A stretch of DNA of 64,000 nucleotides from Streptomyces sp. WMMC500 (GTDB lineage: Bacteria > Actinomycetota > Actinomycetes > Streptomycetales > Streptomycetaceae), in assembly GCF_027497195.1 (NCBI RefSeq), contig NZ_CP114905.1:1550001-1614000 (forward strand). Direction: 5' to 3'. Both the position numbers and the translations under genes were made by a program. The notes beneath the pieces are model-generated. The model had not been told where the DNA came from and searched no databases. It saw only the letters and a program-made list of their open reading frames with translations. Of the stretch, positions 1 to 64,000 are shown in pieces (position 1 is the first letter of the stretch; each line of letters opens with the position of its first letter).

Positions 1-23
1 CGGGCCCGTACGGCGGCGGGCTC

Positions 24-518
24 TCAGCCCTCCCGCCGCTCCAGCGCCAGCAACTGCTTCTTGCGGTCGATCCCGCCCCCGTACCCGGTGAGGCTGCCGT
101 CGGCGCCGACGACGCGGTGGCAGGGGACGATGATCCCGACCGGGTTGCGCCCGTTGGCCATGCCGACCGCGCGGGAGGCGGCGGGGTTGCCGACGCGCTC
201 GGCGAGTTCGCCGTAGGAGATCGTCTGCCCGTACGGGATCTGCCGCAGTTGTTCCCACACCCGCTGCTGGAACGGCGTGCCGGCCAGCCGCAGCGGCAGG
301 TCGAAGTCGGTGCGTTCGCCCGCGAAGTACGCCGTGAGCTGCACGTTCGCCGCGGCGAACGGCGCATCCGCGGGGTCGGCGGGGGTGCCGAAGGTCTCTT
401 CTGCGGGCCGGTGGCGCTGGTCTGTCATGTAGAGCCCGGCGAGGTCGTCGTCCTCGGCGACGAGGGTGAGCGGTCCTACGGGGCTGTCGACGGTGGTGTG
501 GGTTCGCATGTCCTTCAC
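24..518 (-). CDS. ogt: Methylated-DNA--[protein]-cysteine S-methyltransferase
   Basis: Suicide DNA-repair protein that moves the alkyl group from O6-alkylguanine to its own cysteine. The 164-aa product carries the acceptor motif PCHRVV (about residue 132) followed by the SLTGYGGG segment, and an upstream helix-turn-helix-like stretch ending in NPAASRAVGMANGRNP that in this family holds the arginine finger and recognition helix. Length is typical. The start is GTG at 518, overlapping the stop of the upstream Ada/AlkA gene by 4 bases (GTGA), so the two are probably translationally coupled; an in-frame ATG lies three codons inside. Family assignment is secure. Alkylation-responsive control by the upstream Ada domain is an inference from family behaviour. 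Confidence 0.95.
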   Translation of the reverse strand: MKDMRTHTTVDSPVGPLTLVAEDDDLAGLYMTDQRHRPAEETFGTPADPADAPFAAANVQLTAYFAGERTDFDLPLRLAGTPFQQRVWEQLRQIPYGQTISYGELAERVGNPAASRAVGMANGRNPVGIIVPCHRVVGADGSLTGYGGGIDRKKQLLALERREG

Positions 519-2032
519 TCCGTGGGCATCAGGTTGATCGGGTGGTCACCGGCGGGCGGAGCCGCCCAGAGGTACTGCACGGCGTACGCCCGCCAGGGCC
601 GCCAGGCGGCCGAGTGGCGGACGAGGGCCGCGGGGCTGCCCGGCAGGCCGAGGCCGGCGGCGGCCTTGCGGACGCCGAGGTCGGTGGCCGGGAAGGCGTC
701 GGGGTCGCCGAGGGCGCGCATGGCGACGACCTCGACGGTCCACGGGCCGATGCCGGGCAGTTCGGCGAGCTGCCGGCGGGCCTGTTCCCAGTCGCTGCCG
801 CCGCCGAGGTCGAGGTCGCCGGCGGCGAGGGCGGCGACGAGCGCGGTGAGGGTGGTGCGCCGGGTCTGCGGCATGGCCAGGGCGGCGGGGTCGAGCCCGG
901 CGAGGGCGCCGGGTTCGGGGAAGAGGTGGGTGAGGCCGCCTTCCGCGTCCTCGATCCCGGTCCCGTACGCGGTGACCAGCCGTCCCGCGTGCGTGCGGGC
1001 GGCGGCCGTGGAGACCTGCTGGCCGAGCACGGCCCGTACGGCGAACTCGGCGCCGTCCGTGGTACGCGGCACCCGCCGTCCCGGCGCCTTGCGGATCAGC
1101 TCGGCGAGCTGGGGGTCGCGGGCGAGCTGCTCGTCGACGGCGACGGGGTCGGCGTCGAGGTCGAGCAGCCGGCGGCAGCGGCTGATGGCGATGGCCAGGT
1201 CACGCTGGTCGGTGAGGGCGAGCCGGGCGGAGATGTGGGCCTGCGGACCCGGCTTCGGCGTGAGCGAGGCGATGCCGTGCCCGTACGGGAGCCGCAGCGT
1301 GCGCCGGTACGCACCGCCGCGCCACTCCTCGACGCCGGGCACGGCGGTGGCGACGAGGTGGCCGAAGAGGTTGTCGGGTGTCAGCGGCTGCCGGAAGGGC
1401 AGCCGGAGGCTGATCACGCCGGGGGCGGTGGTGCCGCCGCCGGCGCGGCTGCGGGCGGCGCGGCGGCGCAGCTCGGTGGGGGCGAGGGCGAAGACCTCCT
1501 GGACGGTGTCGTTGAAGGTGCGGATGGAGGAGAAGCCGGCCGCAAAGGCGACGTCGGCCATGGGCAGCGGCGAGGTCTCGATGAGGACGCGCGCGGTCTG
1601 CGCGCGCTGGGCGCGGGCGAGCGCGAGCGGCCCGGCGCCGAGCTCGGCCCGGAGCTGCCGTTCGATCTGGCGGGTGCTGTAGCCGAGCCGGGCGGCGAGG
1701 CCCGCGACGCCGTCGCGGTCGACGACGCCGTCGGCGATGAGCCGCATGGCGCGGGCGGTCAGATCGGCCCGGTGGTTCCACTCCGGGGAGCCGGGGCTGG
1801 TGTCGGGGCGGCACCGCTTGCAGGCGCGGAAGCCGGCTTGCTGGGCGGCGGCGGCGCTGGGGTAGAACCGCATGTTCTGCGGCTTGGGCGGGACGACGGG
1901 GCAACTGGGCCGGCAGTAGATGCCGGTGGTCAGCACCCCGGTGAAGAACCAGCCGTCGAAGCGGGCGTCCTTGGACTGGACGGCCCGTACGCAGCGCTCC
2001 GTGTCGGTGAACATGACTCCAGAGTGGGGCAC
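515..2032 (-). CDS. Ada/AraC regulator fused to AlkA DNA-3-methyladenine glycosylase
   Basis: A 505-aa fusion of an Ada sensor, an AraC HTH and an AlkA-type base-excision glycosylase. The N-terminal zinc domain has the four cysteines in YCRPSC and FRACKRC; the first Cys would accept a methyl group from phosphotriesters. An AraC helix-turn-helix follows (about residues 85-175, AFAAGFSSIRTFNDTVQEVF). The glycosylase part begins near residue 200 with an AlkA N-terminal domain and has the HhH motif LPGIGPWTVEVVAMRALG, then the catalytic-Asp region FPATDLGVRK. The domain order equals that known for actinobacterial AdaA-AlkA proteins. An internal ATG at 2014 is an alternative start. First gene of a two-gene adaptive-response operon with ogt. 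Confidence 0.93.
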   Translation of the reverse strand: MPHSGVMFTDTERCVRAVQSKDARFDGWFFTGVLTTGIYCRPSCPVVPPKPQNMRFYPSAAAAQQAGFRACKRCRPDTSPGSPEWNHRADLTARAMRLIADGVVDRDGVAGLAARLGYSTRQIERQLRAELGAGPLALARAQRAQTARVLIETSPLPMADVAFAAGFSSIRTFNDTVQEVFALAPTELRRRAARSRAGGGTTAPGVISLRLPFRQPLTPDNLFGHLVATAVPGVEEWRGGAYRRTLRLPYGHGIASLTPKPGPQAHISARLALTDQRDLAIAISRCRRLLDLDADPVAVDEQLARDPQLAELIRKAPGRRVPRTTDGAEFAVRAVLGQQVSTAAARTHAGRLVTAYGTGIEDAEGGLTHLFPEPGALAGLDPAALAMPQTRRTTLTALVAALAAGDLDLGGGSDWEQARRQLAELPGIGPWTVEVVAMRALGDPDAFPATDLGVRKAAAGLGLPGSPAALVRHSAAWRPWRAYAVQYLWAAPPAGDHPINLMPTE

Positions 2033-2112
2033 CGCGAGCGCGCATGCTAGCGAGAATCCGACATGACCCTACGGCTGCGCTGCGGCCTTGCGGCTTGCCG
2101 GTCGCAGGACCC

Positions 2113-2381
2113 GCGGGACCGGACCCCCGTCAGCGGGACCGCGTCAGCAAGGTCTCACCGCCGGGGGCAGGAACCACGCGGACAACCCTCGCGACCGGCA
2201 TCCCGTCAGCGGGACCGCGTCAGCACAACCCCACCCGTGCACCACGCACGGACCGGCCAGACCCGCACGACGAGCCACGCGGTCCGCTCGTCCTCGATCT
2301 CACGAAAGGTCCCACCGCCGGGGGCAGGAGCTAGGCGGACAACCCCCGCGACCGGTGTCCCGTCAGCGGGATCGCGTCAAC
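2113..2381. repeat. Degenerate direct repeats (about 74 bp) in intergenic region
   Basis: The 330-base gap between the ada/alkA start and the next gene has no convincing gene but holds a repeat. Two 74-base copies lie at 2151-2224 and 2308-2381, with about nine mismatches by eye (roughly 88% identity). A partial third copy (3' half only) is at 2113-2148. Each ends in the self-complementary core CCCGTCAGCGGG followed by an ATCGCGTC or ACCGCGTC tail. The last copy runs into the 3' end of the FAD oxidoreductase gene, supplying its stop codon and last few codons. Confidence 0.75.
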
Positions 2382-3778
2382 GTGCGGAAGACCGCGCGGG
2401 CCGCGTTGTGGCCGCCCATCCCGTGCACGCCGGGCCCGGGGTACGTGGACGAGGAGCACAGGAAGACGCGGGGGTGGACCGTGGCCCACGGTACCCGGGC
2501 CAGGCGGGGCCGCATCAGGGTCTGCATGCCGGAGAACGCGCCCGCGGCGATGTCGCCGCCGACGTAGTTGGCGTTGCGCGCGGCCAGTTGGGGCGGTCCC
2601 GCGGTGGCGCGGGCCAGCACCAGGTCACGGAAGCCGGGCGCGAAGCGCTCCAGTTGCCGTTCGATGACGTCGGTGGCGTCGCCGTCCCAGCCGTTGGGGA
2701 CGTGCCCGTAGACCCAGAAGGTGTGTTTGCCCTCGGGTGCGCGGGTGCGGTCGACGATGGTGGGCTGGCAGGTGATGAGGAACGGCACGGAGGGGTCGAC
2801 GCCGTGCACGGCGGCGTCGAGGGCCGCGCCGATCTCGCCCTCGGTGGGTCCGATGTGCACGGTCGTGGCGCGCCGCGCCTCCTCGGAGGTCCACGGCATC
2901 GGCCCGTCCAGGGCGTAGTCGATCTTGAACACGGACGGCCCGTAACGGAAGCCGTCGTACGCGCCGCCCAGCCCGGCGATGCGCGCCAGCGCGGTCGGCG
3001 AGGTGTCGAAGACGTACGCGCGCGCCGGCGGCAGCTCGTCCAGCCGCTTGACCTCGATCCCGGTGTGGATCTCGCCGCCCAGCTCGCGCAGGTACGCCGC
3101 GAGGGCGTCGGAGATGGCCTGCGAGCCGCCGCGGGCCACCGGCCAGCCGACCGCGTGTCCGGCGAGCGCGAACGTGAGCGCCATGGCGGCGGTGATCGGC
3201 GTGTGCAGCGGGGCGATGGCGTGCGCGGCGAGGCCCGCGATCATGCCGCGGGCGTGCTCGCCGTGGAAGCGGCGGTTCAGCAGCGACGCGGGCATGGCGA
3301 GCTGGCCGAGCCGCAGCAGGGTGACGGGGTCGCGGGGCACCGAGCGCAGCGAGGCGGTGAAGAAGTCCCACGACAGCGTCTCCCACTTGCCGAGGAACGG
3401 CTCGACCAGCCGGCGGTAGACGCCCGCGTCGCGGGTGCCGAGCGACGTCGCCGTCTCGCCCACGGAGCGGGAGAGGACCGCCGCGGAGCCGTCGGGGAAC
3501 GGATGCGCCATGGCCAGTTCGCCGTGCACCCACGTCAGGCCGTGCTCGGCCAGCGGGAGTTCGCCGAAGACCGGGGAGCCGATGCCGAAGGGGTGGGCGG
3601 CGGAGCAGGGGTCGTGCCGGAAGCCCGGCAGGGTCAGCTCGGCGGTGCTCGCCCCGCCGCCGATGGTGTCGCGGGCCTCGAAGACCTCGACCGTGAAGCC
3701 GCGTCGGGCGAGTTCGACGGCGGCGGTCAGCCCGTTGGGCCCCGCGCCTACGACCACCACGTCGACCAGCGTCGTCAT
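2363..3778 (-). CDS. NAD(P)/FAD-dependent oxidoreductase, phytoene-desaturase-like
   Basis: A 471-aa flavoprotein. It opens with the Rossmann signature [21 protein letters not shown] followed by the acidic FAD-ribose residue in [13 protein letters not shown]. It ends with the second FAD contact [18 protein letters not shown], as in carotenoid desaturase/amine oxidase-like enzymes. The substrate cannot be read from the sequence. A TTG at 3814 overlaps the upstream gene's stop. I prefer the ATG at 3778 because GGGAG stands a suitable distance before it and the dinucleotide motif starts six residues in. The last codons and the TGA lie within an intergenic repeat copy. It is encoded directly downstream of an inositol-monophosphatase-like gene, probably the same transcript. 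Confidence 0.85.
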
Positions 3779-3810
3779 CCGTCTCGCCACTCCCGTCGTC
3801 GCTGACTGGG

Positions 3811-4671
3811 TCAAGGGGCCGCCCCGGGTACGCCTCGGCCTGGTCCGGCCAGCAGGGCAAGGATATGACGCGCCGTCTCCGCGTCCCGCGCCGCGGTGAA
3901 GGGAAGGGCGTTGCCGCCGGCCACGCGGAACGGCTCTCCCGCGACCGTGCCGCTGGTGCCGCCCGCCTCGGCGACGAGCAGCAGGCCCGCGGCGTGGTCC
4001 CAGGGCTTCTCCCAGGAGAACGCCACTGCGTCGATCTCCCCGCGGGCCACCGACAGGTAGTCGTGGCCGGCGGAGCCGCAGGCCCTGGCCCGTACCCCGG
4101 GAACGTCGAGACGGGCCAGGGCGCGCTTCTCGGCGTCGGTGGTGAAGTCGTGGTGGGAGACGGCGACCAGCAGCTCGTGCCCGGGATCGGGCACGCCGGT
4201 GTGCAGCTCCTCGCCGCCGACGACGCGCGCGCCGGATCCGCGGCGCGCGACGGCCATGACGTCCTTGGCGGGCAGGTACGTCCAGGAGGCCAGCACCTCA
4301 CCGCGGTGCGCGAGGGCGACGAGCATGCAGAAACCCGGCTCGCCGTAGACGAACTGCCGGGTGCCGTCGACGGGGTCCACGATCCACACGGGCGCCTCGC
4401 CGCGCAGGGCGGCGAGCCGGCCGGGGTCGGCGTGCGCGCCCTCCTCGCCGACGAGCACGGAGCCGGGCAGCAGCGCGGTCAGGTTGCGCTCCAGGTGCAG
4501 CTCGGCCTGCCGGTCGGCGACGGTGACCAGGTCGTGCGGGCCGTCCTTCTGCGCGATCTCGTCCGCGCCGAGCTGCCGGAACCGGGGCATGACCTCCTCG
4601 GCCGCCGCCTTGCGCACGGCGTCCTCGACCCGGTCGAGGGCGTCGGCGGAGGCCAGGAAATCGTCGATCAT
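3811..4671 (-). CDS. Inositol monophosphatase family protein
   Basis: A 286-aa Mg2+-dependent phosphatase of the IMPase/CysQ/HisN superfamily. Metal-binding motifs are in order: GEEGAHAD near residue 76, [15 protein letters not shown] near 95-109 and [15 protein letters not shown] near 222-236. Substrate could be inositol phosphate, PAP or histidinol phosphate; the sequence does not decide. The 3' end is 32 bases from the preferred start of the FAD oxidoreductase gene, so the pair probably forms an operon. The start is ATG at 4671. Confidence 0.9.
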
Positions 4672-4767
4672 ATGTCCATCGAACCACGAGCCCGCCTCCG
4701 GCGGCGGGGCGGAGCGCTCGGCCGCCTCGGCGCGGTACCCGCGGCACCCGCCTCAGGATGGATAACT

Positions 4768-4781
4768 GAACGTAGCTGTTC
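4768..4781. promoter_or_regulatory. Imperfect inverted repeat upstream of XRE regulator
   Basis: GAAC-GTAGCT-GTTC lies about 70 bases before the GTG start of the XRE regulator. It is the only dyad in the divergent promoter region between this gene and the IMPase gene. It could be an autoregulatory site; only the 4-base arms are seen, so this is weak. Confidence 0.3.
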
Positions 4782-4849
4782 GAGTACATGACGTGTTTAC
4801 ATCGGATAGTCTCGGCACGTCCGCACCAAGGGACCCAGGGGGTAGCACC

Positions 4850-5698
4850 GTGCCGCAACCGCCACGCGAACTGACGCCGTTTCGCTCGAACAGGGACTTC
4901 TACGGAGCCGAGCTGCGACGCCTCCGTACCGAGACCCGCTTATCCCTCGAAGAGCTGTCCGGGCAGGTTCCGGCCAGCCGCGCCCACCTCTCCCGGGTCG
5001 AGACCGCCCAGGTGCTGCCGCCGCCCGGACTCTCGGCGTCGCTGGACCAGTTCTTCGACACCGGGGGCCACTTCGCCCGGCTGGACGAACTGGTGCGCCA
5101 GTCGCTGGAGATCCACCCCGCACAGTTCCGGCGGCGGATGGAGCTGGAGCGCAGGGCGCGCCTCATCCGGCAGTACGCGGGGATGATCGTGCCTGGCCTG
5201 CTGCAGACCGCCGCCTACGCCCGGGCGATCTTCCGCGCCTACAGCCCGGACGCCGCGCCGGAGGAGATCGAGGACAAGGTGGCGGCGCGGCTGAGCCGCC
5301 AGGCGCTGCTGCACGCCGATACCCCGCCCGACTACGCGTGCGTCATCGACGAGGCGGTGCTGGTGCGCCCGGTCGGTGGACCCGCCGTGATGCGCGAGCA
5401 ACTGGCCCGTCTCGCGGACGCCGTGGACACTCCGTCGACCACGGTCCAACTGCTCCCGGGCGCACACGGGGAGCACGCCCTGATGGGCGGCGGGCTCACG
5501 CTGCTGACCCTCGACACCGGCCTTCTGGTCGCGTACGAGGAAGGCATCGAAATCGGGACACTGTTCGAAGGCCCGGCGGGCGTCACCGCCCGCCAGCGGG
5601 CATACGATCTGGTGAGATCTTACGCGCTGTCTCCCAGTCAGACAGCGGCGTTCATGCGATCGGCGATGGAGGAACTGCCGAATGACCACCACTCCTGA
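4850..5698 (+). CDS. XRE-family regulator with DUF5753 (WhiJ-like)
   Basis: A 282-aa DNA-binding protein. The N-terminal helix-turn-helix is LRRLRTETRLSLEELSG followed by SRAHLSRVETAQ (residues about 20-60). The C-terminal half matches the DUF5753 ligand/partner domain (MIVPGLLQTAAYARAI, then QLLPGAHGEHALMGGG). A GTG at 4793 is also open, but the GTG at 4850 has AGGGGG eight bases upstream and is preferred. Codon 31 (4940-4942) is TTA, the rare leucine codon read by the bldA tRNA in Streptomyces. The downstream DUF397 gene overlaps its 3' end by 17 bases. The arrangement is that of the WhiJ/DUF397 pairs that influence development in Streptomyces; a specific role is not shown. Confidence 0.9.
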   Translation: MPQPPRELTPFRSNRDFYGAELRRLRTETRLSLEELSGQVPASRAHLSRVETAQVLPPPGLSASLDQFFDTGGHFARLDELVRQSLEIHPAQFRRRMELERRARLIRQYAGMIVPGLLQTAAYARAIFRAYSPDAAPEEIEDKVAARLSRQALLHADTPPDYACVIDEAVLVRPVGGPAVMREQLARLADAVDTPSTTVQLLPGAHGEHALMGGGLTLLTLDTGLLVAYEEGIEIGTLFEGPAGVTARQRAYDLVRSYALSPSQTAAFMRSAMEELPNDHHS

Positions 5699-5906
5699 CC
5701 TCTCCCACGCGGAGTGGGTCAAGTCCAGCTACAGCAACGGTGCCGGGGGCGACTGCGTCGAGTGGGCACCGGCCACCGCGGCCGCCACCGGCGCCGTCCC
5801 CGTCCGCGACAGCAAGGACCCGCAGGGGCCCGCGCTCGTCTTCCCGGCGGACGCCTGGACTTCGTTCGTGAACGCGGTCAGGTCCGGCGAACTCCGGCCC
5901 GCCTGA
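5682..5906 (+). CDS. DUF397 domain-containing small protein
   Basis: A 74-aa acidic protein almost entirely made of the DUF397 domain: W-VKSSYSNGAGGDCVEWAP, then VPVRDSKDPQGPALVFPADAW and a final VRSGEL. Such proteins are partners of XRE/DUF5753 regulators, and the gene starts 17 bases inside the upstream regulator, indicating coupled expression. Family knowledge suggests it antagonises or modulates the adjacent DNA-binding protein; that has not been shown here. Confidence 0.92.
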   Translation: MTTTPDLSHAEWVKSSYSNGAGGDCVEWAPATAAATGAVPVRDSKDPQGPALVFPADAWTSFVNAVRSGELRPA

Positions 5907-6064
5907 CGGGACCCGCCTGACGAGGGGCGACACCCAGCGCGGTGGCGTCGTCTCCGCCGCGGGAGGCGCCGTCGCCGCGTCCGGGACCCGCGCACGCACC
6001 GGCTGCGGGCGGCACCGGGGAGAACTCGCCGGCCCGGACCGGGTCACCGGCTACCCTGTGCCCC

Positions 6065-6823
6065 ATGGCCACGGCAGCGGAGGGTGACGGGCGGCGTCCG
6101 CTGGTGGCGATCCTCAGCGGGGCCGGGATCTCCACCGATTCCGGGATCCCCGACTACCGCGGTCCGAACGGGCTGTGGAGGCGGGACCCCGACGCCGAGA
6201 AGCTCGTGACGTACGAGTACTACATGGGTGATCCGGAAATCCGGCGGCGCTCATGGCAGATGCGGCGTAAGAATCGCACGCTCATGGCCCGGCCGAACGC
6301 CGCGCACCTGGCCATCGCCGACCTGGAGCGCGCCGGCACCCCCGTGCGTGTCATCACGCAGAACGTGGACGGACTGCACCAGCTCGCCGGGGTGCCGGAG
6401 CGCAAAGTGCTGGAGCTGCACGGCTCCGCCCGCAGCGTCGAGTGCACGAACTGCCGTGCCCGCGGCCCCATGGCGGACGCCCTTGCCCGCGTCGAGGCCG
6501 GCGAGGAAGATCCGGCGTGCCTGGAGTGCGGCGGTGTCCTCAAGTCCGCCACCGTGATGTTCGGTGAGTCGCTCGACCCCGCGGTTCTCGGAGAGGCCCT
6601 CGCCATCGCCAAGGCATCGCAGGTGTTCCTCGCCGTCGGTACCAGTCTTCAGGTCCAGCCGGCCGCCGGCCTCGCGGGAGTCGCCGCCGACCACGGCGCT
6701 CGACTCATCATGGTCAACGCCGAGCCCACGCCGTACGACCACCTCGCGGCCGAGGTCGTACGTGAGCCTATCGGCACCGCGCTCCCCAAGCTGTTGGCCA
6801 GCTTCGCCAATCCAAGCGCATAA
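6065..6823 (+). CDS. Sir2-family NAD-dependent protein deacylase
   Basis: A 252-aa sirtuin. It shows the NAD-binding GAGISTDSGIPDYRGPNGLW (from about residue 18), the catalytic region TQNVDGLHQLAG with ELHGSA, four zinc cysteines (CTNC and CLEC), and VGTSLQVQPAAG plus VNAEPTPYD at the end. It would remove acyl groups from lysines, producing nicotinamide and O-acyl-ADP-ribose. The start is ATG at 6065, just before the sirtuin fold; upstream in-frame codons look non-coding. A second, N-terminally truncated copy lies at 9993-10673, and the stop here is only five bases before an IS-type inverted repeat. The 3' half uses fewer GC-ending codons than the second copy. Confidence 0.93.
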   Translation: MATAAEGDGRRPLVAILSGAGISTDSGIPDYRGPNGLWRRDPDAEKLVTYEYYMGDPEIRRRSWQMRRKNRTLMARPNAAHLAIADLERAGTPVRVITQNVDGLHQLAGVPERKVLELHGSARSVECTNCRARGPMADALARVEAGEEDPACLECGGVLKSATVMFGESLDPAVLGEALAIAKASQVFLAVGTSLQVQPAAGLAGVAADHGARLIMVNAEPTPYDHLAAEVVREPIGTALPKLLASFANPSA

Positions 6824-6828
6824 CAGCG

Positions 6829-6842
6829 GCTAACACAATGAG
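6829..6842 (+). repeat. Left terminal inverted repeat of IS-like element
   Basis: GCTAACACAATGAG, immediately before the transposase GTG start and five bases after the Sir2 stop codon. Perfectly complementary to 8622-8635. Confidence 0.75.
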
Positions 6843-7735
6843 GTGGATTGGGTCTGGTGGCCGTGTCCAGGGCGGGAGTTGAGCGTTCGGTGCGGTGTGG
6901 GGACATCGCCGTGGATCGTGTCGGATGAGCTGTGGGGTCGTGTTGAGCCGTTGCTGCCGCAGCGGGCACGGCGCTTACGGTACCCGGGTCGCAGGCCGTT
7001 GCCGGACCGGGAGGTGCTGTGCGGGATCCTGTACGTGCTGCACACCGGGATCCAGTGGGAGTACCTGCCGAAGGAGTTGGGCTTCGGCTCGGGTATGACC
7101 TGCTGGCGCCGACTGCGGGACTGGAACGAGGCGGGCGTGTGGCAACGGCTACACGAAGTGCTGCTGGCCGAGCTGAACGCGGCCTAGCGGCTGGAATGGT
7201 TTCGCTGCGTGGTCGACTCTTCGCACGTCAGGGCGTTAAAAGGGGGAGCCATACGAGCCCCTCCCCGGTCGACCGGGGCCGGGCTGGCTCCAAGAACCAC
7301 CTGATCACCGACGGGCACGGCACGCCGCTCGCAGTCATTCTCACCGGCGGCAACCGCAACGACGTCACCCAACTGCTGCCGCTACTCGATACGATCCCGC
7401 CGGTCCGCGGCCGGGTCGGTCGTCCCCGGCGCAAGCCCGACTCGCTGTTCGCCGACCGCGGCTACGACCACGACGTCTACCGCGACCAGGGCGGTGCCCG
7501 CGGCGTCGTGCCGGCCATCGCGCGCCGCGGCACCCGGCACGGCACAGGACTGGGCACCTACCGCTGGGTGGTCGAGCGGACATTCGCCTGGCTACACGGC
7601 TTCCGCCGCCTGCGTATCCGCTGGGAACGAAGGGCCGACATCCACGAGGCGTTCCTCAAGCTCGCCTGCTGCCTCATCGCCCATCGTCAGCTCGGCTCGT
7701 TGGGTGCCAGCCGTTTCAGGTCAGGCGGAAGGTGA
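6843..7735 (+). pseudogene. IS5-family transposase, disrupted by stop codon and frame change
   Basis: Reading frame one (6843-7187) gives the N-terminal part, with SPWIVSDELWGRVEPLLPQ and GIQWEYLPKELGFGSGMTCW, and stops at TAG (7185-7187). The same frame beyond the stop still encodes the conserved first-Asp segment CVVDSSHVRALKGG. The rest of the DDE domain (SPSPVDRGRAGSKNHL, then FADRGYDHDVY, WVVERTFAWLHGFRRLRIRW) is in the -1 frame, entered at TTAAAAGGGGGA (7236-7247). IS5 relatives commonly use a -1 slip at such a run, so the frame change may be natural, while the TAG looks like a true nonsense mutation. The C-terminus reads into the convergent methyltransferase gene. Confidence 0.85.
7236..7247 (+). 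other. Probable -1 frameshift site in transposase
   Basis: TTAAAAGGGGGA is where the conserved transposase sequence passes from frame one (ALKGG) to the -1 frame (GSHT then SPSPVDR). An A4G5 run in this position fits programmed slippage in IS5-type elements. Activity is not testable here, because an upstream in-frame TAG at 7185 would stop ribosomes first. Confidence 0.55.
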
Positions 7736-8438
7736 AGTAGTCGACCTGCCAGCCGTCCTTCGTCAATTCCTGTCGGGCGACGATATCCGCCTTGAATTCC
7801 TCTTCGGCAATTAGCCGCTTCAAGTAGCCCAGGTCTCCGGAGCTTCCAAAGAAGATCAACATCCGGCCTGTGTTGGTGAGGTGCTGTCTGGCGTTACGGA
7901 AGAACGTGGTCATCGCGCGGTAGTTCTCGTCCGTGATGGCGGCCTCAAGCAGGTCTCGCGGAGCGAACCAGCGGAACGGCGGGTCGAAGACAATGAGGTC
8001 GAATTTGCCGTAGACATGACTGAATACATCGCTTTGTCGTACTTCAATGCGGTCTGACACGCCGTTGCGCTCGGCGTTTTGCCTTGCTGCCTCGACGGCG
8101 ATGGGGTTGATGTCGACCGCGACGACGTCTCTGGCTGTCGCCGCGGCCAGGATCGCGTTGACACCACTTCCTGTCCCCATGTCGAGCACCCGGTCTGCTT
8201 TACGGACCTCGGCCGTGACGGCCTCGCCCAGGAGATGGGACATGCCGGTGATCGGCTGCACCTCGGGTGGCACCACCAAGATCTTGCCGAGATATTCGAA
8301 CCTCCTGCCGGAAATCGCCTCGGTCTTCGCTGCCGCGTAGGCGTTCTCATGCCACTGACGGATGTGATCTGCGTGCTCCGCGGTGATTGTGGGAGTGTAG
8401 TCGCCAGGCGTGCTGGGACTGCTGTTGACCTGAGCCAT
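7716..8438 (-). CDS. Class I SAM-dependent methyltransferase (MTS/PrmC-like fold)
   Basis: A 240-aa enzyme with motif I RVLDMGTGSGVNAILA (near residue 95), the acidic ribose contact VVAVDINPIAVEAA, and motif IV LIVFDPPFRW. A D/N-PP-Y/F motif is typical of enzymes that methylate amino nitrogens: adenine N6 in DNA or RNA, guanine N2 in rRNA, or glutamine in release factors. The stretch ILVVPPEVQPITGMSHLL resembles the substrate-side segment before motif I in MTS-domain enzymes. The gene lies inside IS inverted repeats, converges on and overlaps the transposase 3' end by 20 bases, and has visibly lower GC3 than its neighbours, so it was probably acquired horizontally. The target is unknown. Confidence 0.85.
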   Translation of the reverse strand: MAQVNSSPSTPGDYTPTITAEHADHIRQWHENAYAAAKTEAISGRRFEYLGKILVVPPEVQPITGMSHLLGEAVTAEVRKADRVLDMGTGSGVNAILAAATARDVVAVDINPIAVEAARQNAERNGVSDRIEVRQSDVFSHVYGKFDLIVFDPPFRWFAPRDLLEAAITDENYRAMTTFFRNARQHLTNTGRMLIFFGSSGDLGYLKRLIAEEEFKADIVARQELTKDGWQVDYFTFRLT

Positions 8439-8713
8439 GACGGGACCCTATTCGCCTGCCCAACGAGAGAACAGTGAATTGTTCTGCTTCCCTGCCGCCG
8501 CGCACGGAAGGCGGCGCAGCTGCCAGCGCGCCGACCCGCTCCAGGACACCCGCCCTCAGATACGCCCCCGGTGCTGGCCGTGCGCTGCCTCAGACACGCA
8601 GGGCTGAGCGGACCTGCACATCTCATTGTGTTAGCACCTGTTAGCAGGTGACGAAAATCCCTTGATCACGCTGCGTGGTCAGCGCCTCCCATGTCAAGGG
8701 GTGGCCGCGGAAC
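8439..8713. other. Gap with IS right end and a hairpin
   Basis: These 275 bases contain no supportable gene. They hold the upstream region of the methyltransferase, the right inverted repeat of the IS-like element (8622-8635), and a perfect dyad CACCTG-TTAG-CAGGTG at 8635-8650 just outside it. Confidence 0.5.
8622..8635 (-). repeat. Right terminal inverted repeat of IS-like element
   Basis: CTCATTGTGTTAGC, exact reverse complement of 6829-6842. It lies about 185 bases upstream of the methyltransferase start, placing that gene and its promoter inside the element. Confidence 0.72.
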
Positions 8714-9373
8714 TTACGCAGGAGTTCCTATCGTATACCCCCTAACTCTGTCCCCACACAGGACCATCACCCACTTTAGGGCAAGTGAGTATCGATGTTT
8801 CGGATTTCCCTCGACCGTGTAATCGATCCATGCCCGATTTATCACACCGCCGCGGTGGTCCACCTTGACGACGAATAGTAGCTCGGTAAAGCCGTGATCG
8901 CCCTTCCCCGATTCACTGCAAGGGCGCGTGATGCGCAGACCCGGCTGGAAGCTTTTATACGAGCCTTCCATGCGGAGGCTGGAACCATTGTCCGGATCGA
9001 TAAATTTCGGTGGCGAACCTTGTGAGGAAATTATGCCGCTCGTGTTTTCGTTCACCTCCCGCAGCTTGAGGTTGACATCGAGCGGACGCACCGGCGTTTC
9101 GTAGCGAATTCGTTGGACAGCTACTTCGCGCCCAGAGGTCGTACACAGGAAGTAGGAGCCGAATGAGCCCACCCAAGGAGATTGCTTCGGTTCCGCTATG
9201 GTGATGAGGCCGCCACCAGTCTGGGCACTGAGGATGCCGGTCCCGGAAGGGTACCGCTTAGCGTCGGCAGCCGCAGAAAAGATCACCACAGCGGACAGCG
9301 CCACAACTAGCACTCGCCCAACTGGATGGGTGGCCCGCCAATGACGCACCTGAGACACGTATTGACGGGCCAT
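8714..9373 (-). CDS. Hypothetical exported or membrane-anchored protein
   Basis: A 219-aa product not recognised. After a short basic N-terminus (RQYVSQVRHWRATHP) there is one hydrophobic segment, VGRVLVVALSAVVIFSAAADA, which could be a signal peptide or anchor. The remainder is soluble, beta-rich in appearance, with cysteines in FLCTTSG, RPCSES and MVLCGD. GC content and GC3 are clearly lower than the window average, consistent with recent transfer. The start is ATG at 9373 behind GGTAGGTG; a GTG at 9385 is also open. It diverges from the next small gene and lies in the segment between the two Sir2 copies. Confidence 0.6.
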   Translation of the reverse strand: MARQYVSQVRHWRATHPVGRVLVVALSAVVIFSAAADAKRYPSGTGILSAQTGGGLITIAEPKQSPWVGSFGSYFLCTTSGREVAVQRIRYETPVRPLDVNLKLREVNENTSGIISSQGSPPKFIDPDNGSSLRMEGSYKSFQPGLRITRPCSESGKGDHGFTELLFVVKVDHRGGVINRAWIDYTVEGNPKHRYSLALKWVMVLCGDRVRGYTIGTPA

Positions 9374-9431
9374 CACATCAATCACCTACCGGTCGTCACA
9401 AGCTATCGGGGGATACCCATGCAGACACGAC

Positions 9432-9857
9432 ATGGTATGCTACTCATGGAACACACTTCAGCCGGGCGAACTGGTGGAAGTCCGCCTTTACAAAACAGGC
9501 CAGGTTTCTCTCCGTGCCACGCTCCCTCGGGACGGTCTAGGCTCCATCCTCGACCCCAACGTCCTACCCCAGCAGATCTCCGACCTACTCAGATTCGTGG
9601 GTGCTCTGAGAATCGTCCAACACGACAGCGTTGTTGTGGCCGCTGGCGTGTCAGACCCCGCAATGACCAGCGTCGACACTTTCCACCCACAGCAGTCGCG
9701 GCAGAGTGCCCAGATGGCTGGCTACGCCCAACCAAATCTTATCCTGCGGACCCAACCGGACGAGTCCGTCACCCTAGCCGTCCTGGGAACCGGGGCTGAC
9801 GAGGTCGCGGGCTATCTTGCTCAAGCCCTGATCGCCCAGCACCCCTCCACCAAGTGA
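9432..9857 (+). CDS. Hypothetical protein, possibly a C-terminal remnant
   Basis: A 141-aa frame with regular amino-acid composition (e.g. LVEVRLYKTGQVSLRATLP, then TLAVLGTGADEVAGYLAQAL). I do not recognise the family. There is no clear ribosome binding site before the ATG, and the first residues look arbitrary, so this may be the 3' end of a larger gene cut during formation of the island. The codon bias is weaker than in resident genes. It ends about 135 bases before homology to the truncated Sir2 begins. Confidence 0.45.
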   Translation: MVCYSWNTLQPGELVEVRLYKTGQVSLRATLPRDGLGSILDPNVLPQQISDLLRFVGALRIVQHDSVVVAAGVSDPAMTSVDTFHPQQSRQSAQMAGYAQPNLILRTQPDESVTLAVLGTGADEVAGYLAQALIAQHPSTK

Positions 9858-9992
9858 CGTTCGTGCGTGATTGGACGTGCGCGGTCCAGCACCGGACCGT
9901 CGATCAGGATCTGTGGTGGCCGACGGAAGTCCGCAGCGAACAGAGTGCTCATGTGCAGGATGGTCGATGTGTTACATCTGCCAATCGCTTGC

Positions 9993-10673
9993 AATTCCGG
10001 GATCCCTGGTTATCGCGGTCGGAACGGGCTGTGGCGGCGGGACCCCGAAGCCGAGAAGCTTGTGACGTACGAGTACTACATGGGTGATCCGGAAATCCAG
10101 CGGCGCTCGTGGCAGATGCGGGGTAAGAATCGCACGCTCATGGCCCGGCCCAACGCCGCGCACCGGGCCGTCGCCGAACTCGCCCGCTCCGGCACCCCGG
10201 TGCGGGTGGTCACGCAGAACGTCGACGGGCTGCACCAGCGCGCGGGGCTGCCCGACCGCAAGGTGCTGGAGCTGCACGGCTCGTCCCGTACGGCGGTGTG
10301 CACCGCCTGCCCCTGGCGCGGGCCGATGGCCCAGACGCTGGCCCGGGTGGCGGACGGAGAGCCGGATCCGCCGTGCCGGGAGTGCGGCGGGATCCTGAAG
10401 TCGGCGACGGTGATGTTCGGGCAGCCGCTCGACCCGGAGGTGCTGGCCACCGCGGTGGCGGTGGCGGAGGCCGCGGAGGTCTTCCTGGCGGTCGGCAGCA
10501 GTCTGCAGGTGCAGCCGGCCGCGTCCCTCGCGGGCCGGGCCGCGGCGGCGGGGGCCCGGCTGATCGTCGTCAACGCCGAGCCCACGCCGTACGACCACCT
10601 CGCGGCCGAGGTGGTCCGCGAGCCGATCAGCGAGGCGCTGCCGCCTTTGCTGGCCCGGCTGGCCCGGCCGTGA
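9993..10673 (+). pseudogene. 5'-truncated Sir2-family deacylase (second copy)
   Basis: Homology to the first Sir2 gene begins abruptly at ATTCCGGGATCCC (6139 in copy one, 9993 here). The NAD-binding GAGIS segment and about the first 26 residues are missing, and the first match reads SGIPGYRGRNGLW instead of SGIPDYRGPNGLW. The catalytic TQNVDGLHQRAG, zinc cysteines (CTAC, CREC) and VGSSLQVQPAAS are intact. An open frame continues upstream to 9867 but is unlike any sirtuin N-terminus. Without GAGIS the product should not bind NAD properly. Roughly the first 165 bases are about 93% identical to copy one by eye, then identity drops. The 3' end overlaps the convergent permease gene by 47 bases. 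Confidence 0.8.
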
Positions 10674-12195
10674 CCGCCTTCTCCCGCGCGCCCGCCATCA
10701 GCAGGGTGTAGAGCAGCAGGGACGCACCCAGGCCCACCGCCCAGCCGTAGTCCGCCAGCGGCTTCAGCAGCGGGATGAGGCCGTCCTCGGGGTACGGGCC
10801 CGACGCGCCCGCGTCCGTGTGCGAACCGCCGACCGCCAGCACCGCGCCCACCGCGAAGGCCAGGACGCCGCGCCAGTTCCAGCCGCCCGCGTACCAGTAG
10901 GCGCCGTCCCGGCGGTAGAGGCCGGGGAGGTCGAGCACCGTGCGGCGGACGAGCCAGTAGTCGGCGATCAGGACGCCGGCGACCGCGCCCAGCAGGCCGC
11001 CGTAGGTGCCGAGCCAGACGAAGATGTAGATGTCCGGGTTGGCGATCAGTTCCCAGGGGAACATCAGCATGCCCGCGGCGCAGGCGATCAGCGATCCGGT
11101 ACGGAAGCTGATGGCCCTCGGCGCCAGGTTGGACAGGTCGTACGCGGGACTGACCAGGTTCGCCGCGACGTTCGTGGTCAGGGTGGCGAGCAGGATGACG
11201 AACAGGGCGAAGGCGATGCCCAGTTTGGTGTCCATGCGTGCGGCCAGCTCGGCCGGTTCCCAGACCGGCTTGCCGTAGACCGCCTGCGAACCCGACGTGA
11301 CCAGGACGGACAGCAGCGCGAACGCGGCCATCGTGGTGGGCAGGCCGAGCGACTGGCCCCAGATCTGCGCGCGCTGCCCGGCCCCGAAGCGGGTGAAGTC
11401 CGGGATGTTCAGCGACAGGGTCGACCAGAAGCCGATCATGCCCATGAGGGCGGGGAAGAACACCTTCCAGAACTCGGTGCCCCAGCCCAGCTCGGACGGC
11501 TCGTCCAGCAGCGGGCCGAAGCCGCCGGCCTGGTCGGCGATCCATATCAGCAGTGCGACCGCGCCCGCGAGCATCAGCGGCGCGGCCCAGTTCTCCAGCT
11601 TCTTCACCCCCTCCATGCCGAAGAGGATGATGCCGACCTCGATCAGCCAGAAGAGGACGAAGCACAGCCACTGCGGCCACGGATAGCCGCCCCAGCTCCC
11701 GGCCCCGGTCCACCAGTCGGCGCCGATGATCTTCCCGGCCAGGAAGTAGATCGCCTGGCCGCCGATCCACGTCTGGATGCCGAACCAGGCGCAGGCGACG
11801 ACGCCGCGCAGCAGCGCCGGCAGGTTCGCGCCCACCACGCCGAACGACGAGCGGGCCAGGACGGGGAAGGGGATCCCGTACTTCGGGCCCGCGTGGCCGG
11901 TCAGCAGCATAGGCGCGAGCACGATGAGGTTGGCCAGGGTGATGGTGAGGACGGCCTGCTTCCAGTCCATGCCCAGCGCGATGAGGCCGGCGGCCAGCGT
12001 CCAGGTCGGCACGTTGACCGCCATGCCGATCCACAGCGCGGCGAAGTTGTACGTGGTCCAGGTGCGCTTCGCGGCCGGGACGGGCATGAGGTCGCCATTG
12101 GCGTAAGGGCTGCCGGCGAGGTCGTCGCCGGGGGCGAGTTCCACCCGGCCGTCGGCGGACGAGGGCGGGAACGGTGTCGCGGCGTCGGCGGTCAT
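10627..12195 (-). CDS. NCS1-family nucleobase/hydantoin:cation symporter
   Basis: A 522-aa integral membrane permease of the nucleobase:cation symporter-1 family. The hallmark N-terminal block is present (TWTTYNFAALWIGMAVNVPT, then GLIALGMDWKQAVLTI), and about twelve hydrophobic segments follow. It would import uracil, allantoin or hydantoin-type compounds. It starts ten bases after the oxidoreductase gene, with GGGAGGG as ribosome binding site, and is the last gene of the hydantoinase operon, which suggests a pyrimidine or hydantoin substrate. The 3' end overlaps the truncated Sir2 copy by 47 bases on the opposite strand. Confidence 0.92.
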   Translation of the reverse strand: MTADAATPFPPSSADGRVELAPGDDLAGSPYANGDLMPVPAAKRTWTTYNFAALWIGMAVNVPTWTLAAGLIALGMDWKQAVLTITLANLIVLAPMLLTGHAGPKYGIPFPVLARSSFGVVGANLPALLRGVVACAWFGIQTWIGGQAIYFLAGKIIGADWWTGAGSWGGYPWPQWLCFVLFWLIEVGIILFGMEGVKKLENWAAPLMLAGAVALLIWIADQAGGFGPLLDEPSELGWGTEFWKVFFPALMGMIGFWSTLSLNIPDFTRFGAGQRAQIWGQSLGLPTTMAAFALLSVLVTSGSQAVYGKPVWEPAELAARMDTKLGIAFALFVILLATLTTNVAANLVSPAYDLSNLAPRAISFRTGSLIACAAGMLMFPWELIANPDIYIFVWLGTYGGLLGAVAGVLIADYWLVRRTVLDLPGLYRRDGAYWYAGGWNWRGVLAFAVGAVLAVGGSHTDAGASGPYPEDGLIPLLKPLADYGWAVGLGASLLLYTLLMAGAREKAVTAGPAGPAKAAAPR

Positions 12196-12205
12196 GGGCC
12201 CTCCC

Positions 12206-13225
12206 TCAGGCCAGCGCCGGGATGACGTGCGTGCCGTACGCGTCGATGGTGGACTCCTTCGCGTCGTGCATCGCGTAGATCGCGAACTGGTGCACGCCCA
12301 GCTCCCGCAGCCGGCCGAGCTTCTCCAGGTGCGCCTCGACCGGGCCCAGGATGCAGAAGCGGTCCACGATGTCGTCCGGTACGAAGTCCGTGGACGGGTT
12401 CCCGGCGCGGCCGTGGTGGGAGTAGTCGTAGCCCTGGCGCTGCTTGACGTAGGCGGTCAGCGCCTCGGGGACGACGTCGGAGTGCTCGCCGTAGCGGGCG
12501 ACGAGGTCGGCGACGTGGTTGCCGACCATGCCGCCGAACCAGCGGCACTGCTCGCGCGCGTGCGTCAGCGCCTCGGGGGTGCCGTCCGTGACGTACGCGG
12601 GGGCGGCGACGCAGATCGTCAGGTCGTCCGGGTCGCGGCCGGCCTGGGCGGCGGCGGTGCGTACCGCCTTGACCATGAACTCCGTGAGGTACACGTCGGA
12701 CAGTTGCAGGATGAAGCCGTCCGCGGCCTGCCCGGCGAGCGCCAGCGCCTTCGGCCCGTACGCGGCCATCCACACCGGCAGCCGGCCGTTCTCGACCCAC
12801 GGCAGCGTCAGCGTCGTGCCGGAGTCGCGGTCGACGACGGCCTCGCGGCCCTCGGCGAGGTCGCGGATGACGCGGATGGCGTCGCCGAGGCGGGCCAGGG
12901 TGTTCGGCGGGCGGCCCGCGACGCGCATGGCGGAGTCGCCGCGGCCGATGCCGCAGACGGTGCGGTTGCCGTACATCTCGTTGAGGGTGGCGAAGGCGGA
13001 GGCGGTGACCTCCCAGGCGCGGGTGCCGGGGTTGGTGACCATGGGGCCGACGGTGAGCCGCTCGGTGTGCTCCAGGATGCGGCTGTAGATGACGTACGGC
13101 TCCTGCCACAGAACGGTGGAGTCGAACGTCCAGCCGTAGCGGAAGCCGTTGCGCTCGGCGCGGCGCATCAGGCCCACGACGGCGGATGCGGGCGGGTCGG
13201 TCTGCAGCACGAGTCCGAAATCCAC
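12206..13225 (-). CDS. LLM-class F420-dependent oxidoreductase (TIGR03842-like)
   Basis: A 339-aa luciferase-like TIM-barrel protein beginning VDFGLVLQTDPPAS. Typical segments are MVTNPGTRAWEVTASAFATL, VCGIGRGDSAMR and LPVWMAAYGPKALALAGQ, plus a C-terminal FAIYAMHDAKE. Members of this subfamily sit next to dihydropyrimidinase and NCS1 permease genes in other actinomycetes, as I recall. It probably reduces or oxidises a pyrimidine-pathway intermediate with F420 or FMN. The GTG start at 13225 has AAAGGGGG before it; there is no nearby ATG. A longer open frame upstream is only antisense/shadow sequence of the hydantoinase gene. Confidence 0.88.
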   Translation of the reverse strand: MDFGLVLQTDPPASAVVGLMRRAERNGFRYGWTFDSTVLWQEPYVIYSRILEHTERLTVGPMVTNPGTRAWEVTASAFATLNEMYGNRTVCGIGRGDSAMRVAGRPPNTLARLGDAIRVIRDLAEGREAVVDRDSGTTLTLPWVENGRLPVWMAAYGPKALALAGQAADGFILQLSDVYLTEFMVKAVRTAAAQAGRDPDDLTICVAAPAYVTDGTPEALTHAREQCRWFGGMVGNHVADLVARYGEHSDVVPEALTAYVKQRQGYDYSHHGRAGNPSTDFVPDDIVDRFCILGPVEAHLEKLGRLRELGVHQFAIYAMHDAKESTIDAYGTHVIPALA

Positions 13226-13275
13226 TTCGGCCCCCTTTGGGAACGATGCCGGAGGTGTGGGTCTGGTGGCTGGTT

Positions 13276-14676
13276 CTAGAGGAACTGGCAGGTGCCGCGC
13301 GGGATGTACTGGCCGTGTCCCGCGTGGCCGGTGAACTCGCGCCCGTCGAGGACGGTCTCGCCGCGGGAGAGCACGGTCTCGACGCGGCCGGTGATCTCCT
13401 TGCCCTCGTACGCCGAGTAGTCGACGTTCATGTGGTGCGTGGCGGCGGAGAGCGTCTGGCGGGCCCCGGGGTCGTAGATGACGATGTCGGCGTCGGAGCC
13501 GGGGGCGATGGTGCCCTTGCGGGGGTAGAGGCCGAACATCCGCGCGGGGGCGGCGCAGGCGATGTCGATCCAGCGGCGGCGGGTCAGGTGCCCGTCGAGC
13601 ACGGCCTGGTGGAGGAGGTCCATGCGGTTCTCCACGCCCGGCAGCCCGTTGGGGATCTTGGAGAAGTCGCCGCGGCCCAGCTCCTTCTGGTCCGTGAAGC
13701 AGAACGGGCAGTGGTCGGTGGAGACGACCTGGAGGTCGTCGGTGCGCAGCCCGCGCCAGAGGGCGGCCTGGTGCTCGCGGGGGCGCAGCGGGGTGGAGCA
13801 GACGTACTTGGCGCCCTCGAAGTCCGGTTCCGCGAGGTTGTCGGTGGACAGGAACAGGTACTGCGGGCAGGTCTCGCCGAAGACGGGCAGGCCGGCGTCG
13901 CGGGCCTGCGCCAGCTCGGCGACGGCCTCCTCGGCGGAGACGTGCACGACGTACAGCGGGCTGCCGGCGACCCGGGCGAGCTGGATGGCGCGGTGCGTGG
14001 CCTCGGCCTCCAGCAGGACCCTGCGCACCTCGCCGTGGTGGCGCGGGTCGGTCCTGCCCGCCTTGAGGGCCTGTTCGACGAGGACGTCGATGGCGATGCC
14101 GTTCTCCGCGTGCATCATGATCAGCCCGCCGTTGCCGGCGGCGCGCTGCATGGCGCGGAGGATCTGGCCGTCGTCGCTGTAGAAGACGCCGGGGTAGGCC
14201 ATGAACAGCTTGAAGGAGGTCACGCCCTCCTCGACCAGCCCGTCCATCTCCTTGAGCGTGTGCTCGTTGACGTCGGAGAGGATCATGTGGAAGGCGTAGT
14301 CGATGCTGCACTGGGCGTCGGCCTTGGCGTGCCAGGCGTCCAGGCCCTCGCGCAGCGCGCTGCCCTGCTTCTGGACGGCGAAGTCGACGATGGTCGTCGT
14401 GCCGCCCCAGGCGGCGGCGCGGGTGCCCGTCTCGAACGTGTCGGAGGCGAACGTACCGCCGAAGGGCAGCTCCATGTGGGTGTGCGCGTCGACCCCGCCC
14501 GGGATGACGTACTTGCCGGTGGCGTCGAGCGTGGCGGCCCCGGCGCGCCAGCCGGCGGCGGCGTCGCTGCCGTGCGCTGCCAGGGCGGTGACGCGGCCGT
14601 GCTCGACGAGCACGTCGGCGTGGATCTCGTCGGCGGCGGTGATGACCAGCCCGCCGGTGATGACTGTACGGCTCAC
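13276..14676 (-). CDS. hydA: Dihydropyrimidinase / D-hydantoinase
   Basis: A 466-aa amidohydrolase that opens the ring of dihydrouracil or hydantoins. It shows the metal motif VDAHTHMELPFGG (about residue 60), the bridging carbamylated lysine in TSFKLFMAYPG, VHVSAEEAV, and STDHCPFCF near residue 315. The typical dihydropyrimidinase length and C-terminal RKGTIAPGSDADIVIYDP are present. The GTG start at 14676 follows GGAAGGGAG. Dihydropyrimidinase and hydantoinase cannot be separated by reading alone. It is first gene of an operon with the F420 oxidoreductase (50-base gap) and NCS1 permease. Two palindromes lie within 55 bases upstream. Confidence 0.93.
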   Translation of the reverse strand: MSRTVITGGLVITAADEIHADVLVEHGRVTALAAHGSDAAAGWRAGAATLDATGKYVIPGGVDAHTHMELPFGGTFASDTFETGTRAAAWGGTTTIVDFAVQKQGSALREGLDAWHAKADAQCSIDYAFHMILSDVNEHTLKEMDGLVEEGVTSFKLFMAYPGVFYSDDGQILRAMQRAAGNGGLIMMHAENGIAIDVLVEQALKAGRTDPRHHGEVRRVLLEAEATHRAIQLARVAGSPLYVVHVSAEEAVAELAQARDAGLPVFGETCPQYLFLSTDNLAEPDFEGAKYVCSTPLRPREHQAALWRGLRTDDLQVVSTDHCPFCFTDQKELGRGDFSKIPNGLPGVENRMDLLHQAVLDGHLTRRRWIDIACAAPARMFGLYPRKGTIAPGSDADIVIYDPGARQTLSAATHHMNVDYSAYEGKEITGRVETVLSRGETVLDGREFTGHAGHGQYIPRGTCQFL

Positions 14677-14693
14677 GGCCTCTGCTCCCTTCC

Positions 14694-14710
14694 GGTGACG
14701 CGACGTCACC
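14694..14710. promoter_or_regulatory. Perfect palindrome upstream of dihydropyrimidinase
   Basis: GGTGACG-CGA-CGTCACC, 17 bases, 18 bases before the GTG start of the dihydropyrimidinase gene and inside its likely untranslated leader or promoter. It is a plausible regulator site. It is not repeated before the nitrilase operon, unlike the neighbouring TCTAC/GTAGA dyad. Confidence 0.45.
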
Positions 14711-14715
14711 AGGGG

Positions 14716-14729
14716 TCTACACCCGTAGA
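14716..14729. promoter_or_regulatory. Operator TCTAC-N4-GTAGA before hydantoinase operon
   Basis: TCTACACCCGTAGA begins 40 bases upstream of the dihydropyrimidinase start. The same dyad, TCTACGCACGTAGA, begins 30 bases upstream of the beta-ureidopropionase-like gene at 25351-25364. Matching sequence, spacing and position before two operons of one pathway make this a good candidate for a shared regulator site. Confidence 0.65.
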
Positions 14730-14955
14730 GTCGAGCTGCGTGCGAAGACCGTAGAAGCATGGCACCGCGCTCGGCAATACCGCGGCAGCCACCCTTCGGG
14801 GCAGCGTGGCGGGGGGCCGTACGCGCCGATCGTGCGCGCCGCACGCCGTACCCGTGCGTACTGCACACCCTGTTCATGACAGCGGTGACTACTGCCGGCG
14901 CCCGTCCGGCTGCCATCCTTCCTGAGCGCAGTCAAAGTGACGGCCTTGGGGGGAA

Positions 14956-17679
14956 ATGGACAAGCGATACGAGGCGTTCTGCCTGGCCGACGAGTATTTC
15001 TACGAAACTCCGGACCGACTGACAGACGCCGCCGACGCGGCGGCCGGGCACTTTCCCGTCGCCCGCCGCGAGACCCCCGAGGGGTGGATCGACGCGTGGT
15101 CCGGCGACTGGCGCCAGTTGCAGCCGCTGGAGGATCGTGACTGGCCGGAGCAGGGCTGGAAGATCCACGTCTCGGCCCGCCTCGACAACGCCGACCGGGT
15201 CGGCACGCATATCTGGGATTACTGCGTGCCGCGCGGCATTCCCTTCAAGTTCGTACCGGGAAAACAACTCCTCTATCTCCGCAACTCGAAATACGCCAGC
15301 CGCACGATCAGCGGAAAGTTCGCCACGATCTACCCCGGCGACGACGACATGCTGCACGCCGTGTTGCGGGAACTCGGCGGGCAACTCGCCGATGAGGAGG
15401 GCCCGTACATCCTCACCGATCTGCGCTGGCGGAACGGGCCGCTGCACGTGCGCTACGGCGGCTTCGCGCCGCGCTACTGCGTCGGCGCCGACGGGGCGCT
15501 GGTGCCGGCCGTCGAGGGACCGGACGGCACGCTGATCCCCGACCGCAAGGACCCGGCGTTCAGCGTGCCCGACTGGGTGGAGCTGCCCGGATTCCTCGCG
15601 CCGGAACTGGCCGCGCGCAACGCCACGACGACCACCGGCCTGCCGTACCGCATCGAGCGTGCCCTGCACTTCTCCAACGGCGGCGGCGTCTACGCGGGCA
15701 CCGACCTGCGCGACGGCGCGCAGGTCGTGCTCAAGGAGGCCCGGCCGCACGCCGGGCTCGCCGCCGACGGCGCCGACGCGGTGGCCCGGCTGGAGCGGGA
15801 GAAGTCCGCGCTGGAGCGGCTGACCGGGCTGGGCGTCGCGCCGGGCGTCCGCGACTGGTTCGAGCTGGGCGGGCACCGCTTCCTGGTCATGGACTTCCTG
15901 CCCGGGCGGACCCTCAACTCCTTCTTCGCCGAGCGGCACCCGCTGCTGGCCGCCCGGCCGGACCCGGCCGAGGTGGCGTCGTACACCCGCTGGGCGGTGC
16001 GGGTGCACGGGGCGGTGGAGCGGGCCGTCGCCGCGGTGCACGGGCGGGGGCTGGTCTTCAACGACCTGCACATGTTCAACATCATGGTCGCGCCCGACGA
16101 GGACGACCCCTCGGTGGCGCTGGTCGACTTCGAGGCGGCGGCGCCGGTGGCGGCCGGGCCGCGGCAGATCGTGGCGCATCCCGGGTACGTCGCGCCGGCC
16201 GACCGCGAGGGCTTCGCGATCGACCGCTACGCGCTGGCCTGCCTGCGGATCGCGCTGTTCCTGCCGATGACGACGCTGCTGGCCGTCGACCGGCGCAAGG
16301 CGGCGCACCTGGCCGGGATCGCGGCGGAGCAGTTCCCGGAGCTGCCGGAGGAGTTCCTGCGGGAGGCGGTCGAGGAGATCGCCGGCGGACCGGCCGCGGT
16401 CACAGCCGCCGCCGGGGCGTCCCGGGCCGCCACGACGGCGGCGAGATCCGGCGCGAGGGCCGCCGAGCCGCTGTTGCCGGCCGAGCCCCACGACTGGCCG
16501 CGCAGCCGCGCGGCCATGGCCCGGGCGCTGGCCACCTCCGCGACCCCCGGGCGCGACGACCGCGTCTTCCCCGGCGACGTCGCCCAGTTCAACGACGGCG
16601 GCGGCCTCGGGCTGTCCTTCGGCGCCGCGGGCGTGCTGTACGCACTGGCCGAGGCCGGCGCGCCACGCAGCCAGGCCGGGGAGGAGTGGCTGCTGAAGCA
16701 GACCGCGGCACCGCCGCGCGGCACGCCGTTCGGGCTGTACGACGGGCTGCTCGGCGTGGCGTACGTCCTGGAGCGGCTCGGGCACGGCAAGCGGGCCCTC
16801 GACCTCACCGCGCAGGTGCTCGCCGAGAACTGGCACAGCCTTGCCTCGCACCTGCACGGCGGGCTCGCCGGCGCCGGGCTGGTGCTCGACCACCTCGCGA
16901 CCGCCTGCGGCGAGCCGTCCCTGCACGACCACGCCCTGCGCGCCGCGACGCTGCTGACCGAGCGGCTCGCCGCGGCGGACGCCCGGCCGTCCGAGGGCTC
17001 GGCCGGTCCGCAGCCGGGCCGGGGCGGCGAGCGCGCCGGTCTGCTGCACGGCTGGACCGGCCCGGCGCTGTTCTTCCTCCGGCTCCATGAGCGCACCGGC
17101 GACCCCGCCCTGCTGGACGCCGCCGCCCGCGCGCTCCGCCGCGACCTCGACCGCTGCCGGGTCGACCGCACCGGCGGCCTCGTCGTCGACGAGGGCCACC
17201 GCACCATGCCGTACCTCGGCGACGGCAGCGCGGGCATCGCGACCGTGCTCGACGACTACCTCGCGCACCGCGACGACCCGGACCTCGCCGAGGCGCGCAC
17301 CGCGGTGCTGCCCGCCGTCCGCATGCGCTACTACGCCCAACCCGGCCTGTTCCAGGGGCGGGCCGGGATGCTGCTGCACCTCGCCCGCACCGCGACCCCC
17401 GGCGTACGCCCCGGGGATCTCGCCGCCCAGGCCGCCGCGCTCTCCTGGTACGCCCTGCCGTACGGCAACGGGCTCGCCTTCCCCGGCGACCAGATGATGC
17501 GGCTGTCCATGGACCTGGCCACCGGAACCGCCGGCTGCCTGCTCGCGCTCGCCGCGGCGCAGCCCGGGAGCGGCGCCGGCCTGCCCTTCCTGTCGCCCGC
17601 GCACCGGCGCGGACGCCAGGCGGACCGGCCCCGTGACGGGGCCGGAGCATGTGCACCATCCGGCAAGTCCCAGCAGTAA
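14956..17679 (+). CDS. ramC: Class III lanthipeptide synthetase LanKC (RamC/AmfT-like)
   Basis: A 907-aa three-domain enzyme that phosphorylates Ser/Thr in the precursor, eliminates phosphate, and forms (methyl)lanthionine or labionin rings. The N-terminal lyase region is about residues 1-210. The kinase domain is about 225-480, with VVLKEARPHAG (ATP lysine), RGLVFNDLHMFNIMV (catalytic loop) and ALVDFEAA (metal-binding DFE). The cyclase-like domain is about 530-890, with LYDGLLGVAYVLERLG, HLHGGLAGAGLVLDHL, LLHGWTGPALFFLRLHE and ATGTAGCLLALA. Zinc-ligand cysteines are absent, as in class III. The ATG at 14956 follows GGGGGGA. It precedes the precursor gene by 22 bases. Similarity to RamC of the SapB pathway is clear; the product is presumably a surface-active morphogen. 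Confidence 0.95.
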   Translation: MDKRYEAFCLADEYFYETPDRLTDAADAAAGHFPVARRETPEGWIDAWSGDWRQLQPLEDRDWPEQGWKIHVSARLDNADRVGTHIWDYCVPRGIPFKFVPGKQLLYLRNSKYASRTISGKFATIYPGDDDMLHAVLRELGGQLADEEGPYILTDLRWRNGPLHVRYGGFAPRYCVGADGALVPAVEGPDGTLIPDRKDPAFSVPDWVELPGFLAPELAARNATTTTGLPYRIERALHFSNGGGVYAGTDLRDGAQVVLKEARPHAGLAADGADAVARLEREKSALERLTGLGVAPGVRDWFELGGHRFLVMDFLPGRTLNSFFAERHPLLAARPDPAEVASYTRWAVRVHGAVERAVAAVHGRGLVFNDLHMFNIMVAPDEDDPSVALVDFEAAAPVAAGPRQIVAHPGYVAPADREGFAIDRYALACLRIALFLPMTTLLAVDRRKAAHLAGIAAEQFPELPEEFLREAVEEIAGGPAAVTAAAGASRAATTAARSGARAAEPLLPAEPHDWPRSRAAMARALATSATPGRDDRVFPGDVAQFNDGGGLGLSFGAAGVLYALAEAGAPRSQAGEEWLLKQTAAPPRGTPFGLYDGLLGVAYVLERLGHGKRALDLTAQVLAENWHSLASHLHGGLAGAGLVLDHLATACGEPSLHDHALRAATLLTERLAAADARPSEGSAGPQPGRGGERAGLLHGWTGPALFFLRLHERTGDPALLDAAARALRRDLDRCRVDRTGGLVVDEGHRTMPYLGDGSAGIATVLDDYLAHRDDPDLAEARTAVLPAVRMRYYAQPGLFQGRAGMLLHLARTATPGVRPGDLAAQAAALSWYALPYGNGLAFPGDQMMRLSMDLATGTAGCLLALAAAQPGSGAGLPFLSPAHRRGRQADRPRDGAGACAPSGKSQQ

Positions 17680-17701
17680 CCGAGCCAACCAAGGAGACAT
17701 C

Positions 17702-17818
17702 ATGGCGCTTCTCGACCTGCAGGCCCTCGAGGCAGCCGAGCAGACCGGCGGCGGCGACAGCAGCCTGAGCCTGCTGTGCGGCAAGCACAGCTCCCACAGC
17801 GTGCTGCTCTGCCTCTGA
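17702..17818 (+). CDS. ramS: SapB-like class III lanthipeptide precursor (RamS/AmfS-like)
   Basis: A 38-aa precursor behind a strong AAGGAGA ribosome binding site. The leader has MALLDLQALEAAEQ, the LLDLQ recognition motif for class III synthetases and nearly the start of AmfS as I recall it. After a GGG linker come two ring blocks: SSLSLLC, then SSHSVLLC at the C-terminus. The second fits the S-x2-S-x3-C pattern of SapB-type rings; the first is one residue shorter (S-x2-S-x2-C). RamS of S. coelicolor has 42 aa, so this precursor is short. It lies between the synthetase gene and the ABC transporter genes. The leader-removal site and final ring type cannot be read here. Confidence 0.93.
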   Translation: MALLDLQALEAAEQTGGGDSSLSLLCGKHSSHSVLLCL

Positions 17819-17835
17819 CCCTCCCGCACCGAAGA

Positions 17836-17867
17836 GGCCCCGGGCGCACACGACGGCGCCCGGGGCC
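17836..17867 (+). terminator. Hairpin after lanthipeptide precursor gene
   Basis: GGCCCCGGGCGC - 8-base loop - GCGCCCGGGGCC, a perfect 12-pair stem 18 bases after the precursor stop. It probably acts as a partial terminator, allowing more precursor than transporter mRNA. The rest of the 332-base gap up to the ABC gene shows no gene. Confidence 0.8.
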
Positions 17868-18150
17868 GCGGTCCCCTCGCCGGGTGGCGACGGCCGGCAC
17901 CGGGGCGTAAGGGACGGACGGGCGACGGCACGGCACTGCGCGGGGAGGCCAGTCGGACGGAGGCGGTGGGAGGGGCGGGGCGCGGGGCGGTCGTACGGAC
18001 GACGGGACTTCGCGCCGAGCCCGGGCGGACGGCGGCAGCCGAACGCGGGCCGGCACGTACGCGACACGGGGCGGCAGACCCGGGACCGGGACCCCGCACA
18101 CGGCGGACGGCGGCCGGGTGGCCGGTGACGGCGGGGAGGAGGCGAAGCGC

Positions 18151-20007
18151 GTGGACGGCGAACCGGAGGGTTCCGCGGGCGGGACGCGGCGGCTGTTCGT
18201 ACGGGCCGGGCGGCACAGCGGCGCGTACGCCGCCGCACTCTGCCTGGTCACCACCGCCGCCGCGGGCGCGGCGCTGGCCCTGCCCGCGATGCTCGGCGTC
18301 GCCCTGGACCGGGTGCTCACCGACTCGCCCGACGCCCCCCGCGCACTCGCCCTGTGCGCCGCACTGACCGCGGCGGTCATCCTGCTGGACGCCGCCGAGA
18401 CCGTGCTCAACGGCGTCACCACCGCCCGCACCACCGCCTGGCTGCGCCGCCGTCTGCTGGGCGCCGCACTCGCCACCGAGCCGCGGCACGCCGCCGGGCT
18501 GGACACCGGCGACCTCGTCACCCGCGCCACCGGGAACGCCGCCCACGCCGGCGCCGCCCCCACCGCCGCCGCCTCCGCGCTCGGCGCGCTCCTCACCCCG
18601 GTCGGCGCGCTCGTCGCGCTGGCCGTCATCGATCCCTGGCTCGCCGTCGTCCTCGGCGTCGGCACGCCCGTACTCGTGCTCCTGCTGCGCGCGTTCGTCC
18701 GCAGCGCGGGCGACTGCGTGACCCGCTACCAGGAGGCGCAGGCCGCCATCGCCGCACGGCTGGCCGAGGCGCTGGCCGGCGCGCGGACGATCGCCGCCGC
18801 GGGCACCGTCGGCCGCGAGCGGAGCCGCGCGCTGGGCCCGTTGCCGGAGCTGAGCCGGCACGGCCACCGGATGTGGCACGTGCAGGGCCGCGCCACCGCG
18901 CAGGCGGCCGTCGTCGTGCCGCTGCTGCAACTCGCCGTCGTCGCCGTGGCCGGGCTGCGGCTGGGGGCGGGCCGGCTGAGCGTGGGCGAGTTGCTGGCGG
19001 CGGGCCGGTACGCGATGCTCGCCGGCGGCATCGGCGTCCTCGTGGGCCACGTCAACACCCTCGTACGCAGCCGGGCGGCGGCGCGCCGGCTGACCCCGGT
19101 GCTGCGGCTGCCCCCGATCCCGTACGGGCCGGACACCGCCCCGGCGCCGGCCGCCGGCGGCCGGCTGGAGCTGCGCGGGGTCACGGTGCGGCGCGGCGGG
19201 CGGACCGTGCTGCGCGGGCTGGACCTGACGGTGCCCGCGGGCGCGACGGTCGCGGTGGTGGGGCGCTCGGGTGCCGGCAAGTCGCTGCTCGCCGCGGTGG
19301 CGGGGCGGCTCACCGACCCGGACGGGGGCGACGTCCGCCTCGACGGCGTGCCGCTGGCCGGCCTGGCGCGCACGGAGCTGCGGGCGGCGGTGGCGTACGC
19401 GTTCGCGCGCCCGGCGCTGCTCGGCGGCACGGTCGCCGAGGCCCTCGCGTACGCCGACGCCCGCACCCCGATCGCGGCCGACCGCGCGGTCGCGGCGGCG
19501 CGGGCCGCCGACGCGGACGCGTTCGTACGCGCCCTGCCCGCCGGCTACGCCACCCCCGCCGCGGACGTGCCGCTGTCCGGGGGCGAGCTGCAACGCCTGG
19601 GCCTGGCCCGCGCCTTCGCCCGCGACGCGCGGCTGCTGATCATGGATGACGCGCTCTCCGGCCTCGACACCGCCACCGAACTCCGCATCGAGCGGGCGCT
19701 GCTGGCGCCCGGCGGCGCGCCGGGGTCCGGGAGCGGTGCGGACGGCCGCCCGCGCTTCGGCGGTGGAGGTGGCGGCGGTGGCGGTACGGACAGTGGTGCC
19801 GAGGGGGGTGACGCCGCTCTCCGTACCCGCGTCCGCGCTGCGCGCGGGAGCCGGCTGGTCGTGGCGCACCGGGCGGCCACGGCGGCGCGCGCCGACCTCG
19901 TTGCGTGGCTGGACGGCGGCCGGGTCCGCGCTCTGCGTCCACACACGGAGCTGTGCGCCGACCCCGCGTACCGCGCCCTGTGGGACGAGGAGCCGCCCGG
20001 TGCGTGA
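18151..20007 (+). CDS. ramA: ABC transporter, membrane + ATPase fusion (RamA-like)
   Basis: A 618-aa half-transporter for export of the lanthipeptide. A six-helix membrane domain (about residues 25-320) is followed by an ATPase with Walker A VGRSGAGKS, signature LSGGELQRLGLARA, Walker B LLIMDDALSGLD and H-loop VVAHRAA. The residue after the Walker B Asp is Asp instead of the catalytic Glu, as in the degenerate half of heterodimeric exporters. Between D-loop and H-loop lies an unusual insertion of about 50 residues with a nine-glycine run. The GTG at 18151 is preferred because GGGGAGGAGG stands eight bases before it; GTG 18118 is also open. It presumably pairs with the product of the next gene. 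Confidence 0.9.
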   Translation: MDGEPEGSAGGTRRLFVRAGRHSGAYAAALCLVTTAAAGAALALPAMLGVALDRVLTDSPDAPRALALCAALTAAVILLDAAETVLNGVTTARTTAWLRRRLLGAALATEPRHAAGLDTGDLVTRATGNAAHAGAAPTAAASALGALLTPVGALVALAVIDPWLAVVLGVGTPVLVLLLRAFVRSAGDCVTRYQEAQAAIAARLAEALAGARTIAAAGTVGRERSRALGPLPELSRHGHRMWHVQGRATAQAAVVVPLLQLAVVAVAGLRLGAGRLSVGELLAAGRYAMLAGGIGVLVGHVNTLVRSRAAARRLTPVLRLPPIPYGPDTAPAPAAGGRLELRGVTVRRGGRTVLRGLDLTVPAGATVAVVGRSGAGKSLLAAVAGRLTDPDGGDVRLDGVPLAGLARTELRAAVAYAFARPALLGGTVAEALAYADARTPIAADRAVAAARAADADAFVRALPAGYATPAADVPLSGGELQRLGLARAFARDARLLIMDDALSGLDTATELRIERALLAPGGAPGSGSGADGRPRFGGGGGGGGGTDSGAEGGDAALRTRVRAARGSRLVVAHRAATAARADLVAWLDGGRVRALRPHTELCADPAYRALWDEEPPGA

Positions 20008-20159
20008 GCGCGACGCCGAGCGCCGCCCCGCCGGGCCGGGCCCGGCTCCGGCCACCTTCCCGGGCGCGGCCACCGGCGCCCCCGGCCCGGCGCCCGCACC
20101 CCGCGTCGCGGGTGCCCGTAGCCATGCGTACCGCGCCCGGCAGCACGAGGAGCCCACCG

Positions 20160-22265
20160 ATGCGTAAGCGCACCACCGACCGCCCTGCCACCGCCCCGGC
20201 CCCCGGCGCCGCCCCGGCCGCCGCCGCCGCACCCGCCGGTGCGGACCCCGCGCCCGGGCTGCGGGTGCTCGTGCCCGCCGGGCTGCGGTTCCTGCGCCGG
20301 CGGCGGCGGGCCGTCGCGGCGGTGGCCGGATGGTCCGCCGTCGAGGCGCTGCAGACCTTTCTGCTCGGGCACGCCCTCGCGCGGGCCGTCGACCGGGGGT
20401 TCCTGGCCGACCGCCCCGGGGTGGGCCTCGGCTGGCTCGCCGTCGCTGCGGTGGGCGTCGCGGTCGGCGCCTTCGGGACGCTCCGGGTGTACGGGGCGGT
20501 GGCCCGGCTCACCGAGGACCTGCGGGACACCCTCGTCAGGCGGGTCGTCACGGGGTCGCTGGAGCGCGCGGCGGCCCGGGGGCGGGCCGAGGGGCCGGCG
20601 GCGGTGTCGCGGCTGACACACCAGGTGGAGATCGCCCGCGACGGCTTCGCGGGTCTGGTGATGGTGACCCGGTCCTTCGTCGTCACGGCCGCCGCCGCGC
20701 TGCTGGGGCTGCTGACCCTGGCGCCGCCGCTGCTGCTCGTGGTGCTGCCGCCGCTGGCGGCGGGGCTGGCGGTCTTCGGCTTCTCGCTGCGGCCGCTCTC
20801 GCGCTGCCAGCGGGACTTCCTCGCCGCCGACGAGGCGCTGGCCGCCGAGCTGGGCGCGGTGGTGGACGGGCTGCGCGACGTCGTCGCCTGCGGCGGCGAG
20901 CGGCGTGCGGGCGCCGCCGTACGGGCCAGGGTCGACGCCGAGTTGCGCGCCTCGACGGCGCTCGCGCGGTGGGGCACGGCGCGGGATGTCGCCGTGGGCG
21001 TCGGCGGCCGGCTGCCGGTGGTCGCGCTGCTGCTGGCCGCGCCGTGGCTGCTCTCGCGGGGGGTGACCGCGGGCGCGCTGGTGGGTGCGCTGGCGTATCT
21101 GACGCAGGCGCTGCTCCCGGCGCTGCAGTCGCTGGTCTTCGGCCTCGGCGGCACGGGCGCCCGGCTGACGGTGGTGGCGGGCAGGCTGTACGCCGCAGGC
21201 CCTCCGGGCGGGACGACCGGAGCCGCTGCGGCCGGCGGCGAGGCTGCGCACCCGCCGACAGACGGCGCGGCCGGGAGCCCGCTGGCGACGGGCAAGCAGT
21301 ACCGCGCGGGCCCTCCGCACGGCGCGGCCGAGACCGGCGCGCACCGCGGCGACGCCGAGCAGCCCGCGGCCGACGGCGCGGCCGGGAGCCCGCGGTCCCG
21401 GGGCGCCGCGGTGGCGCGGGCGGACCGCGCCCCGGCCCCCGGCGCCTCGCTCCCCGGCCCGCCCGCCGCCCCGGCCCTCGCCGGCCCCGCCGCGGGCGGC
21501 CCTCCGGCTCCCGGTCCCGGTGTCGTGCTCGAACTGCGGCGGGTGTCGTTCCGCTACGGGCCCCGCTCCGACGCCGTCATCCGCGGGCTCGATCTCGTCG
21601 TACGGGACGGGGAGCATCTGGCCGTCGTCGGGCCCAGCGGCATCGGGAAGTCGACGCTGGCGAGCCTGGCCGCCGGGCTCGTGGCGCCCGGGACGGGCGA
21701 GGTGCGCCGGGCCGGGCGGCCCCTGCTGCTGCCGCAGGAGGCGTACGTGTTCGGCGGCACCCTCCGCGACAACCTCGCCTATCTGTGCCCCTCCCCCGTC
21801 GGCGACGCGGAACTCCACCGCTCCGCGCACGCGGTCGGCGCGGAGCCGCTCGTGGCGCGGCTCGGCGGGCTGGACGCGCGGCTGCGGCCCGCGGAGCTGT
21901 CGGCCGGCGAGCGGCAGCTCCTCGCGCTCGCCCGCGCGCACGTCGCGCCGCCCCGGCTCGCGCTGCTCGACGAGGCGACGTGCCACCTCGACCCGGCCGC
22001 GGAGGCCCGGGCGGAGCGGGCGTTCGCGCGGCGGCCCGCCAGCACGCTGGTGGTCGTCGCGCACCGCGTCGCGTCGGCCGCGCGGGCGGACCGGGTGCTG
22101 GTGCTGGACGGCCGGTCCGCGCTGGCGGGCACGCACCGCGAACTGCTGGCGCGCTCGCCGTTCTACCGTGAGCTGACCGGTGCGGGCGCGGGTACGGGCG
22201 CGAGCACCGGCACCGGCGGCGCGACCGCCGGCCACCCGCCCGTCCCGGCGCACCCCGGGACCTGA
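20160..22265 (+). CDS. ramB: ABC transporter, membrane + ATPase fusion (RamB-like)
   Basis: A 701-aa half-transporter, partner of the upstream gene. The membrane domain spans about residues 35-330. A low-complexity Ala/Gly/Pro linker of roughly 110 residues leads to the ATPase: Walker A VGPSGIGKST, Q-loop LLPQEAYVFGGTLRDNLAY, signature LSAGERQLLALARA, Walker B LALLDEATCHLD with the catalytic Glu intact, and H-loop VVVAHRVAS. The ATG at 20160 has GAGGAG upstream; an ATG at 20124 is in frame too. The preceding 152-base gap after ramA has no separate gene. It converges with the RamR-like regulator, separated by a hairpin. Confidence 0.9.
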   Translation: MRKRTTDRPATAPAPGAAPAAAAAPAGADPAPGLRVLVPAGLRFLRRRRRAVAAVAGWSAVEALQTFLLGHALARAVDRGFLADRPGVGLGWLAVAAVGVAVGAFGTLRVYGAVARLTEDLRDTLVRRVVTGSLERAAARGRAEGPAAVSRLTHQVEIARDGFAGLVMVTRSFVVTAAAALLGLLTLAPPLLLVVLPPLAAGLAVFGFSLRPLSRCQRDFLAADEALAAELGAVVDGLRDVVACGGERRAGAAVRARVDAELRASTALARWGTARDVAVGVGGRLPVVALLLAAPWLLSRGVTAGALVGALAYLTQALLPALQSLVFGLGGTGARLTVVAGRLYAAGPPGGTTGAAAAGGEAAHPPTDGAAGSPLATGKQYRAGPPHGAAETGAHRGDAEQPAADGAAGSPRSRGAAVARADRAPAPGASLPGPPAAPALAGPAAGGPPAPGPGVVLELRRVSFRYGPRSDAVIRGLDLVVRDGEHLAVVGPSGIGKSTLASLAAGLVAPGTGEVRRAGRPLLLPQEAYVFGGTLRDNLAYLCPSPVGDAELHRSAHAVGAEPLVARLGGLDARLRPAELSAGERQLLALARAHVAPPRLALLDEATCHLDPAAEARAERAFARRPASTLVVVAHRVASAARADRVLVLDGRSALAGTHRELLARSPFYRELTGAGAGTGASTGTGGATAGHPPVPAHPGT

Positions 22266-22313
22266 CCCGGCCGCGCCCCACGGCCCCACGGGCCCGAGAC
22301 CCGGGTCCCCGGT

Positions 22314-22342
22314 CCCCGTCCGCCCGGCCCGGGCGGACGGGG
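22314..22342. terminator. Bidirectional terminator between ramB and ramR
   Basis: CCCCGTCCGCCC - 5-base loop - GGGCGGACGGGG, a perfect 12-pair stem between the convergent transporter and regulator genes, ending five bases from the regulator stop codon. Confidence 0.75.
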
Positions 22343-22347
22343 GCCCG

Positions 22348-22923
22348 TCAGAGCCAGCCCGCGCTGTCGGCGATGCGGATCGCGTCGACCCGGTTGCGCG
22401 CGCCCGTCTTGCGGATCACCGCGGCGAGGTAGTTGCGCACCGTGCCGCCGGCCAGATGCAGGGCGGCCGCGATCTCGGCGACCGGAGCCCCCTCCGCCGC
22501 GGCGGCCAGCACGGCCAGCTCCCTGCTGGTCAGCGGCATGTCCGCGGCCCGCAGGAAGTCGCAGGCCAGCGCTTCGTCGATGTACCGGTCGCCCGTCGCG
22601 ACCCGCCGGATGGCGGCGATCAGCCTCTCCGGGGCCGAGTCCTTGCTGACGAGGCCCCGCACGTCCGCCTGCGAGGCACGCCGCAGCAGCCCCGGCCGCC
22701 CCGCCTCGGTGAGGATCACCATCCTTTCCGCGGCGGTGCCCGGAAGCCCGGACCACTCGCCGTCGCCGTCCACCACGCACACCTGCGCCTGCCAGTCGGC
22801 CGCCGGTCCGCGCGAGTGGTGCCACGCCGTCGTGAGTACGTCGAGATCCTGTTCTCCTCCCAGCAGTGCGGCCAGCGCGGATCTGATGAGCATCGTGTCG
22901 TGTATCAGAAGCACGCGGATCAC
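22348..22923 (-). CDS. ramR: LuxR-family response regulator, RamR-like
   Basis: A 191-aa regulator with a receiver-like domain (VIRVLLIHDTMLIRSALAAL, then QVCVVDGDGEW with a possible phospho-Asp, and GLVSKDSAP with the conserved Lys). Its NarL/LuxR helix-turn-helix is LTSRELAVLAAAAEG to GGTVRNYLAAVIRKTGARNR. One acidic-pocket residue at the N-terminus is His (IHD), a deviation from canonical receivers. Position next to the ram genes and orientation match ramR, the activator of ramCSAB in S. coelicolor. There is no cognate kinase beside it. The GTG at 22923 follows a G-rich tract; a GTG at 22941 is the longer option. Confidence 0.85.
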   Translation of the reverse strand: MIRVLLIHDTMLIRSALAALLGGEQDLDVLTTAWHHSRGPAADWQAQVCVVDGDGEWSGLPGTAAERMVILTEAGRPGLLRRASQADVRGLVSKDSAPERLIAAIRRVATGDRYIDEALACDFLRAADMPLTSRELAVLAAAAEGAPVAEIAAALHLAGGTVRNYLAAVIRKTGARNRVDAIRIADSAGWL

Positions 22924-23119
22924 GGAGCCCCCCCACGTCACCCGGAAACGAGGCCGACGGGGTCACGGTCGGTCCGCTTATGAATACACGGAGACACCGC
23001 CGGTTTGCGCGCGTAGTTCCGGACATCGTGGTGCGAGCAGGGCGCACAACCCGGCGGAAGAGCCGACCGCGCGCCCCCCTCTGGTCCCTTGACACCTCGT
23101 CGGCCCCGTGAGCGACAAA

Positions 23120-23148
23120 GGGCCGGCCGCGCGGTGCGCGGCCGGCCC
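23120..23148 (-). terminator. Terminator after aminotransferase gene
   Basis: GGGCCGGCCGCGC - GGT - GCGCGGCCGGCCC, a perfect 13-pair stem 21 bases past the aminotransferase stop. It is followed on the minus strand by CTTTG. It closes the nitrilase-aminotransferase operon. The rest of 22924-23168 shows no gene and should hold the regulator's promoter. Confidence 0.8.
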
Positions 23149-23168
23149 CTGCGTGGTCGGTGCTCCCG

Positions 23169-24482
23169 TCAGCCGCCGTCCGTTCCGGCGTCGGCGGCGT
23201 GCAGGGCCCGTTCGAGGACCGCCGCCCCCTCCTCCGCTTCCGCGACGGTCAGGGACAGGGGCGGCGCGATGCGCAGCGTCTCGCCGAACTTGCCGCGGCC
23301 GACGAGCAGTCCGCCGGCGCGGGCGTGCTCCAGCACCGCCGCGGCGTGCCCCGGGGTCGCCAGCTCGATGCCGATCATCAGGCCCCGGCCGCGTACCTCG
23401 CGGACCGAGGCAAGGCCCGCCGTGGCGGCCCGCAGCCGCTCGATGAGCAGCCCGCCGACGCGGCGGGCGTTGCCCTGGAGGTCGTGCTCCAGGACGTAGC
23501 CGAGGTTGGCCAGGCCCGCGGCCATGGTGACCGGGCTGCCGCCGAACGTGGACAGGGAGTTGGCGTCCAGGCAGTTCATGATCTCGGCGCGGGCTACGAC
23601 GCCGCCGATGGAGGCGCCGTTGCCGATTCCCTTGGCGAAGGTGAGCATGTCCGGCGGGCCGTTGCCCGCGTGCGCCTGCCAGCCCCAGAAGTGGTCGCCG
23701 GTACGGCCCCAGCCGGACTGCACCTCGTCGGTGATCCACAGGATGCCCTCCTCGGCGAGCACCTCGCGGAAGGCGGCGTACAGGCCGTCTGGCGGGGACG
23801 TGAAGCCGCCGACGCCCTGGACGGGCTCGGCGATGAGGGCGGCGACGCCGCGGGTCTGGGACAGCATGTCGCGCAGGTCGGCGACGCAGGCGTCGATGAA
23901 CGCGGCGTCGTCGAGGTGCGCGAAGGGGCCGCTGCCGCGGATGCCGCCGTGGACGTAGAGGGTCTGCAGCGGGGAGAGGCTGGTGGGCGACCAGGCGCGG
24001 TTGCCGGTGATGCCGACCGCGGTGAAGGAGCGGCCGTGGTAGCTGTTGCGCATGGCCAGCACCTGGTTCGAGCCGCGGTACGTGCTCGCCAGCAGCAGCG
24101 CGGTGTCGTTGGCCTCGGTGCCGGAGGAGGTGAAGAACACCCGCGCGTCGGGGATGCCGGACACCTGCGCGATGCGCTCGGCCAGCTCCACCATGGGGCG
24201 GTTGAGGTAGAGGGTGGAGGTGTGCAGGATGCGGCCGGCCTGCTCGGCGACCGCCTTGGTGACCTCCGGGAGGGCGTGGGCGGTCATGGTGGTGAGGATG
24301 CCGCCGAAGAAGTCGAGGTAGCGGTTGCCCTCGGCGTCCCAGACGTGCCGGCCCTCGCCGTGGGTGATCTCGATGGGCTCGGCGTAGTAGAGCGCCATCC
24401 AGTCGGGCAGGACGGCCCGGTGCCGGGCGAGCAGGCCGCGGTGGACGCCGCCGCCCCCGCCCGCGTTGCTCCCGGCGCTCAC
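23169..24482 (-). CDS. Class III aminotransferase (beta-alanine/aspartate family)
   Basis: A 437-aa PLP enzyme. It has VWDAEGNRYLDFFGGI, FFTSSGTEANDTALLLA (phosphate cup), YHGRSF, ITDEVQSGWGRTG and the Schiff-base lysine in MLTFAKGIGNG. It resembles AGXT2-like omega-aminotransferases. In the reductive pyrimidine pathway it would deaminate beta-alanine or beta-aminoisobutyrate released by the amidase encoded just upstream. The GTG start at 24482 overlaps that gene's stop by four bases (GTGA), so the two are coupled. The N-terminus contains a short glycine run. The exact amino donor cannot be read from the sequence. Confidence 0.92.
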   Translation of the reverse strand: MSAGSNAGGGGGVHRGLLARHRAVLPDWMALYYAEPIEITHGEGRHVWDAEGNRYLDFFGGILTTMTAHALPEVTKAVAEQAGRILHTSTLYLNRPMVELAERIAQVSGIPDARVFFTSSGTEANDTALLLASTYRGSNQVLAMRNSYHGRSFTAVGITGNRAWSPTSLSPLQTLYVHGGIRGSGPFAHLDDAAFIDACVADLRDMLSQTRGVAALIAEPVQGVGGFTSPPDGLYAAFREVLAEEGILWITDEVQSGWGRTGDHFWGWQAHAGNGPPDMLTFAKGIGNGASIGGVVARAEIMNCLDANSLSTFGGSPVTMAAGLANLGYVLEHDLQGNARRVGGLLIERLRAATAGLASVREVRGRGLMIGIELATPGHAAAVLEHARAGGLLVGRGKFGETLRIAPPLSLTVAEAEEGAAVLERALHAADAGTDGG

Positions 24483-25321
24483 GGCTTCACCAGGTCCTCG
24501 TACGCGTCCGGGCGGCGGTCCCGGTAGAACGCCCACTGCTGCCGGACCTCCTCGATCATGCCGAAGTCGAGGTCGCGCACCACCAGTTCCTCCTCCTTGT
24601 CGCTCGCGACGTCGCCGACGAACTGGCCGCGCGGGTCGACGAAGTAGCTCGTGCCGTAGAAGTCGTTGTCGCCGTACTCCTCGACGCCGACGCGGTTGAT
24701 GGCGGCGATGAAGTACTCGTTGGCGACGGCCGCGGCGGGCTGCTCCAGTTGCCACAGGTACGCCGACAGGCCGCGAGAGGTGGCCGACGGGTTGTAGACG
24801 AGCTGCGCGCCGCCGAGGCCGAGGGCGCGCCAGCCCTCGGGGAAGTGCCGGTCGTAGCAGATGTAGACGCCGACCCTGCCGACGGCGGTGTCGAAGACCG
24901 GCCAGCCGAGGTTGCCCGGCTTGAAGTAGTACTTCTCCCAGAAGCCCTTGACCTGCGGGATGTGGTGCTTGCGGTACTTGCCGAGCACCGTCCCGTCCGG
25001 GTCGATGACGACCGCGGTGTTGTAGTAGAAGCCCGACTGCTCGACCTCGAAGACGGGGACGACGACGACCATCCCGGTCTCGCGGGCGAGGGCCTGCATC
25101 CGCACGACGGTGGGCCCGTCCGGCACGGGCTCGGCCCAGCGGTAGTGCTCGGGCTCCTGCACCTGGCAGAAGTAGGGGGCGTTGAAGACCTCCTGGAAGC
25201 CGATGATCGCCGCGCCCTGGGCGGCGGCGGCTCTCGCGTGCTCCTCGTGCTTCGCGATCATCGACTCGGTGTCGCCGGTCCACGTCGCCTGGACGAGTGC
25301 GGCGCGTACAACGTTGGCCAT
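24479..25321 (-). CDS. Nitrilase-superfamily amidohydrolase, beta-ureidopropionase-like
   Basis: A 280-aa carbon-nitrogen hydrolase with the catalytic triad visible: Glu in GFQEVFNAPYF, Lys in YRKHHIPQVKGFWEKYYF and Cys in VYICYDRHFPEGWRALGL. The sequence around the Lys is that of N-carbamoyl-beta-alanine amidohydrolases. It would cleave N-carbamoyl-beta-alanine into beta-alanine, CO2 and ammonia, following the dihydropyrimidinase encoded 10 kb away. It is first in a coupled pair with the aminotransferase. The start is ATG at 25321; a TCTAC-N4-GTAGA dyad is 30 bases upstream. Confidence 0.92.
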   Translation of the reverse strand: MANVVRAALVQATWTGDTESMIAKHEEHARAAAAQGAAIIGFQEVFNAPYFCQVQEPEHYRWAEPVPDGPTVVRMQALARETGMVVVVPVFEVEQSGFYYNTAVVIDPDGTVLGKYRKHHIPQVKGFWEKYYFKPGNLGWPVFDTAVGRVGVYICYDRHFPEGWRALGLGGAQLVYNPSATSRGLSAYLWQLEQPAAAVANEYFIAAINRVGVEEYGDNDFYGTSYFVDPRGQFVGDVASDKEEELVVRDLDFGMIEEVRQQWAFYRDRRPDAYEDLVKP

Positions 25322-25350
25322 GGCTGCTCCTCGGACGGGACGCCGGAGGC

Positions 25351-25364
25351 TCTACGCACGTAGA
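25351..25364. promoter_or_regulatory. Operator TCTAC-N4-GTAGA before amidase-aminotransferase operon
   Basis: TCTACGCACGTAGA is the second copy of the dyad seen at 14716-14729 before the dihydropyrimidinase operon. It is flanked by GC on the left and AGC on the right, which extends the symmetry slightly. The location immediately upstream of the first gene favours repression or activation by one common regulator. Confidence 0.65.
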
Positions 25365-25451
25365 AGCCGGGGCGGATCTCTGAACGTAAGTCGCCGCGGG
25401 AGCGCTGGCAAGAGCGGCGCACCGAACGGCGGCGGGCCGGGACGGCGGGGG

Positions 25452-26972
25452 TCAGGCGGAGTCGGGCGCGCCGGGCAGGCCGGCGGAGCGCAGCGCGTGG
25501 GCGAGCCGGCGGTGCCGCTGGGCGGGCCCGCGGCGGGCGGCGCGCAGCAACTGCGGCACGAGCCGGCCGGGGTCGGCGCCGGCCAGTTCGACGGCCTCGT
25601 CGCTGCCGCGGGTGGCGGCGAAGGCGTCGAGCAGTTCCTCCGACTCCCGGTCGCGGCCGGCGCGGTGGAGGGCGGAGAGGATCGCGGCGAGTTCGGGTAC
25701 GGGCCGGGCGGCGGCGTGCCGGACGAGCTGGAGCGCCTCGCGCGTACGGCCGGCGGCGGCGAACGCGTCCGCGGCTCCGGTCAGCCGCTCGGGGGGCAGC
25801 GCGGCGGCCTCCCACAGGAGGGTCGCCACCTCGGCGGTTCCGACGGTGCGCTCCAGTTCGGCGACGAGGTCGGGCAGCGCCTCGGGCGGGCCCGCCGCGG
25901 CGGTGCTCAGCCGGGCGTACGCCTCACCGGTACGGCCCGCGTCACGCAGGGCGGCCACGGTGGCGGCGGTCTCGCCGGCGAGCCGTCGCCCGGCGGCTCG
26001 CCGGGCGGCCGCACGGTCGGCTTCCGCCGCGTCCTTTCGCCGCCGCCCGCCGCCCCCGCGCCCGCCCCCGGCCCCGGCCCCGGCGAACCGGGCGCCACGG
26101 GGCGGCGGTACGGAAGGCACGGGGGTGGCACCGCCGGCGGACTCGGGGATACCGGCCGCGGGCGGGGCACCCGCCCCCGCGGCATCGGAGCCCGGGAAGC
26201 GGGCGCCGCGGGGCGGGGGCGGCACCGCCTCGCCGGCTTCGGCCCCGGACCGCCCGGCGCCGCCGGAGCCCGGCGCAGGACCGGCACCGGCCGCACCCGC
26301 GGCACGCTCCGCACCGCTCCCGGCGGCGCCCGGCGGCACGCCCTCGTACGCACCGCCCACTGCGGGCAGCACCGGCGGCGGCGCCGGCGCGGCTCCCGCG
26401 AACCGGGCGCCCCGGAGTGCCGCCGGGGGCGGTGCTGCGGGCTCCCGTCCCGCCGCCTGCCGGTCCAGCGCCTCGATCCGGCCGCGCAGCTCCGCGCAGC
26501 GGGCGGACGCGCGGGTGGCGTCGTCGCGCACCCAGGCGAGTTCGTCCTCCAGTTGCTGCGCCGTCCAGGGGTCCGGCTCCACCGCCAGGCGGGCGCGCAG
26601 CCGCTCGGCGCCGTCCTCCGCCGCGCGGTGCTCCGTGAGCCGGGCGCGGAGCACCGCGGTCAGGGCGGCGCGGTCGGGGCGGCGGGCGTCGTAGGCGGCG
26701 ACGGCCGCGCGGTGCAGGTCGCGGGCGCGCGGCAGCGCCGCGCCCGCCGCCCGCCGGTCGCCGTGCTCGGCCAGGTCGTGCAGCAGTGATCCGACGACGT
26801 CCCACGGGGGCAGCACGGAGCCGTCCAGACAGGCGCGCAGCCCGTCCGGATCGCCGCGGCGAAAGACTCCGTACCAGCCGGTCTCTTCGTCCAGCCATCC
26901 CGTGATCTGCCGTAAGAATCGTGCCAGTTCCGCCATTTCCGGCGGCAGTGCTTGTTCCGCCACGGCGGGCAT
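25452..26972 (-). CDS. Large hypothetical protein with Ala/Gly/Pro linker and helical ends
   Basis: A 506-aa product with no enzymatic motif I recognise. The N-terminal helical part includes LARFLRQITGWLDEETGWYG and ends near residue 110. A stretch of heptad-like helix follows (AEDGAERLRARLAVEPD to CAELRGRIEAL). A low-complexity linker (about 180-330) contains the element RGARF three times. The C-terminal 170 residues are repeated Ala/Leu-rich helices reminiscent of TPR/PPR arrays (e.g. DAFAAAGRTREALQLVRHAA). Similar actinobacterial proteins are often given misleading viral tegument names. The ATG at 26972 is chosen; 26936 is possible, and the frame stays open to 27077. It diverges from the TM protein gene. 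Confidence 0.75.
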   Translation of the reverse strand: MPAVAEQALPPEMAELARFLRQITGWLDEETGWYGVFRRGDPDGLRACLDGSVLPPWDVVGSLLHDLAEHGDRRAAGAALPRARDLHRAAVAAYDARRPDRAALTAVLRARLTEHRAAEDGAERLRARLAVEPDPWTAQQLEDELAWVRDDATRASARCAELRGRIEALDRQAAGREPAAPPPAALRGARFAGAAPAPPPVLPAVGGAYEGVPPGAAGSGAERAAGAAGAGPAPGSGGAGRSGAEAGEAVPPPPRGARFPGSDAAGAGAPPAAGIPESAGGATPVPSVPPPRGARFAGAGAGGGRGGGGRRRKDAAEADRAAARRAAGRRLAGETAATVAALRDAGRTGEAYARLSTAAAGPPEALPDLVAELERTVGTAEVATLLWEAAALPPERLTGAADAFAAAGRTREALQLVRHAAARPVPELAAILSALHRAGRDRESEELLDAFAATRGSDEAVELAGADPGRLVPQLLRAARRGPAQRHRRLAHALRSAGLPGAPDSA

Positions 26973-27085
26973 TCGACACCCGGCTTGTTTCGTCCGCGCT
27001 ACGGGGACTTTGCGGTCGCGGTAACCGGAACGCGAGGGACGGCGGCCTCGAACAACGATACGGACGACCGCTAGCATGCCCCGTC

Positions 27086-27829
27086 ATGAGCGAACCCATC
27101 CTCGTCCTCGTCTCGGCCGCCGCCGGCCTCGTGGTCGGCGCCGCACTCGGGTGGTACGCGCGCGGCGCCCTCGGCGGGCGCCGCCACCGGCGCCGGGAGC
27201 GCTTCTTCGGGCTGCCGCGCAACTCGGAGGCCCTCGTGGTGGTGAACCGGGACGCCGGCGGCGGGGACTGGAGCGTGGCCAAGCACGACGCGCTCGCCCT
27301 GCTGGAGCTGTCCGCGGTGATCAAGTCCTGCGGGGCGCACGCGCAGGTCGTCGCCCAGGACACCGCGCAGCAGGCGTTCGGCGACCGCACCGAGTTCTGC
27401 GTGGGCACCCCGATATCCAACCGCCGGATGGCCGCGCACATGCAGTCGCTGCTGCCGGGCGTACGGATCAACACCGACCCCGAGCCGGGCCCCGACCGCG
27501 GCGCGTTCGCCGTGGGCACCGAGCGCTACCGGCTGGAGAACGGGGTCAGCGAGCACGTACTCCTCGCCCGGCTGGTCGCCGGGCAGGAGGCCCGGCCGGT
27601 GTTCCTCTCCTGCGGCCAGCGCTCGATCACCAACCAGGCGGCGATGCGCTACCTGGTGAAGAACGAGAGCAGGCTGAACCGGAAGTACGGCAGCAGTTCC
27701 TTCGTCCTGCTGCTCAAGGTCGTCAACTCGCAGTCGTACGGACCCGATGTGGTGGAACTCGTCGGGGACGTGACCAAGCAGGCGCAGACGACACTCGCCC
27801 CGCCGGCGGGGAAGCACGGCAAGTCGTGA
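27086..27829 (+). CDS. Membrane-anchored conserved hypothetical protein
   Basis: A 247-aa product with one N-terminal transmembrane segment (ILVLVSAAAGLVVGAALGWYA), a basic stop-transfer (GGRRHRRRERF), and a cytoplasmic domain with well-spread conserved-looking residues (FCVGTPISNRRMAAHMQSLL, then FLSCGQRSITNQAAMRYLV). I do not know its function. The domain looks like a nucleotide- or ligand-handling alpha/beta fold, but no catalytic motif is visible. The start is ATG at 27086, directly before the hydrophobic segment. It is transcribed away from the large linker protein. Confidence 0.8.
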   Translation: MSEPILVLVSAAAGLVVGAALGWYARGALGGRRHRRRERFFGLPRNSEALVVVNRDAGGGDWSVAKHDALALLELSAVIKSCGAHAQVVAQDTAQQAFGDRTEFCVGTPISNRRMAAHMQSLLPGVRINTDPEPGPDRGAFAVGTERYRLENGVSEHVLLARLVAGQEARPVFLSCGQRSITNQAAMRYLVKNESRLNRKYGSSSFVLLLKVVNSQSYGPDVVELVGDVTKQAQTTLAPPAGKHGKS

Positions 27830-27907
27830 CCGCGCCCGCATGGCCATCGCGCCCACCCGGCGCGGCCCGGACGCACCCCCGGAGGGCACCGTGACGGCGG
27901 TGCCGAC

Positions 27908-27938
27908 CTAGGTACGCATTCGCTCCCTGAGTACCTAG
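27908..27938. promoter_or_regulatory. Inverted repeat CTAGGTAC-N15-GTACCTAG
   Basis: Two perfect 8-base arms lie 36 bases before the GntR-family gene. The right arm runs into TAGCCT, which may be a -10 box, so a bound regulator would cover the promoter. Autoregulation by the downstream GntR/UTRA protein is the simplest reading. Confidence 0.6.
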
Positions 27939-27973
27939 CCTGTCGGGCGAGTTGTGGGAGAGGAGCCTCCGGT

Positions 27974-28720
27974 ATGGGCGACGCCAGGCCGGTGTACCAG
28001 CGCATCGCCGACGATCTGCGCGAGCGGATCGACGGCGGCGAGCTGTCTGTGGGGGCGCAGATCCCGTCGCGCTCCCAGCTCAAGCGCGCGTACGCGGCGA
28101 GCGACCAGACCGTGGACCGTGCCGTGCGGGTGCTGAAGGCCGCGGGCTACGCCCAGGGGCAGTTCGGCCGCGGCGTGTTCGTCGCCGACCGCACCCCCGT
28201 GGGCAGCCTGCTGCGCAGCACCGGCGCGGTCGACTCCCCCTTCGCCGCCCGGCTGGTGCCCGACGGCGTGGCGCTGGCGTGGGAGGCGGTCTCCGCGCCC
28301 GTGCCCGCGCCGCGGGAGGTGGCGGGGCGGCTCGGGATCCCGGCGGGCGACCGGGTGATGTGCACGCAGTACGAGTATCTGGCCGACCGCAAACCGGTGC
28401 AGTTGGCCGTGAGCTGGGAGCCGCTGGCGCTCACCGACGGCACGGACGTCGTCTTTCCCGAGCGCGGCCCCTACGCCCGGCGCGGCGTGCGCGGCCGGTT
28501 CGCGGCGATCGGGATCCGGGTGGTACGGGCCGCGGAGCTGGTCGGCTCGCGGTCGGCGACGACGGCGGAGGCCGAGGCGCTGGGCTGCGCGCCCGGGCAG
28601 TGCGTGACGACGGTCGAGCGCACGCACTACGACGAGCACGGCCGGGCGGTGGAGACCTCCGAGGCGGTGGTACGGGCCGACCGCTGGCGGCTGGAGTACG
28701 ACATCGCCTTCACGGGCTGA
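27974..28720 (+). CDS. GntR-family regulator with UTRA domain
   Basis: A 248-aa regulator. The winged helix (residues about 7-72) has YQRIADDLRERIDGGELSVG and PSRSQLKRAYAASDQTVDRAVRVLKAAGY. The UTRA effector domain follows from about 85 to the end (VMCTQYEYLADRKPVQLAVSW, then CVTTVERTHYDEHGRAVETSE). The effector is unknown, and no transport or catabolic genes adjoin it. A good ribosome binding site (GGAGAGGAG) precedes the ATG. A perfect 8-base inverted repeat lies just upstream. It converges with the next gene; both stops fall within a shared hairpin. Confidence 0.9.
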   Translation: MGDARPVYQRIADDLRERIDGGELSVGAQIPSRSQLKRAYAASDQTVDRAVRVLKAAGYAQGQFGRGVFVADRTPVGSLLRSTGAVDSPFAARLVPDGVALAWEAVSAPVPAPREVAGRLGIPAGDRVMCTQYEYLADRKPVQLAVSWEPLALTDGTDVVFPERGPYARRGVRGRFAAIGIRVVRAAELVGSRSATTAEAEALGCAPGQCVTTVERTHYDEHGRAVETSEAVVRADRWRLEYDIAFTG

Positions 28721-28745
28721 CGTCCGCCGCGGCGGCCGTCAGCCC
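28714..28745. terminator. Bidirectional terminator between GntR and DUF6278-like genes
   Basis: GGGCTGACG - 14 bases, themselves self-complementary - CGTCAGCCC. The arms overlap the stop codons of both convergent genes. Confidence 0.65.
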
Positions 28746-29185
28746 TCCGCGACCTCGCCGTACATCTGGGACAGCTCCGGCGCCCCGTTCGCCGCCCACT
28801 CCGCACCGATCTCCAGCACGTCCATCTCCCGCCCCGAAGACAGCCGCACCACCGGCGCGCCGTCCTCCGGGTCGAGCGCCCACTGGGCGCCCGGGACCGT
28901 CCGCACGATCACCGTGCCCAGGTACAGTCCCGCGTCGCTGCCCAGCCAGGGCGTGACCTCCGGGTCGTCGCGCCAGCCCGGCAGCAGTTGGTCCAGCTCC
29001 TCCAGCGACCGCGGGGTGTCGTCCAGCTCGACGCCCGCCGACTCCGCCTGGACCCGCAGCAGTTCGCACTCGCTGAGCAGTTCGGTGACGCCCTCCTGGT
29101 CGACCGGCGTGTCCACGTGCGACGTCCGCTGCTCACGCCCGGAGCCGTGCCGCCTGCGCCAGTTGTCGAGGAAGGAGATGTTCAT
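28739..29185 (-). CDS. Conserved small hypothetical protein (DUF6278-like)
   Basis: A 148-aa acidic soluble protein beginning MNISFLDNWRRRHG and containing LLSECELLRVQAE, LEELDQLLPGWRDDPEV and YLGTVIVRTVPGAQWAL. From memory it resembles the actinobacterial DUF6278 family; I cannot confirm that here and know no function. It has a normal start and codon usage. It converges with the GntR gene and is separated from the next gene by about 140 bases without features. Confidence 0.75.
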   Translation of the reverse strand: MNISFLDNWRRRHGSGREQRTSHVDTPVDQEGVTELLSECELLRVQAESAGVELDDTPRSLEELDQLLPGWRDDPEVTPWLGSDAGLYLGTVIVRTVPGAQWALDPEDGAPVVRLSSGREMDVLEIGAEWAANGAPELSQMYGEVAEG

Positions 29186-29326
29186 GCCCCCACCCTCGCA
29201 TCCGGGCAGGCGGCAGCACCACAGGCGCGCGGATCCGATTCGCTCACCAGGTGTTTTCCGGAAGGCCGTCTTGACCGTTCACCCGCGCCTCTCTAGCTTC
29301 ATTGCGCCCCCCTGAGATAACTGGTC

Positions 29327-31183
29327 ATGTCGAGACGCCGAACCGGGACCCGGAGGGCCGCCTTGCGGATTCGCCTCGTCACCACCGCCACCCTGCTCGC
29401 ACTCGCCGCCACCGCCGTGCCGGTGGCCGCCCAGACCGCCGAACGGCCCGGCGGGCCTCGGCCGTTGGCCGAACTGTTCGACAACACCGCCGTCAGCGAC
29501 GACGCCGACCCCGGCGCCGCGGACTTCGACGGCGCCGGCAGCTCCTTCTCCGCCCGGGACCTGGCCGCCGCCGGCTGGACGCCCGGGCGCACCCTGGACA
29601 TCGACGCCGCCGGGCTGCGGCTGCCGCGCTACGGCGGCGGCGCGCCCGACAACGTCGTCGCCGACGGCCAGTCCGTCGCGCTGCGCGGCAAGGGCGGCCC
29701 GGCGGCGTCGGTGTCCCTGCTCGTCGCCGGCTCCTCCCCCGGCGCTCCGGGCGCCGGCGTCTCCGGCACCGGCTCCGTCCGGTACGCGGACGGCAGCTCC
29801 AGTCCGTACCGCCTGACCGCGCCGGACTGGCGCTCCGGGCCGCTCACCACCAAGGCGCTGGCCCTGCCGCGACGGGGCACTCCCGAGGGGCCGCTGGCCG
29901 AGCCCACCCGGCTGTACGCCGTGTCCGTGCCGGTCACCCGCGGCAAGCGGATCGCCTCGCTCACCCTGCCCGACGACCCGGGCCCCGCGGCCGATCTGCA
30001 CGTCTTCGCCGTCTCCGTACGCCCCGAGGCCACCGGCTGGACCGGGAGCTGGGCGGCGAGCACCTCCGGCTACACCGCCGTGGGGCCGTGGACCGACCGG
30101 ACCCTGCGGCTCGTGGTGCACGCCGGCGCGGGCGGCGACCTCACCCGCGTGCGGCTGGCCAACACCTTCGCCGCGGCACCGGTGCGGATCGGGCACGTGA
30201 CCGTCGCCGTGCAGGGCGAGGGCGCCGCCACCGCCGGCCGGCCGGTGCCGCTGACGTTCGGCGGCCGGACCGGCACCGCGGTGGCCGCCGGTGCCGAGGC
30301 GGTCAGCGACCCGGCCCGCTTCACCGTGCCGCCCGGGTCGAACCTGCTGGTCAGCATCCATCTGCCGGAGACGGTCAGCGCCGCCCCGGTGCACGCCCTG
30401 GCCATGCAGACCTCGTACATCAGTGCCGAAGGCAGCGGCAACCGCGCCGGCGACGTGGGCGCCGGCGCCTTCACCGGCACCCTCGGCACCTGGCCGTTCC
30501 TCACCGGCATCGACGTGCGCGGCGGCCCCGGCTCCGTCGTCACGCTCGGCGACTCCATCACCGACGGGCACAGCTCCGGCACCGGGACGAACCAGCGCTG
30601 GCCCGACGTGCTCTCCGCCCGGCTGCGCGCGCAGGACGACGTGCCCCGCTACGGCGTACTCAACCAGGGCATCTCCGCGAACCGCATCGTCACCGACCGG
30701 TACAAGGGCGACGGCGTGAGCACCGACGTCGGCGGCGTCAGCGCCCAGCACCGGCTGGAGCGCGACGTGCTGGCGCAGACCTCGGCCCGTACCGTCGTGG
30801 TCTTCGAGGGCGTCAACGACGTGCGGGCGGGCACCGGCGCGGAGGAGGTGATCGCCGGGCTGCGCGCCATCTCCGACCGGGCGCGGGAGCGGGGGCTGCG
30901 GGTGGTGGCCGCCACCATCGCGCCGTGCGAGGGCTTCGGCGACTGCACCCCGGCCGTCGACGCGCGACGCACCGCGGTCAACGACTTCATCCGGGCCGAG
31001 GCGGGCGGGGCCGACGCCGCGTTCGACGCGATGCTCGACTTCGACGCCGTCCTGCGCGACCCGCAGCGCCCCCAGCGGCTGCTGCCGGCGTACGACAGCG
31101 GCGACCACCTCCACCCCGGGCCCGCGGGCCTGAAGGCGGCGGCCGACTCGATCGACCTGGGGCTGCTGGTGCCCCGCGGCTAG
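29327..31183 (+). CDS. Secreted SGNH/GDSL-family hydrolase
   Basis: A 618-aa exported esterase/lipase-type protein. The N-terminus is a basic region plus hydrophobic core (LVTTATLLALAATAVPVAA) ending in an AQA-like cleavage site; the doubled arginines could suit Tat export. Residues about 40-400 form a beta-rich N-terminal region. The SGNH domain follows: block I VVTLGDSITDG (nucleophile Ser), block III EGVNDVRAG and block V DHLHPGPAG with the Asp/His pair. It resembles the extracellular lipase group found in Streptomyces. The substrate is not predictable. The stop is three bases from the convergent exonuclease gene's stop. Confidence 0.9.
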   Translation: MSRRRTGTRRAALRIRLVTTATLLALAATAVPVAAQTAERPGGPRPLAELFDNTAVSDDADPGAADFDGAGSSFSARDLAAAGWTPGRTLDIDAAGLRLPRYGGGAPDNVVADGQSVALRGKGGPAASVSLLVAGSSPGAPGAGVSGTGSVRYADGSSSPYRLTAPDWRSGPLTTKALALPRRGTPEGPLAEPTRLYAVSVPVTRGKRIASLTLPDDPGPAADLHVFAVSVRPEATGWTGSWAASTSGYTAVGPWTDRTLRLVVHAGAGGDLTRVRLANTFAAAPVRIGHVTVAVQGEGAATAGRPVPLTFGGRTGTAVAAGAEAVSDPARFTVPPGSNLLVSIHLPETVSAAPVHALAMQTSYISAEGSGNRAGDVGAGAFTGTLGTWPFLTGIDVRGGPGSVVTLGDSITDGHSSGTGTNQRWPDVLSARLRAQDDVPRYGVLNQGISANRIVTDRYKGDGVSTDVGGVSAQHRLERDVLAQTSARTVVVFEGVNDVRAGTGAEEVIAGLRAISDRARERGLRVVAATIAPCEGFGDCTPAVDARRTAVNDFIRAEAGGADAAFDAMLDFDAVLRDPQRPQRLLPAYDSGDHLHPGPAGLKAAADSIDLGLLVPRG

Positions 31184-31186
31184 CGG

Positions 31187-31984
31187 CTACAGGTCGAGGT
31201 CGACGACGACGGGGGCGTGGTCGGACGGGTTCTTGTCCTTGCCCGGCCGCCGCGCCTCCCGGTCGACGTAGGAGTCGGTGACGGCGGCGGTGAACGGCGC
31301 GTTGGCGTAGACGTGGTCGATGCGCATGCCCTTGTTCTTCTGGAAGCCGAGCTGGCGGTAGTCCCAGAAGGTGAAGGGGATGTCGTACTTCAGCGCGCGC
31401 GGGTAGACCTCGCCGAGCCCGGCGGACTTCTGCAGCTCGACGACCGCCGCGCGCTCGGCCTCGCTGACGTGCGTGTGCCCGTCGAAGAGGGAGATGTCCC
31501 AGACGTCCTCGTCCTTGGGCGCCACGTTGTAGTCCCCGAGGAGGGCGTAGGGGCGCTCGCCGGGGGCCTCCTCCGCGGCCATCGCGCGCAGCGCCTCCAG
31601 CCAGCGCAGCTTGTACGCGTAGTGGTCGTGCCCGACCTCGCGGCCGTTCGGCACGTACAGCGACCAGACGCGCGCCGGGCCGCACGTCGCGCCGAGGGCG
31701 CGGGGCTCGGTGACGCCGTCGTACTGAGGCTGGTCCGGCAGGTCCACGGTGACGTCGGCGAGGCCGATCCTGGAGACGACCGCGACCCCGTTCCACCTGC
31801 CGTCGGCGCGGATCGCCGCCTCGTACCCCAGACCGTCCAGCGCGGCGCCCGGGAACGCCTCCTCGGTGCACTTCAGCTCCTGGAAACACACCACGTCGGG
31901 CGCGGTCTCCTCAAGCCACTGCAGGATGCGGGGCAGCCGCGGATTGATCCCGTTGACGTTCCACGTAGCGATGCGCACAGCCAT
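31187..31984 (-). CDS. xth: Exodeoxyribonuclease III
   Basis: A 265-aa AP endonuclease/3'-exonuclease of the EEP superfamily. It shows IATWNVNGINPRLP, CFQELKC (metal Glu), SLYVPNGREVG, LLGDYNVAP and KNPSDHAPVVVDLDL (catalytic Asp-His). It acts in base-excision repair after glycosylases. The length is normal. The start is ATG at 31984, and a gap of 78 bases separates it from the MBL gene upstream. Confidence 0.95.
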   Translation of the reverse strand: MAVRIATWNVNGINPRLPRILQWLEETAPDVVCFQELKCTEEAFPGAALDGLGYEAAIRADGRWNGVAVVSRIGLADVTVDLPDQPQYDGVTEPRALGATCGPARVWSLYVPNGREVGHDHYAYKLRWLEALRAMAAEEAPGERPYALLGDYNVAPKDEDVWDISLFDGHTHVSEAERAAVVELQKSAGLGEVYPRALKYDIPFTFWDYRQLGFQKNKGMRIDHVYANAPFTAAVTDSYVDREARRPGKDKNPSDHAPVVVDLDL

Positions 31985-32062
31985 GCCGACAACCTACCCC
32001 GCCCCACTGACACCGGGCCGGGGAGCCCGTCCCTGCGCACCGGGGAGCGTGCGGGCCGCCCT

Positions 32063-32707
32063 TCAGAGCGTGAGGCTCGCGCCCCGGTCCAGCCGGATGT
32101 GGTCCGCGCCGCCGACGCCCGGCCCGTCCGGGCCCAGCATGCGGTCGTAGAGCCCCCACGCGACGTCGGCGAGCAGCCCGTTGTGGATGTCGACCGCGCG
32201 CCGCGGGGCGACGGCGCGGACGTAGTCGATGACCTCGGAGACCTTGTTCCACGGCGCCATCACGGGCACCAGCAGCGTCTCGACGTCGCGCTCCGGCACG
32301 GTCAGCGCGTCGCCCGGGTGGAAGACGGCGCCGTCCACGACGTAGCCGACGTTCGTGATCCGGGGGATGTCCGGGTGGATCACGGCGTGCAGTTGACCGT
32401 GCACCTCGACCTCGAAGCCGGCGGCGGTGATCACGTCGCCCTCGCCGACGGTGTGCACCCGCCCGGGGAACGCCGCGGCGACCTGTTCCGCCACGCTGCG
32501 CAGCGTCCACAGCTCGGCCGCCGGGTTTGCGTCGAGCGCGGCGCGCAGCCGGCCCTCGTCGAAGTGGTCGGGGTGTTCGTGCGTGACGAGCAGGACGTCC
32601 GCGCCCACCGCGGCGTCCTCCTCGCTGTAGCCGCCGGGGTCGACGACGAGCACCGCCCCGTCCTTGGCGAGCCGGACGCAGGAGTGGCCCTTCTTCGTCA
32701 GTTCCAT
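32063..32707 (-). CDS. MBL-fold metallo-hydrolase
   Basis: A 214-aa metallo-beta-lactamase-fold protein. The metal motif THEHPDHFDEGRL is present near residue 43, preceded by VLVVDPGGYS. Downstream histidines lie in HAVIHPDIPRITNVGYVV and the Asp in FHPGDALTVP. It resembles UlaG/YtkL-like small hydrolases. The substrate is unknown. It is likely co-transcribed with the downstream exonuclease gene and lies 21 bases after the membrane-protein gene. Confidence 0.9.
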   Translation of the reverse strand: MELTKKGHSCVRLAKDGAVLVVDPGGYSEEDAAVGADVLLVTHEHPDHFDEGRLRAALDANPAAELWTLRSVAEQVAAAFPGRVHTVGEGDVITAAGFEVEVHGQLHAVIHPDIPRITNVGYVVDGAVFHPGDALTVPERDVETLLVPVMAPWNKVSEVIDYVRAVAPRRAVDIHNGLLADVAWGLYDRMLGPDGPGVGGADHIRLDRGASLTL

Positions 32708-32728
32708 GATGCCGGTGACAACTCCTCG

Positions 32729-33340
32729 TCAGTACTCCGCCGTGGACACGGTACGCACCACGAGGTTCTCGGGGTCCGCGGTGTTGACGACGATCGACAC
32801 GTCGGGAAGCGCGCCCGGCTGGGTGAGCTTCAGCCCCGACCAGTTGCCTTCGGTGAAGTCCCAGCCGGCGGTCTCCGCCTGCGCGGGCGTGACGGGGTTG
32901 AAGCCGTCCCGCAGCCGGGGCAGCGGCCGTACGTCCGAGCGCGAGAACGTCACTTCCAGGTACTCGTCCACCGACTGCTGCGGCCCCGTGAAGTCGACGT
33001 ACAGGGCGCTGTCGTGCAGCGCGTTCTCCTCGTAATAGCTGATGTACTCGGCGCCGCCGGGGACGGGCACCTGGTAGATGCGGCGCAGCAGCCGCGGCGG
33101 CCAGCCGGGCTCCATCTCGGTGTAGGCGGCGCGCTCGGCCTTGTCGCGGCCGCTCTCGCGGCTCTGCTGGGTGGAGATCCAGCCGTAGACCAGCGGGATG
33201 CCGACGAGCAGGGCGATGGCCAGGTACGCCTTCCAGGAGCGGGCGACGCGGCGTGGGGGGCGCTGGGACATGTGCCCATTGTGTGCGGGCTCGGGGTCGT
33301 GGCCGCGTCCGGGGCGCTCGCCGGAGTCCTGCAGAGTCAC
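32729..33340 (-). CDS. Single-pass membrane hypothetical protein
   Basis: A 203-aa (or 180-aa) product with one transmembrane segment (YLAIALLVGIPLVYGWIS) after a basic cytoplasmic tail, and an extracytoplasmic domain rich in aromatic and acidic residues (VPGGAEYISYYEENALHD, then GWDFTEGNWSGLKL). No family is recognised. GTG at 33340 overlaps the stop of the ROK gene by four bases and has GGTGGGGA upstream. ATG at 33271 would give the shorter form starting MSQRPPRRVARSW. It is probably coupled to the glucokinase gene. Confidence 0.75.
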   Translation of the reverse strand: MTLQDSGERPGRGHDPEPAHNGHMSQRPPRRVARSWKAYLAIALLVGIPLVYGWISTQQSRESGRDKAERAAYTEMEPGWPPRLLRRIYQVPVPGGAEYISYYEENALHDSALYVDFTGPQQSVDEYLEVTFSRSDVRPLPRLRDGFNPVTPAQAETAGWDFTEGNWSGLKLTQPGALPDVSIVVNTADPENLVVRTVSTAEY

Positions 33341-34461
33341 TTCCCCACCACCTGTGCGAACCGCTCGTACCGCTCGACGCGCCGCCGGTTGGTCCGGCGG
33401 AACCTGCGGGCCACCAGCCGGGCCAGGTCGGCGGCGCCGACGAGACCGGCGTCGTTGCCGAGGCGGGCGCGTACTATCCGGGCCTCCGGCCGGTAGCCGC
33501 GGCCGGTGAGGCTGCGCGCGAAGGCGTCCTGGGCGGGCTTGATGAGCAGGTCGTCGGCGGCGCTGACGCCGCCGCCGATGACGAAGCACGACGGGTCGAG
33601 GGCGGCGGCGAGGTTGGCGATGCCGACGCCGAGCCACTGGCCGATGTCCTGCAGCAGCTCTGTGCACATCGCGTCGCCCTCGCGGGCCAGCTCGGTGATG
33701 AGCGGGCCCGTGATGTCGCCGACGTTGCCCTTGACGCGGTCGATGATCCCGTACGCGACCGGGGACTCGGCCGCGGCCAGCTCGCGGGCCTCGCGCACCA
33801 GCGCGTTGCCGGAGCTGTACTGCTCCCAGCAGCCGCGGTTGCCGCACGGGCAGCGGTGCCCGCCGGGCACCACCTGCATGTGGCCGAACTCGCCGGCCAC
33901 CCCGTACTTGCCGCGCTTGACCTGGCCGTCCTCCAGGATGGCACCGCCGATGCCGGTGCCCAGGGTGATCATGACGAGGTAGTCCTCGCCGCGGCCCGCG
34001 CCGAAGCGCCACTCCGCCCAGGCGGCGGCGTTGGCGTCGTTGTCGACCATCACGGGGACCCGCAGCCGCTCGGAGAGCGCGTCGCGCAGCGGCTCGTTCC
34101 GCCAGGACAGGTGGGGGGCGAAGAGCACCCGGCTGCGGTCGGTGTCGATCCAGCCGGCGGCGCCGATGCCGACGGCGTGCACGTCGTGGCGCTCGGAGAG
34201 GTCGAGGACCAGCTCGACGATCACGTCCTCGACGACCTTGGGGCTCTTGGACTTGTCGGGCGTCTCGGTCGTCGCCCGCTCCAGGATGTGCCCGTCGGCG
34301 TCGACGACCCCGGCGGCGACCTTGGTGCCGCCGATGTCGATGCCCACGGTGGGCACCCGGGGCGCGGTCAGGTGCGAGCGCCGCTCGCGGTGGCTCACGC
34401 TGCGCAGCACGGTGGCGCGGGCGGCGCCGCGGGGCGCTCGCTGCGGCGCGGCGGGGTTCAC
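33337..34461 (-). CDS. ROK-family glucokinase
   Basis: A 374-aa sugar kinase of the ROK type, with ATP motif VGIDIGGTKVAAGVVD, catalytic VMVDNDANAAAWAEW and GTGIGGAILEDGQVKRG. The ROK zinc/signature region is GHMQVVPGGHRCPCGNRGCWEQYSSG (His plus three Cys), followed by VIGGGVSAADD. An N-terminal extension of about 40 residues (ATVLRSVSHRERRSHLTAPR) resembles that of Streptomyces homologues. The GTG at 34461 has GGGGGG upstream. It would phosphorylate glucose or a related sugar brought in by the ABC importer encoded upstream on the same strand. Confidence 0.92.
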   Translation of the reverse strand: MNPAAPQRAPRGAARATVLRSVSHRERRSHLTAPRVPTVGIDIGGTKVAAGVVDADGHILERATTETPDKSKSPKVVEDVIVELVLDLSERHDVHAVGIGAAGWIDTDRSRVLFAPHLSWRNEPLRDALSERLRVPVMVDNDANAAAWAEWRFGAGRGEDYLVMITLGTGIGGAILEDGQVKRGKYGVAGEFGHMQVVPGGHRCPCGNRGCWEQYSSGNALVREARELAAAESPVAYGIIDRVKGNVGDITGPLITELAREGDAMCTELLQDIGQWLGVGIANLAAALDPSCFVIGGGVSAADDLLIKPAQDAFARSLTGRGYRPEARIVRARLGNDAGLVGAADLARLVARRFRRTNRRRVERYERFAQVVGK

Positions 34462-34765
34462 CGGTTCCCCCCGTCTGTGGCGGCAGTCCGGCGAGAGCCG
34501 CCGCCCCAGAGTCCCCGCAAGACGTGGCGGTGCGCCCGGACAGACCACTGCGGGGCACGGAGGTGCTCACTGCGTGCACGTTCGCGCAAGGGGGCGTCCT
34601 CTCCCCTGTCGGGTATCGCTGACGGGGGAGATTCTGCCTTACGGGAGCGCGGTGCCGCATGGCGGTCGCGTGCGGGCCACGGCCAAGCGGTCCGCGCCCC
34701 TCCGGCCCGCCGCACGACGGCAGGGCAGCCGGGCGGCGGCACGGCGCGGACGTCGAGCACCGGTG
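34462..34765. other. Gap between ABC importer and ROK genes
   Basis: A 304-base gap without a believable gene. It holds one hairpin (34601-34630) and otherwise GC-rich sequence. The ROK gene may have its own promoter here, but no convincing -35/-10 pair is visible. Confidence 0.5.
34601..34630 (-). terminator. Hairpin downstream of ABC importer operon
   Basis: CTCCCCTGTC - 10-base loop - GACGGGGGAG, ten pairs with one G-U, about 135 bases past the ABC ATPase stop. It could end the importer transcript or attenuate read-through into the ROK gene. Confidence 0.5.
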
Positions 34766-35617
34766 TCACTTCGCCTTGCCGACCGGATCGCCGTCCCCCG
34801 GGGCCCGCCGTAGCTCGTGGCTGAGCTGCTCCAGCTCGCTGCCGCCGGCCATCTGCCGGGTCAGCTCGTCCAGGGTGATGTCGGCGCGGGCGTGGCTGCC
34901 GGCCATGATCCCCCGCTTGAGCAGGATGAACCGGTCGCCGACGAGGTCGGCGTGGTGCGGGTTGTGGGTGATCAGCACGACGCCGAGGCCGTGGTCCCGG
35001 GCGGCGGCGACGTACTTCAGCACCACGCCGGACTGCTTGACGCCCAGCGCCGCGGTCGGCTCGTCCAGGACCAGCACCTTGGCGCCGAAGTAGATCGCCC
35101 GCGCGATCGCCACCGACTGCCGCTCGCCGCCTGACAGGGTGCCGATGGGCTGGTCCACGTCCCGCAGGTCGATGCCCATGCGCAGCAGCTCGGCGCGGGT
35201 GGTGGCGCGCATCTTCGGCACGTCGAGACGGCGCAGCGGGCCGCGGCCCAGCGTCGGCTCGGAGCCGAGGAAGAAATTGCGCCACACGGGCATCAGCGGC
35301 ACCACGGCGAGGTCCTGGTAGACGGTGGCGATGCCCCGGTCCAGCGCCTCGCGCGGGTTCGACAGCCGGGAGTCGCGGCCCTCGATGCGGAAGCTGCCGG
35401 CGTCGTGCTGGTGCAGCCCGGAGATGATCTTGATGAGCGTGGACTTGCCCGCGCCGTTGTCGCCGAGCACGCACGTGATCTCGCCGGCGTGCACCTGCAG
35501 GGAGACGCCTTCGAGGGCGCGGATGTTGCCGTAGTACTTGCTGACGTCCGCCAGCTCCACCAGCGGCCGGCCCACCGCGGCCCCGGCGCCGGCCGTGTCG
35601 TCCGTGGCCTTCGTCAT
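34766..35617 (-). CDS. Sugar ABC transporter ATP-binding protein (single domain)
   Basis: A 283-aa ATPase of the carbohydrate-uptake (CUT2/Frc) type. It shows Walker [15 protein letters not shown], signature [16 protein letters not shown], Walker [12 protein letters not shown] and H-loop [13 protein letters not shown]. It has one ATPase domain only, unlike the double-domain RbsA type. The start at 35617 overlaps the permease stop by four bases. It energises import of a sugar across the membrane together with the next two gene products. Confidence 0.93.
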
Positions 35618-36660
35618 CTGGCCGCCTCCGCGCGCTTGCGTACCCAGGAGTTGAGGATCGTGGCCAGCAGCAGCATCGCGCCGAGGAAGAACCAGAACCA
35701 GTCCGAGTCCCACTGGGCGTAGACGATGCCCTGCTTGGCCATGCCGAAGATCAGCGCGCCGATCGCGGCGCCGATCGCCGACCCGTACCCGCCGGTCAGC
35801 AGGCAGCCGCCGATCACCGCCGCGGCGATGTAGTGCAGCTCCAGGCCGCGGCCCTCCGCGGACTGCACCACGCCGGAGAACGAGAACAGCAGGTGCTGCC
35901 CGGAGATCCAGGCCGCCAGCGCGACGCCGAGGTAGAGGCCGATCTTGGTGCGGTGCACCGGGACGCCGACCGCGCGGGCCGCGTCCTTGCCGCCGCCGAC
36001 CGCGAAGATCCAGTTGCCCCAGCGGGTACGCAGCAGGATCCAGGTGGCCAGCGCGACCAGCCCGACCCACCACAGGATCGTCACCCGCAGCTTGAACGAG
36101 CCGATGTCGAGGGACGAGGCGAAGAGCACCCGCGCCGACTCGAAGCCCTGCATGTCGTCGATCGCGTTCGTCGAGACCGTGCCCTGGATCCTCTTGGTGA
36201 GGCCGATGTTGGCGCCCCACAGCATCAGGTACGTGCCCAGCGTGATGATGAAGCTGGGCAGCCCGGTGCGGACCAGCATGAAGCCGTTGAAGAAGCCGAT
36301 GGCGAGGGTGACCAGGAGGGAGACGAAGACGCCCACCCAGACGTTGGCGGTCATCTCGTACGCGAACATCGTCGACGTCAGCGCCGCCGAGGTGACCAGC
36401 ACGCCCGCCGACAGGTCGAACTCGCCGCCGATCATCAGCAGCGCGACGGGCACGGCCATGATGCCGATGGTGGAGGCGGCGTACAGCACGGTGTCGAGGC
36501 TGGACAGGAAGCTGTCCGCGACGACCGCGAAGAAGAGGAAGACCGCGACGGCGCCGATCACCGAGCCCAGCTCGGGCCGGCCGAGCAGCCGGTGCAGCGG
36601 CGAGGCGTCCAGCAGGCGTTCGTCCGCCGCCTTGGGGTCCGCCGGGAGGGTGGTGGTCAT
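35614..36660 (-). CDS. Sugar ABC transporter permease (CUT2/FrcC-like)
   Basis: A 348-aa membrane protein with about ten hydrophobic segments, including [20 protein letters not shown] and [20 protein letters not shown]. Both are characteristic of the RbsC/FrcC family. It overlaps its neighbours at both ends by ATGA, so the three-gene operon is tightly coupled. Specificity is unclear; a sugar or polyol such as inositol is possible given the nearby Gfo/Idh/MocA gene. Confidence 0.93.
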
Positions 36661-37673
36661 CGGGTGCGGCGCTCCGTGAACTTCTTCAGCGCGGGGGCGT
36701 CCTCCTCGGTGACGATGGCGGGACCGGTCAGCACGGTCTGGCCGCCGCCGATGACGTTGCCGTTCGTCTCGTACAGCCACAGCTCGTCCACCGCCAGGTA
36801 GCCCTGGAGGTAGGGCTGCTGGTCCACGGCGAAGGTGAGCTGCTTGCTCTCCAGCGCCTCGGCCACGGCCGCGTTCAGGTCGAAGGTCGCGACCTCCGCC
36901 TCGCTGCCGGCGGCGTCCTTCGCCTCGACGGCCGAGGCGGCGACGTCGGCGTTGAGGGTGACGACCGAGTCGACGTCCCCGTCCGCCTCCAGCTTCGCCT
37001 GGATCCCGGAGAGCACCGCCGGCTTGCTCGCGCCGTCCACGGTCAGGTTCTGCACCGAGCCCGAGAAGGTCTCCTTCACGCCGGCGCAGCGCTGCTCCAG
37101 GCCGACGTTGCCCTGCTCGTGGATGACGCAGACGGCCTTCTTGCGGCCGCGTTCGTTGAGCTCCTCGCCGACCGCCTCGCCGGCGACGGACTCCTCCTGG
37201 CCGATGTGGCTGAGGGCCCCGTACTCCTCGGAGTACTCCGCGCCGGAGTTGATCGTCACCACCGGGATGCCGGCGTCCACGGCGGCCTGCACCGCGCTCT
37301 TCATCGCCTCCGGCTTGGCGAGCGTGACGATGATGCCGTCGACCTTCTTGTCGACGAACGTCTGGACCAGCCGGGCCTGCTCGTCGTCCTTCTCGCTGTT
37401 GGCGTAGAGGAACTCGACGTTGTCCTTGTTGGCGGCCTGCTTGGAGCCGCTCTGGACGATGTCCCAGAAGGTGTCGCCGGGCGCGGAGTGGGTGACCATG
37501 GCTATCTCCATGCGCGGGGTGTTCACGCCACCGCCGCCGCCCCCGCCACCGTCGTTCTCCTCGGCGTCCTTGCCGCCGGAGTCGCTGCACCCCGCTGCGG
37601 CGACCGCCAGCACGGTGGTCATCGCCGCCGCCGCGAACACGCGCGTGCTACGGGCCATACGGCTGCGCGCCAT
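36657..37673 (-). CDS. Sugar ABC transporter substrate-binding lipoprotein
   Basis: A 338-aa periplasmic-binding-fold lipoprotein. The signal peptide ends in the lipobox [11 protein letters not shown] glycine-rich tether with eight consecutive Gly follows, then the type I binding fold ([63 protein letters not shown]). The start is ATG at 37673 behind AAAGGCGGG; the frame is open further upstream without good signals. First gene of the importer operon. The ligand is likely a monosaccharide or polyol. Confidence 0.92.
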
Positions 37674-37822
37674 CTGGATACCCGCCTTTCTTCCCAGGTC
37701 GTCCCCTGCCGCCCGCGTGGCGGCTGGAGGTGTTCTAGCCGGGGGCGGGGACCGAGTCAATGTCTTGTCCGATCATTCTGACCCGCGGCTACCCGCGAGT
37801 CACCCGGTGGGTCCCCGCCGGG

Positions 37823-38587
37823 TCAGCCCCGGTCGAGCAACTGGAACTCGAAGCTGTAGCGCGAGGCCCGGTACAGGTGCGAACCGAACTCCACCCCGCG
37901 CCCCGTGTCGTCGTACGTGAACCGCTCCATCGTCAGCACCGCCGCCCCCTCCTCCTCGCCCAGCCTCTCCGCCTCGGCCGCCGTCGCCGGCCGGGCGCCG
38001 ACCCGCTGGCGGGCGCTGTGCAGCGCGATGCCGGCGCGGCGCAGCACCCGGTAGAGCCCCGTCGACTCCAGCTCATCGGGGCGCAGCCGGACCAGCTCTG
38101 CGGGCAGGTGGTTGCAGAGCACGGCGACCGGCTCGCCGTGGGTCAGCCGCAGCCGGTCGACGCGGACGACGTCCGTGCCCTCGGCGACCCCCAGGGCCGC
38201 GGCGACGTCCGCGCTCGCCCGCATCTCGGCCACGCCCAGCACCCGGGTCGCGGGCCGCTGCCCGGCGGCTTCCAGGTCGTCGTACAGGCTGGTCAGACCG
38301 AGCGGGCGGCGCACCTGGCTGTGCACGACCTGGGTGCCGATGCCCCGGCGGCGCACGAGCAGCCCCTTGTCGACCAGCGACTGGATGGCCTGCCGCACGG
38401 TGGGCCGGGACAGGCCGAGCCGGGCCGCCAGCTCGATCTCGTTGCCGAGCAGGCTGCCGGGGGTCAGCGCCCCCTGCTCGATCGCCGCCTCCAGTTGCTG
38501 CGACAACTGGAAGTACAGCGGGACCGGGCTGCTGCGGTCCACACCGAGCCGCAGGGCCGGGACGGGGCCTGTGCCGCGCTTCGTCAC
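37823..38587 (-). CDS. GntR-family regulator with UTRA domain (sugar locus)
   Basis: A 254-aa regulator. The winged helix has VPLYFQLSQQLEAAIEQGAL and SRPTVRQAIQSLVDKGLLVRRRG. The UTRA effector-binding domain occupies the C-terminal two thirds (VRVDRLRLTHGEPVAVL, FTYDDTGRGVEFGSHLYRAS). GTG at 38587 is preferred; an upstream open frame is shadow. It lies between the ABC importer operon and the divergent dehydrogenase gene and probably controls both. The divergent promoter region contains a TTGTC/GACAA repeat cluster. Confidence 0.9.
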   Translation of the reverse strand: MTKRGTGPVPALRLGVDRSSPVPLYFQLSQQLEAAIEQGALTPGSLLGNEIELAARLGLSRPTVRQAIQSLVDKGLLVRRRGIGTQVVHSQVRRPLGLTSLYDDLEAAGQRPATRVLGVAEMRASADVAAALGVAEGTDVVRVDRLRLTHGEPVAVLCNHLPAELVRLRPDELESTGLYRVLRRAGIALHSARQRVGARPATAAEAERLGEEEGAAVLTMERFTYDDTGRGVEFGSHLYRASRYSFEFQLLDRG

Positions 38588-38637
38588 GCTCCGGAGCGTA
38601 ACGGTCGGGCCGGGCCATCGGAAGGCTTCACGTCCGG

Positions 38638-38658
38638 TTGTCCTGACAATTGACAATT
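38638..38658. promoter_or_regulatory. Operator-like TTGTC/GACAA cluster between GntR and dehydrogenase genes
   Basis: The sequence TTGTC-CT-GACAA is immediately followed by a further TTGACAATT, so GACAATT occurs twice in tandem within an inverted repeat. It lies between the divergent GntR and Gfo/Idh/MocA genes. A related half-site CTTGTCC is present upstream of the importer operon near 37764-37770. Confidence 0.5.
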
Positions 38659-38685
38659 CCGCTGGCCACGGGAGATTTTGAGGCC

Positions 38686-39693
38686 ATGCGCATCGGACTC
38701 CTCGGCACCGGCAGGATCGGCGCCTTTCACGCGGGCGCGCTGCGGCGGCACCCGGACGTCACCTCGCTCGTCGTCACCGACGCGGACCCGCGCCGGGCCG
38801 CCGAGGTCGCGGCGCGTACGGGCGCGGAGGCGGCCGCCACGCCCGCCGACGCGCTGGCGGCGGGGGTGGACGCCGTGGTGATCGCGGCCGCCACCGCCGC
38901 GCACGCGGAGCTGCTGGGCGCGGCGGCGCGGGCCGGGCTGCCGGTGTTCTGCGAGAAGCCGGTCGCCCTCGACCTGGCGGGCACCCGGGCCGCGCTGGCG
39001 GAGGTGGCGGCGGCGGGGATCGTGCTGCAGATGGGCTTCATGCGCCGCTTCGACGCCGGCTACGTCGCGGCGCGGGAGGCGGTGCGCGGCGGGCGCCTGG
39101 GGCGGCTGCACACCGTGCGGACCGTCACCTCCGACCCGGCACCGCCGCCCCCGGCGTACCTGCCGCTGTCCGGCGGGCTGTACCGGGACTGCGTGATCCA
39201 CGACGCCGACGCGCTGCGGTGGGTGACGGGCCGTGAGGTCACGGAGGTGTACGCGGCGGGCTCGGACGCGGGCCCGGCGATGTTCCGCGAGGCCGGCGAC
39301 GTCGACACCGCGACGGCGCTGCTCACCCTGGACGACGGCACGCTGGCCACCGCGACGGCGACCCGCGTGAACGGGGCGGGCTACGACGTGCGGATGGAGC
39401 TGGCCGGCGAGCGCGACCAGATCGCGGTGGGCCTGGCCGAGCGGACGCCGCTCACCTCCGTCGAGCCGGGCGCGCCGGCGCCGGGCGGCAAGCCGTGGCA
39501 GGGCTTCCTGGAGCGCTTCGGGCCGGCGTACGAGGCGGAGCTGGCGGCGTTCGTCCGGGTGGTCCGCGGCGAGCTGGCCAACCCCTGCGACGGGGTGGAG
39601 GCGCTGGCGGCGCTGCACGTGGTGGAGGCGTGCGAGCGCTCCCGCCGGGAGCGCCGCCCGGTGCGGGTGGCGGAGATCGCGGAGGCGCCGTAG
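38686..39693 (+). CDS. Gfo/Idh/MocA-family dehydrogenase (inositol dehydrogenase-like)
   Basis: A 335-aa NAD(P)-dependent oxidoreductase with the Rossmann motif MRIGLLGTGRIGAFHAGAL, the family signature FCEKPVALDL and a catalytic His in RDCVIHDADALRWV. It is closest in style to inositol 2-dehydrogenases. With the ABC importer and GntR regulator it suggests oxidation of an imported sugar or cyclitol. The ATG at 38686 is used, just inside an open frame that begins at 38650. It converges with the next hypothetical gene. Confidence 0.9.
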   Translation: MRIGLLGTGRIGAFHAGALRRHPDVTSLVVTDADPRRAAEVAARTGAEAAATPADALAAGVDAVVIAAATAAHAELLGAAARAGLPVFCEKPVALDLAGTRAALAEVAAAGIVLQMGFMRRFDAGYVAAREAVRGGRLGRLHTVRTVTSDPAPPPPAYLPLSGGLYRDCVIHDADALRWVTGREVTEVYAAGSDAGPAMFREAGDVDTATALLTLDDGTLATATATRVNGAGYDVRMELAGERDQIAVGLAERTPLTSVEPGAPAPGGKPWQGFLERFGPAYEAELAAFVRVVRGELANPCDGVEALAALHVVEACERSRRERRPVRVAEIAEAP

Positions 39694-39707
39694 GGGCCTT
39701 ACGGCCC

Positions 39708-40712
39708 TCAGCGCGCGGCCAGGTCCGCCAGGGCCGCGCGGAGGCGGGCGCGCTCCTCCGGGAGCGGGGACGTGCGGGTGTGGGCCTGCGTCCACGGGGA
39801 GACCTCCAGGGTGCCCCGCTCGTCCTCCTCCGCCAGCCGCTGCGTCACCCGGGCGAAGTCGGCGACCGGGTCGCGCTCCCCGTACTGTTCCAGCCGCTCG
39901 GCCAGCAGGGCGGCACCGGGGCCGAGGGCGGGGCGGTCGAAGCGCAGGGCGCCGGCGGCGGCCCGCTCGTGCTCCTCGTAGCGGTCCGCCCAGAACGTCC
40001 ACTCCCAGCCGGGCCACCGGGGCAGCGCGGTCGCCCGGGCCGCGCCCGCGACGTGCTCCAGGGTCCAGCCGCAGACGCGGCGGTGCACGGAGTCGAGGTG
40101 CACGCCGCCCTGCGGGATCGTGGGGATCCGGTCCGTCAGCGCGGCGGGCGAGAGCTGGCCGGCCAGCTCGGGGCCGCGGTCGAGCAGGTCTTCCAGGTCG
40201 TCGGCGAAGACCGCGTACGCGCGGACGCCGTCACCGCCGCCGTCCGCGACCGTGACGGCCAGCGCGACCTCCTCCGACCCGGGCTCGATGGGCTGCAGCT
40301 CGGAGGTCTCCGGCGGCTCCGGCGCGGTCGTCGCCCGGTCGCTGCGCACCAGCGCGGCGTCCACCCCCACGTACGCCGCGAAGTCCTCGAGACCGCCGTA
40401 CGCCCACCGGACCCGCCACCCGGGCCAGGTCCGGCCCAGCACCGTGAACAGCGCCCGCCGGTGGACCCAGTCCTCCAGGTGCCAGGTGAAGAAGAGCAGC
40501 TCGCGCGCGTCGTGGTCGACGAGCGCGGCGCCCTCGCACCATCTCTCGTCCAGCCAGTCGTCCCGTGGGACCTCCCGCTGGGCGGCGATGAAGCGGCCGG
40601 CGCTGCCGGGGCCGTCGAGGAGCTGTGCGTCGATGCCGCTCGCGCCCCAGTGGGAGTAGTGCAGCCGCCAGTCGCCGTCGCGTACGAGCACGTAGTTCGC
40701 GCGGGCACCCAT
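39708..40712 (-). CDS. Conserved hypothetical protein
   Basis: A 334-aa soluble protein, tryptophan-rich (e.g. GDWRLHYSHWGASGIDAQLL, LLFFTWHLEDWVHRRAL, WPGWEWTFWADRYEEHERAA). No catalytic motif is recognised. Similar proteins seem to be common in actinomycetes. It starts six bases after the aldolase gene stop, so it is likely the last gene of the KDG kinase-aldolase transcript, although a role in sugar use is not evident. Confidence 0.78.
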   Translation of the reverse strand: MGARANYVLVRDGDWRLHYSHWGASGIDAQLLDGPGSAGRFIAAQREVPRDDWLDERWCEGAALVDHDARELLFFTWHLEDWVHRRALFTVLGRTWPGWRVRWAYGGLEDFAAYVGVDAALVRSDRATTAPEPPETSELQPIEPGSEEVALAVTVADGGGDGVRAYAVFADDLEDLLDRGPELAGQLSPAALTDRIPTIPQGGVHLDSVHRRVCGWTLEHVAGAARATALPRWPGWEWTFWADRYEEHERAAAGALRFDRPALGPGAALLAERLEQYGERDPVADFARVTQRLAEEDERGTLEVSPWTQAHTRTSPLPEERARLRAALADLAAR

Positions 40713-40718
40713 CGCCGG

Positions 40719-41339
40719 TCAGGCCGCCGCCAGCCGGGCCAGCAGGTCGGCCGCGCGCTTGGCGACCTCCTCGCGGTCGCCGCCGGACAGCGCCGAGCCC
40801 ATCCCGACGCCCACCGCGCCCGCGGCGATCCAGTCGGGCGCGTCCGCGATCGAGATCCCGCCGGTGGGCAGCACCGCGGCCTGCGGCAGCGCGGCCCGTA
40901 CGTCCTTGACCCAGCCCGGCTCGTGCGCCGAGGCCGGGAAGAGCTTCATGACGTCCACGCCCAGCTCCAGCGCGCGCACCACCTCGGTGGGCGTGGCGAC
41001 GCCGGCGAAGACCGGGATGCCGTAGCGGTGCGCGGTGGCGACCACGCCGGCGTCGAGGTTGGGCGCGACGAGGTAGCGGGCGCCGGCGTCGACGGCCAGC
41101 CGCGCCGAGGCGGCGTCCAGCACCGTGCCGGCGCCGATGACCGCCTCCGTGCCGGCCTCGCGGCGCAGCGAGCTGACCAGCTCCAGCGCGAAGGGCGTCG
41201 TCAGCGAGATCTCCAGGCTGCTGATCCCGGCCGACAGCAGCGAGTCGGCGGTGGCGGCGGCGCCGTCGTGGGTGTCGCTGCGGACGATGGCGACGACCCG
41301 CTGCGCCAGCGCGGCCCGGGTGATCTCCCAGCGGTACAC
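40719..41339 (-). CDS. eda: 2-keto-3-deoxy-6-phosphogluconate / 4-hydroxy-2-oxoglutarate aldolase
   Basis: A 206-aa TIM-barrel class I aldolase. It has VVAIVRSDTHDGA, SLEISLTTPFA with the catalytic Glu, VIGAGTVLDAASA, VMKLFPASAHEPGWVK with the Schiff-base lysine, and LPTGGISIADAPDWIAAGA. It would split KDPG (or its phosphogalactonate analogue) into pyruvate and glyceraldehyde phosphate. The upstream PfkB-family kinase would supply the phosphorylated substrate, giving a complete two-step branch. The gap to the kinase gene is 82 bases. Confidence 0.93.
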   Translation of the reverse strand: MYRWEITRAALAQRVVAIVRSDTHDGAAATADSLLSAGISSLEISLTTPFALELVSSLRREAGTEAVIGAGTVLDAASARLAVDAGARYLVAPNLDAGVVATAHRYGIPVFAGVATPTEVVRALELGVDVMKLFPASAHEPGWVKDVRAALPQAAVLPTGGISIADAPDWIAAGAVGVGMGSALSGGDREEVAKRAADLLARLAAA

Positions 41340-41421
41340 GGTGCTTCCTCCGGCGGTTCTCTCTGGGCGGTGCGCGGTTCTGCGGTGGTGCCCGGCCGTA
41401 CGTCGCGTACGGGCCGTGCGC

Positions 41422-42393
41422 TCAGCGGTGCACCGAGTCGCCGCCCGCGGTGAAGGCGGCGAGCGCGCGGTCGCGCGCGGCGGCGGTCGGCAGCCCGTCG
41501 GTGTCGGTCACGGTCTGGATGACGAGGGCGGCGACGCAGGCGCCCTCGGCGAGCGCGCGGTCCAGCGGCAGGCCCCGGAGCCGGGCGGACAGGAACCCGG
41601 TGGCGAAGGCGTCGCCCGCGCCCACGGGGTCGGCGAGCCGCACGTCGTACGGCGGCTGGTCGACGCGCGCGCCCGCGGCGGTGAGCGCGGTGGCGGTGTG
41701 GTCGGCCCGCTTGATCACGACGGTGTCCGTGCGGCCGCGCAGCAGCCGGGCGGCGGCGTCGTCGGCGGGCTCGCCGGTCAGCATCTCCAGCTCGTCGTCG
41801 CCGGCGAGCAGCAGGTCCGCCTCGGCGAGCAGCGGGCCCACGACCTCGGCCCACCGCTCGGGGCCGGCGAGCTTGCGGCGGACGTTGGGGTCGAAGGAGA
41901 CCAGGGCGCCGGCCGCGCGGGCGAGTTCGACGAGCTTGACCGTCGCCTCGGCGGCGGACGGCGACAGGATCGGCGTGATCCCGGAGATGTGCAGCACCCG
42001 CACGCCCTCGACGACCTCGGGGCTGATGTGCTCGGGTGCGAGGCGGGAGGCGGCGGAGCCGGCCCGGTAGTACTGCACGTCGATGGCGCGCTGCGGGTGG
42101 CTGTCGCGGAGCAGCATGCCGGTGGGCGCGTCGGGGTCGACGTCCGCGTACGAGACGTCCACGCCGTCCGCGCGGAGCTGGGCGAGGACGGCCTCCCCCG
42201 CGGGGTCCGCGCCGACGCGGCCGAACCAGCGCGCCCGGTGGCCGAGCCGGGAGAGCCCGGCGGCGACGTTCGACTCGGCGCCGCCGATGGACCGGCGGAA
42301 GTTCACGGCGCGCGCCAGCGGCATCCCGGGCTCGGCCAGCATCAGCAGCATGGCCTCGCCGCAGGTCAGTACCTCCGGTGCGGATTCCGCCAT
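41422..42393 (-). CDS. kdgK: PfkB-family sugar kinase, probably 2-keto-3-deoxygluconate kinase
   Basis: A 323-aa ribokinase-fold enzyme. It has VLTCGEAMLLML, the Gly-rich FRRSIGGAESNVAAGLSRLG, VSFDPNVRRKL and the catalytic anion-hole/base motif DPVGAGDAFATGFL. Context with the KDPG-type aldolase indicates 2-keto-3-deoxygluconate as substrate. GGAGGAA precedes the ATG at 42393. A perfect 19-base palindrome is 24 bases upstream. First gene of the aldolase operon, divergent from the GH84 gene. Confidence 0.9.
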   Translation of the reverse strand: MAESAPEVLTCGEAMLLMLAEPGMPLARAVNFRRSIGGAESNVAAGLSRLGHRARWFGRVGADPAGEAVLAQLRADGVDVSYADVDPDAPTGMLLRDSHPQRAIDVQYYRAGSAASRLAPEHISPEVVEGVRVLHISGITPILSPSAAEATVKLVELARAAGALVSFDPNVRRKLAGPERWAEVVGPLLAEADLLLAGDDELEMLTGEPADDAAARLLRGRTDTVVIKRADHTATALTAAGARVDQPPYDVRLADPVGAGDAFATGFLSARLRGLPLDRALAEGACVAALVIQTVTDTDGLPTAAARDRALAAFTAGGDSVHR

Positions 42394-42416
42394 CGGTTCC
42401 TCCACGGTGGTGGGGC

Positions 42417-42435
42417 ACGTTCGTGCTGCGAACGT
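42417..42435. promoter_or_regulatory. Palindrome ACGTTCG-N5-CGAACGT upstream of kdgK
   Basis: A perfect 7+5+7 dyad 24 bases before the kinase ATG, in the region shared with the divergent GH84 gene. The size and position suit an IclR- or GntR-type operator controlling the sugar-acid branch. No cognate regulator adjoins it. Confidence 0.6.
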
Positions 42436-42640
42436 TATCCCGATCGGCGCCCGTTCCGGTATGGCGGGGTGCCGGTGCGGACCGGCCCGGGGCCGGTCCG
42501 CGGGGGCGGTCGCGGGCGCGCGGGCCGGACGTGAGTCCATGGCGGAGGGCGGGGAAGTCCATTGCCCCCGGGGCGGGTCGGGGCGACGCTCGACGCTGAG
42601 TGACGTGTGCACTACACCCCCGAGAGCCCGGAGGTTCCGG

Positions 42641-45349
42641 ATGCTCGTCCCCCGCCCGGCCGTCGTCGGCGCCGCACTCCTGGCCCTGGCGCTCAGCCCG
42701 CTCGCCGCCCCGCCGGCCGCCGGCGCGCCACCGCCGCCGGGCAGGACCGGCGACATCAGCCCCACCCCGCGCTCCGTGGCGGCACGCGGCGACAGCGTCA
42801 CCGTGACCCGCACCGTCACCGTCGTCACCGGGTCCGAGCCCGACGGGCCGGCGCTCGCCGTCGCCGAGCAGGCGCTGCGCGACGCGGGGGCCGAGGACGT
42901 ACGGCGTGCCGAGACCGCGCCGGCGGAGAGCCGCGGGCTCACCGTCTACCTCGGCGGCCCCGGCGCCAACCCCGCCTCCGCCGCCGCCCTCGACGCCCTC
43001 GGCGTCGAAGGACCCGCCGGGCTGCCCGCCGAGGGCTACGTCCTGGCCGCCGGCACCGCGGAGCCGGGCGGCGGCACCCCCGGCGGCGACGGCATCGTGC
43101 TGGCCGGCGCCGACGCCACCGGCACGTACTACGCCGCGCAGAGCCTGCGCCAGCTCCTCCCGCACCGCGACTCCCCCGGCACCCGCCTCGCCGGCACCGC
43201 CGTGCGCGACTGGCCCGGCACCGGCTGGCGTGGCGCCATCGAGGGCTTCTACGGCGTCCCGTGGTCCCACGCCTCGCGCCTGGACCAGCTCTCGTTCTAC
43301 GGCGAGCACAAGATGAACATCTACGTCTACTCGCCCAAGGACGACCCGTACCTGCGCGGGCGCTGGCGCGAGCCGTACCCCGAGGACGAACTCGCGCGCA
43401 TCGCCGAGCTGGTCGAGACCGCCCGCGCGCACCACGTCGAGTTCACCTACGCCCTCTCCCCCGGCCTGTCCGTCTGCTACAGCTCCGACGCGGACGTCCA
43501 GGCGCTGAACGACAAGTTCCAGACGCTGTGGGACATCGGCGTCCGCACCTTCGCCGTGCCGCTGGACGACATCAGCTACACCGACTGGAACTGCGCGGCC
43601 GACGAGGAGCGCTTCGGCACCGGCGGCGGCGCCGCGGGCGCGGCCCAGGCGCATCTGCTCAACCGCGTCAACCGCGAGTTCGTCCGCACCCACGACGGCG
43701 CCGAGCCGCTGCAGATGGTGCCGACGGAGTACTACGACACCACCCCGTCCCCGTACAAGAAGGCGCTCGCCGAGCAGTTGGACGACGACGTGCTGGTGGA
43801 GTGGACCGGCGTCGGCGTCGTCGCGCCCGTGATGACCGTCGCGCAGGCGCGCGACGCCCGCGAGGTCTTCGGCCACCCGATCCTGGCCTGGGACAACTAC
43901 CCGGTCAACGACTACGCGCAGCAGCGGCTGCTGCTCGGCCCGTTGGGCGGCCGGGAGAAGGGCCTGCCGGGCGAGCTGGCCGGGATCACCGCCAACCCCA
44001 TGAACCAGGCCGCCGCGTCGAAGATCGCGCTGTACACGGTGGCCGACTTCGCCTGGAACGACGCCGCGTACGACCCGCGGACGTCCTGGGCGGGGGCGCT
44101 CGCCGAGCTGGCGGGCGGCGACCGGCGCACGACCGCCGCGCTGCGGGCCTTCGCCGACGCCTCGTACGGCTCGGCGCTCAACCCCGGCCAGGCGCCGGAG
44201 CTGTCGGCGGCCGTCGCCGCGTACTGGGACGGCGGCGGCGCGGACGCGCTGGACGACGTGCTGCGCGACCTTCAGGCCGCGCCAGGCGTGCTGCGCGACC
44301 GGCTGCCGGACCGGGCGTTCGTCGAGGAGGCGGGACCGTGGCTGGACGCCACCCGCGACTGGGGCACCGCCACCCGCACCGCCCTGCGGATGGTCGAGGC
44401 CGCCCGCGACGGGGACGGCGACCGCGCCTGGCGGCTGCGGCAGCGGCTGCCGGAACTGGTGGACCGGGCGAAGTCACACGTGTACACGGGCCTCGGCGGA
44501 CGCGAGGTGCCGGTCGTCGTCGGCGAGGGCGTGCTCGACGCCTTCGTCGCGGACGCCGCCGCCGCGCACGACCGCTCGCTGGGGCTGCCCGCGCGGCCGA
44601 AGGGCGCCACGGACCTCGGCACGTACCAGGGCAACACCGTGGACCGGATGACGGACGGCGACGACTCGACGTTCTTCTGGAGCGACGGCGCGCCGGGCGC
44701 CGGCTCGTGGGTGAGCGTGGACCTGCACGGCGAGCGGGAGATCGGCGCGGTCACGCTGGCGATGGCCAAGCCCGGCAGCCCGGACGACTACGTCCGCGAA
44801 GGCGTGCTGGAGTACTCCGCCGACGGCGAGACGTGGACGGAGCTGGCGGCCTTCTCCGGCACGCCGGACGTCGAGGCGGCGGCGCCGGCGGGCACGCAGG
44901 CGCGGTACGTGCGCGCCAGGTCGACGGCGGAGCAGGACAACTGGCTGGTGGTCCGCGAGTTCACCGTCGCCGGCGGCGGTGCGACGACGACGGCCGGCGG
45001 CCCGCCGGCGGCCGAGGGCAGCTCCCTGGCCGCCGCCGCGGACGGCGACACCGCCTCCGTCTACCGCGCCGCCCGCGCGCCCGCGGCCGGTGAGGCGCTG
45101 GAAATCCGGTTCGCGGAGCCGCGTGCGCCCGGGTCGCTGGTCGTGCTCCGCCCGCAGGGCGCGCCGGAGGCGGGCGCGACGGTTCAGGTACGGAACGAGC
45201 CGGCCGGCCCGTGGCGTACGGCGGGCCGGCTGGCCGGCGCGTACACCGAACTCCGCGTGCCCGGCGGGGCGGTGGCCGAGGTCCGGCTGCGGTGGTCGGG
45301 CGGCGGAGCCGTGCCGCAGGTCGCGGACGTGGGGGTGACCGGAGGCTGA
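42641..45349 (+). CDS. Secreted GH84 beta-N-acetylglucosaminidase-like protein with CBM32
   Basis: A 902-aa exported glycosidase. Signal peptide VVGAALLALALSPLAAPPAAGA is followed by a GH20b/GH84 N-terminal domain (about 35-190). The GH84 barrel has WRGAIEGFYGVPWSHASRLD, MNIYVYSPKDDPY, FTYALSPGLS and the catalytic Asp pair in FAVPLDDISYTDW, ending with GHPILAWDNYPVNDY. C-terminal F5/8-type (CBM32-like) domains begin about residue 650 (YQGNTVDRMTDGDDSTFFWS). It would release N-acetylglucosamine from glycans outside the cell. The ATG at 42641 has GGAGG upstream. A strong terminator follows. Confidence 0.9.
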   Translation: MLVPRPAVVGAALLALALSPLAAPPAAGAPPPPGRTGDISPTPRSVAARGDSVTVTRTVTVVTGSEPDGPALAVAEQALRDAGAEDVRRAETAPAESRGLTVYLGGPGANPASAAALDALGVEGPAGLPAEGYVLAAGTAEPGGGTPGGDGIVLAGADATGTYYAAQSLRQLLPHRDSPGTRLAGTAVRDWPGTGWRGAIEGFYGVPWSHASRLDQLSFYGEHKMNIYVYSPKDDPYLRGRWREPYPEDELARIAELVETARAHHVEFTYALSPGLSVCYSSDADVQALNDKFQTLWDIGVRTFAVPLDDISYTDWNCAADEERFGTGGGAAGAAQAHLLNRVNREFVRTHDGAEPLQMVPTEYYDTTPSPYKKALAEQLDDDVLVEWTGVGVVAPVMTVAQARDAREVFGHPILAWDNYPVNDYAQQRLLLGPLGGREKGLPGELAGITANPMNQAAASKIALYTVADFAWNDAAYDPRTSWAGALAELAGGDRRTTAALRAFADASYGSALNPGQAPELSAAVAAYWDGGGADALDDVLRDLQAAPGVLRDRLPDRAFVEEAGPWLDATRDWGTATRTALRMVEAARDGDGDRAWRLRQRLPELVDRAKSHVYTGLGGREVPVVVGEGVLDAFVADAAAAHDRSLGLPARPKGATDLGTYQGNTVDRMTDGDDSTFFWSDGAPGAGSWVSVDLHGEREIGAVTLAMAKPGSPDDYVREGVLEYSADGETWTELAAFSGTPDVEAAAPAGTQARYVRARSTAEQDNWLVVREFTVAGGGATTTAGGPPAAEGSSLAAAADGDTASVYRAARAPAAGEALEIRFAEPRAPGSLVVLRPQGAPEAGATVQVRNEPAGPWRTAGRLAGAYTELRVPGGAVAEVRLRWSGGGAVPQVADVGVTGG

Positions 45350-45360
45350 CCGCGTACGGC

Positions 45361-45388
45361 CCCGGCGGCGGCCCTGTCCGCCGCCGGG
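45361..45388 (+). terminator. Terminator after GH84 gene
   Basis: CCCGGCGGCGG - CCCTGT - CCGCCGCCGGG, a perfect 11-pair stem 11 bases past the stop. The remaining ~210 bases up to the convergent allantoicase gene show no gene. Confidence 0.78.
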
Positions 45389-45601
45389 GCCGGCGCCCGC
45401 GGGCCCCGCGGGGCGGGTGACCACGGGGCCGTGACCACGGGCGTGGCCGCACGGCGCGGGACCATGGGCGCACGCCGGGTAGCCCGCTCCGCGGGCCGTG
45501 GCCGCGAGACGCACGCCGCGGCCCGAAGGCGCAGCCTCTCCCGGCCGCGGCGGCACCACCCGCGTACCGCAACCGGCGCGCCGCGCCGCGGCCCGTGCCC
45601 C

Positions 45602-46696
45602 TCAGGCCCCGCCCCGCTCCCCCTCCGGTGCCGGGCTCCCGTGCAGGCGCAGCCGCGAGATCCCCCCGTCCGGGTGGATGTCGATGCGCGCGTGCGTGCC
45701 GATCGCCGCCGTGGCCAGGACGAAGCGGTGGTTGGTGTCCGGCTGGAGCCGGGTGCGGGGCAGGATCTCGGTCCAGGCGCCGGCGGCCCCGTCCCGTACC
45801 GAGACCGCCGCCCAGCCCGCCGCGTTGCCCTTCAGGTACGCCGTGTCTATCTCCACCGCGCGGATCTCGCCGCGGCCGGCGAGCGCGTAGCGGATCCAGT
45901 CGTGGCCGCCGTCCCGGCGGCGCCGCGTCTCCCAGCCGTCGTCCATCTGCCGCGAGCGGCCGGGGCGGATGGTGTTGACGGGCGGGGAGTAGAAGCGGTC
46001 CGAGGCGTCCTCGACGCGGCCGCCGTGCTCCAGCGCGACGAGGTCGAAGGTGCCGAGCGCCGCCAGCCACGCCGGGTCCGGGACGACCTCGCCGTGGACG
46101 CGCAGCCGCGCGATGCCGCCGTCGGGGTGCTGGCGCAGCCGCAGATGGGTCACGCGCCGTCCGCCGGCGACGGCGAAGCCGTTCGCGGCGTGGCCGCCGA
46201 CCGCCGTGCGGGGCACCAGTTCGGTCCAGGTGACGCCGGCCGCGAGCAGCGCCTCGGGGGACGGCGCGCCGGGGACCTCCGCACCCTCGACGCTCACGGA
46301 CTGCGGGTGGTTGCCGCGGAAGTGGGCGGTGTCGACGACGATGCCGCGGACGACGCCGGGGGCGCCGAGGCGTACCAGCGCCCAGTCGTGGTCGCCCGCG
46401 GCCGGGTGCGGGGCCTCGGCGGTGGCGCCGCGGCGGCGGCGGGTCTCCCAGCCGTCCATGACCTTGCCCTTGTGGCCGAACGCCGCCGGGTCGAACTCCG
46501 CCCGCTCCGGCCGCAGCAGGTTCTCGCGCGGGGCGAAGAACTCGTCGTTCGCGGCGATCACCGCCCCGCCCAGGCGCCGGTCGGCGAGGTCGGGCAGGGC
46601 GGCGAAGGCGAAGTCGGCGGCGCGGTAGTCGGCGTAGGGGTCGCCGCCGCCGTACGGGGCGGCGGCGCCGGTGAAGCGGGGGATCTCGGCCGTCAT
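45602..46696 (-). CDS. alc: Allantoicase
   Basis: A 364-aa enzyme hydrolysing allantoate to ureidoglycolate and urea. It has the duplicated allantoicase beta-sandwich: the block [10 protein letters not shown] occurs twice (near residues 80 and 245), each followed by a DW-x-RLG/RYAL strand and an H/Y-x-GN element ([34 protein letters not shown]). [11 protein letters not shown] and [13 protein letters not shown] are the matching substrate-site segments. The start ATG at 46696 overlaps the allantoinase stop by four bases. Second gene of the allantoin operon. Confidence 0.94.
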
Positions 46697-48054
46697 GCGG
46701 GCTGTTGCCTCTCGTCCCGGTCGGTGCGGCCGAGGAGCCGGCCGCGGGGTTCGGTGTGGACGCCGCCGTGGTGGACGCGGCGCCCGCGCAGCCAGGTGGC
46801 GCGGACGACGCCGTGCAGCCGCCGGCCGGCGTACGCGGTGACGCGGTTCTTGTGCTCCAGGTCCGCCGGATCGACGGTGAAGGCCGCGTCGGGGTCGAGG
46901 ACGGCGAAGTCCGCGTCGCGGCCGGGCTCGATGGCGCCCTTGGCGGCGAGCCCGGCGAACCGGGCCGGTCCCGCGGCCATCCAGTGGGCGACGTCGGCGA
47001 GCCCGTGGCCGCGGCGGCGGGCCTCGGTCCAGACGGCGGGCAGGCCGAGCTGGAGCGAGGAGATCCCGCCCCAGGCGGTGGCGAAGTCGCCGGTCTTCAG
47101 CTCGGCGGTGGCCGGCGAGTGGTCGGAGACGACGCAGTCGATCGTGCCGTCGGCGAGGCCGGCCCAGAGCAGATCCCGGTTGGCGGCCTCGCGGATGGGC
47201 GGGCAGCACTTGAACTCCGTGGCGCCGTCCGGGATCTCCTCGGCGGTGAGGGTGAGGAAGTGCGGGCAGGTCTCGGCGGTGACGGGCAGGCCGGCGCGGC
47301 GGGCGGCGGCCAGGGCGGGCAGGGCGTCGGCGGAGGAGAGGTGGAGGACGTGGACGCGGGTGCCGTGCCGCTCGGCGAGCGCGACGACCCGGGCGACGGC
47401 CCGGTTCTCGGCGGCGCGCGGCCGGGAGGCGAGGAAGCCGGCGTAGTCGCGGCCGGGGACCGGCGGGGCGGCGTCGAGCACGTCGGGGTCCTCGGCGTGG
47501 ACGACGAGCAGCGCCCCGAGCCGGGCGGCCTCGGCGGCGGCGCGCTCCAGGTCCGTACCGGCGAGCCGGGGGAACTCCTCGACGCCGGACGGGGAGAGGA
47601 AGCACTTGAAGCCGAAGACGCCGGCGGCGTACAGCGGCGCGAGGTCGGTGGCGTTCCCGGGGACCGCCCCGCCCCAGAACCCGACGTCGACGTGCGCCCG
47701 GGGCCCGGCGACCGCCCGCTTGACGGCGAGCGCCGCGGCCGTGGTGGTCGGCGGCAGGCTGTTGAGCGGCATGTCGATCAGGGTGGTGACGCCGCCGGCG
47801 GCGGCGGCCCGGGTGGCGGTGGCGAAGCCCTCCCACTCGGTGCGGCCGGGGTCGTTGACGTGGACGTGGGTGTCGACGAGACCCGGCAGCAGCGCGTCGT
47901 CGCCGCAGTCCTCGGCGCGGGCGCCGGGCGGCGGGGCCGTGTCGTACGGCAGCACGGCGGCGATCCGGCCGCCGGCGACCGCGACGGCGGCGGGGCGCTC
48001 ACCCTCCGGGGTGACGACGCGGCGCGAGCGCAGCACCAGTTCGACGTCCGGCAC
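46693..48054 (-). CDS. allB: Allantoinase
   Basis: A 453-aa amidohydrolase opening allantoin to allantoate. It has [23 protein letters not shown] (metal His pair), the carbamylated-lysine region [33 protein letters not shown] and VVSDHSPA. The frame is open to ATG 48078, but that codon abuts an operator palindrome without a ribosome binding site. GTG 48054 has GAGAGGAG six bases before it and is preferred. Operon with allantoicase; divergent from the IclR-type regulator gene. Control by that regulator through the palindrome at 48083-48099 is likely. Confidence 0.94.
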
Positions 48055-48082
48055 CCGGTCTCCTCTCGGCGGCTCCATACTT

Positions 48083-48099
48083 CAACGTTCTGTTGAAAT
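48083..48099. promoter_or_regulatory. Operator TTCAAC-N5-GTTGAA before allantoinase
   Basis: A perfect 6+5+6 dyad 29 bases before the allantoinase start, in the region divergent with the IclR-type gene. On the minus strand it reads TTCAACAGAACGTTGAA. Copies occur before malate synthase (49818-49834) and the OHCU decarboxylase/uricase operon (55790-55806), all matching TCAACAGNNNGTTGAA. Confidence 0.75.
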
Positions 48100-48229
48100 G
48101 CACTGTCGCCGGGGGTGCCCGCCCCCGTCAAGGGGCAGGCCCGCGGGCGGTTTGGCGGATTCCACATGCTGAAAGCCGGATTCCGGGCCGTTAAGCTGCG
48201 CTCACACCCGTACGGAAGGGACCCCGAAC

Positions 48230-49027
48230 GTGCCCCGCAGCCCCGATGAGCCCAGGCCGCCCGCAGGCGGCGGCGTCCAGTCCCTGGAGCGCGCCTTCGA
48301 CCTGCTGGAGCGGATGGCCGACGCCGGCGGCGAGGTGGGGCTGAGCGAGCTGGCCGGCAGCAGCGGGCTGCCGCTGCCGACCATCCACCGCCTCATGCGC
48401 ACCCTGGTCGCCACCGGCTCCGTACGCCAGCAGCCCAACCGCCGCTACGCGCTCGGGCCGCGGCTGATCCGGCTCGGCGAGAGCGCGTCCCGGCTGCTGG
48501 GCACGTGGGCCCGGCCGCACCTGGCGCGGCTGGTGGAGGAGACCGGCGAGACCGCGAACATGGCGCTGCTCGACGGCGACGAGGTCGTCTACGTCGCACA
48601 GGTGCCGTCGAAGCACTCGATGCGCATGTTCACGGAGGTCGGGCGGCGGGTGCTGCCGCACTCGACCGGGGTGGGCAAGGCGTTGCTGGCGCACCTGCCG
48701 GACGAGGAGGTACGCGCCCTGCTCGCCCGTACCGGCATGCCGGCGGCCACCGAGAAGACGATCACCTCGCCGGACGTCTTCCTCAAGGCGCTGGCCGCCG
48801 TCCGCGCGGACGGCTTCGCGGTGGACGACAACGAGCAGGAGATGGGCGTGCGCTGCCTGGCCGTCGCGGTGCCGGACGCGCCGACGGCGGCGGCGGTCTC
48901 GATCTCCGGGCCCGCGGGCCGGGTGACGGAGGCGGCGACGGAGCGGATCGTGCCGGTCCTCAAGGAGGTCGCACGCGAGCTGTCGACGGGCCTGGCGGAC
49001 GCGACCGCCGGCGCGGCGGCGGACTGA
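48230..49027 (+). CDS. allR: IclR-family regulator, probable AllR
   Basis: A 265-aa regulator. The winged helix has SLERAFDLLERMADAGGEVG and LPLPTIHRLMRTLVATGSV (residues about 18-80). The IclR effector domain has GETANMALLDGDEVVYVAQVPS, LPHSTGVGKALLAHLP and RADGFAVDDNEQEMGVRCLAV with the conserved Cys. It is adjacent and divergent to allantoinase, the position of AllR, which in S. coelicolor is a known repressor of allantoin and glyoxylate genes. The GTG start at 48230 has GGAAGGGA upstream. It probably binds the TCAAC-N5-GTTGA sites nearby; allantoin-pathway intermediates would release it. Confidence 0.9.
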   Translation: MPRSPDEPRPPAGGGVQSLERAFDLLERMADAGGEVGLSELAGSSGLPLPTIHRLMRTLVATGSVRQQPNRRYALGPRLIRLGESASRLLGTWARPHLARLVEETGETANMALLDGDEVVYVAQVPSKHSMRMFTEVGRRVLPHSTGVGKALLAHLPDEEVRALLARTGMPAATEKTITSPDVFLKALAAVRADGFAVDDNEQEMGVRCLAVAVPDAPTAAAVSISGPAGRVTEAATERIVPVLKEVARELSTGLADATAGAAAD

Positions 49028-49090
49028 GCCGGCGCCCGTGCCGAACCGCGCCGCCACCCGGCAACACCCCACGCGAAGCGGGCACTTCAC

Positions 49091-49783
49091 ATGAACGCGA
49101 CTGCCGGAACGGCCGGATCTCCCGGCGCGGACTCCGGCCACGGCCTCCCCGGCCACGGCGGCGGCGCCGTCGCCGGGCTGCTGCTCGCGGCGGGCGGCGG
49201 GCGGCGGCTCGGCGGGCGGGCCAAGGCCCTGCTGCCGGCCGGGCCGGACGGCCGGCCGCTGGTGGAGCGGGCGGCGGGGGCGCTGCGGGCGGGGGGCTGC
49301 GCGCCGGTGCACGTGGTGCTGGGGGCGGCGGAGGAGGCGGTACGGGCCGGGGCGCGGCTGTCCGGCTGCGTGCCGGTGTCGAACCCGGACTGGGCGTCGG
49401 GCATGGGCTCGTCGCTGCGCGCCGGCCTGGCGTCGCTGGAGCCGACGGCCGCCGCGGCTGCGGTGGTCCTGCTGGTCGACCAGCCGCGCGTCGGGCCCGC
49501 CGCGGTCGCCCGGCTGGCCGCCGCGTACACGGCGCGGGGCGCCGAGCTGGCGGCGGCCACGTACGACGGGGTCCGCGGCCACCCCGTGCTGCTGGGGCGC
49601 CGGCACTGGCCGGAGGTCGCGGCGGGCGCGACCGGGGACCGGGGCGCCCGCGACGTGCTGGCCCGCGCGGCGGCCCGCGGCGAGCTGGCGCTGGTGGAGT
49701 GCGCCGACGTGGCGGCGCCCGACGACGTCGACACACCGGCGGATCTGGCGTTGCTCGACGGGCCGTGGGCAGGCTGGCACTGA
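49091..49783 (+). CDS. MobA/MocA-like nucleotidyltransferase
   Basis: A 230-aa NTP-transferase. It has [21 protein letters not shown] (signature with catalytic Lys), [26 protein letters not shown] and the C-terminal [12 protein letters not shown]. The pattern is that of molybdenum cofactor cytidylyltransferase (MocA), which readies the cofactor for xanthine-dehydrogenase-type enzymes. No xanthine dehydrogenase gene is in the window, but the position among urate and allantoin genes suits a maturation role. Preceded by the AllR-like gene (63-base gap). Confidence 0.85.
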
Positions 49784-49817
49784 GCGCCACCGTTCCCGTA
49801 CGGAAAAGCCTCTTGAT

Positions 49818-49834
49818 ATCAACAGACCGTTGAA
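49818..49834. promoter_or_regulatory. Operator ATCAAC-N5-GTTGAA before malate synthase
   Basis: Reads ATCAACAGACCGTTGAA, 5-base inner arms perfect, 116 bases before the malate synthase ATG. It shares the AG-N3 spacer start with the other two copies. Control of malate synthase by the allantoin regulator fits its role as glyoxylate sink. Confidence 0.72.
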
Positions 49835-49949
49835 CTTCCGGGATAAGGAAACTATTCTCCACAGGCCAGAAGGGTTCGGAACCCGGTTCCGGCCGCCCAC
49901 GCCACGTTCCGCTGCGCCCGGCACCCCGTGCCGCCAAGGAGTGACAGCC

Positions 49950-51551
49950 ATGTCCGCAGTCGTCGCCGCCGCCGAGCCCGCGCCCCGCCAGGACGAGGTC
50001 CTCACCGACGCCGCCCTCGCCTTCCTCGCCGAACTGCACCGCAGGTTCACCCCCCGCCGCGACGAACTCCTCGCCCGCCGCGCCGAACGCCGCGCCGACC
50101 TCGCGCGCACCGCGACCCTCGACTTCCTACCCGAGACCGCCGGCGTCCGCGCCGACGACACCTGGCGCGTCGCCCCCGCCCCGCCCGCGCTGGCGGACCG
50201 CCGGGTGGAGATCACCGGCCCCACCGACCGCAAGATGACGATCAACGCCCTCAACTCCGGCGCCCGGGTGTGGCTCGCCGACTTCGAGGACGCCTCCGCA
50301 CCCACCTGGGCGAACGTCATCGAAGGCCAGGCCAGCCTGATCGACGCCTACGAGCGCCGCATCGACTTCACCGACCCCGCCTCCGGCAAGTCCTACGCCC
50401 TGCGCCCCGCCGCGGAACTGGCGACCGTCGTCGCCCGGCCGCGCGGCTGGCACCTGGACGAGCGCCACCTCACCGTCGACGGCCGCCCCGTGCCGGGCGC
50501 GCTGGTCGACTTCGGGCTGTACTTCTTCCACAACGCCCGGCGGCTGCTCGACCTCGGCAAGGGCCCGTACTTCTACCTGCCGAAGACCGAGTCGCATCTC
50601 GAAGCCCGCCTCTGGAACGACGTGTTCGTCTTCGCGCAGGACTACTGCGGCATCCCGCAGGGCACCGTGCGGGCCACCGTCCTGATCGAGACCATCACCG
50701 CCGCGTACGAGATGGAGGAGATCCTCTACGAGCTGCGCGACCACGCCTCCGGCCTCAACGCCGGCCGCTGGGACTACCTCTTCTCGATCGTGAAGAACTT
50801 CCGCGACGGCGGCGCGAAGTTCGTGCTCCCGGACCGCAACGCGGTGACGATGACGGCCCCGTTCATGCGCGCGTACACCGAACTCCTCGTGCGCACCTGC
50901 CACAAGCGCGGCGCGCACGCGATCGGCGGCATGGCCGCCTTCATCCCCTCGCGCCGCGACCCGGAGGTCAACAAGATCGCGTTCGACAAGGTCAAGGCCG
51001 ACAAGGACCGCGAGGCCGCGGACGGCTTCGACGGCTCGTGGGTCGCGCACCCGGACCTGGTGCCGATCGCCATGGAGTCGTTCGACGCGGTGCTCGGCGA
51101 ACGGCCGCACCAGAAGGACCGGCTGCGCGAGGACGTGTCCGTGGCCGCCGCCGACCTGATCGCCGTCGACTCGCTGGACGCGAAACCGACGTACCCCGGC
51201 CTGGTCAACGCCGTGCAGGTGGGCATCCGTTACATCGAGGCGTGGCTGCGGGGCACGGGCGCGGTGGCCATCTTCAACCTCATGGAGGACGCCGCGACCG
51301 CGGAGATCTCCCGCTCGCAGATCTGGCAGTGGATCAACGCCGGCGTCGTCTTCGACGACGGCGAGCGGGTGACCGCGGAGCTGGTGCGGCGGATCGCCGC
51401 GGAGGACCTGGCGGAGATCCGCGCCGCGGCGGGGGCGGAGGCGTTCGCGGCGGGCCGCTGGCAGCAGGCGCACGACCTGCTGCTCCAGGTGTCGCTGGAC
51501 GAGGACTACGCGGACTTCCTGACGCTGCCGGCGTACGAACTCCTGGACTGA
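49950..51551 (+). CDS. aceB: Malate synthase A
   Basis: A 533-aa enzyme condensing glyoxylate with acetyl-CoA to malate. It has the N-terminal [20 protein letters not shown], the catalytic [52 protein letters not shown] and GKI-like [11 protein letters not shown]. The ATG at 49950 has AAGGAG upstream; the open frame begins further out at 49830. The palindrome 49818-49834 suggests induction with the allantoin genes, which generate glyoxylate. No isocitrate lyase is adjacent, supporting a purine-derived supply. Confidence 0.95.
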
Positions 51552-51615
51552 CGCGCCCCTGTTGCCCGCGGGCCCCCTCTGGCGGAGCGGGGGCGGTACG
51601 TGGTCGCATGCTGCC

Positions 51616-52374
51616 ATGACCGACGAGACGACCGGGCACCACTCCCCCGGCCCCGCACGCGCCGCCGTCGCCGGCCGCTTCCGCGGCCTGCTCGACGACC
51701 TCGACCGGACCTCCGGGACGGCGGTCGCGGACGCCGCCACGCTGATCCTGGACGCCGTCGCCGCGGGCGGCCTGGTGTACGCGGCCGGGGCGGGCCACTC
51801 GCTGGCGATGGTCTGCGAGACGATCTACCGGGCGGGCGGCCTGGCCTGCGTACGACCCGTGTGGGCCCCCGAGATCCTGCCGCTGAACGGGGCCACGGCC
51901 AGCACCGCGGCCGAGCGGCGGCCGGGCTCGGGGCTGGCGATGGTGGAGCAGGTGAAGCCGGGCCCCCGGGACGTGGTGGTGGTCTTCTCCACCAGCGGCC
52001 GCAACCCGTACCCGGTGGAGATCGCGCAGGAGTGCATGGCGCGCGGGGTGCCGGTGGTCGCGGTGACGTCGATGCCGGCGTCCGCGAGCGCGACGGCCAG
52101 GTCCAGCACCCGGCTGGCGGACCACGCCACGGTGGTGCTGGACACGCGCGTACCGCCGGGCGACGTGGTGCACCCGCCGGAGTCGCCGCACACGGCGGCG
52201 GTGTCGACGGTGCTGGGGGCGTACGTCTGGGCGCTGCTGCTGGCGGAGCTGGACGAGCAGGCCGCGGCGCGGGGGGTGTCGCTGCCGCGCTGGGTGAGCG
52301 CCAACGTCCCGGGCGGGGACGAGGCCAACCGGCTCAACTTCACGCGCTACGGGGGCCGGATCCCCGAGCTGTGA
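51616..52374 (+). CDS. SIS-domain sugar-phosphate binding protein (UPF0309-like)
   Basis: A 252-aa SIS-fold protein. The phosphosugar-binding segments GGLVYAAGAGHSLAMVCETI and VVVVFSTSGRNPYPVEIAQEC are visible, followed by VPVVAVTSMPASAS. Proteins like this are isomerases or regulators of N-acetylhexosamine phosphates; the exact substrate is unknown. The start M at 51616 has only a weak ribosome binding site, and 51562 is an open alternative. It is not obviously part of purine catabolism. It converges with the deaminase gene across a terminator. Confidence 0.85.
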   Translation: MTDETTGHHSPGPARAAVAGRFRGLLDDLDRTSGTAVADAATLILDAVAAGGLVYAAGAGHSLAMVCETIYRAGGLACVRPVWAPEILPLNGATASTAAERRPGSGLAMVEQVKPGPRDVVVVFSTSGRNPYPVEIAQECMARGVPVVAVTSMPASASATARSSTRLADHATVVLDTRVPPGDVVHPPESPHTAAVSTVLGAYVWALLLAELDEQAAARGVSLPRWVSANVPGGDEANRLNFTRYGGRIPEL

Positions 52375-52383
52375 GCCCCCGGA

Positions 52384-52411
52384 CCCGGCCGGGGCCGTCC
52401 CCCCGGCCGGG
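52384..52411. terminator. Bidirectional terminator between SIS and deaminase genes
   Basis: CCCGGCCGGGG - CCGTCC - CCCCGGCCGGG, a perfect 11-pair stem with flanking GGA/TCC bases, ten bases after the SIS stop. Confidence 0.8.
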
Positions 52412-52452
52412 TGTCCTGTGTCCCCCGCCCAGTCCCCCGCCCCGTCCCCTGC

Positions 52453-53829
52453 TCAGTCTCCCGCCGCCAGCCGCGCCAGCCTTCTCGCCTGCTTTCTCGT
52501 CGCCCCCGCCACCGCCTCCTCGTCGACCGTGACCAGCCGGCCCTCCTCCACCACCGGCTCGCCGTCGACCAGCGACAGCGTCACCGGCGCCGGCGCCCCC
52601 AGGACCAGCGCCGCCACCGGGTCCGCGACCGACGCGTGGGCCAGGCCGTCGAGTCTCCACAGCACCAGGTCCGCCAGCTTGCCCGGCTCCAGCGAGCCGA
52701 TCGCGTCCGCGCGGCCGAGGACCTGGGCGCCGCCGTACGTGCCGAGGCGCAGCGCGGTGCGGGCCGTCAGCGCCTTCTCGCGGTGCGCGCCGAGCCTGTT
52801 GATCAGCAGCGCGTTGCGCAGCTCGGTGTGCAGCTCGCCGGACTCGTTCGACGCGCTGCCGTCCACGCCGAGGCCGACGGGGACGCCCGCCGCCAGCATG
52901 TCGGGGACGCGGGCGATGCCCGCGCCCAGGCGGGCGTTGGACGACGGGCAGTGGGCGACGCCCGTGCCCGTGCGGGCGAAGGCGGCGATGTCGGAGTCGG
53001 TCATGTGCACGCAGTGGGCCATCCACACGTCGTCGCCGAGCCAGCCCGTGGACTCGAAGTAGCGCGTCGGCCCCATGCCGAACCGCTCGTGGCAGAACTT
53101 CTCCTCCTCCACCGTCTCGCTGCCGTGCGTGTGCAGCCGTACGCCCTTGCGGCGGGCCAGCTCCGCGCCCTGGCGCAGCAGTTCCGTGGAGATGGAGAAC
53201 GGCGAGCAGGGCGCCGCCGCGACCTGCACCATCGCGTCGTACGACGGGTCGTGGTGGGCGTCGACGACCGCCTCCGTGCCCGCCAGCGCGCCCTCCAGCG
53301 TCTCCACCGCGAAGTCCGGCGGCAGGCCGCCGTCCTTCTCGCCCAGGTCCATCGAGCCGCGGGCGAGGGTGAAGCGGACGCCCGTCTCGCGGGCGGCGCG
53401 GATGATCGCGCCGGACAGGTCGCCGGCGCCGCGCGGGTACACGTAGTGGTGGTCCGTCGCGGTGGTCACGCCGCCGCGCGCGAGCATCGCCAGCGAGCCC
53501 TGCGCCGCGGCGTGGCACATGGGCTCGTCGATGCGCGCCCAGGTCGGGTAGAGGGCGACGAGCCAGTCGAAGAGATTGGCGTCCTGGGCGAGGCCGCGGG
53601 TGAGCCACTGGTAGAAGTGGTGGTGGGTGTTGACGAGTCCGGGCGTGGCCAGATGGCCGGTGGCGTCGATCCGGCGCGCCACGCCGGCGAGTCCGGCGGG
53701 CGCCGGGCCCGCGCCCACCGACTCGATCCGGTTGTCCGCGACGACGACGTGCCCGGAGGCGTACTCCGTGCCCGCGGCGTCCACGGTGGCGATCGCACAG
53801 TTCTCGACGACGGTGCGCCGTGCTGCCAT
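52453..53829 (-). CDS. 8-oxoguanine deaminase-like amidohydrolase
   Basis: A 458-aa zinc deaminase of the AtzB/TrzA/8-oxoguanine deaminase family. Metal ligands are in LVNTHHHFYQWLTRGL, VRLHTHGSE, VWMAHCVHMTDSD and GLGVDGSASNESG. It would convert 8-oxoguanine to urate, feeding the uricase encoded 41 bases upstream in the same direction. GAGGAA precedes the ATG at 53829. Last gene of the urate operon. Confidence 0.88.
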   Translation of the reverse strand: MAARRTVVENCAIATVDAAGTEYASGHVVVADNRIESVGAGPAPAGLAGVARRIDATGHLATPGLVNTHHHFYQWLTRGLAQDANLFDWLVALYPTWARIDEPMCHAAAQGSLAMLARGGVTTATDHHYVYPRGAGDLSGAIIRAARETGVRFTLARGSMDLGEKDGGLPPDFAVETLEGALAGTEAVVDAHHDPSYDAMVQVAAAPCSPFSISTELLRQGAELARRKGVRLHTHGSETVEEEKFCHERFGMGPTRYFESTGWLGDDVWMAHCVHMTDSDIAAFARTGTGVAHCPSSNARLGAGIARVPDMLAAGVPVGLGVDGSASNESGELHTELRNALLINRLGAHREKALTARTALRLGTYGGAQVLGRADAIGSLEPGKLADLVLWRLDGLAHASVADPVAALVLGAPAPVTLSLVDGEPVVEEGRLVTVDEEAVAGATRKQARRLARLAAGD

Positions 53830-53870
53830 GGGTTCCTCGGCTTCCTGGACCGTCCGGCGGGGGCCGGCGG

Positions 53871-54833
53871 TCAGAGGTTGGTCATGTCGTCGGGGATCCG
53901 GGCGTCCGCGCCGTCGCGCAGGACGGTCGCCTCGATCAGGCCGTAGGGGCGGTCGGCGGCGAAGTAGACGGCGCCGTCGGCGGCGTCGTTCGTCAGCCCG
54001 AAGGGCGCCAGGTCGACGCGGAAGTGGTGCTTGTTGGGCAGGGAGAAGCGGATCTCCTCGATCTCCGGGCGGTGTTCCACGACCCGCGCGCCCATGGCGT
54101 ACAGGCTCTGCTGCAGGGAGAGCGAGTAGGTGTCGGCGAAGGCGGTCTGGATGTGCCGCGCGGTCTGCTCGTACGACTCGTCCCAGGCGGGCCGCGAGCC
54201 GGCGGCGCCGGTCCAGCCGTGCCGCCACCAGGCGGAGACCTCGGTGGCGAGGATGCGGTCGCCGTCCTCCCGGAGCGTCGTGTACGCGTCCCGGGCGTAG
54301 CCCCGGAACTCCGAGGCGGTGGTGTTCATGACGACCATGTCCTTGAGCCCGCTCATCACCTCGAAGCGCTCGCCGTCCCAGGTGACCTGGGCGACGCGGG
54401 TCTCCCGGCCGCGGCGTACGAAGGAGTGCCGGGCGCCGGCGCGGACCCGCGCGTCGATCCGGTCCCAGGCGTACTCCTCGACGCGGACGCGGGCGCGGTG
54501 GATCGGCTCCTGGGTGTCGGTGAAGTGCCGGGCGAGGTGGGCGGCGAACGCCTCGGGGGACTCGACGCCGTACCGCTTCGCGAAGGCGAACACGGTGTTC
54601 TTGGTGGTGTCGGTGGGGAGCACGTGGGTGTTGGTGCCCGAGTAGTGGACCTCGTCCATGTCGCCGGCGAGGGCGACGGAGACGTTGAGGTCGCGGACGT
54701 GGTGCGTGCCGCCGTCGCGGGTGACCTTGACGACGCGGGTCTCGGCCTTGCCGTACTGGTTGCGGCCGAGCACGGCCACGGGCGCGGTGCGGGCGGCCAC
54801 AGCGGTGCGGGCGGGCTGGGGGCGGTCTGCCAT
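53871..54833 (-). CDS. Factor-independent urate hydroxylase (uricase)
   Basis: A 320-aa cofactor-free uricase oxidising urate to 5-hydroxyisourate. It has the tandem T-fold segments VLGRNQYGKAETRVVKVTRD, SGTNTHVLPTDTTKNTVFAF (charge relay Lys/Thr), FEVMSGLKDMVVMNTTASEF and SLPNKHHFRVDLAPFG. The N-terminus carries a 20-residue extension rich in Ala/Arg. The three-base gap after hydroxyisourate hydrolase indicates one operon. The reaction yields hydrogen peroxide. Confidence 0.95.
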   Translation of the reverse strand: MADRPQPARTAVAARTAPVAVLGRNQYGKAETRVVKVTRDGGTHHVRDLNVSVALAGDMDEVHYSGTNTHVLPTDTTKNTVFAFAKRYGVESPEAFAAHLARHFTDTQEPIHRARVRVEEYAWDRIDARVRAGARHSFVRRGRETRVAQVTWDGERFEVMSGLKDMVVMNTTASEFRGYARDAYTTLREDGDRILATEVSAWWRHGWTGAAGSRPAWDESYEQTARHIQTAFADTYSLSLQQSLYAMGARVVEHRPEIEEIRFSLPNKHHFRVDLAPFGLTNDAADGAVYFAADRPYGLIEATVLRDGADARIPDDMTNL

Positions 54834-54836
54834 CTG

Positions 54837-55244
54837 CTAGCTCCCTCGGTATACGGAGTAGCCGAACGGGGTGAGCAGCAGCGGCACGTGGTGGTGCTCG
54901 CCGGAGTCGACGGCGAAGACGACCGTCACCTCCGGGAAGAAAGCGCCGCCGTTCGCGCGCGCGGGGGCGTCCTGCCGGTCCTCGGCTCCTGGTTCGCTGA
55001 GGTACGGGCCGGTGGCGAAGACCAGCCGTACGTGGGTGGTGCCCGCCGGCAGCGCCGGGAGGTCCCGGACGCGGCCGTCGGCGTCGGTGGCGGAGGCGGC
55101 GTGGGCGGTCCAGCCGCCGGCGTCCCCGCCGGTTCCGGCCGTTCCGCCGGCGCTGACCGACAGTTCGACGCGGACCCCGGCCGCGGGGCGGCCGAGGCTG
55201 GTGTCGAGGATGTGCGTGGAGACGGACGCGGCGCCGACGCTCAT
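54837..55244 (-). CDS. 5-hydroxyisourate hydrolase
   Basis: A 135-aa transthyretin-like hydrolase converting 5-hydroxyisourate to OHCU. It has VSTHILDTSLGRPAAGVRVEL, FFPEVTVVF and the diagnostic C-terminal tetrapeptide YRGS. AGAAGGAG lies before the ATG. Middle of the urate operon, two bases from the decarboxylase stop. Confidence 0.95.
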   Translation of the reverse strand: MSVGAASVSTHILDTSLGRPAAGVRVELSVSAGGTAGTGGDAGGWTAHAASATDADGRVRDLPALPAGTTHVRLVFATGPYLSEPGAEDRQDAPARANGGAFFPEVTVVFAVDSGEHHHVPLLLTPFGYSVYRGS

Positions 55245-55246
55245 GG

Positions 55247-55759
55247 TCAGGCTCCTTCTGCTTCGACGAGGCGGGTCAGCCGGATACGGTTGATCTTGCC
55301 CAGCTCGCCGCGGGCGATCTCCCGTTCCCGCTCCGGCGCGTTGCCGAGACGCGCGCGCAGTGCGTCGCGCATCCGCTCGGCGGACAGGCCCGTCGCGCAG
55401 ATGAGGAAGACGTGCCCGAACCGCTCCTGGTACGCGAGGTTCAGCTCCCGCAGCTCCGCCCGCAGCTCCGCCGGCGCCCCCGCCATGCCGCGCTGCTCGC
55501 GCGCCGCGGCGGGATCGCCCGGCGCCGGCCGGCCGATGGGCGGGTGCCCGGCCATCGCCTCGGCCAGTCCCGCGTCGTCGAGCGCGGCGAGGGCGGCTGC
55601 GGCCGCGGCGTACAGGTCGGCGGGGGCGGCGTAGGGCCGGCCGGCGGCGACGGCCGCGGCCCAGGCGCGGGCCGCGCACACCTCGTGCAGCAGTGCGGCG
55701 ACGGCCTGCTCACCGGCTGAGTTGAGCCGGGCGAGGCCCGGCGGAACGCGCGAAGTCAC
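55247..55759 (-). CDS. uraD: OHCU decarboxylase
   Basis: A 170-aa enzyme converting 2-oxo-4-hydroxy-4-carboxy-5-ureidoimidazoline to (S)-allantoin. It has the catalytic AGHPPIG, and LAYQERFGHVFLICATGLSAERM near the C-terminus. The GTG start at 55759 lacks an evident ribosome binding site, so the precise N-terminus is uncertain. First gene of the urate operon; an AllR-type palindrome is 31 bases upstream. Confidence 0.93.
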   Translation of the reverse strand: MTSRVPPGLARLNSAGEQAVAALLHEVCAARAWAAAVAAGRPYAAPADLYAAAAAALAALDDAGLAEAMAGHPPIGRPAPGDPAAAREQRGMAGAPAELRAELRELNLAYQERFGHVFLICATGLSAERMRDALRARLGNAPEREREIARGELGKINRIRLTRLVEAEGA

Positions 55760-55789
55760 AGCCGCAAGCTATGAGCCCCGGCGCATGGC

Positions 55790-55806
55790 GTCAACAGTTT
55801 GTTGAA
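55790..55806. promoter_or_regulatory. Operator GTCAAC-N5-GTTGAA before uraD-uricase operon
   Basis: Reads GTCAACAGTTTGTTGAA, inner 5-base arms perfect, between the small HTH gene and uraD. It is the third copy of the allantoin operator and suggests an internal promoter for the urate operon. Confidence 0.72.
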
Positions 55807-55814
55807 TTTTCGGG

Positions 55815-56204
55815 TCAGCCGTCCGCCGCCGGCGGGCCCTGCCGGGCTTCCCTGTTCAGGTAGTTGTAGATGGTGAACCTGCTGACGCCCAGCGCGCCGG
55901 CCACCGTCTCCACCCCGTGCCGCACGGAGAACGCGCCGCGGGTCTCCAGGACCCGTACGACCTGCTGCTTCGTCCTGCGGTCGAGCTGCGCGAGCGGCAC
56001 GCCGTGCCGGCGCTCCAGCTCCGCGAGCATGTGGTCCAGCGAGTCCGCCAGATGCGGCAGCCGCACCGCCACCAGCTCGCGGCCCTCCCAGGACAGCACG
56101 ACGTCGTCGCCCTCCGCCGCCTCCGGCGGAACCAGCTCCCCGCCCATCGCGGCCACCAGCGGCGTGACCGCGGCGACGAACGGGTGGTCCGCGGGCACCG
56201 TCAT
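55815..56204 (-). CDS. Small HTH protein (YheO/DauR-type C-terminal HTH)
   Basis: A 129-aa protein. Its C-terminal 50 residues form a helix-turn-helix of the YheO-like type (RRTKQQVVRVLETRGAFSVR, then VAGALGVSRFTIYNYLNR). The N-terminal ~75 residues are too short for a full YheO PAS-like domain. Ligand and targets are unknown. Its start overlaps the upstream thiamine-binding-like gene by four bases, and GGGAAGGA precedes the ATG. It is located just before the urate operon. Confidence 0.82.
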   Translation of the reverse strand: MTVPADHPFVAAVTPLVAAMGGELVPPEAAEGDDVVLSWEGRELVAVRLPHLADSLDHMLAELERRHGVPLAQLDRRTKQQVVRVLETRGAFSVRHGVETVAGALGVSRFTIYNYLNREARQGPPAADG

Positions 56205-56473
56205 GCGCTGTCCTTCCCCGGCCCCTCCGGCGCCTGGCCGACGACGCTCACCTGCAGCGAGATGCGGGTGGCCCCGGACGCCAGCGATCTGCGCAGCAGC
56301 TCGTCCACCGCGTCGAGCACGACCTCCGCGCCGCCCTCCGCGCTGGTGCCGAACGGGCCGACGTCCACGGCGTCGAGCCCCGCCGACTCCACCAGATCCC
56401 GGGCCGCCACCGCGTGCGGCGGGGGCTCCTCCAGGTCGAACGGCTCGGTCGTGAACTCCACCCTGAGTCGCAT
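56201..56473 (-). CDS. Thiamine-binding/MTH1187-family small protein
   Basis: A 90-aa ferredoxin-fold-like protein. It opens MRLRVEFTTEPFDLEEPP and contains VDVGPFGTSAEGGAEVVLDA and TRISLQVSVVGQ. It resembles the MTH1187/YkoF-type family proposed to bind thiamine or hydroxymethylpyrimidine. The assignment is from memory. It overlaps the HTH gene (ATGA), so the pair is co-expressed; how it relates to urate degradation is unknown. Confidence 0.75.
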   Translation of the reverse strand: MRLRVEFTTEPFDLEEPPPHAVAARDLVESAGLDAVDVGPFGTSAEGGAEVVLDAVDELLRRSLASGATRISLQVSVVGQAPEGPGKDSA

Positions 56474-56594
56474 CCGAGCAGCATACGTGCCCGGTCACAG
56501 GGCCGGGGCCGGCCGGGCGGCGCCGGGGCCCCGCTCCCAGGTGCCCGGGACAGCGGGTTGCCTAGCGTAGCCGCGTGATTCCGGGAGGTAACCC

Positions 56595-57716
56595 ATGACA
56601 AGGACCCCGCGGGTGGCTGTCGCCGGCGCCGGGCTCGGCGGGCTCGCCGCCGCGGCGGCGCTCGTCCGGCAGGGCCTGGAGGTCGCCGTGTACGAACAGC
56701 GGCCCCGGCTGCCGGAGGACGAGACGGCGCTGCACCTGGCGCCCAACGGCAGCCGCATCCTCCAGCGCTGGGGCCTGGGCGCGGAGTTGCTCGAACTCGC
56801 CGTGCAGCCGGTCGCGCTGGAGTTCCGCGAGTGGAGCGACGGCACGCTGACCTGGCGGCAGCCGCTCGGCAGAATGGGCCCGGGCGCCTTCGCGGCCCCG
56901 TACTGCACGCTGCTCACGGACGAGTTGTACGACCTGCTCCTCGCCCGGCTGCCGCAGGAGCGCATCCGGCTCGGCCGCCGGCTGTCCGGCTTCACGGGCC
57001 GGGCGGACGGCGTGGAGCTGGAGTTCGCGGACGGGGGCACCGCGACGGCCGACGTGCTGGTGGGCGCCGACGGCGTGCGCTCGCTGGTGCGCTCCCGGCT
57101 GATCGGCACGCCCCGGCGCGTCTACCACGGCACCACCGCCTACAGCGGTGCGGTGCAGGCGGACGAGGTGCCGGAGCTGGCCCGCGACCGGGTCACCGTG
57201 TGGCTCGGCCCGGAGTCCCGGATGGTGGGCGCGCCGGTGGCCCAGGGCGAGCAGTTCGGCTTCGTCGCCGTGGCGCCGTCCCGGAGCCGTACGGCCCGGC
57301 AGCGCCCGGCGAGCGGCCGGCCCACCGCTCTGGCGGCCGACTTCGGCGGCTGGGCGCCGGACGTCAAGGCGATCGCGGCCGCGGCGGGCGGCGTACAGTC
57401 CTGGACGCCGTACGACCACGCCCCGCTCAAGCGATGGGGCAGCGGGCGGGTCACGCTCCTCGGCGACGCCGCCCACCCGATGCTCCCGTACCACGGACAG
57501 GGCGTCAGCCAGTGCCTGGAGGACGCCGTGGCCCTCGCGCACCACCTGGCCAGGGCCCCCGACCCGACGCTGGCGCTGCGCCGGTACGAGGCGCTGCGGC
57601 TGCCGCACACCGCCCGGGTGCAGCTCGGCTCGCGCGCCAACGCCTTCCGGCCGGCCGCCGCACCGGACATCACCTGGGCGCAGGTCTACGACATCGGGGA
57701 ACACCTGCCGGGCTGA
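56595..57716 (+). CDS. FAD-dependent monooxygenase (salicylate hydroxylase/HpxO-like)
   Basis: A 373-aa group A flavin hydroxylase. FAD motifs are VAVAGAGLGGLAAAAALVRQG, the DG motif VLVGADGVRSLVR and the GD motif VTLLGDAAHPMLPYHGQGVS. It is typical of aromatic hydroxylases and also of FAD-dependent urate hydroxylase HpxO. Divergent from the urate genes; since a cofactor-free uricase is present, this may act on another purine or an aromatic acid. GGAGG lies before the ATG at 56595. Substrate undecided. Confidence 0.85.
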   Translation: MTRTPRVAVAGAGLGGLAAAAALVRQGLEVAVYEQRPRLPEDETALHLAPNGSRILQRWGLGAELLELAVQPVALEFREWSDGTLTWRQPLGRMGPGAFAAPYCTLLTDELYDLLLARLPQERIRLGRRLSGFTGRADGVELEFADGGTATADVLVGADGVRSLVRSRLIGTPRRVYHGTTAYSGAVQADEVPELARDRVTVWLGPESRMVGAPVAQGEQFGFVAVAPSRSRTARQRPASGRPTALAADFGGWAPDVKAIAAAAGGVQSWTPYDHAPLKRWGSGRVTLLGDAAHPMLPYHGQGVSQCLEDAVALAHHLARAPDPTLALRRYEALRLPHTARVQLGSRANAFRPAAAPDITWAQVYDIGEHLPG

Positions 57717-57969
57717 CCCCGGCGGCTGCCGCACGTCGCGCACACAGCCGCAGGCGTGCAACGACTCCGGCGCCCCGTCGTGGGGGCGGGGCGCCGGGAC
57801 GGACGGTCCGGAGGTCGGCACCGGGCCACGGCCGCGAGCGGCCGGCGGGCGGCGGACACGGCGAGCGGTGCGACGGGCCTCGCATCGGCTCCCCGCCCGC
57901 CCCCGGCCTCCGCGCGGGCCCGCACGCCGTCCGAGACGGCGCGAGCCCCGCGGAACTCGCGGGCGGTAC

Positions 57970-58005
57970 GCCCCTTCCCCCGTTTCGCGTGGCGGGGGAA
58001 GGGGC
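57970..58005. terminator. Long hairpin downstream of the flavin monooxygenase gene
   Basis: GCCCCTTCCCCC - 12-base loop - GGGGGAAGGGGC, a perfect 12-pair stem about 250 bases after the monooxygenase stop and 95 bases before the response regulator ATG. It probably insulates the two genes. Confidence 0.7.
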
Positions 58006-58032
58006 CCACCTCTGGCCGGAGTTGCACCCCCC

Positions 58033-58067
58033 GTGACGAAGTGGTGACGCACCGCCGGTATCGTCAC
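58033..58067. promoter_or_regulatory. GTGACG repeats upstream of response regulator
   Basis: GTGACG at 58033 and 58044 (direct, 11-base period) and its complement CGTCAC at 58062. The set ends about 33 bases before the response regulator ATG. One-helical-turn spacing suits an autoregulatory NarL-type site. Confidence 0.4.
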
Positions 58068-58099
58068 GCCCGGAGGGGCCGGGGACGGGGCGTGTACAC

Positions 58100-58768
58100 A
58101 TGTCGATCCGAGTCGTGGTCGCCGACGACCAGGCGCTGCTGCGCGGAAGTTTCCGGGTGCTGGTCGAGACGGCGCCCGGCCTCAGCGTGGTGGGCGAGGC
58201 GGCGACGGGCGCGGAGGCGGTCGGGCTGGCGGCGGCGGAACTGCCGGACGTGGTGCTGATGGACGTACGGATGCCGGAGGTCGACGGCATCGAGGCGACG
58301 CGGCAGATCTGCGGCTCCCCCGCGACGGCCGGGGTGCGGGTGGTGATCCTGACGATGTTCGACCTCGACGAGTACGTCTACGGGGCGCTGCGCGCGGGCG
58401 CGAGCGGCTTCCTGCTCAAGGACACCCCGCCGGCGGAGCTGCTGCGCGCGATCCGCGTCGTCGCCCGCGGGCAGGCGCTGCTGGCGCCGTCGGTGACGCA
58501 GCGCCTGATCCGCCACTTCAGCCGGCTGCCGGAGCCGCTGCCCGACCTGCCGGAAGATCTGACGCGGGTGACGGTGCGGGAGCAGGAGGTGCTGGTGCTG
58601 GTGGCCCGCGGCCTGGCGAACGGGGAGATCGCGGACCGGCTGGGGCTGAGCCTGCCGACGGTGAAGTCGCACGTGAGCCATCTGCTGACGAAGCTGGACG
58701 CCCGGGACCGCATCCAACTGGTCATCACCGCGTACGAAACCGGCCTGGTGACCCCCTCCCGCCGCTGA
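58100..58768 (+). CDS. NarL/FixJ-family response regulator
   Basis: A 222-aa two-component regulator. The receiver has VVVADDQALLRGSFRVL, phospho-acceptor in DVVLMDVRMPEVDG, VVILTMFDLDEYVY and FLLKDTPPAELL. The LuxR HTH has VTVREQEVLVLVARGLANGE and LSLPTVKSHVSHLLTKLDARDR. All canonical residues are present. It diverges from a three-gene set of kinases and a second regulator. The kinase encoded at 60609-61871 is a plausible partner, but the locus does not fix the pairing. Confidence 0.93.
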   Translation: MSIRVVVADDQALLRGSFRVLVETAPGLSVVGEAATGAEAVGLAAAELPDVVLMDVRMPEVDGIEATRQICGSPATAGVRVVILTMFDLDEYVYGALRAGASGFLLKDTPPAELLRAIRVVARGQALLAPSVTQRLIRHFSRLPEPLPDLPEDLTRVTVREQEVLVLVARGLANGEIADRLGLSLPTVKSHVSHLLTKLDARDRIQLVITAYETGLVTPSRR

Positions 58769-58792
58769 CGCGCCGGGAGCTCACCCGGGCCG

Positions 58793-58947
58793 CACGATCA
58801 CTCCCCCAGCCCCGCCTCCCGCGCCCGCACCATCGCCGCGATCGGTCCTGCACACCCGCAAACCTCTCCCGCCCCCACCACACGATCACTCCCCCAGCCC
58901 CGCCTCCCGTGCCCGCAACATCGCGGCGATCCGGTCCTGCACACCCA
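58793..58947. repeat. Duplicated 3' end of the second response regulator gene
   Basis: Sequence 58881-58947, the end of the response regulator gene and its stop, is repeated upstream of it at 58793-58859 (88-base offset) with a few substitutions and small indels. The extra copy is non-coding remnant between the two convergent regulator genes. Confidence 0.7.
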
Positions 58948-59548
58948 GCTTCGCGAAGATGTTCGAGATGTGGTTGCGCACCGTCTTCTCCGACAACACC
59001 AGCTCCCGCGCGATCCGCCGGTTGTTGTAGCTGCGCGCGATCAGGTCCAGCACCTCCCGCTCCCGCTGCGTCAACTGCGGGAACGCCCGCCCCGCCGGCA
59101 CCGTGTGCAGCGCCGAGAAGTACCGGCTCAGCCGCTCCGCCACCGCCGGGCTGAAGACCGCGCCGCCCGCCGCCACACACCGCACCGCGCCCAGCAGCTC
59201 GGCCCGGGACGCGCCCTTGTCCAGGTAGCCGTACGCGCCCGCGCGCAGCGCCGCGACCACCGCGTCGTCCTCCACCGACGCCGACATCACCAGCACCCGC
59301 GGCGACGGCCCGCCGCGGCGCGCGGAGTTGAGCTGCCGCGTCGCCTCCACCCCCGAACAGCCCGGCAGATGGAGGTCCATCAGCACCACGTCAACCCGCG
59401 AGTCCGGCTCCGCCAGCGCCGTCAGCGCGTCCTCGCCCGCCCCCGACTCGCCCGCGATCTCCAGGTCCGGCACGTTCTCCAGCGCCACCCGCACCCCGTC
59501 CCGGAACACCGGGTGGTCGTCGACGACGTACACCCGCACCGCGCTCAT
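58886..59548 (-). CDS. NarL-family response regulator (second)
   Basis: A 220-aa regulator with VRVYVVDDHPVFRDGVRVAL, phospho-Asp in DVVLMDLHLPGCSG, YLDKGASRAELLGAVR, and the LuxR HTH LTQREREVLDLIARSYNN to SEKTVRNHISNIFAKLGVQDR. It overlaps the histidine kinase stop by four bases, so they are a cognate pair. Its 3' end is duplicated just downstream. Confidence 0.93.
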   Translation of the reverse strand: MSAVRVYVVDDHPVFRDGVRVALENVPDLEIAGESGAGEDALTALAEPDSRVDVVLMDLHLPGCSGVEATRQLNSARRGGPSPRVLVMSASVEDDAVVAALRAGAYGYLDKGASRAELLGAVRCVAAGGAVFSPAVAERLSRYFSALHTVPAGRAFPQLTQREREVLDLIARSYNNRRIARELVLSEKTVRNHISNIFAKLGVQDRIAAMLRAREAGLGE

Positions 59549-60546
59549 CCCGGCCCTCCCGGCAACAGCGCGCGCACCAGCGTCCCGTGCGGCAGGTCCG
59601 TGCGCGGCAGGATCCGCAGCGTGCCGCCCACCTCCTCCGCGCGCCTGGCCATCGACGCGAGGCCCAGTCCCGGCGGGCGCCGCGGCAGCCGTCCGGGGCC
59701 GTCGTCGGCGATGTCCAGGCGCAGCGCCGTGGCCGAGGTCCACACCCCGAGCTGGACGGTACGGGCCGCGGCGTGCCGCAGCGCGTTGGTCAGCCCCTCG
59801 GCGGCGATGCGGTACGCGGCGACCTCCACCGCCGGGTGCAGCGCGCGCAGCCGCCGCGGCACCCGGGCCCGTACCTCCGTGCCCGTGCCGTCGTGGCGGG
59901 CGGCGAGCCGGACCAGCGCGCCGGCGAGCCCGGCCTCGGTCAGGTCGGGGGGCCGCAGGTCGTCGATGACCGAGCGGATCTCGGCGTTGATGCCGGCGGC
60001 CGTGCGGGCGGCGTCGGCGACGAGCCGGCGGCCCCGGGACTCGTGGGCGAGCAGGTCGGCCGCCGTCTCCAGCCGCAGCCGGATGCTGGCGAGGTTGCCG
60101 CCGAGGCCGTCGTGCAGGTCGCGGCGGAGCCGGTGCCGCTCGGCCTCGCGGGCGGCGACGACCTGGTCGCCGCGGCGGCGCAGTTCCTCGCGCAGCACGA
60201 GCGCGGCGACCATCGGGGCGAGTTGGTCCACGTACGTGTCGAGGTCGCAGCCGCGCGGCGGCGCGTAGCAACTGAACACCCCGTAGACCTCGCCCTGGTG
60301 CACCAGCGGCCGGCGCACCGCCGGGGCGGCGGCCTCCCCGGCCCGTGCGCGGAGGCTCGCCGCTGCGCCGCGGCGCAGCGTGCGCAGGGCCGCGCCGGCC
60401 GCGCCGAGGTGGGCGACCGCCAGTTCGCAGGCCAGCGTGGCCGCCTCGGCCGGCCGCACCTCGTCGCGTGTCCGCGCGGCGAGCACGCGCAACGCGGCCT
60501 GGGCGCCCGGCTCGGGGCACTCCCCCGCCAGGGCATGGGTCCCCAC
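59545..60546 (-). CDS. Sensor histidine kinase (NarL-type, soluble, GAF-like N-terminus)
   Basis: A 333-aa cytoplasmic kinase. There is a poorly defined sensor region (residues about 15-130). The HisKA_3 dimerisation/phospho-acceptor site is EAERHRLRRDLHDGLGGNLA, and the ATPase has AEGLTNALRHAAA and DIADDGPGR...GLGLASMARRAEEVGG. No transmembrane segment is visible, so it senses an internal or redox-type signal. GTG start at 60546. Coupled to the regulator at 58886-59548. Confidence 0.9.
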   Translation of the reverse strand: MGTHALAGECPEPGAQAALRVLAARTRDEVRPAEAATLACELAVAHLGAAGAALRTLRRGAAASLRARAGEAAAPAVRRPLVHQGEVYGVFSCYAPPRGCDLDTYVDQLAPMVAALVLREELRRRGDQVVAAREAERHRLRRDLHDGLGGNLASIRLRLETAADLLAHESRGRRLVADAARTAAGINAEIRSVIDDLRPPDLTEAGLAGALVRLAARHDGTGTEVRARVPRRLRALHPAVEVAAYRIAAEGLTNALRHAAARTVQLGVWTSATALRLDIADDGPGRLPRRPPGLGLASMARRAEEVGGTLRILPRTDLPHGTLVRALLPGGPG

Positions 60547-60608
60547 CGTGTGTCACCCTCGCTTCCCCCCCGCTGCCTGTGCGCGTCACCGTTCCCCGGG
60601 CTCGGGGC

Positions 60609-61871
60609 TCAGGGTCCCGGCGCGCCCGACCGGACTCCGTCTTCCGGCGCCGGCGCGTACGGCAGCCGGGCCATGACCCGGTAGCCGCCGCCCGCCGTCG
60701 GCCCCGCGTCGAGCACCCCGCCGTACATGGCGGCGCGTTCGCGCATGCCGACGAGCCCGTGGCCGCCGGCCGGCTTCGCCGCCCGGTCCCGTACGGCGCG
60801 GCCGTCGTCGGTCACCTCGATCCGTACGTCCGTGCCGTCGGCCTCGACATCGACGCGGCAGGCCGCCACCCCGGCGTGCTTGACCACGTTGGTCAGCGAC
60901 TCCTGCGCGATGCGGTAGACCGACAGGCCCACGCCGGCGGGCACGTCGTCGAGCCCGCTGGTCGTCAGCTCCACCGCGACGCCCGCGGCGCGCACCCGGT
61001 CGGCGAGCGTGCCGAGGCCGGCGACGCCCGGCGCCGGGTCCAGGTTCCGCGGGCCCGGGGAGGGGTCCGCGGGGGCGCCGGTGTCGACGCGCAGCAGCCG
61101 CAGCATGCCGCGGAGTTCGGCGAGCGCCTCGCGGCTGATGGACTCGATGGCCCGCAGCGACTCGACGACCTCGGCGGGCCGCTCGGCCGCCACGTGGTTG
61201 GCCACCGACGCCTTGACGGCGATGAGGCCGATGCTGTGCGTCACGACGTCGTGCAACTCACGGGCCACGCGCAGCCGTTCGCCGGCGACGGCACGCAGCG
61301 CCAGGTCCTCCGCGGCCCGGGCGGCGGCCAGCCGCCGGTCCCGTACCAGGCGGCCGGCGACCCAGGCGGCGGCGGGCAGCAGCACGGCGAAGCCGAGCGT
61401 CCGTGGGTGGAGGGGTGCGTCGCCGACGAGCCCGGCGGCGGCCAGGCACAGCGGCCCGCCGGCGAGCGCGGCGGCCACGACGGCGGCGGCCAGGTCGCGG
61501 CGCGGCCGGGTGAGCGCCACCGGGTAGAGCGTGTACGCGACGGCGGCGAACCCCGCGGCGCCCCAGCCCAGCGGCCACGCCGCCACCGCGACGGCCAGAC
61601 TCGCGCAGCACGCGGGCAGCGGGGATGAGCGGCGTGCCGCGGGCGGGCCGGCCGAGGCCGCGGCGACGGCGGCGACCAGCCAGCCCGGCGGGTGCCCGCG
61701 TGCGGCCACCGGCGCCAGCGCGGTGAGCACCGTCAGGCCCGCGAACCCGGCGGCGGCGAGCAGGTCCGGCGGCACCACCCGGCCGCGCCGCCGCGGTCGG
61801 TGGTGCCGGGGTGTGCCTCCGTCGCTTCCGTCGCTGTGCACGGGAGGACCATAGAGGGCACGGGATGCCAT
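60609..61871 (-). CDS. Sensor histidine kinase with membrane sensor (NarL-type)
   Basis: A 420-aa kinase. Several hydrophobic helices occupy residues about 35-170 (LLAAAGFAGLTVLTALAPVAA and others). The HisKA_3 site is GERLRVARELHDVVTHSIGL and the ATPase has AQESLTNVVKHAGVAACRV and TDDGRAVRDRAAKPAGGHGLVGMRERAAMYGG. GGGGAGGAGG precedes the ATG at 61871; longer frames upstream lack signals. It lies 62 bases upstream of the second kinase gene, probably co-transcribed with it, and may pair with the divergent regulator. Confidence 0.92.
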   Translation of the reverse strand: MASRALYGPPVHSDGSDGGTPRHHRPRRRGRVVPPDLLAAAGFAGLTVLTALAPVAARGHPPGWLVAAVAAASAGPPAARRSSPLPACCASLAVAVAAWPLGWGAAGFAAVAYTLYPVALTRPRRDLAAAVVAAALAGGPLCLAAAGLVGDAPLHPRTLGFAVLLPAAAWVAGRLVRDRRLAAARAAEDLALRAVAGERLRVARELHDVVTHSIGLIAVKASVANHVAAERPAEVVESLRAIESISREALAELRGMLRLLRVDTGAPADPSPGPRNLDPAPGVAGLGTLADRVRAAGVAVELTTSGLDDVPAGVGLSVYRIAQESLTNVVKHAGVAACRVDVEADGTDVRIEVTDDGRAVRDRAAKPAGGHGLVGMRERAAMYGGVLDAGPTAGGGYRVMARLPYAPAPEDGVRSGAPGP

Positions 61872-62004
61872 GCGCCTCCTCCCCGAGTAGGTCATCCTCA
61901 CGCACGATAGGCGCGGCAGCACGGTCGGTGACGTTTCCGGGCCTTTTCCGGGCCTTGACAGTGCTCGTACGGAACAGGCAGCCTTTCCGTTATCCAGAAT
62001 GAGA

Positions 62005-62021
62005 CTTCCGAACTACGGAAG
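62005..62021. promoter_or_regulatory. Palindrome CTTCCG-N5-CGGAAG upstream of hyi
   Basis: A perfect 6+5+6 dyad 14 bases before the hydroxypyruvate isomerase ATG, overlapping its ribosome binding region. A TTCCG half-site recurs at 61985-61989. The geometry equals the allantoin operator but the bases differ. A TTGACA at 61955-61960 may be the -35 box. Confidence 0.55.
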
Positions 62022-62035
62022 GAGCGCGGACCCTC

Positions 62036-62857
62036 ATGGGCTTCGGCAACCAGCGCTTCACAGTGAACCTGTCGATCCTGTTCACCGAGCTTCCGCTGCT
62101 CGACCGCCCGGCCGCGGCGGCGGCGGCCGGCTTCGACGCCGTCGAGCTGTGGTGGCCCTGGCCCGACGCGCCCGTTCCCGACCCGTCGGAGCTGGACGCG
62201 CTGCGTACCGCGCTCGACACGGCCGGCACCCGGCTGACCGGCCTCAACTTCTACGCCGGCCGACTGCCCGGGCCCGACCGCGGCGCGCTCTCCGTGCCCG
62301 GTGCGGAGTCCGAGCGGTTCCGCGCCAACCTCGACGTGGCCGCCGACTTCGCCGCCGCCACCGGCTGCACCGCGCTCAACGCCCTCTACGGCAACCGCGC
62401 CGAGGGCGTCACCGCCGCCGAGCAGGACCTGCTCGCGCTGGAGAACCTGGTGCTCGCCGCCCGCGCGGCGGACCGGGCCGGCGCCGTCCTGCTGATCGAG
62501 GCGCTCAACGGGCCGGAGTCCCCGCACTATCCGCTGCTCGATGCTTCGGAGGCGGTCGCGATGGCCGAGAAGGTCGACGCCGCCTCCGGCCTCGGCAACG
62601 CCCGCTTCCTGATGGACCTCTACCACCTGTCGATGAACGGCGCGGACCTGGAGCAGGTCATCGACGCCCACGCCGGGCGCACCGGCCACGTGCAGATCGC
62701 CGACAACCCGGGCCGCGGCGCCCCCGGCACCGGCACGCTGCCGCTGGCCGCGCTGCTGGACCGGCTGACCGCGGCCGGGTACGACGGTCACGTGGGCCTG
62801 GAGTACAAGCCCGGCGACCGGCCGAGCGCCGAGTCCTTCGACTGGCTCCCCCGCTGA
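62036..62857 (+). CDS. hyi: Hydroxypyruvate isomerase
   Basis: A 273-aa TIM-barrel isomerase interconverting hydroxypyruvate and tartronate semialdehyde. It has FTVNLSILFTELPLLDRPAA, AVELWWPWP, LLIEALNGPESPHYPLL with the metal Glu, MDLYHLSMNG and HVQIADNPGRGAPGTG plus VGLEYKPG near the end. GGAAGGAG before the ATG. It forms an operon with the reductase 48 bases downstream and belongs to the glycerate branch of glyoxylate use, complementary to malate synthase. Glyoxylate carboligase is not in the window. Confidence 0.93.
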   Translation: MGFGNQRFTVNLSILFTELPLLDRPAAAAAAGFDAVELWWPWPDAPVPDPSELDALRTALDTAGTRLTGLNFYAGRLPGPDRGALSVPGAESERFRANLDVAADFAAATGCTALNALYGNRAEGVTAAEQDLLALENLVLAARAADRAGAVLLIEALNGPESPHYPLLDASEAVAMAEKVDAASGLGNARFLMDLYHLSMNGADLEQVIDAHAGRTGHVQIADNPGRGAPGTGTLPLAALLDRLTAAGYDGHVGLEYKPGDRPSAESFDWLPR

Positions 62858-62905
62858 CCCGCAGCCCCCGCCAGAGCAGCCGCCCGTGAAAGGCAGGACC
62901 ACCCC

Positions 62906-63829
62906 ATGACCACCAACTCCGCAGCCCAGGGCGCCGGTCGCGACGTCCGGCCCTCGATCGCCTGGATCGGCCTCGGCATCATGGGCTCCCCCATGTCCGA
63001 GAACCTGATCGCGGCGGGCTTCCCGGTCACCGGCTACACCCTGGAGCAGGAGAAGCTCGACCGGCTGGCCAAGGCCGGCGGCACGGCCGCCGGTTCGATC
63101 GCCGAGGCCGTTGCGGACGCGGACGTGATCGTCACCATGGTCCCCGCGTCGCCGCAGGTCGAGGCCGTCGCGTACGGGCCGGACGGCATCCTGGCGCACG
63201 CCCGGCGCGGCGCCCTGCTCATCGACATGTCCTCGATCACCCCGCAGACCTCCGTGGACCTGGCGGAGAACGCCGCCGAGCGCGGCATCCGGGTGCTCGA
63301 CGCGCCCGTCTCGGGCGGCGAGGCCGGGGCGGTCGAGGCGGTGCTGTCCATCATGGTCGGCGGCGAGCAGGCCGACTTCGAGCGGGCCCGGCCGGTCTTC
63401 GAGGCGCTGGGCAGGACGATCGTGCACTGCGGCCCGCACGGCGCCGGCCAGACGGTCAAGGCCGCCAACCAGTTGATCGTCGCGGTCAACATCCAGGCGT
63501 GCGCCGAGGCCGTCGTCTTCCTGGAGAAGTCCGGCGTGGACCTGCCGGCGGCGCTCGACGTCCTCGGCGGCGGCCTGGCCGGCTCCACCGTGCTGGCGCG
63601 CAAGAAGGACAACTTCCTCACCCGCGACTTCCGGCCCGGCTTCCGCATCGACCTGCACCACAAGGACATGGGCATCGTCACCGACGCCGCCCGGAACGTC
63701 GGCGCCGCGCTGCCGGTCGGCGCGGTCGTCGCCCAACTCGTCGCCGCCCTGCGCGAGCAGGGCGACGGCGGCCTGGACCACTCCGCGCTGCTGCGCGGCG
63801 TGGAGCGCCTCTCCGGCCACGAGGTCTGA
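62906..63829 (+). CDS. glxR: 2-hydroxy-3-oxopropionate (tartronate semialdehyde) reductase
   Basis: A 307-aa beta-hydroxyacid dehydrogenase. It has NAD-binding IAWIGLGIMGSPMSENLI, the substrate loop VLDAPVSGGEAGAVEAVLSIMVGG, and the catalytic Lys in GAGQTVKAANQLIVAVN, then DFRPGFRIDLHHKDMGIV. It reduces tartronate semialdehyde to D-glycerate. GAAAGGCAGG precedes the ATG. Second gene of the hyi operon. A weak hairpin lies 20 bases beyond the stop. Confidence 0.94.
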   Translation: MTTNSAAQGAGRDVRPSIAWIGLGIMGSPMSENLIAAGFPVTGYTLEQEKLDRLAKAGGTAAGSIAEAVADADVIVTMVPASPQVEAVAYGPDGILAHARRGALLIDMSSITPQTSVDLAENAAERGIRVLDAPVSGGEAGAVEAVLSIMVGGEQADFERARPVFEALGRTIVHCGPHGAGQTVKAANQLIVAVNIQACAEAVVFLEKSGVDLPAALDVLGGGLAGSTVLARKKDNFLTRDFRPGFRIDLHHKDMGIVTDAARNVGAALPVGAVVAQLVAALREQGDGGLDHSALLRGVERLSGHEV

Positions 63830-63848
63830 GGCTCGCCGGCTGAGCGGG

Positions 63849-63865
63849 ACCGGCCCCGGGCCGGT
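63849..63865 (+). terminator. Short hairpin after glxR
   Basis: ACCGGCC - CCG - GGCCGGT, seven pairs, 20 bases after the reductase stop. A possible terminator, without a T-run. Confidence 0.45.
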
Positions 63866-63926
63866 GTCGGTACCGTCCACGGGTTGTCTGCGGGGGTGAC
63901 CGGTGCCACGGTGGCGTTGAGGGGCG

Positions 63927-64000
63927 ATGGCCAAGGACGCGGCACGGCTGCGGGAGAAGGCGCTGCGACTCGGGCGCGGTGTGTTCGACAGCCTGGAGGC
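63927..64000 (+). CDS. Partial CDS at window edge, unknown
   Basis: An open frame starting ATG at 63927 behind GAGGGGCG, reading MAKDAARLREKALRLGRG to the end of the window (24 codons). Coding-like codon use and a good ribosome binding site support a real gene, but too little is seen to name it. Confidence 0.5.
   Translation, partial: MAKDAARLREKALRLGRGVFDSLE

Follow-up and report, generated by a model that had tools for sequence, protein, structure and literature searches.

The window, the whole 64-kb stretch of DNA from a soil Streptomyces analyzed here, carries genes of pyrimidine catabolism in two minus-strand halves that flank a ram-type, SapB-like lanthipeptide cluster, each half being preceded by a copy of the dyad TCTAC-N4-GTAGA. 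Its features are as follows (coordinates in the window, strand, description).

10627-12195, minus: NCS1 nucleobase permease (PF02133; TIGR00800, 437.7 bits, cut-off 353.1)
12206-13216 (start approximate), minus: LLM-class F420-dependent oxidoreductase, TIGR03842 family (560.4 bits, cut-off 295.45)
13276-14676, minus: hydA, dihydropyrimidinase (TIGR02033, 554.5 bits, cut-off 393.25)
14694-14710, minus: second palindrome, GGTGACGTCGCGTCACC, in the leader between dyad and hydA start
14716-14729, minus: putative operator dyad O2, preceding hydA (forward TCTACACCCGTAGA, minus strand TCTACGGGTGTAGA)
14748-14753, minus: predicted -10 box of the hydA promoter, TACGGT, assigned by reading and from aligned promoter rows
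14772-14777, minus: predicted -35 box of the hydA promoter, TTGCCG (spacer to the -10 box, 18)
14956-22941, mixed strands: ram/SapB-like lanthipeptide cluster between the halves, from domain matches
14956-17679, plus: ramC (RamC_N, PF25816)
17633-17818, plus: ramS (RamS, PF19402)
18118-20007, plus: ABC transporter (PF00005, PF00664)
to about 22171, plus: second transporter reading frame, without a Pfam match in the frame submitted
22348-22941, minus: LuxR-type regulator of the ram cluster (PF00196)
23169-24488 (start approximate), minus: class III-type aminotransferase (AT), beta-alanine transaminase-like by context, under the cut-offs of its 25 best families
24479-25321, minus: bup, carbon-nitrogen hydrolase, named beta-ureidopropionase-like by context (PF00795; under all NCBIfam cut-offs)
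25351-25364, minus: putative operator dyad O1, preceding the amidase gene bup (forward TCTACGCACGTAGA, minus strand TCTACGTGCGTAGA)
25383-25388, minus: predicted -10 box of the bup promoter, TACGTT, assigned by reading
25406-25411, minus: predicted -35 box of the bup promoter, TTGCCA (spacer to the -10 box, 17)

The first-pass annotation of this DNA had described the enzymes as one reductive pyrimidine pathway with its importer. This stands for the dihydropyrimidinase and the nucleobase permease, both recognized above cut-off (TIGR02033 and TIGR00800), but dihydropyrimidine dehydrogenase, which catalyzes the opening step of reductive breakdown, was not recognized in either window operon, and a permease lies within 2.5 kb after hydA in 30 of 60 genomes. 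The bup and AT products fit the superfamilies of beta-ureidopropionase and beta-alanine transaminase, with scores below the curated cut-offs shown. The separation of the operons by a SapB-like cluster agrees with the domain matches, which cover ramC, ramS, the ABC transporter and a LuxR-type ramR. Likewise, translations and Pfam matches reveal no PucR or TetR gene adjoining either operon, as had been noted; besides the LuxR-type gene of the ram cluster, the nearest regulator gene is of the GntR type (27974-28720), about 2.6 kb from bup.

The dyad and its promoters

TCTAC-N4-GTAGA occurs exactly at O2 and O1, 39 bases upstream of the hydA start (14676) and 29 bases upstream of the bup start (25321), distances first given as 40 and 30, and a scan of the 64 kb found no other exact match, in agreement with the earlier search by eye. 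With up to two mismatches permitted, the window holds five matches, three of them with two mismatches, against a chance mean of 4.98; since this count is that of chance, it is the exactness and the place of the two copies that carry weight. The window genome (8,614,341 bases) contains TCTACN4GTAGA at five places, three of them outside the window, versus two for the reversed control, and this bare pattern is only mildly rare there. The refined form TCTACGKGYGTAGA (minus-strand reading) matches the two window sites only (control, 0), and permitting one mismatch adds no site in this genome (control, 2).

Conservation was followed in a genus sample of 61 genomes, an order-wide sample of 197 genomes and a set of 80 named loci (G and L labels denote sampled genomes and loci, G000 being the window genome). 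The refined dyad is present in 53 of the 61 genus genomes (reversed control, 2/61) and in 156 of the 197 genomes of the order (control, 0/197), and in both scans the conserved site is TCTACG-N2-CGTAGA. There are 62 dyad sites in the 61 genomes, 56 of which lie upstream of bup (49) or hydA (7). The exact dyad precedes bup in 49/61 genomes and hydA in 7/61, the window genome being included in both counts, and it lies upstream of bup in 62 of the 80 named loci. Thus, the dyad recurs in orthologous promoters and is not scattered at random, as the first-pass annotation had anticipated. Two observations count against the model set out below. The exact bup dyad is absent from nine of the 61 genomes (G008, G010, G018, G031, G035, G036, G048, G051 and G060), and G036, G048 and L070 carry the exact dyad at the hydA promoter together with a two-mismatch form at bup, which indicates that the two operators are able to diverge. 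In G044, the bup dyad is present 170 bases upstream.

A sigma-70 consensus scan of 14600-15000 found no hydA promoter. With the boxes as assigned, the distance from the -10 box to the dyad is 18 bases for both hydA and bup, as would fit a repressor site just beyond the transcription start, which is predicted to lie about 11 bases before each dyad. The layout of the window bup promoter matches that of most dyad-bearing bup promoters. Of these, 103 have a recognized -10 box, and 99 of the 103 place the dyad 16-20 bases after it; a -35/-10 spacer of 17 is found in 92 of 112 (some species being counted twice). The second palindrome, between dyad and hydA start, is a candidate hairpin or second operator; TGACG-N3-CGTCA also precedes hydA in L070, L083, G036 and G048.

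Gene order and the origin of the split

AT and hydA adjoin in 33 of the 61 genomes, and in a further 18 a co-directional pucR and bup2 pair alone separates them; the gap was left unscored in G037 (no hydA), G043 (no bup or AT found), G050 (contig end) and G053 (halves fetched apart). Species without the ram cluster thus have the operons together, a comparison that had been proposed at the outset, and in most related species one dyad stands in front of the undivided set. In the window lineage, the ram cluster lies between AT and hydA, and hydA is served by a promoter and dyad of its own; the relatives G047 and G050 share both the cluster and the hydA operator. Other lineages carry different cargo at the AT/hydA junction. 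In the loci from other genera, bup and hydA lie together, five loci having no detected AT between them and L094 a partial hydA repeat. G045 has a RamC relative on the opposite side of hydA, at a distance of about 9.5 kb; this counts against the model, as ram-like genes near the locus are not limited to the split arrangement. A tree built from the 137 rows in which both bup and hydA are complete, midpoint-rooted and with forks that are often weak, shows 12 'split' changes over three states, including pucR and bup2 and two short partial hydA repeats.

When the 75 bases preceding the window hydA dyad were compared with 113 bup promoters, the best five scores were 56, 50, 46, 45 and 40 (L087, L049, L043, L040 and L038, respectively), as against at most 36 for 100 shuffles run on all 113. 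In the cross-species control, shuffles scored as high in 0/100 cases for the window genome, G057 and L070, and in 1/100 for G036. This comparison supports a common origin of the hydA and bup promoters, with a weak case for G036. Promoters of the same genome were also compared, with the dyads cut out and 500 dinucleotide shuffles. Outside the dyads, the two promoters of the window genome are not significantly similar (231/500 shuffles as high), which counts against the model and gives no sign of local copying, and those of G047 are not either (157/500). Shuffles scored as high in 3/500 cases for L062, in 1/500 for G019 and in 0/500 for G057, L050, G183, G185 and L070. Own-genome similarity is due in part to common -35 and -10 boxes.

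The dyad occurs across the genus, is close to unique in each genome and goes with the bup and hydA genes; it lends comparative support to the reading that we regard as probable, namely that the two copies represent one operator recognized by one DNA-binding protein, and that an ancestral locus was split with both halves kept in the regulon. In the ancestral state, bup and hydA would have lain together behind a single operator before bup; the window lineage has the ram cluster between AT and hydA, and its separated hydA half carries a promoter of its own with the same operator, so that both halves would stay in one regulon. Both promoters would be ordinary ones with the operator just past the transcription start, and the protein binding both of its copies, most likely a TetR-type repressor, would repress two halves each transcribed as a unit, with a pyrimidine or one of its breakdown products as the probable inducer. 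Common control and insertion into a single ancestral locus, as the first-pass annotation had proposed, may be considered well supported by dyad conservation and gene order. The insertion of a peptide-making cluster appears to have divided a gene set for the breakdown of DNA and RNA bases, each half having the same switch, and the case suggests how a biosynthetic cluster can break an operon while common control persists. As the same junction holds different cargo in several lineages, co-regulation of the split operons is directly testable.

Rather unlikely, by our estimate, is an ancestral state in the genus of two adjacent, separately promoted operons, with an old hydA promoter and dyad and with the joined state arising by repeated loss. 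In line with it, and with the dyad left out of the comparison, hydA promoters from different clades are closer to one another than to the bup promoter found in the same genome, in the cases that could be compared. Most of them share the CTTCTACG form and GTAGACC following the dyad, and the fewest changes of the hydA promoter/dyad trait on the tree number only five. However, the other-genus loci keep bup and hydA together and have no operator at hydA. Moreover, when 130 dyad-less hydA upstream regions were compared with the six bup promoters of the group most like the hydA promoters, no score exceeded 26, so that no trace of a lost promoter is seen there, and in L040, L043, L049, L087, G055 and L038 the hydA promoter type is found before bup, which indicates that type and position are interchangeable.

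Beyond the single split, it is conceivable, if somewhat doubtful, that a new Streptomyces regulator acts through TCTACG-N2-CGTAGA on a regulon for scavenging nucleobases and nitrogen. The pyrimidine operon would be its core, and its lineage-specific members would include urease, an MFS transporter, a GH25 lysozyme, a secreted S8 protease and a nucleoside ABC transporter (one-mismatch form). The AT/hydA junction would then be a recurrent landing site (lanthipeptide, type II PKS-like, tellurium/ADH and phosphoesterase/LysR/ALDH cargo), the split half being repeatedly retained via a mobile promoter-operator unit.

Candidate regulators and other readings of the dyad

That each operon has its own regulator, the two recognizing similar sites, is improbable. 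The genus does contain another TCTAC-N4-GTAGA system, the divergent TetR/FAD monooxygenase gene pair, and some species keep just one of the two operators intact. The middle four bases also differ in preference, with GGGC in 65, GTGC in 42 and GGGT in 4 of the 116 bup sites, as compared to GTGC in 7 and GGGT in 6 of the 13 hydA sites. Nevertheless, bup and hydA sites alike include GTGC and GGGT forms, and joined species have a single dyad ahead of the whole gene set. There is very little probability that the dyads work at the RNA level, as hairpins for attenuation or RNA stability, instead of as protein operators. They do lie within the predicted 5' leaders, and for the bup leader the best predicted structure contains a UCUAC-GUGC-GUAGA stem-loop, but the best structure of the hydA leader lacks the dyad stem-loop, and the fold z-scores of the leaders are only -1.12 and -0.95. 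In addition, the dyad of G220 has the opposite orientation (loop GCAC), and its first base is also the final base of the -10 box, so that it would not be wholly transcribed; those of L094 and L098 are also reversed, with an uncertain -10 box. Chance coincidence, for which the five bare copies in the window genome (reversed control, two) might speak, is excluded by the comparative data, as the dyad is kept at the same spot in 49/61 genomes against a background near zero.

For the reading of a single operator and a single protein, five candidate regulators were profiled (PucR, MarR, GntR, Xre and TetR), and none of their genes tracks the dyad. The in-operon PucR has an ortholog at E 1e-60 in 18/61 genomes and no match in the window genome, which is one of 35 among the 53 dyad-bearing genomes that lack it. 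The MarR gene lies beside a GH25 lysozyme-like gene, and the intergenic region contains an exact or one-mismatch dyad in many species; among the matches listed, the dyad is absent where a lon-like gene (by reading) replaces the lysozyme gene. With part of each genome's candidates scored, G220 has the dyad without a MarR match, and the dyad-less G068, G080 and G082 have one. The HutC-type GntR by an adenosine deaminase-like gene occurs in 8/61 genomes, and its eight loci include two exact dyads and one two-mismatch form; the dyad there seems to go with the neighboring MFS gene and not with GntR. The other GntR gene, at 27974 in the window, has a relative in L108, a locus without the dyad. A small Xre-type HTH gene lies within 10 kb of bup in 24/80 loci and occurs in 185/197 genomes, yet it has no match in the dyad-bearing G100, G104, G164, G189, G225 and G236, and most dyad-less genomes also carry it. 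The TetR gene of the FAD-monooxygenase pair matches in 57/197 genomes (E 1e-25), the window genome not being among them. In G220 (L269), a TetR gene adjoins the dyad.

Each of the 30 best-scoring loci of this FAD-monooxygenase TetR gene has one or two adjoining TCTAC-N4-GTAGA sites, mostly TCTACA-N2-TGTAGA. The pyrimidine-operon dyad is thus a short promoter palindrome like the sites beside TetR genes of the genus, where binding is presumed; the inner base pair is mostly A/T at those sites and G/C in the dyad. Because a nearly identical operator lies beside a TetR gene, a TetR-family repressor is the best guess and most likely assignment.

In E. coli, pyrimidine breakdown is controlled by the TetR-family repressor RutR, whose operator is TTGACCA-N2-TGGTCAA. 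Similar to the present case, a palindromic operator governs pyrimidine catabolism genes together with a nucleobase transporter. In contrast, the best match to the RutR operator near the dyads (starts at about 14650-14960 and 25321-25460) has six mismatches, the window genes (dihydropyrimidinase, CN hydrolase, aminotransferase, TIGR03842 LLM oxidoreductase and NCS1 permease) are of the reductive type and not rutA-G, and translations and Pfam matches place no TetR gene beside the window operons. The PucR family resembles the sought regulator in that pucR lies inside the gene set in 18/61 genomes and after the set in the other-genus loci L092 and L107, and differs in that the window genome has no ortholog at E 1e-60. 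The GlnR nitrogen regulon may include pyrimidine breakdown, but its boxes are not known to resemble the dyad. The term 'dihydropyrimidinase' occurs in PMC3662644. The literature searched, which leaves most subscription papers outside, yielded no regulator of Streptomyces pyrimidine breakdown and no mention of the dyad. The dyad offers a genus-wide, nearly noise-free operator for this pathway and a ready bait for its regulator. Among recurrent one-mismatch matches, TCTACGTGCGAAGA falls within called reading frames in the five genomes examined, and TCTACAGGTGTAGA adjoins the TetR/FAD pair in 4/5 examined.

The dyad and its place in the promoters

The first-pass annotation had described two TCTAC-N4-GTAGA dyads as the sole exact copies in the window, one before the dihydropyrimidinase gene hydA (14716-14729) and one before the beta-ureidopropionase-like amidase gene bup (25351-25364), both on the minus strand; both are exact as described, and the 64 kb hold no other. 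The coding-strand sequences of the two sites are TCTACGGGTGTAGA and TCTACGTGCGTAGA. Across the entire genome (G000 among the sampled genomes, which carry G-numbers; one contig, 8,614,341 bases, of which the window is 1550001-1614000) the pattern occurs at 5 places vs 2 for the reversed motif used as control, and a refined motif derived from orthologous promoters, TCTACGKGYGTAGA, finds the two window sites only, exactly or with one mismatch permitted. The three copies outside the window lie in fetched loci L001 (TCTACCCGGGTAGA, 3' of a selD-like gene and preceding a neighbouring small ORF), L005 (TCTACCCGGGTAGA, upstream of a purQ-like gene) and L004 (TCTACAGATGTAGA, between a solute-binding protein gene and a sugar-acid dehydratase-like gene), the names being readings of the translations. 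TCTACCCGGGTAGA at the purQ-like and selD-like loci possibly marks a separate palindromic regulon.

In a genus sample of 61 genomes, 60 with a detected hydA, the refined motif occurs in 53 genomes at 62 sites, 56 of which belong to bup or hydA and 6 lie elsewhere; the reversed control matches 2 genomes. An order-wide sample gave matches in 156 of 197 genomes, within two of six genera, and 0 for the control. Thus, the random scatter that the first-pass annotation held would refute a shared operator is not seen, and the dyad recurs at the orthologous promoters, as that annotation had expected. Scanning the hydA regions of hydA-bearing genomes, and counting dyads up to 160 bases from the bup start and 200 from the hydA start, placed it before bup in 48 of the 61 genomes, plus G044 (at 170 bases), and before hydA in 7, i.e., 49 bup and 7 hydA sites of the 62. 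The exact dyad before bup is absent in nine bup-bearing genomes of the 61; it is present in 62 of the best 80 loci (mostly Streptomyces) from a bup-protein search, and two Streptacidiphilus loci (L094, L098) also bear it. On this comparative sequence evidence, we take the dyad to be a real, conserved operator.

Promoter elements predicted from sequence and conservation are as follows.

14772-14777: hydA -35 box, TTGCCG; spacer 18
14748-14753: hydA -10 box, TACGGT; dyad begins 18 bases downstream
25406-25411: bup -35 box, TTGCCA; spacer 17
25383-25388: bup -10 box, TACGTT; dyad begins 18 bases downstream

Among dyad-bearing bup promoters, 92 of 112 have a 17-base spacer, and 99 of the 103 whose -10 was recognised place the dyad 16-20 bases from that box; a simple sigma-70 scan of 14600-15000 detected no promoter. 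The predicted position of the dyad is the first transcribed stretch, where a repressor commonly binds. The palindrome in G220 has the reverse orientation and starts on the final base of the -10 box, an overlap more in keeping with a DNA operator than with an RNA element. A two-mismatch form, TCTACGCGTGTGGA, occupies the same place in promoters of G031 and L077 that lack the exact dyad; in G008, G010 and G018, as examples, no form within two mismatches was found at the bup promoter. A perfect 17-base palindrome, GGTGACGCGACGTCACC, lies between the hydA dyad and the start codon (14694-14710); TGACG-N3-CGTCA is also found upstream of hydA in L070, L083, G036 and G048, while many bup genes are preceded by a similar stretch, TGACGTC-CGTC.

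Gene order and the origin of the hydA promoter

In the window, the SapB-like ram cluster (14956-22941) separates the aminotransferase gene (AT) from hydA. The first-pass annotation had raised the idea that the operons lie side by side where this cluster is absent, and this is borne out: AT and hydA are joined (gap of at most 400 bases) in 33 of 61 genomes, and a co-directional pucR and second amidase gene stand between them in 18; six show another gap and four were not scorable. The junction carries the ram cluster in G000, G047 and, at a contig end, G050; by reading of the genes, it carries phosphoesterase, LysR, TPP enzyme and ALDH-like genes in G183 and G108, the phosphoesterase gene without the other three in G185 and G019, and alcohol dehydrogenase and TerD-like genes in G036 and G048. 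Various other genes fill it in L048, L070 and L083; in G053 (L270, L271) it spans about 30 kb, ketosynthase- and acyl carrier protein-like genes included, and in G057 it is a spacer of 511 bases in which no gene was called. Of the 61 genomes, 43 have RamC relatives; one directly adjoins hydA in G000, G047 and G050, and one in G045 (C19:115628-118210, 58% identity) stands some 9.5 kb from hydA, on the opposite side to bup. Several RamC-like genes (G036, G048, G013, G014 and others) are reported as having one internal TGA or TAG stop.

In other genera, bup, AT and hydA occur together in L098, L100, L104, L106, L109 and G220, bup and hydA with no AT detected in L092, L107, L110, L112 and L115, and bup with hydA and a partial hydA repeat in L094. 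Because bup and hydA stand together in these loci, the joined arrangement is most likely ancestral. The window operon is very probably a real split operon. On a bup+hydA tree (FastTree, midpoint root, many weak forks), the minimum number of changes is 12 for the three-state junction trait and 5 for the hydA-side dyad. The system is ordinary in kind, and unusual in how cleanly it displays operon break-up with control retained.

Outside the dyad, the bup and hydA promoters of G000 show no detectable likeness (231 of 500 shuffles score as high; 157 of 500 in G047), and own-genome likeness beats at least 497 of 500 shuffles in 7 of 9 split genomes tested. The window hydA promoter shows a clear relationship to bup promoters from another Streptomyces group (L087, L049, L043, L040, L038; scores 56-40), as well as to those of hydA in other split lineages. 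Against the best score of 56, shuffled sequences (100, each searched over the full set of bup promoters) peak at 36, and 130 dyad-less hydA upstream regions reach at most 26 against six bup promoters of that group. By these scores, a promoter type that precedes bup in one group occupies the hydA position in the window; it may have been duplicated, transferred, or be an old second promoter.

Pathway, candidate regulator and further sites

The hydA product, the LLM oxidoreductase and the NCS1 permease exceed curated cut-offs; bup and AT products match their superfamilies, below every cut-off shown. These genes most likely serve the reductive pyrimidine route, whose first enzyme was not recognised among the window operon genes. 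One gene could supply a redox step of this pathway:

12206-13216: LLM oxidoreductase, TIGR03842, F420-dependent

Of 60 genomes, 54 have this LLM gene behind hydA and 30 have an NCS1 gene no more than 2.5 kb from hydA, divergent permeases and contig ends being scored as misses. For Streptomyces coelicolor, PMC3897704 lists SCO6414 (possible hydrolase), SCO6415 (probable dihydropyrimidinase) and SCO6417 (membrane transporter), with similar values in one comparison (1.2/0.4, 1.1/0.3 and 1.5/0.3, respectively); if these are the orthologs, the values lend weak, indirect support to co-expression. At 46693-49027, about 21 kb from bup, an allantoinase-like amidohydrolase gene adjoins a divergent IclR-family regulator gene (AllR-like by context), forming a second nucleobase catabolism locus; the window scan found no dyad there.

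Five candidate regulator genes were profiled across the genomes, and the presence of none tracks the dyad. In all 30 best-scoring loci of a TetR gene that lies close to an FAD monooxygenase-like gene (L354-L383), TCTAC-N4-GTAGA sites are present, one in 5 loci and two, about 30-46 bases apart, in 25. Since the sites adjoin the TetR gene, a TetR-family repressor is favoured; this is the strongest hint, a family-level pointer, and we give roughly an even chance that the dyad-binding protein is of this family. Such a repressor would act at the dyad, with a pyrimidine or breakdown product as its inducer.

Among the matches listed, with gene names mostly by reading, off-operon dyads recur, each in two or more genomes, at TetR/FAD monooxygenase genes (G038, G221, G095), an S8 protease (G011, G181) and an MFS transporter (G030, G144), and exact dyads precede a urease operon (G125, G224; loci L258, L260), a hint of a wider nitrogen scavenging regulon. 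In G034 the dyad precedes a GntR/adenosine deaminase pair, by the same mostly read names. The GH25 lysozyme/MarR intergenic region holds the exact dyad in G031, G045, G208 and G221 and a one-mismatch form in many genomes, again among the matches listed. Loci L176-L225 carry a conserved MarR gene; upstream of it there is often a GH25 lysozyme-like gene in divergent orientation, together with a near-exact dyad, GCTACGCACGTAGA. Among the rows listed, a second conserved element, CTGCGAAATACTGG, lies in this upstream region even where the lysozyme gene is missing. A one-mismatch form lies upstream of a nucleoside-type ABC transporter in the close relatives G005 and G056.
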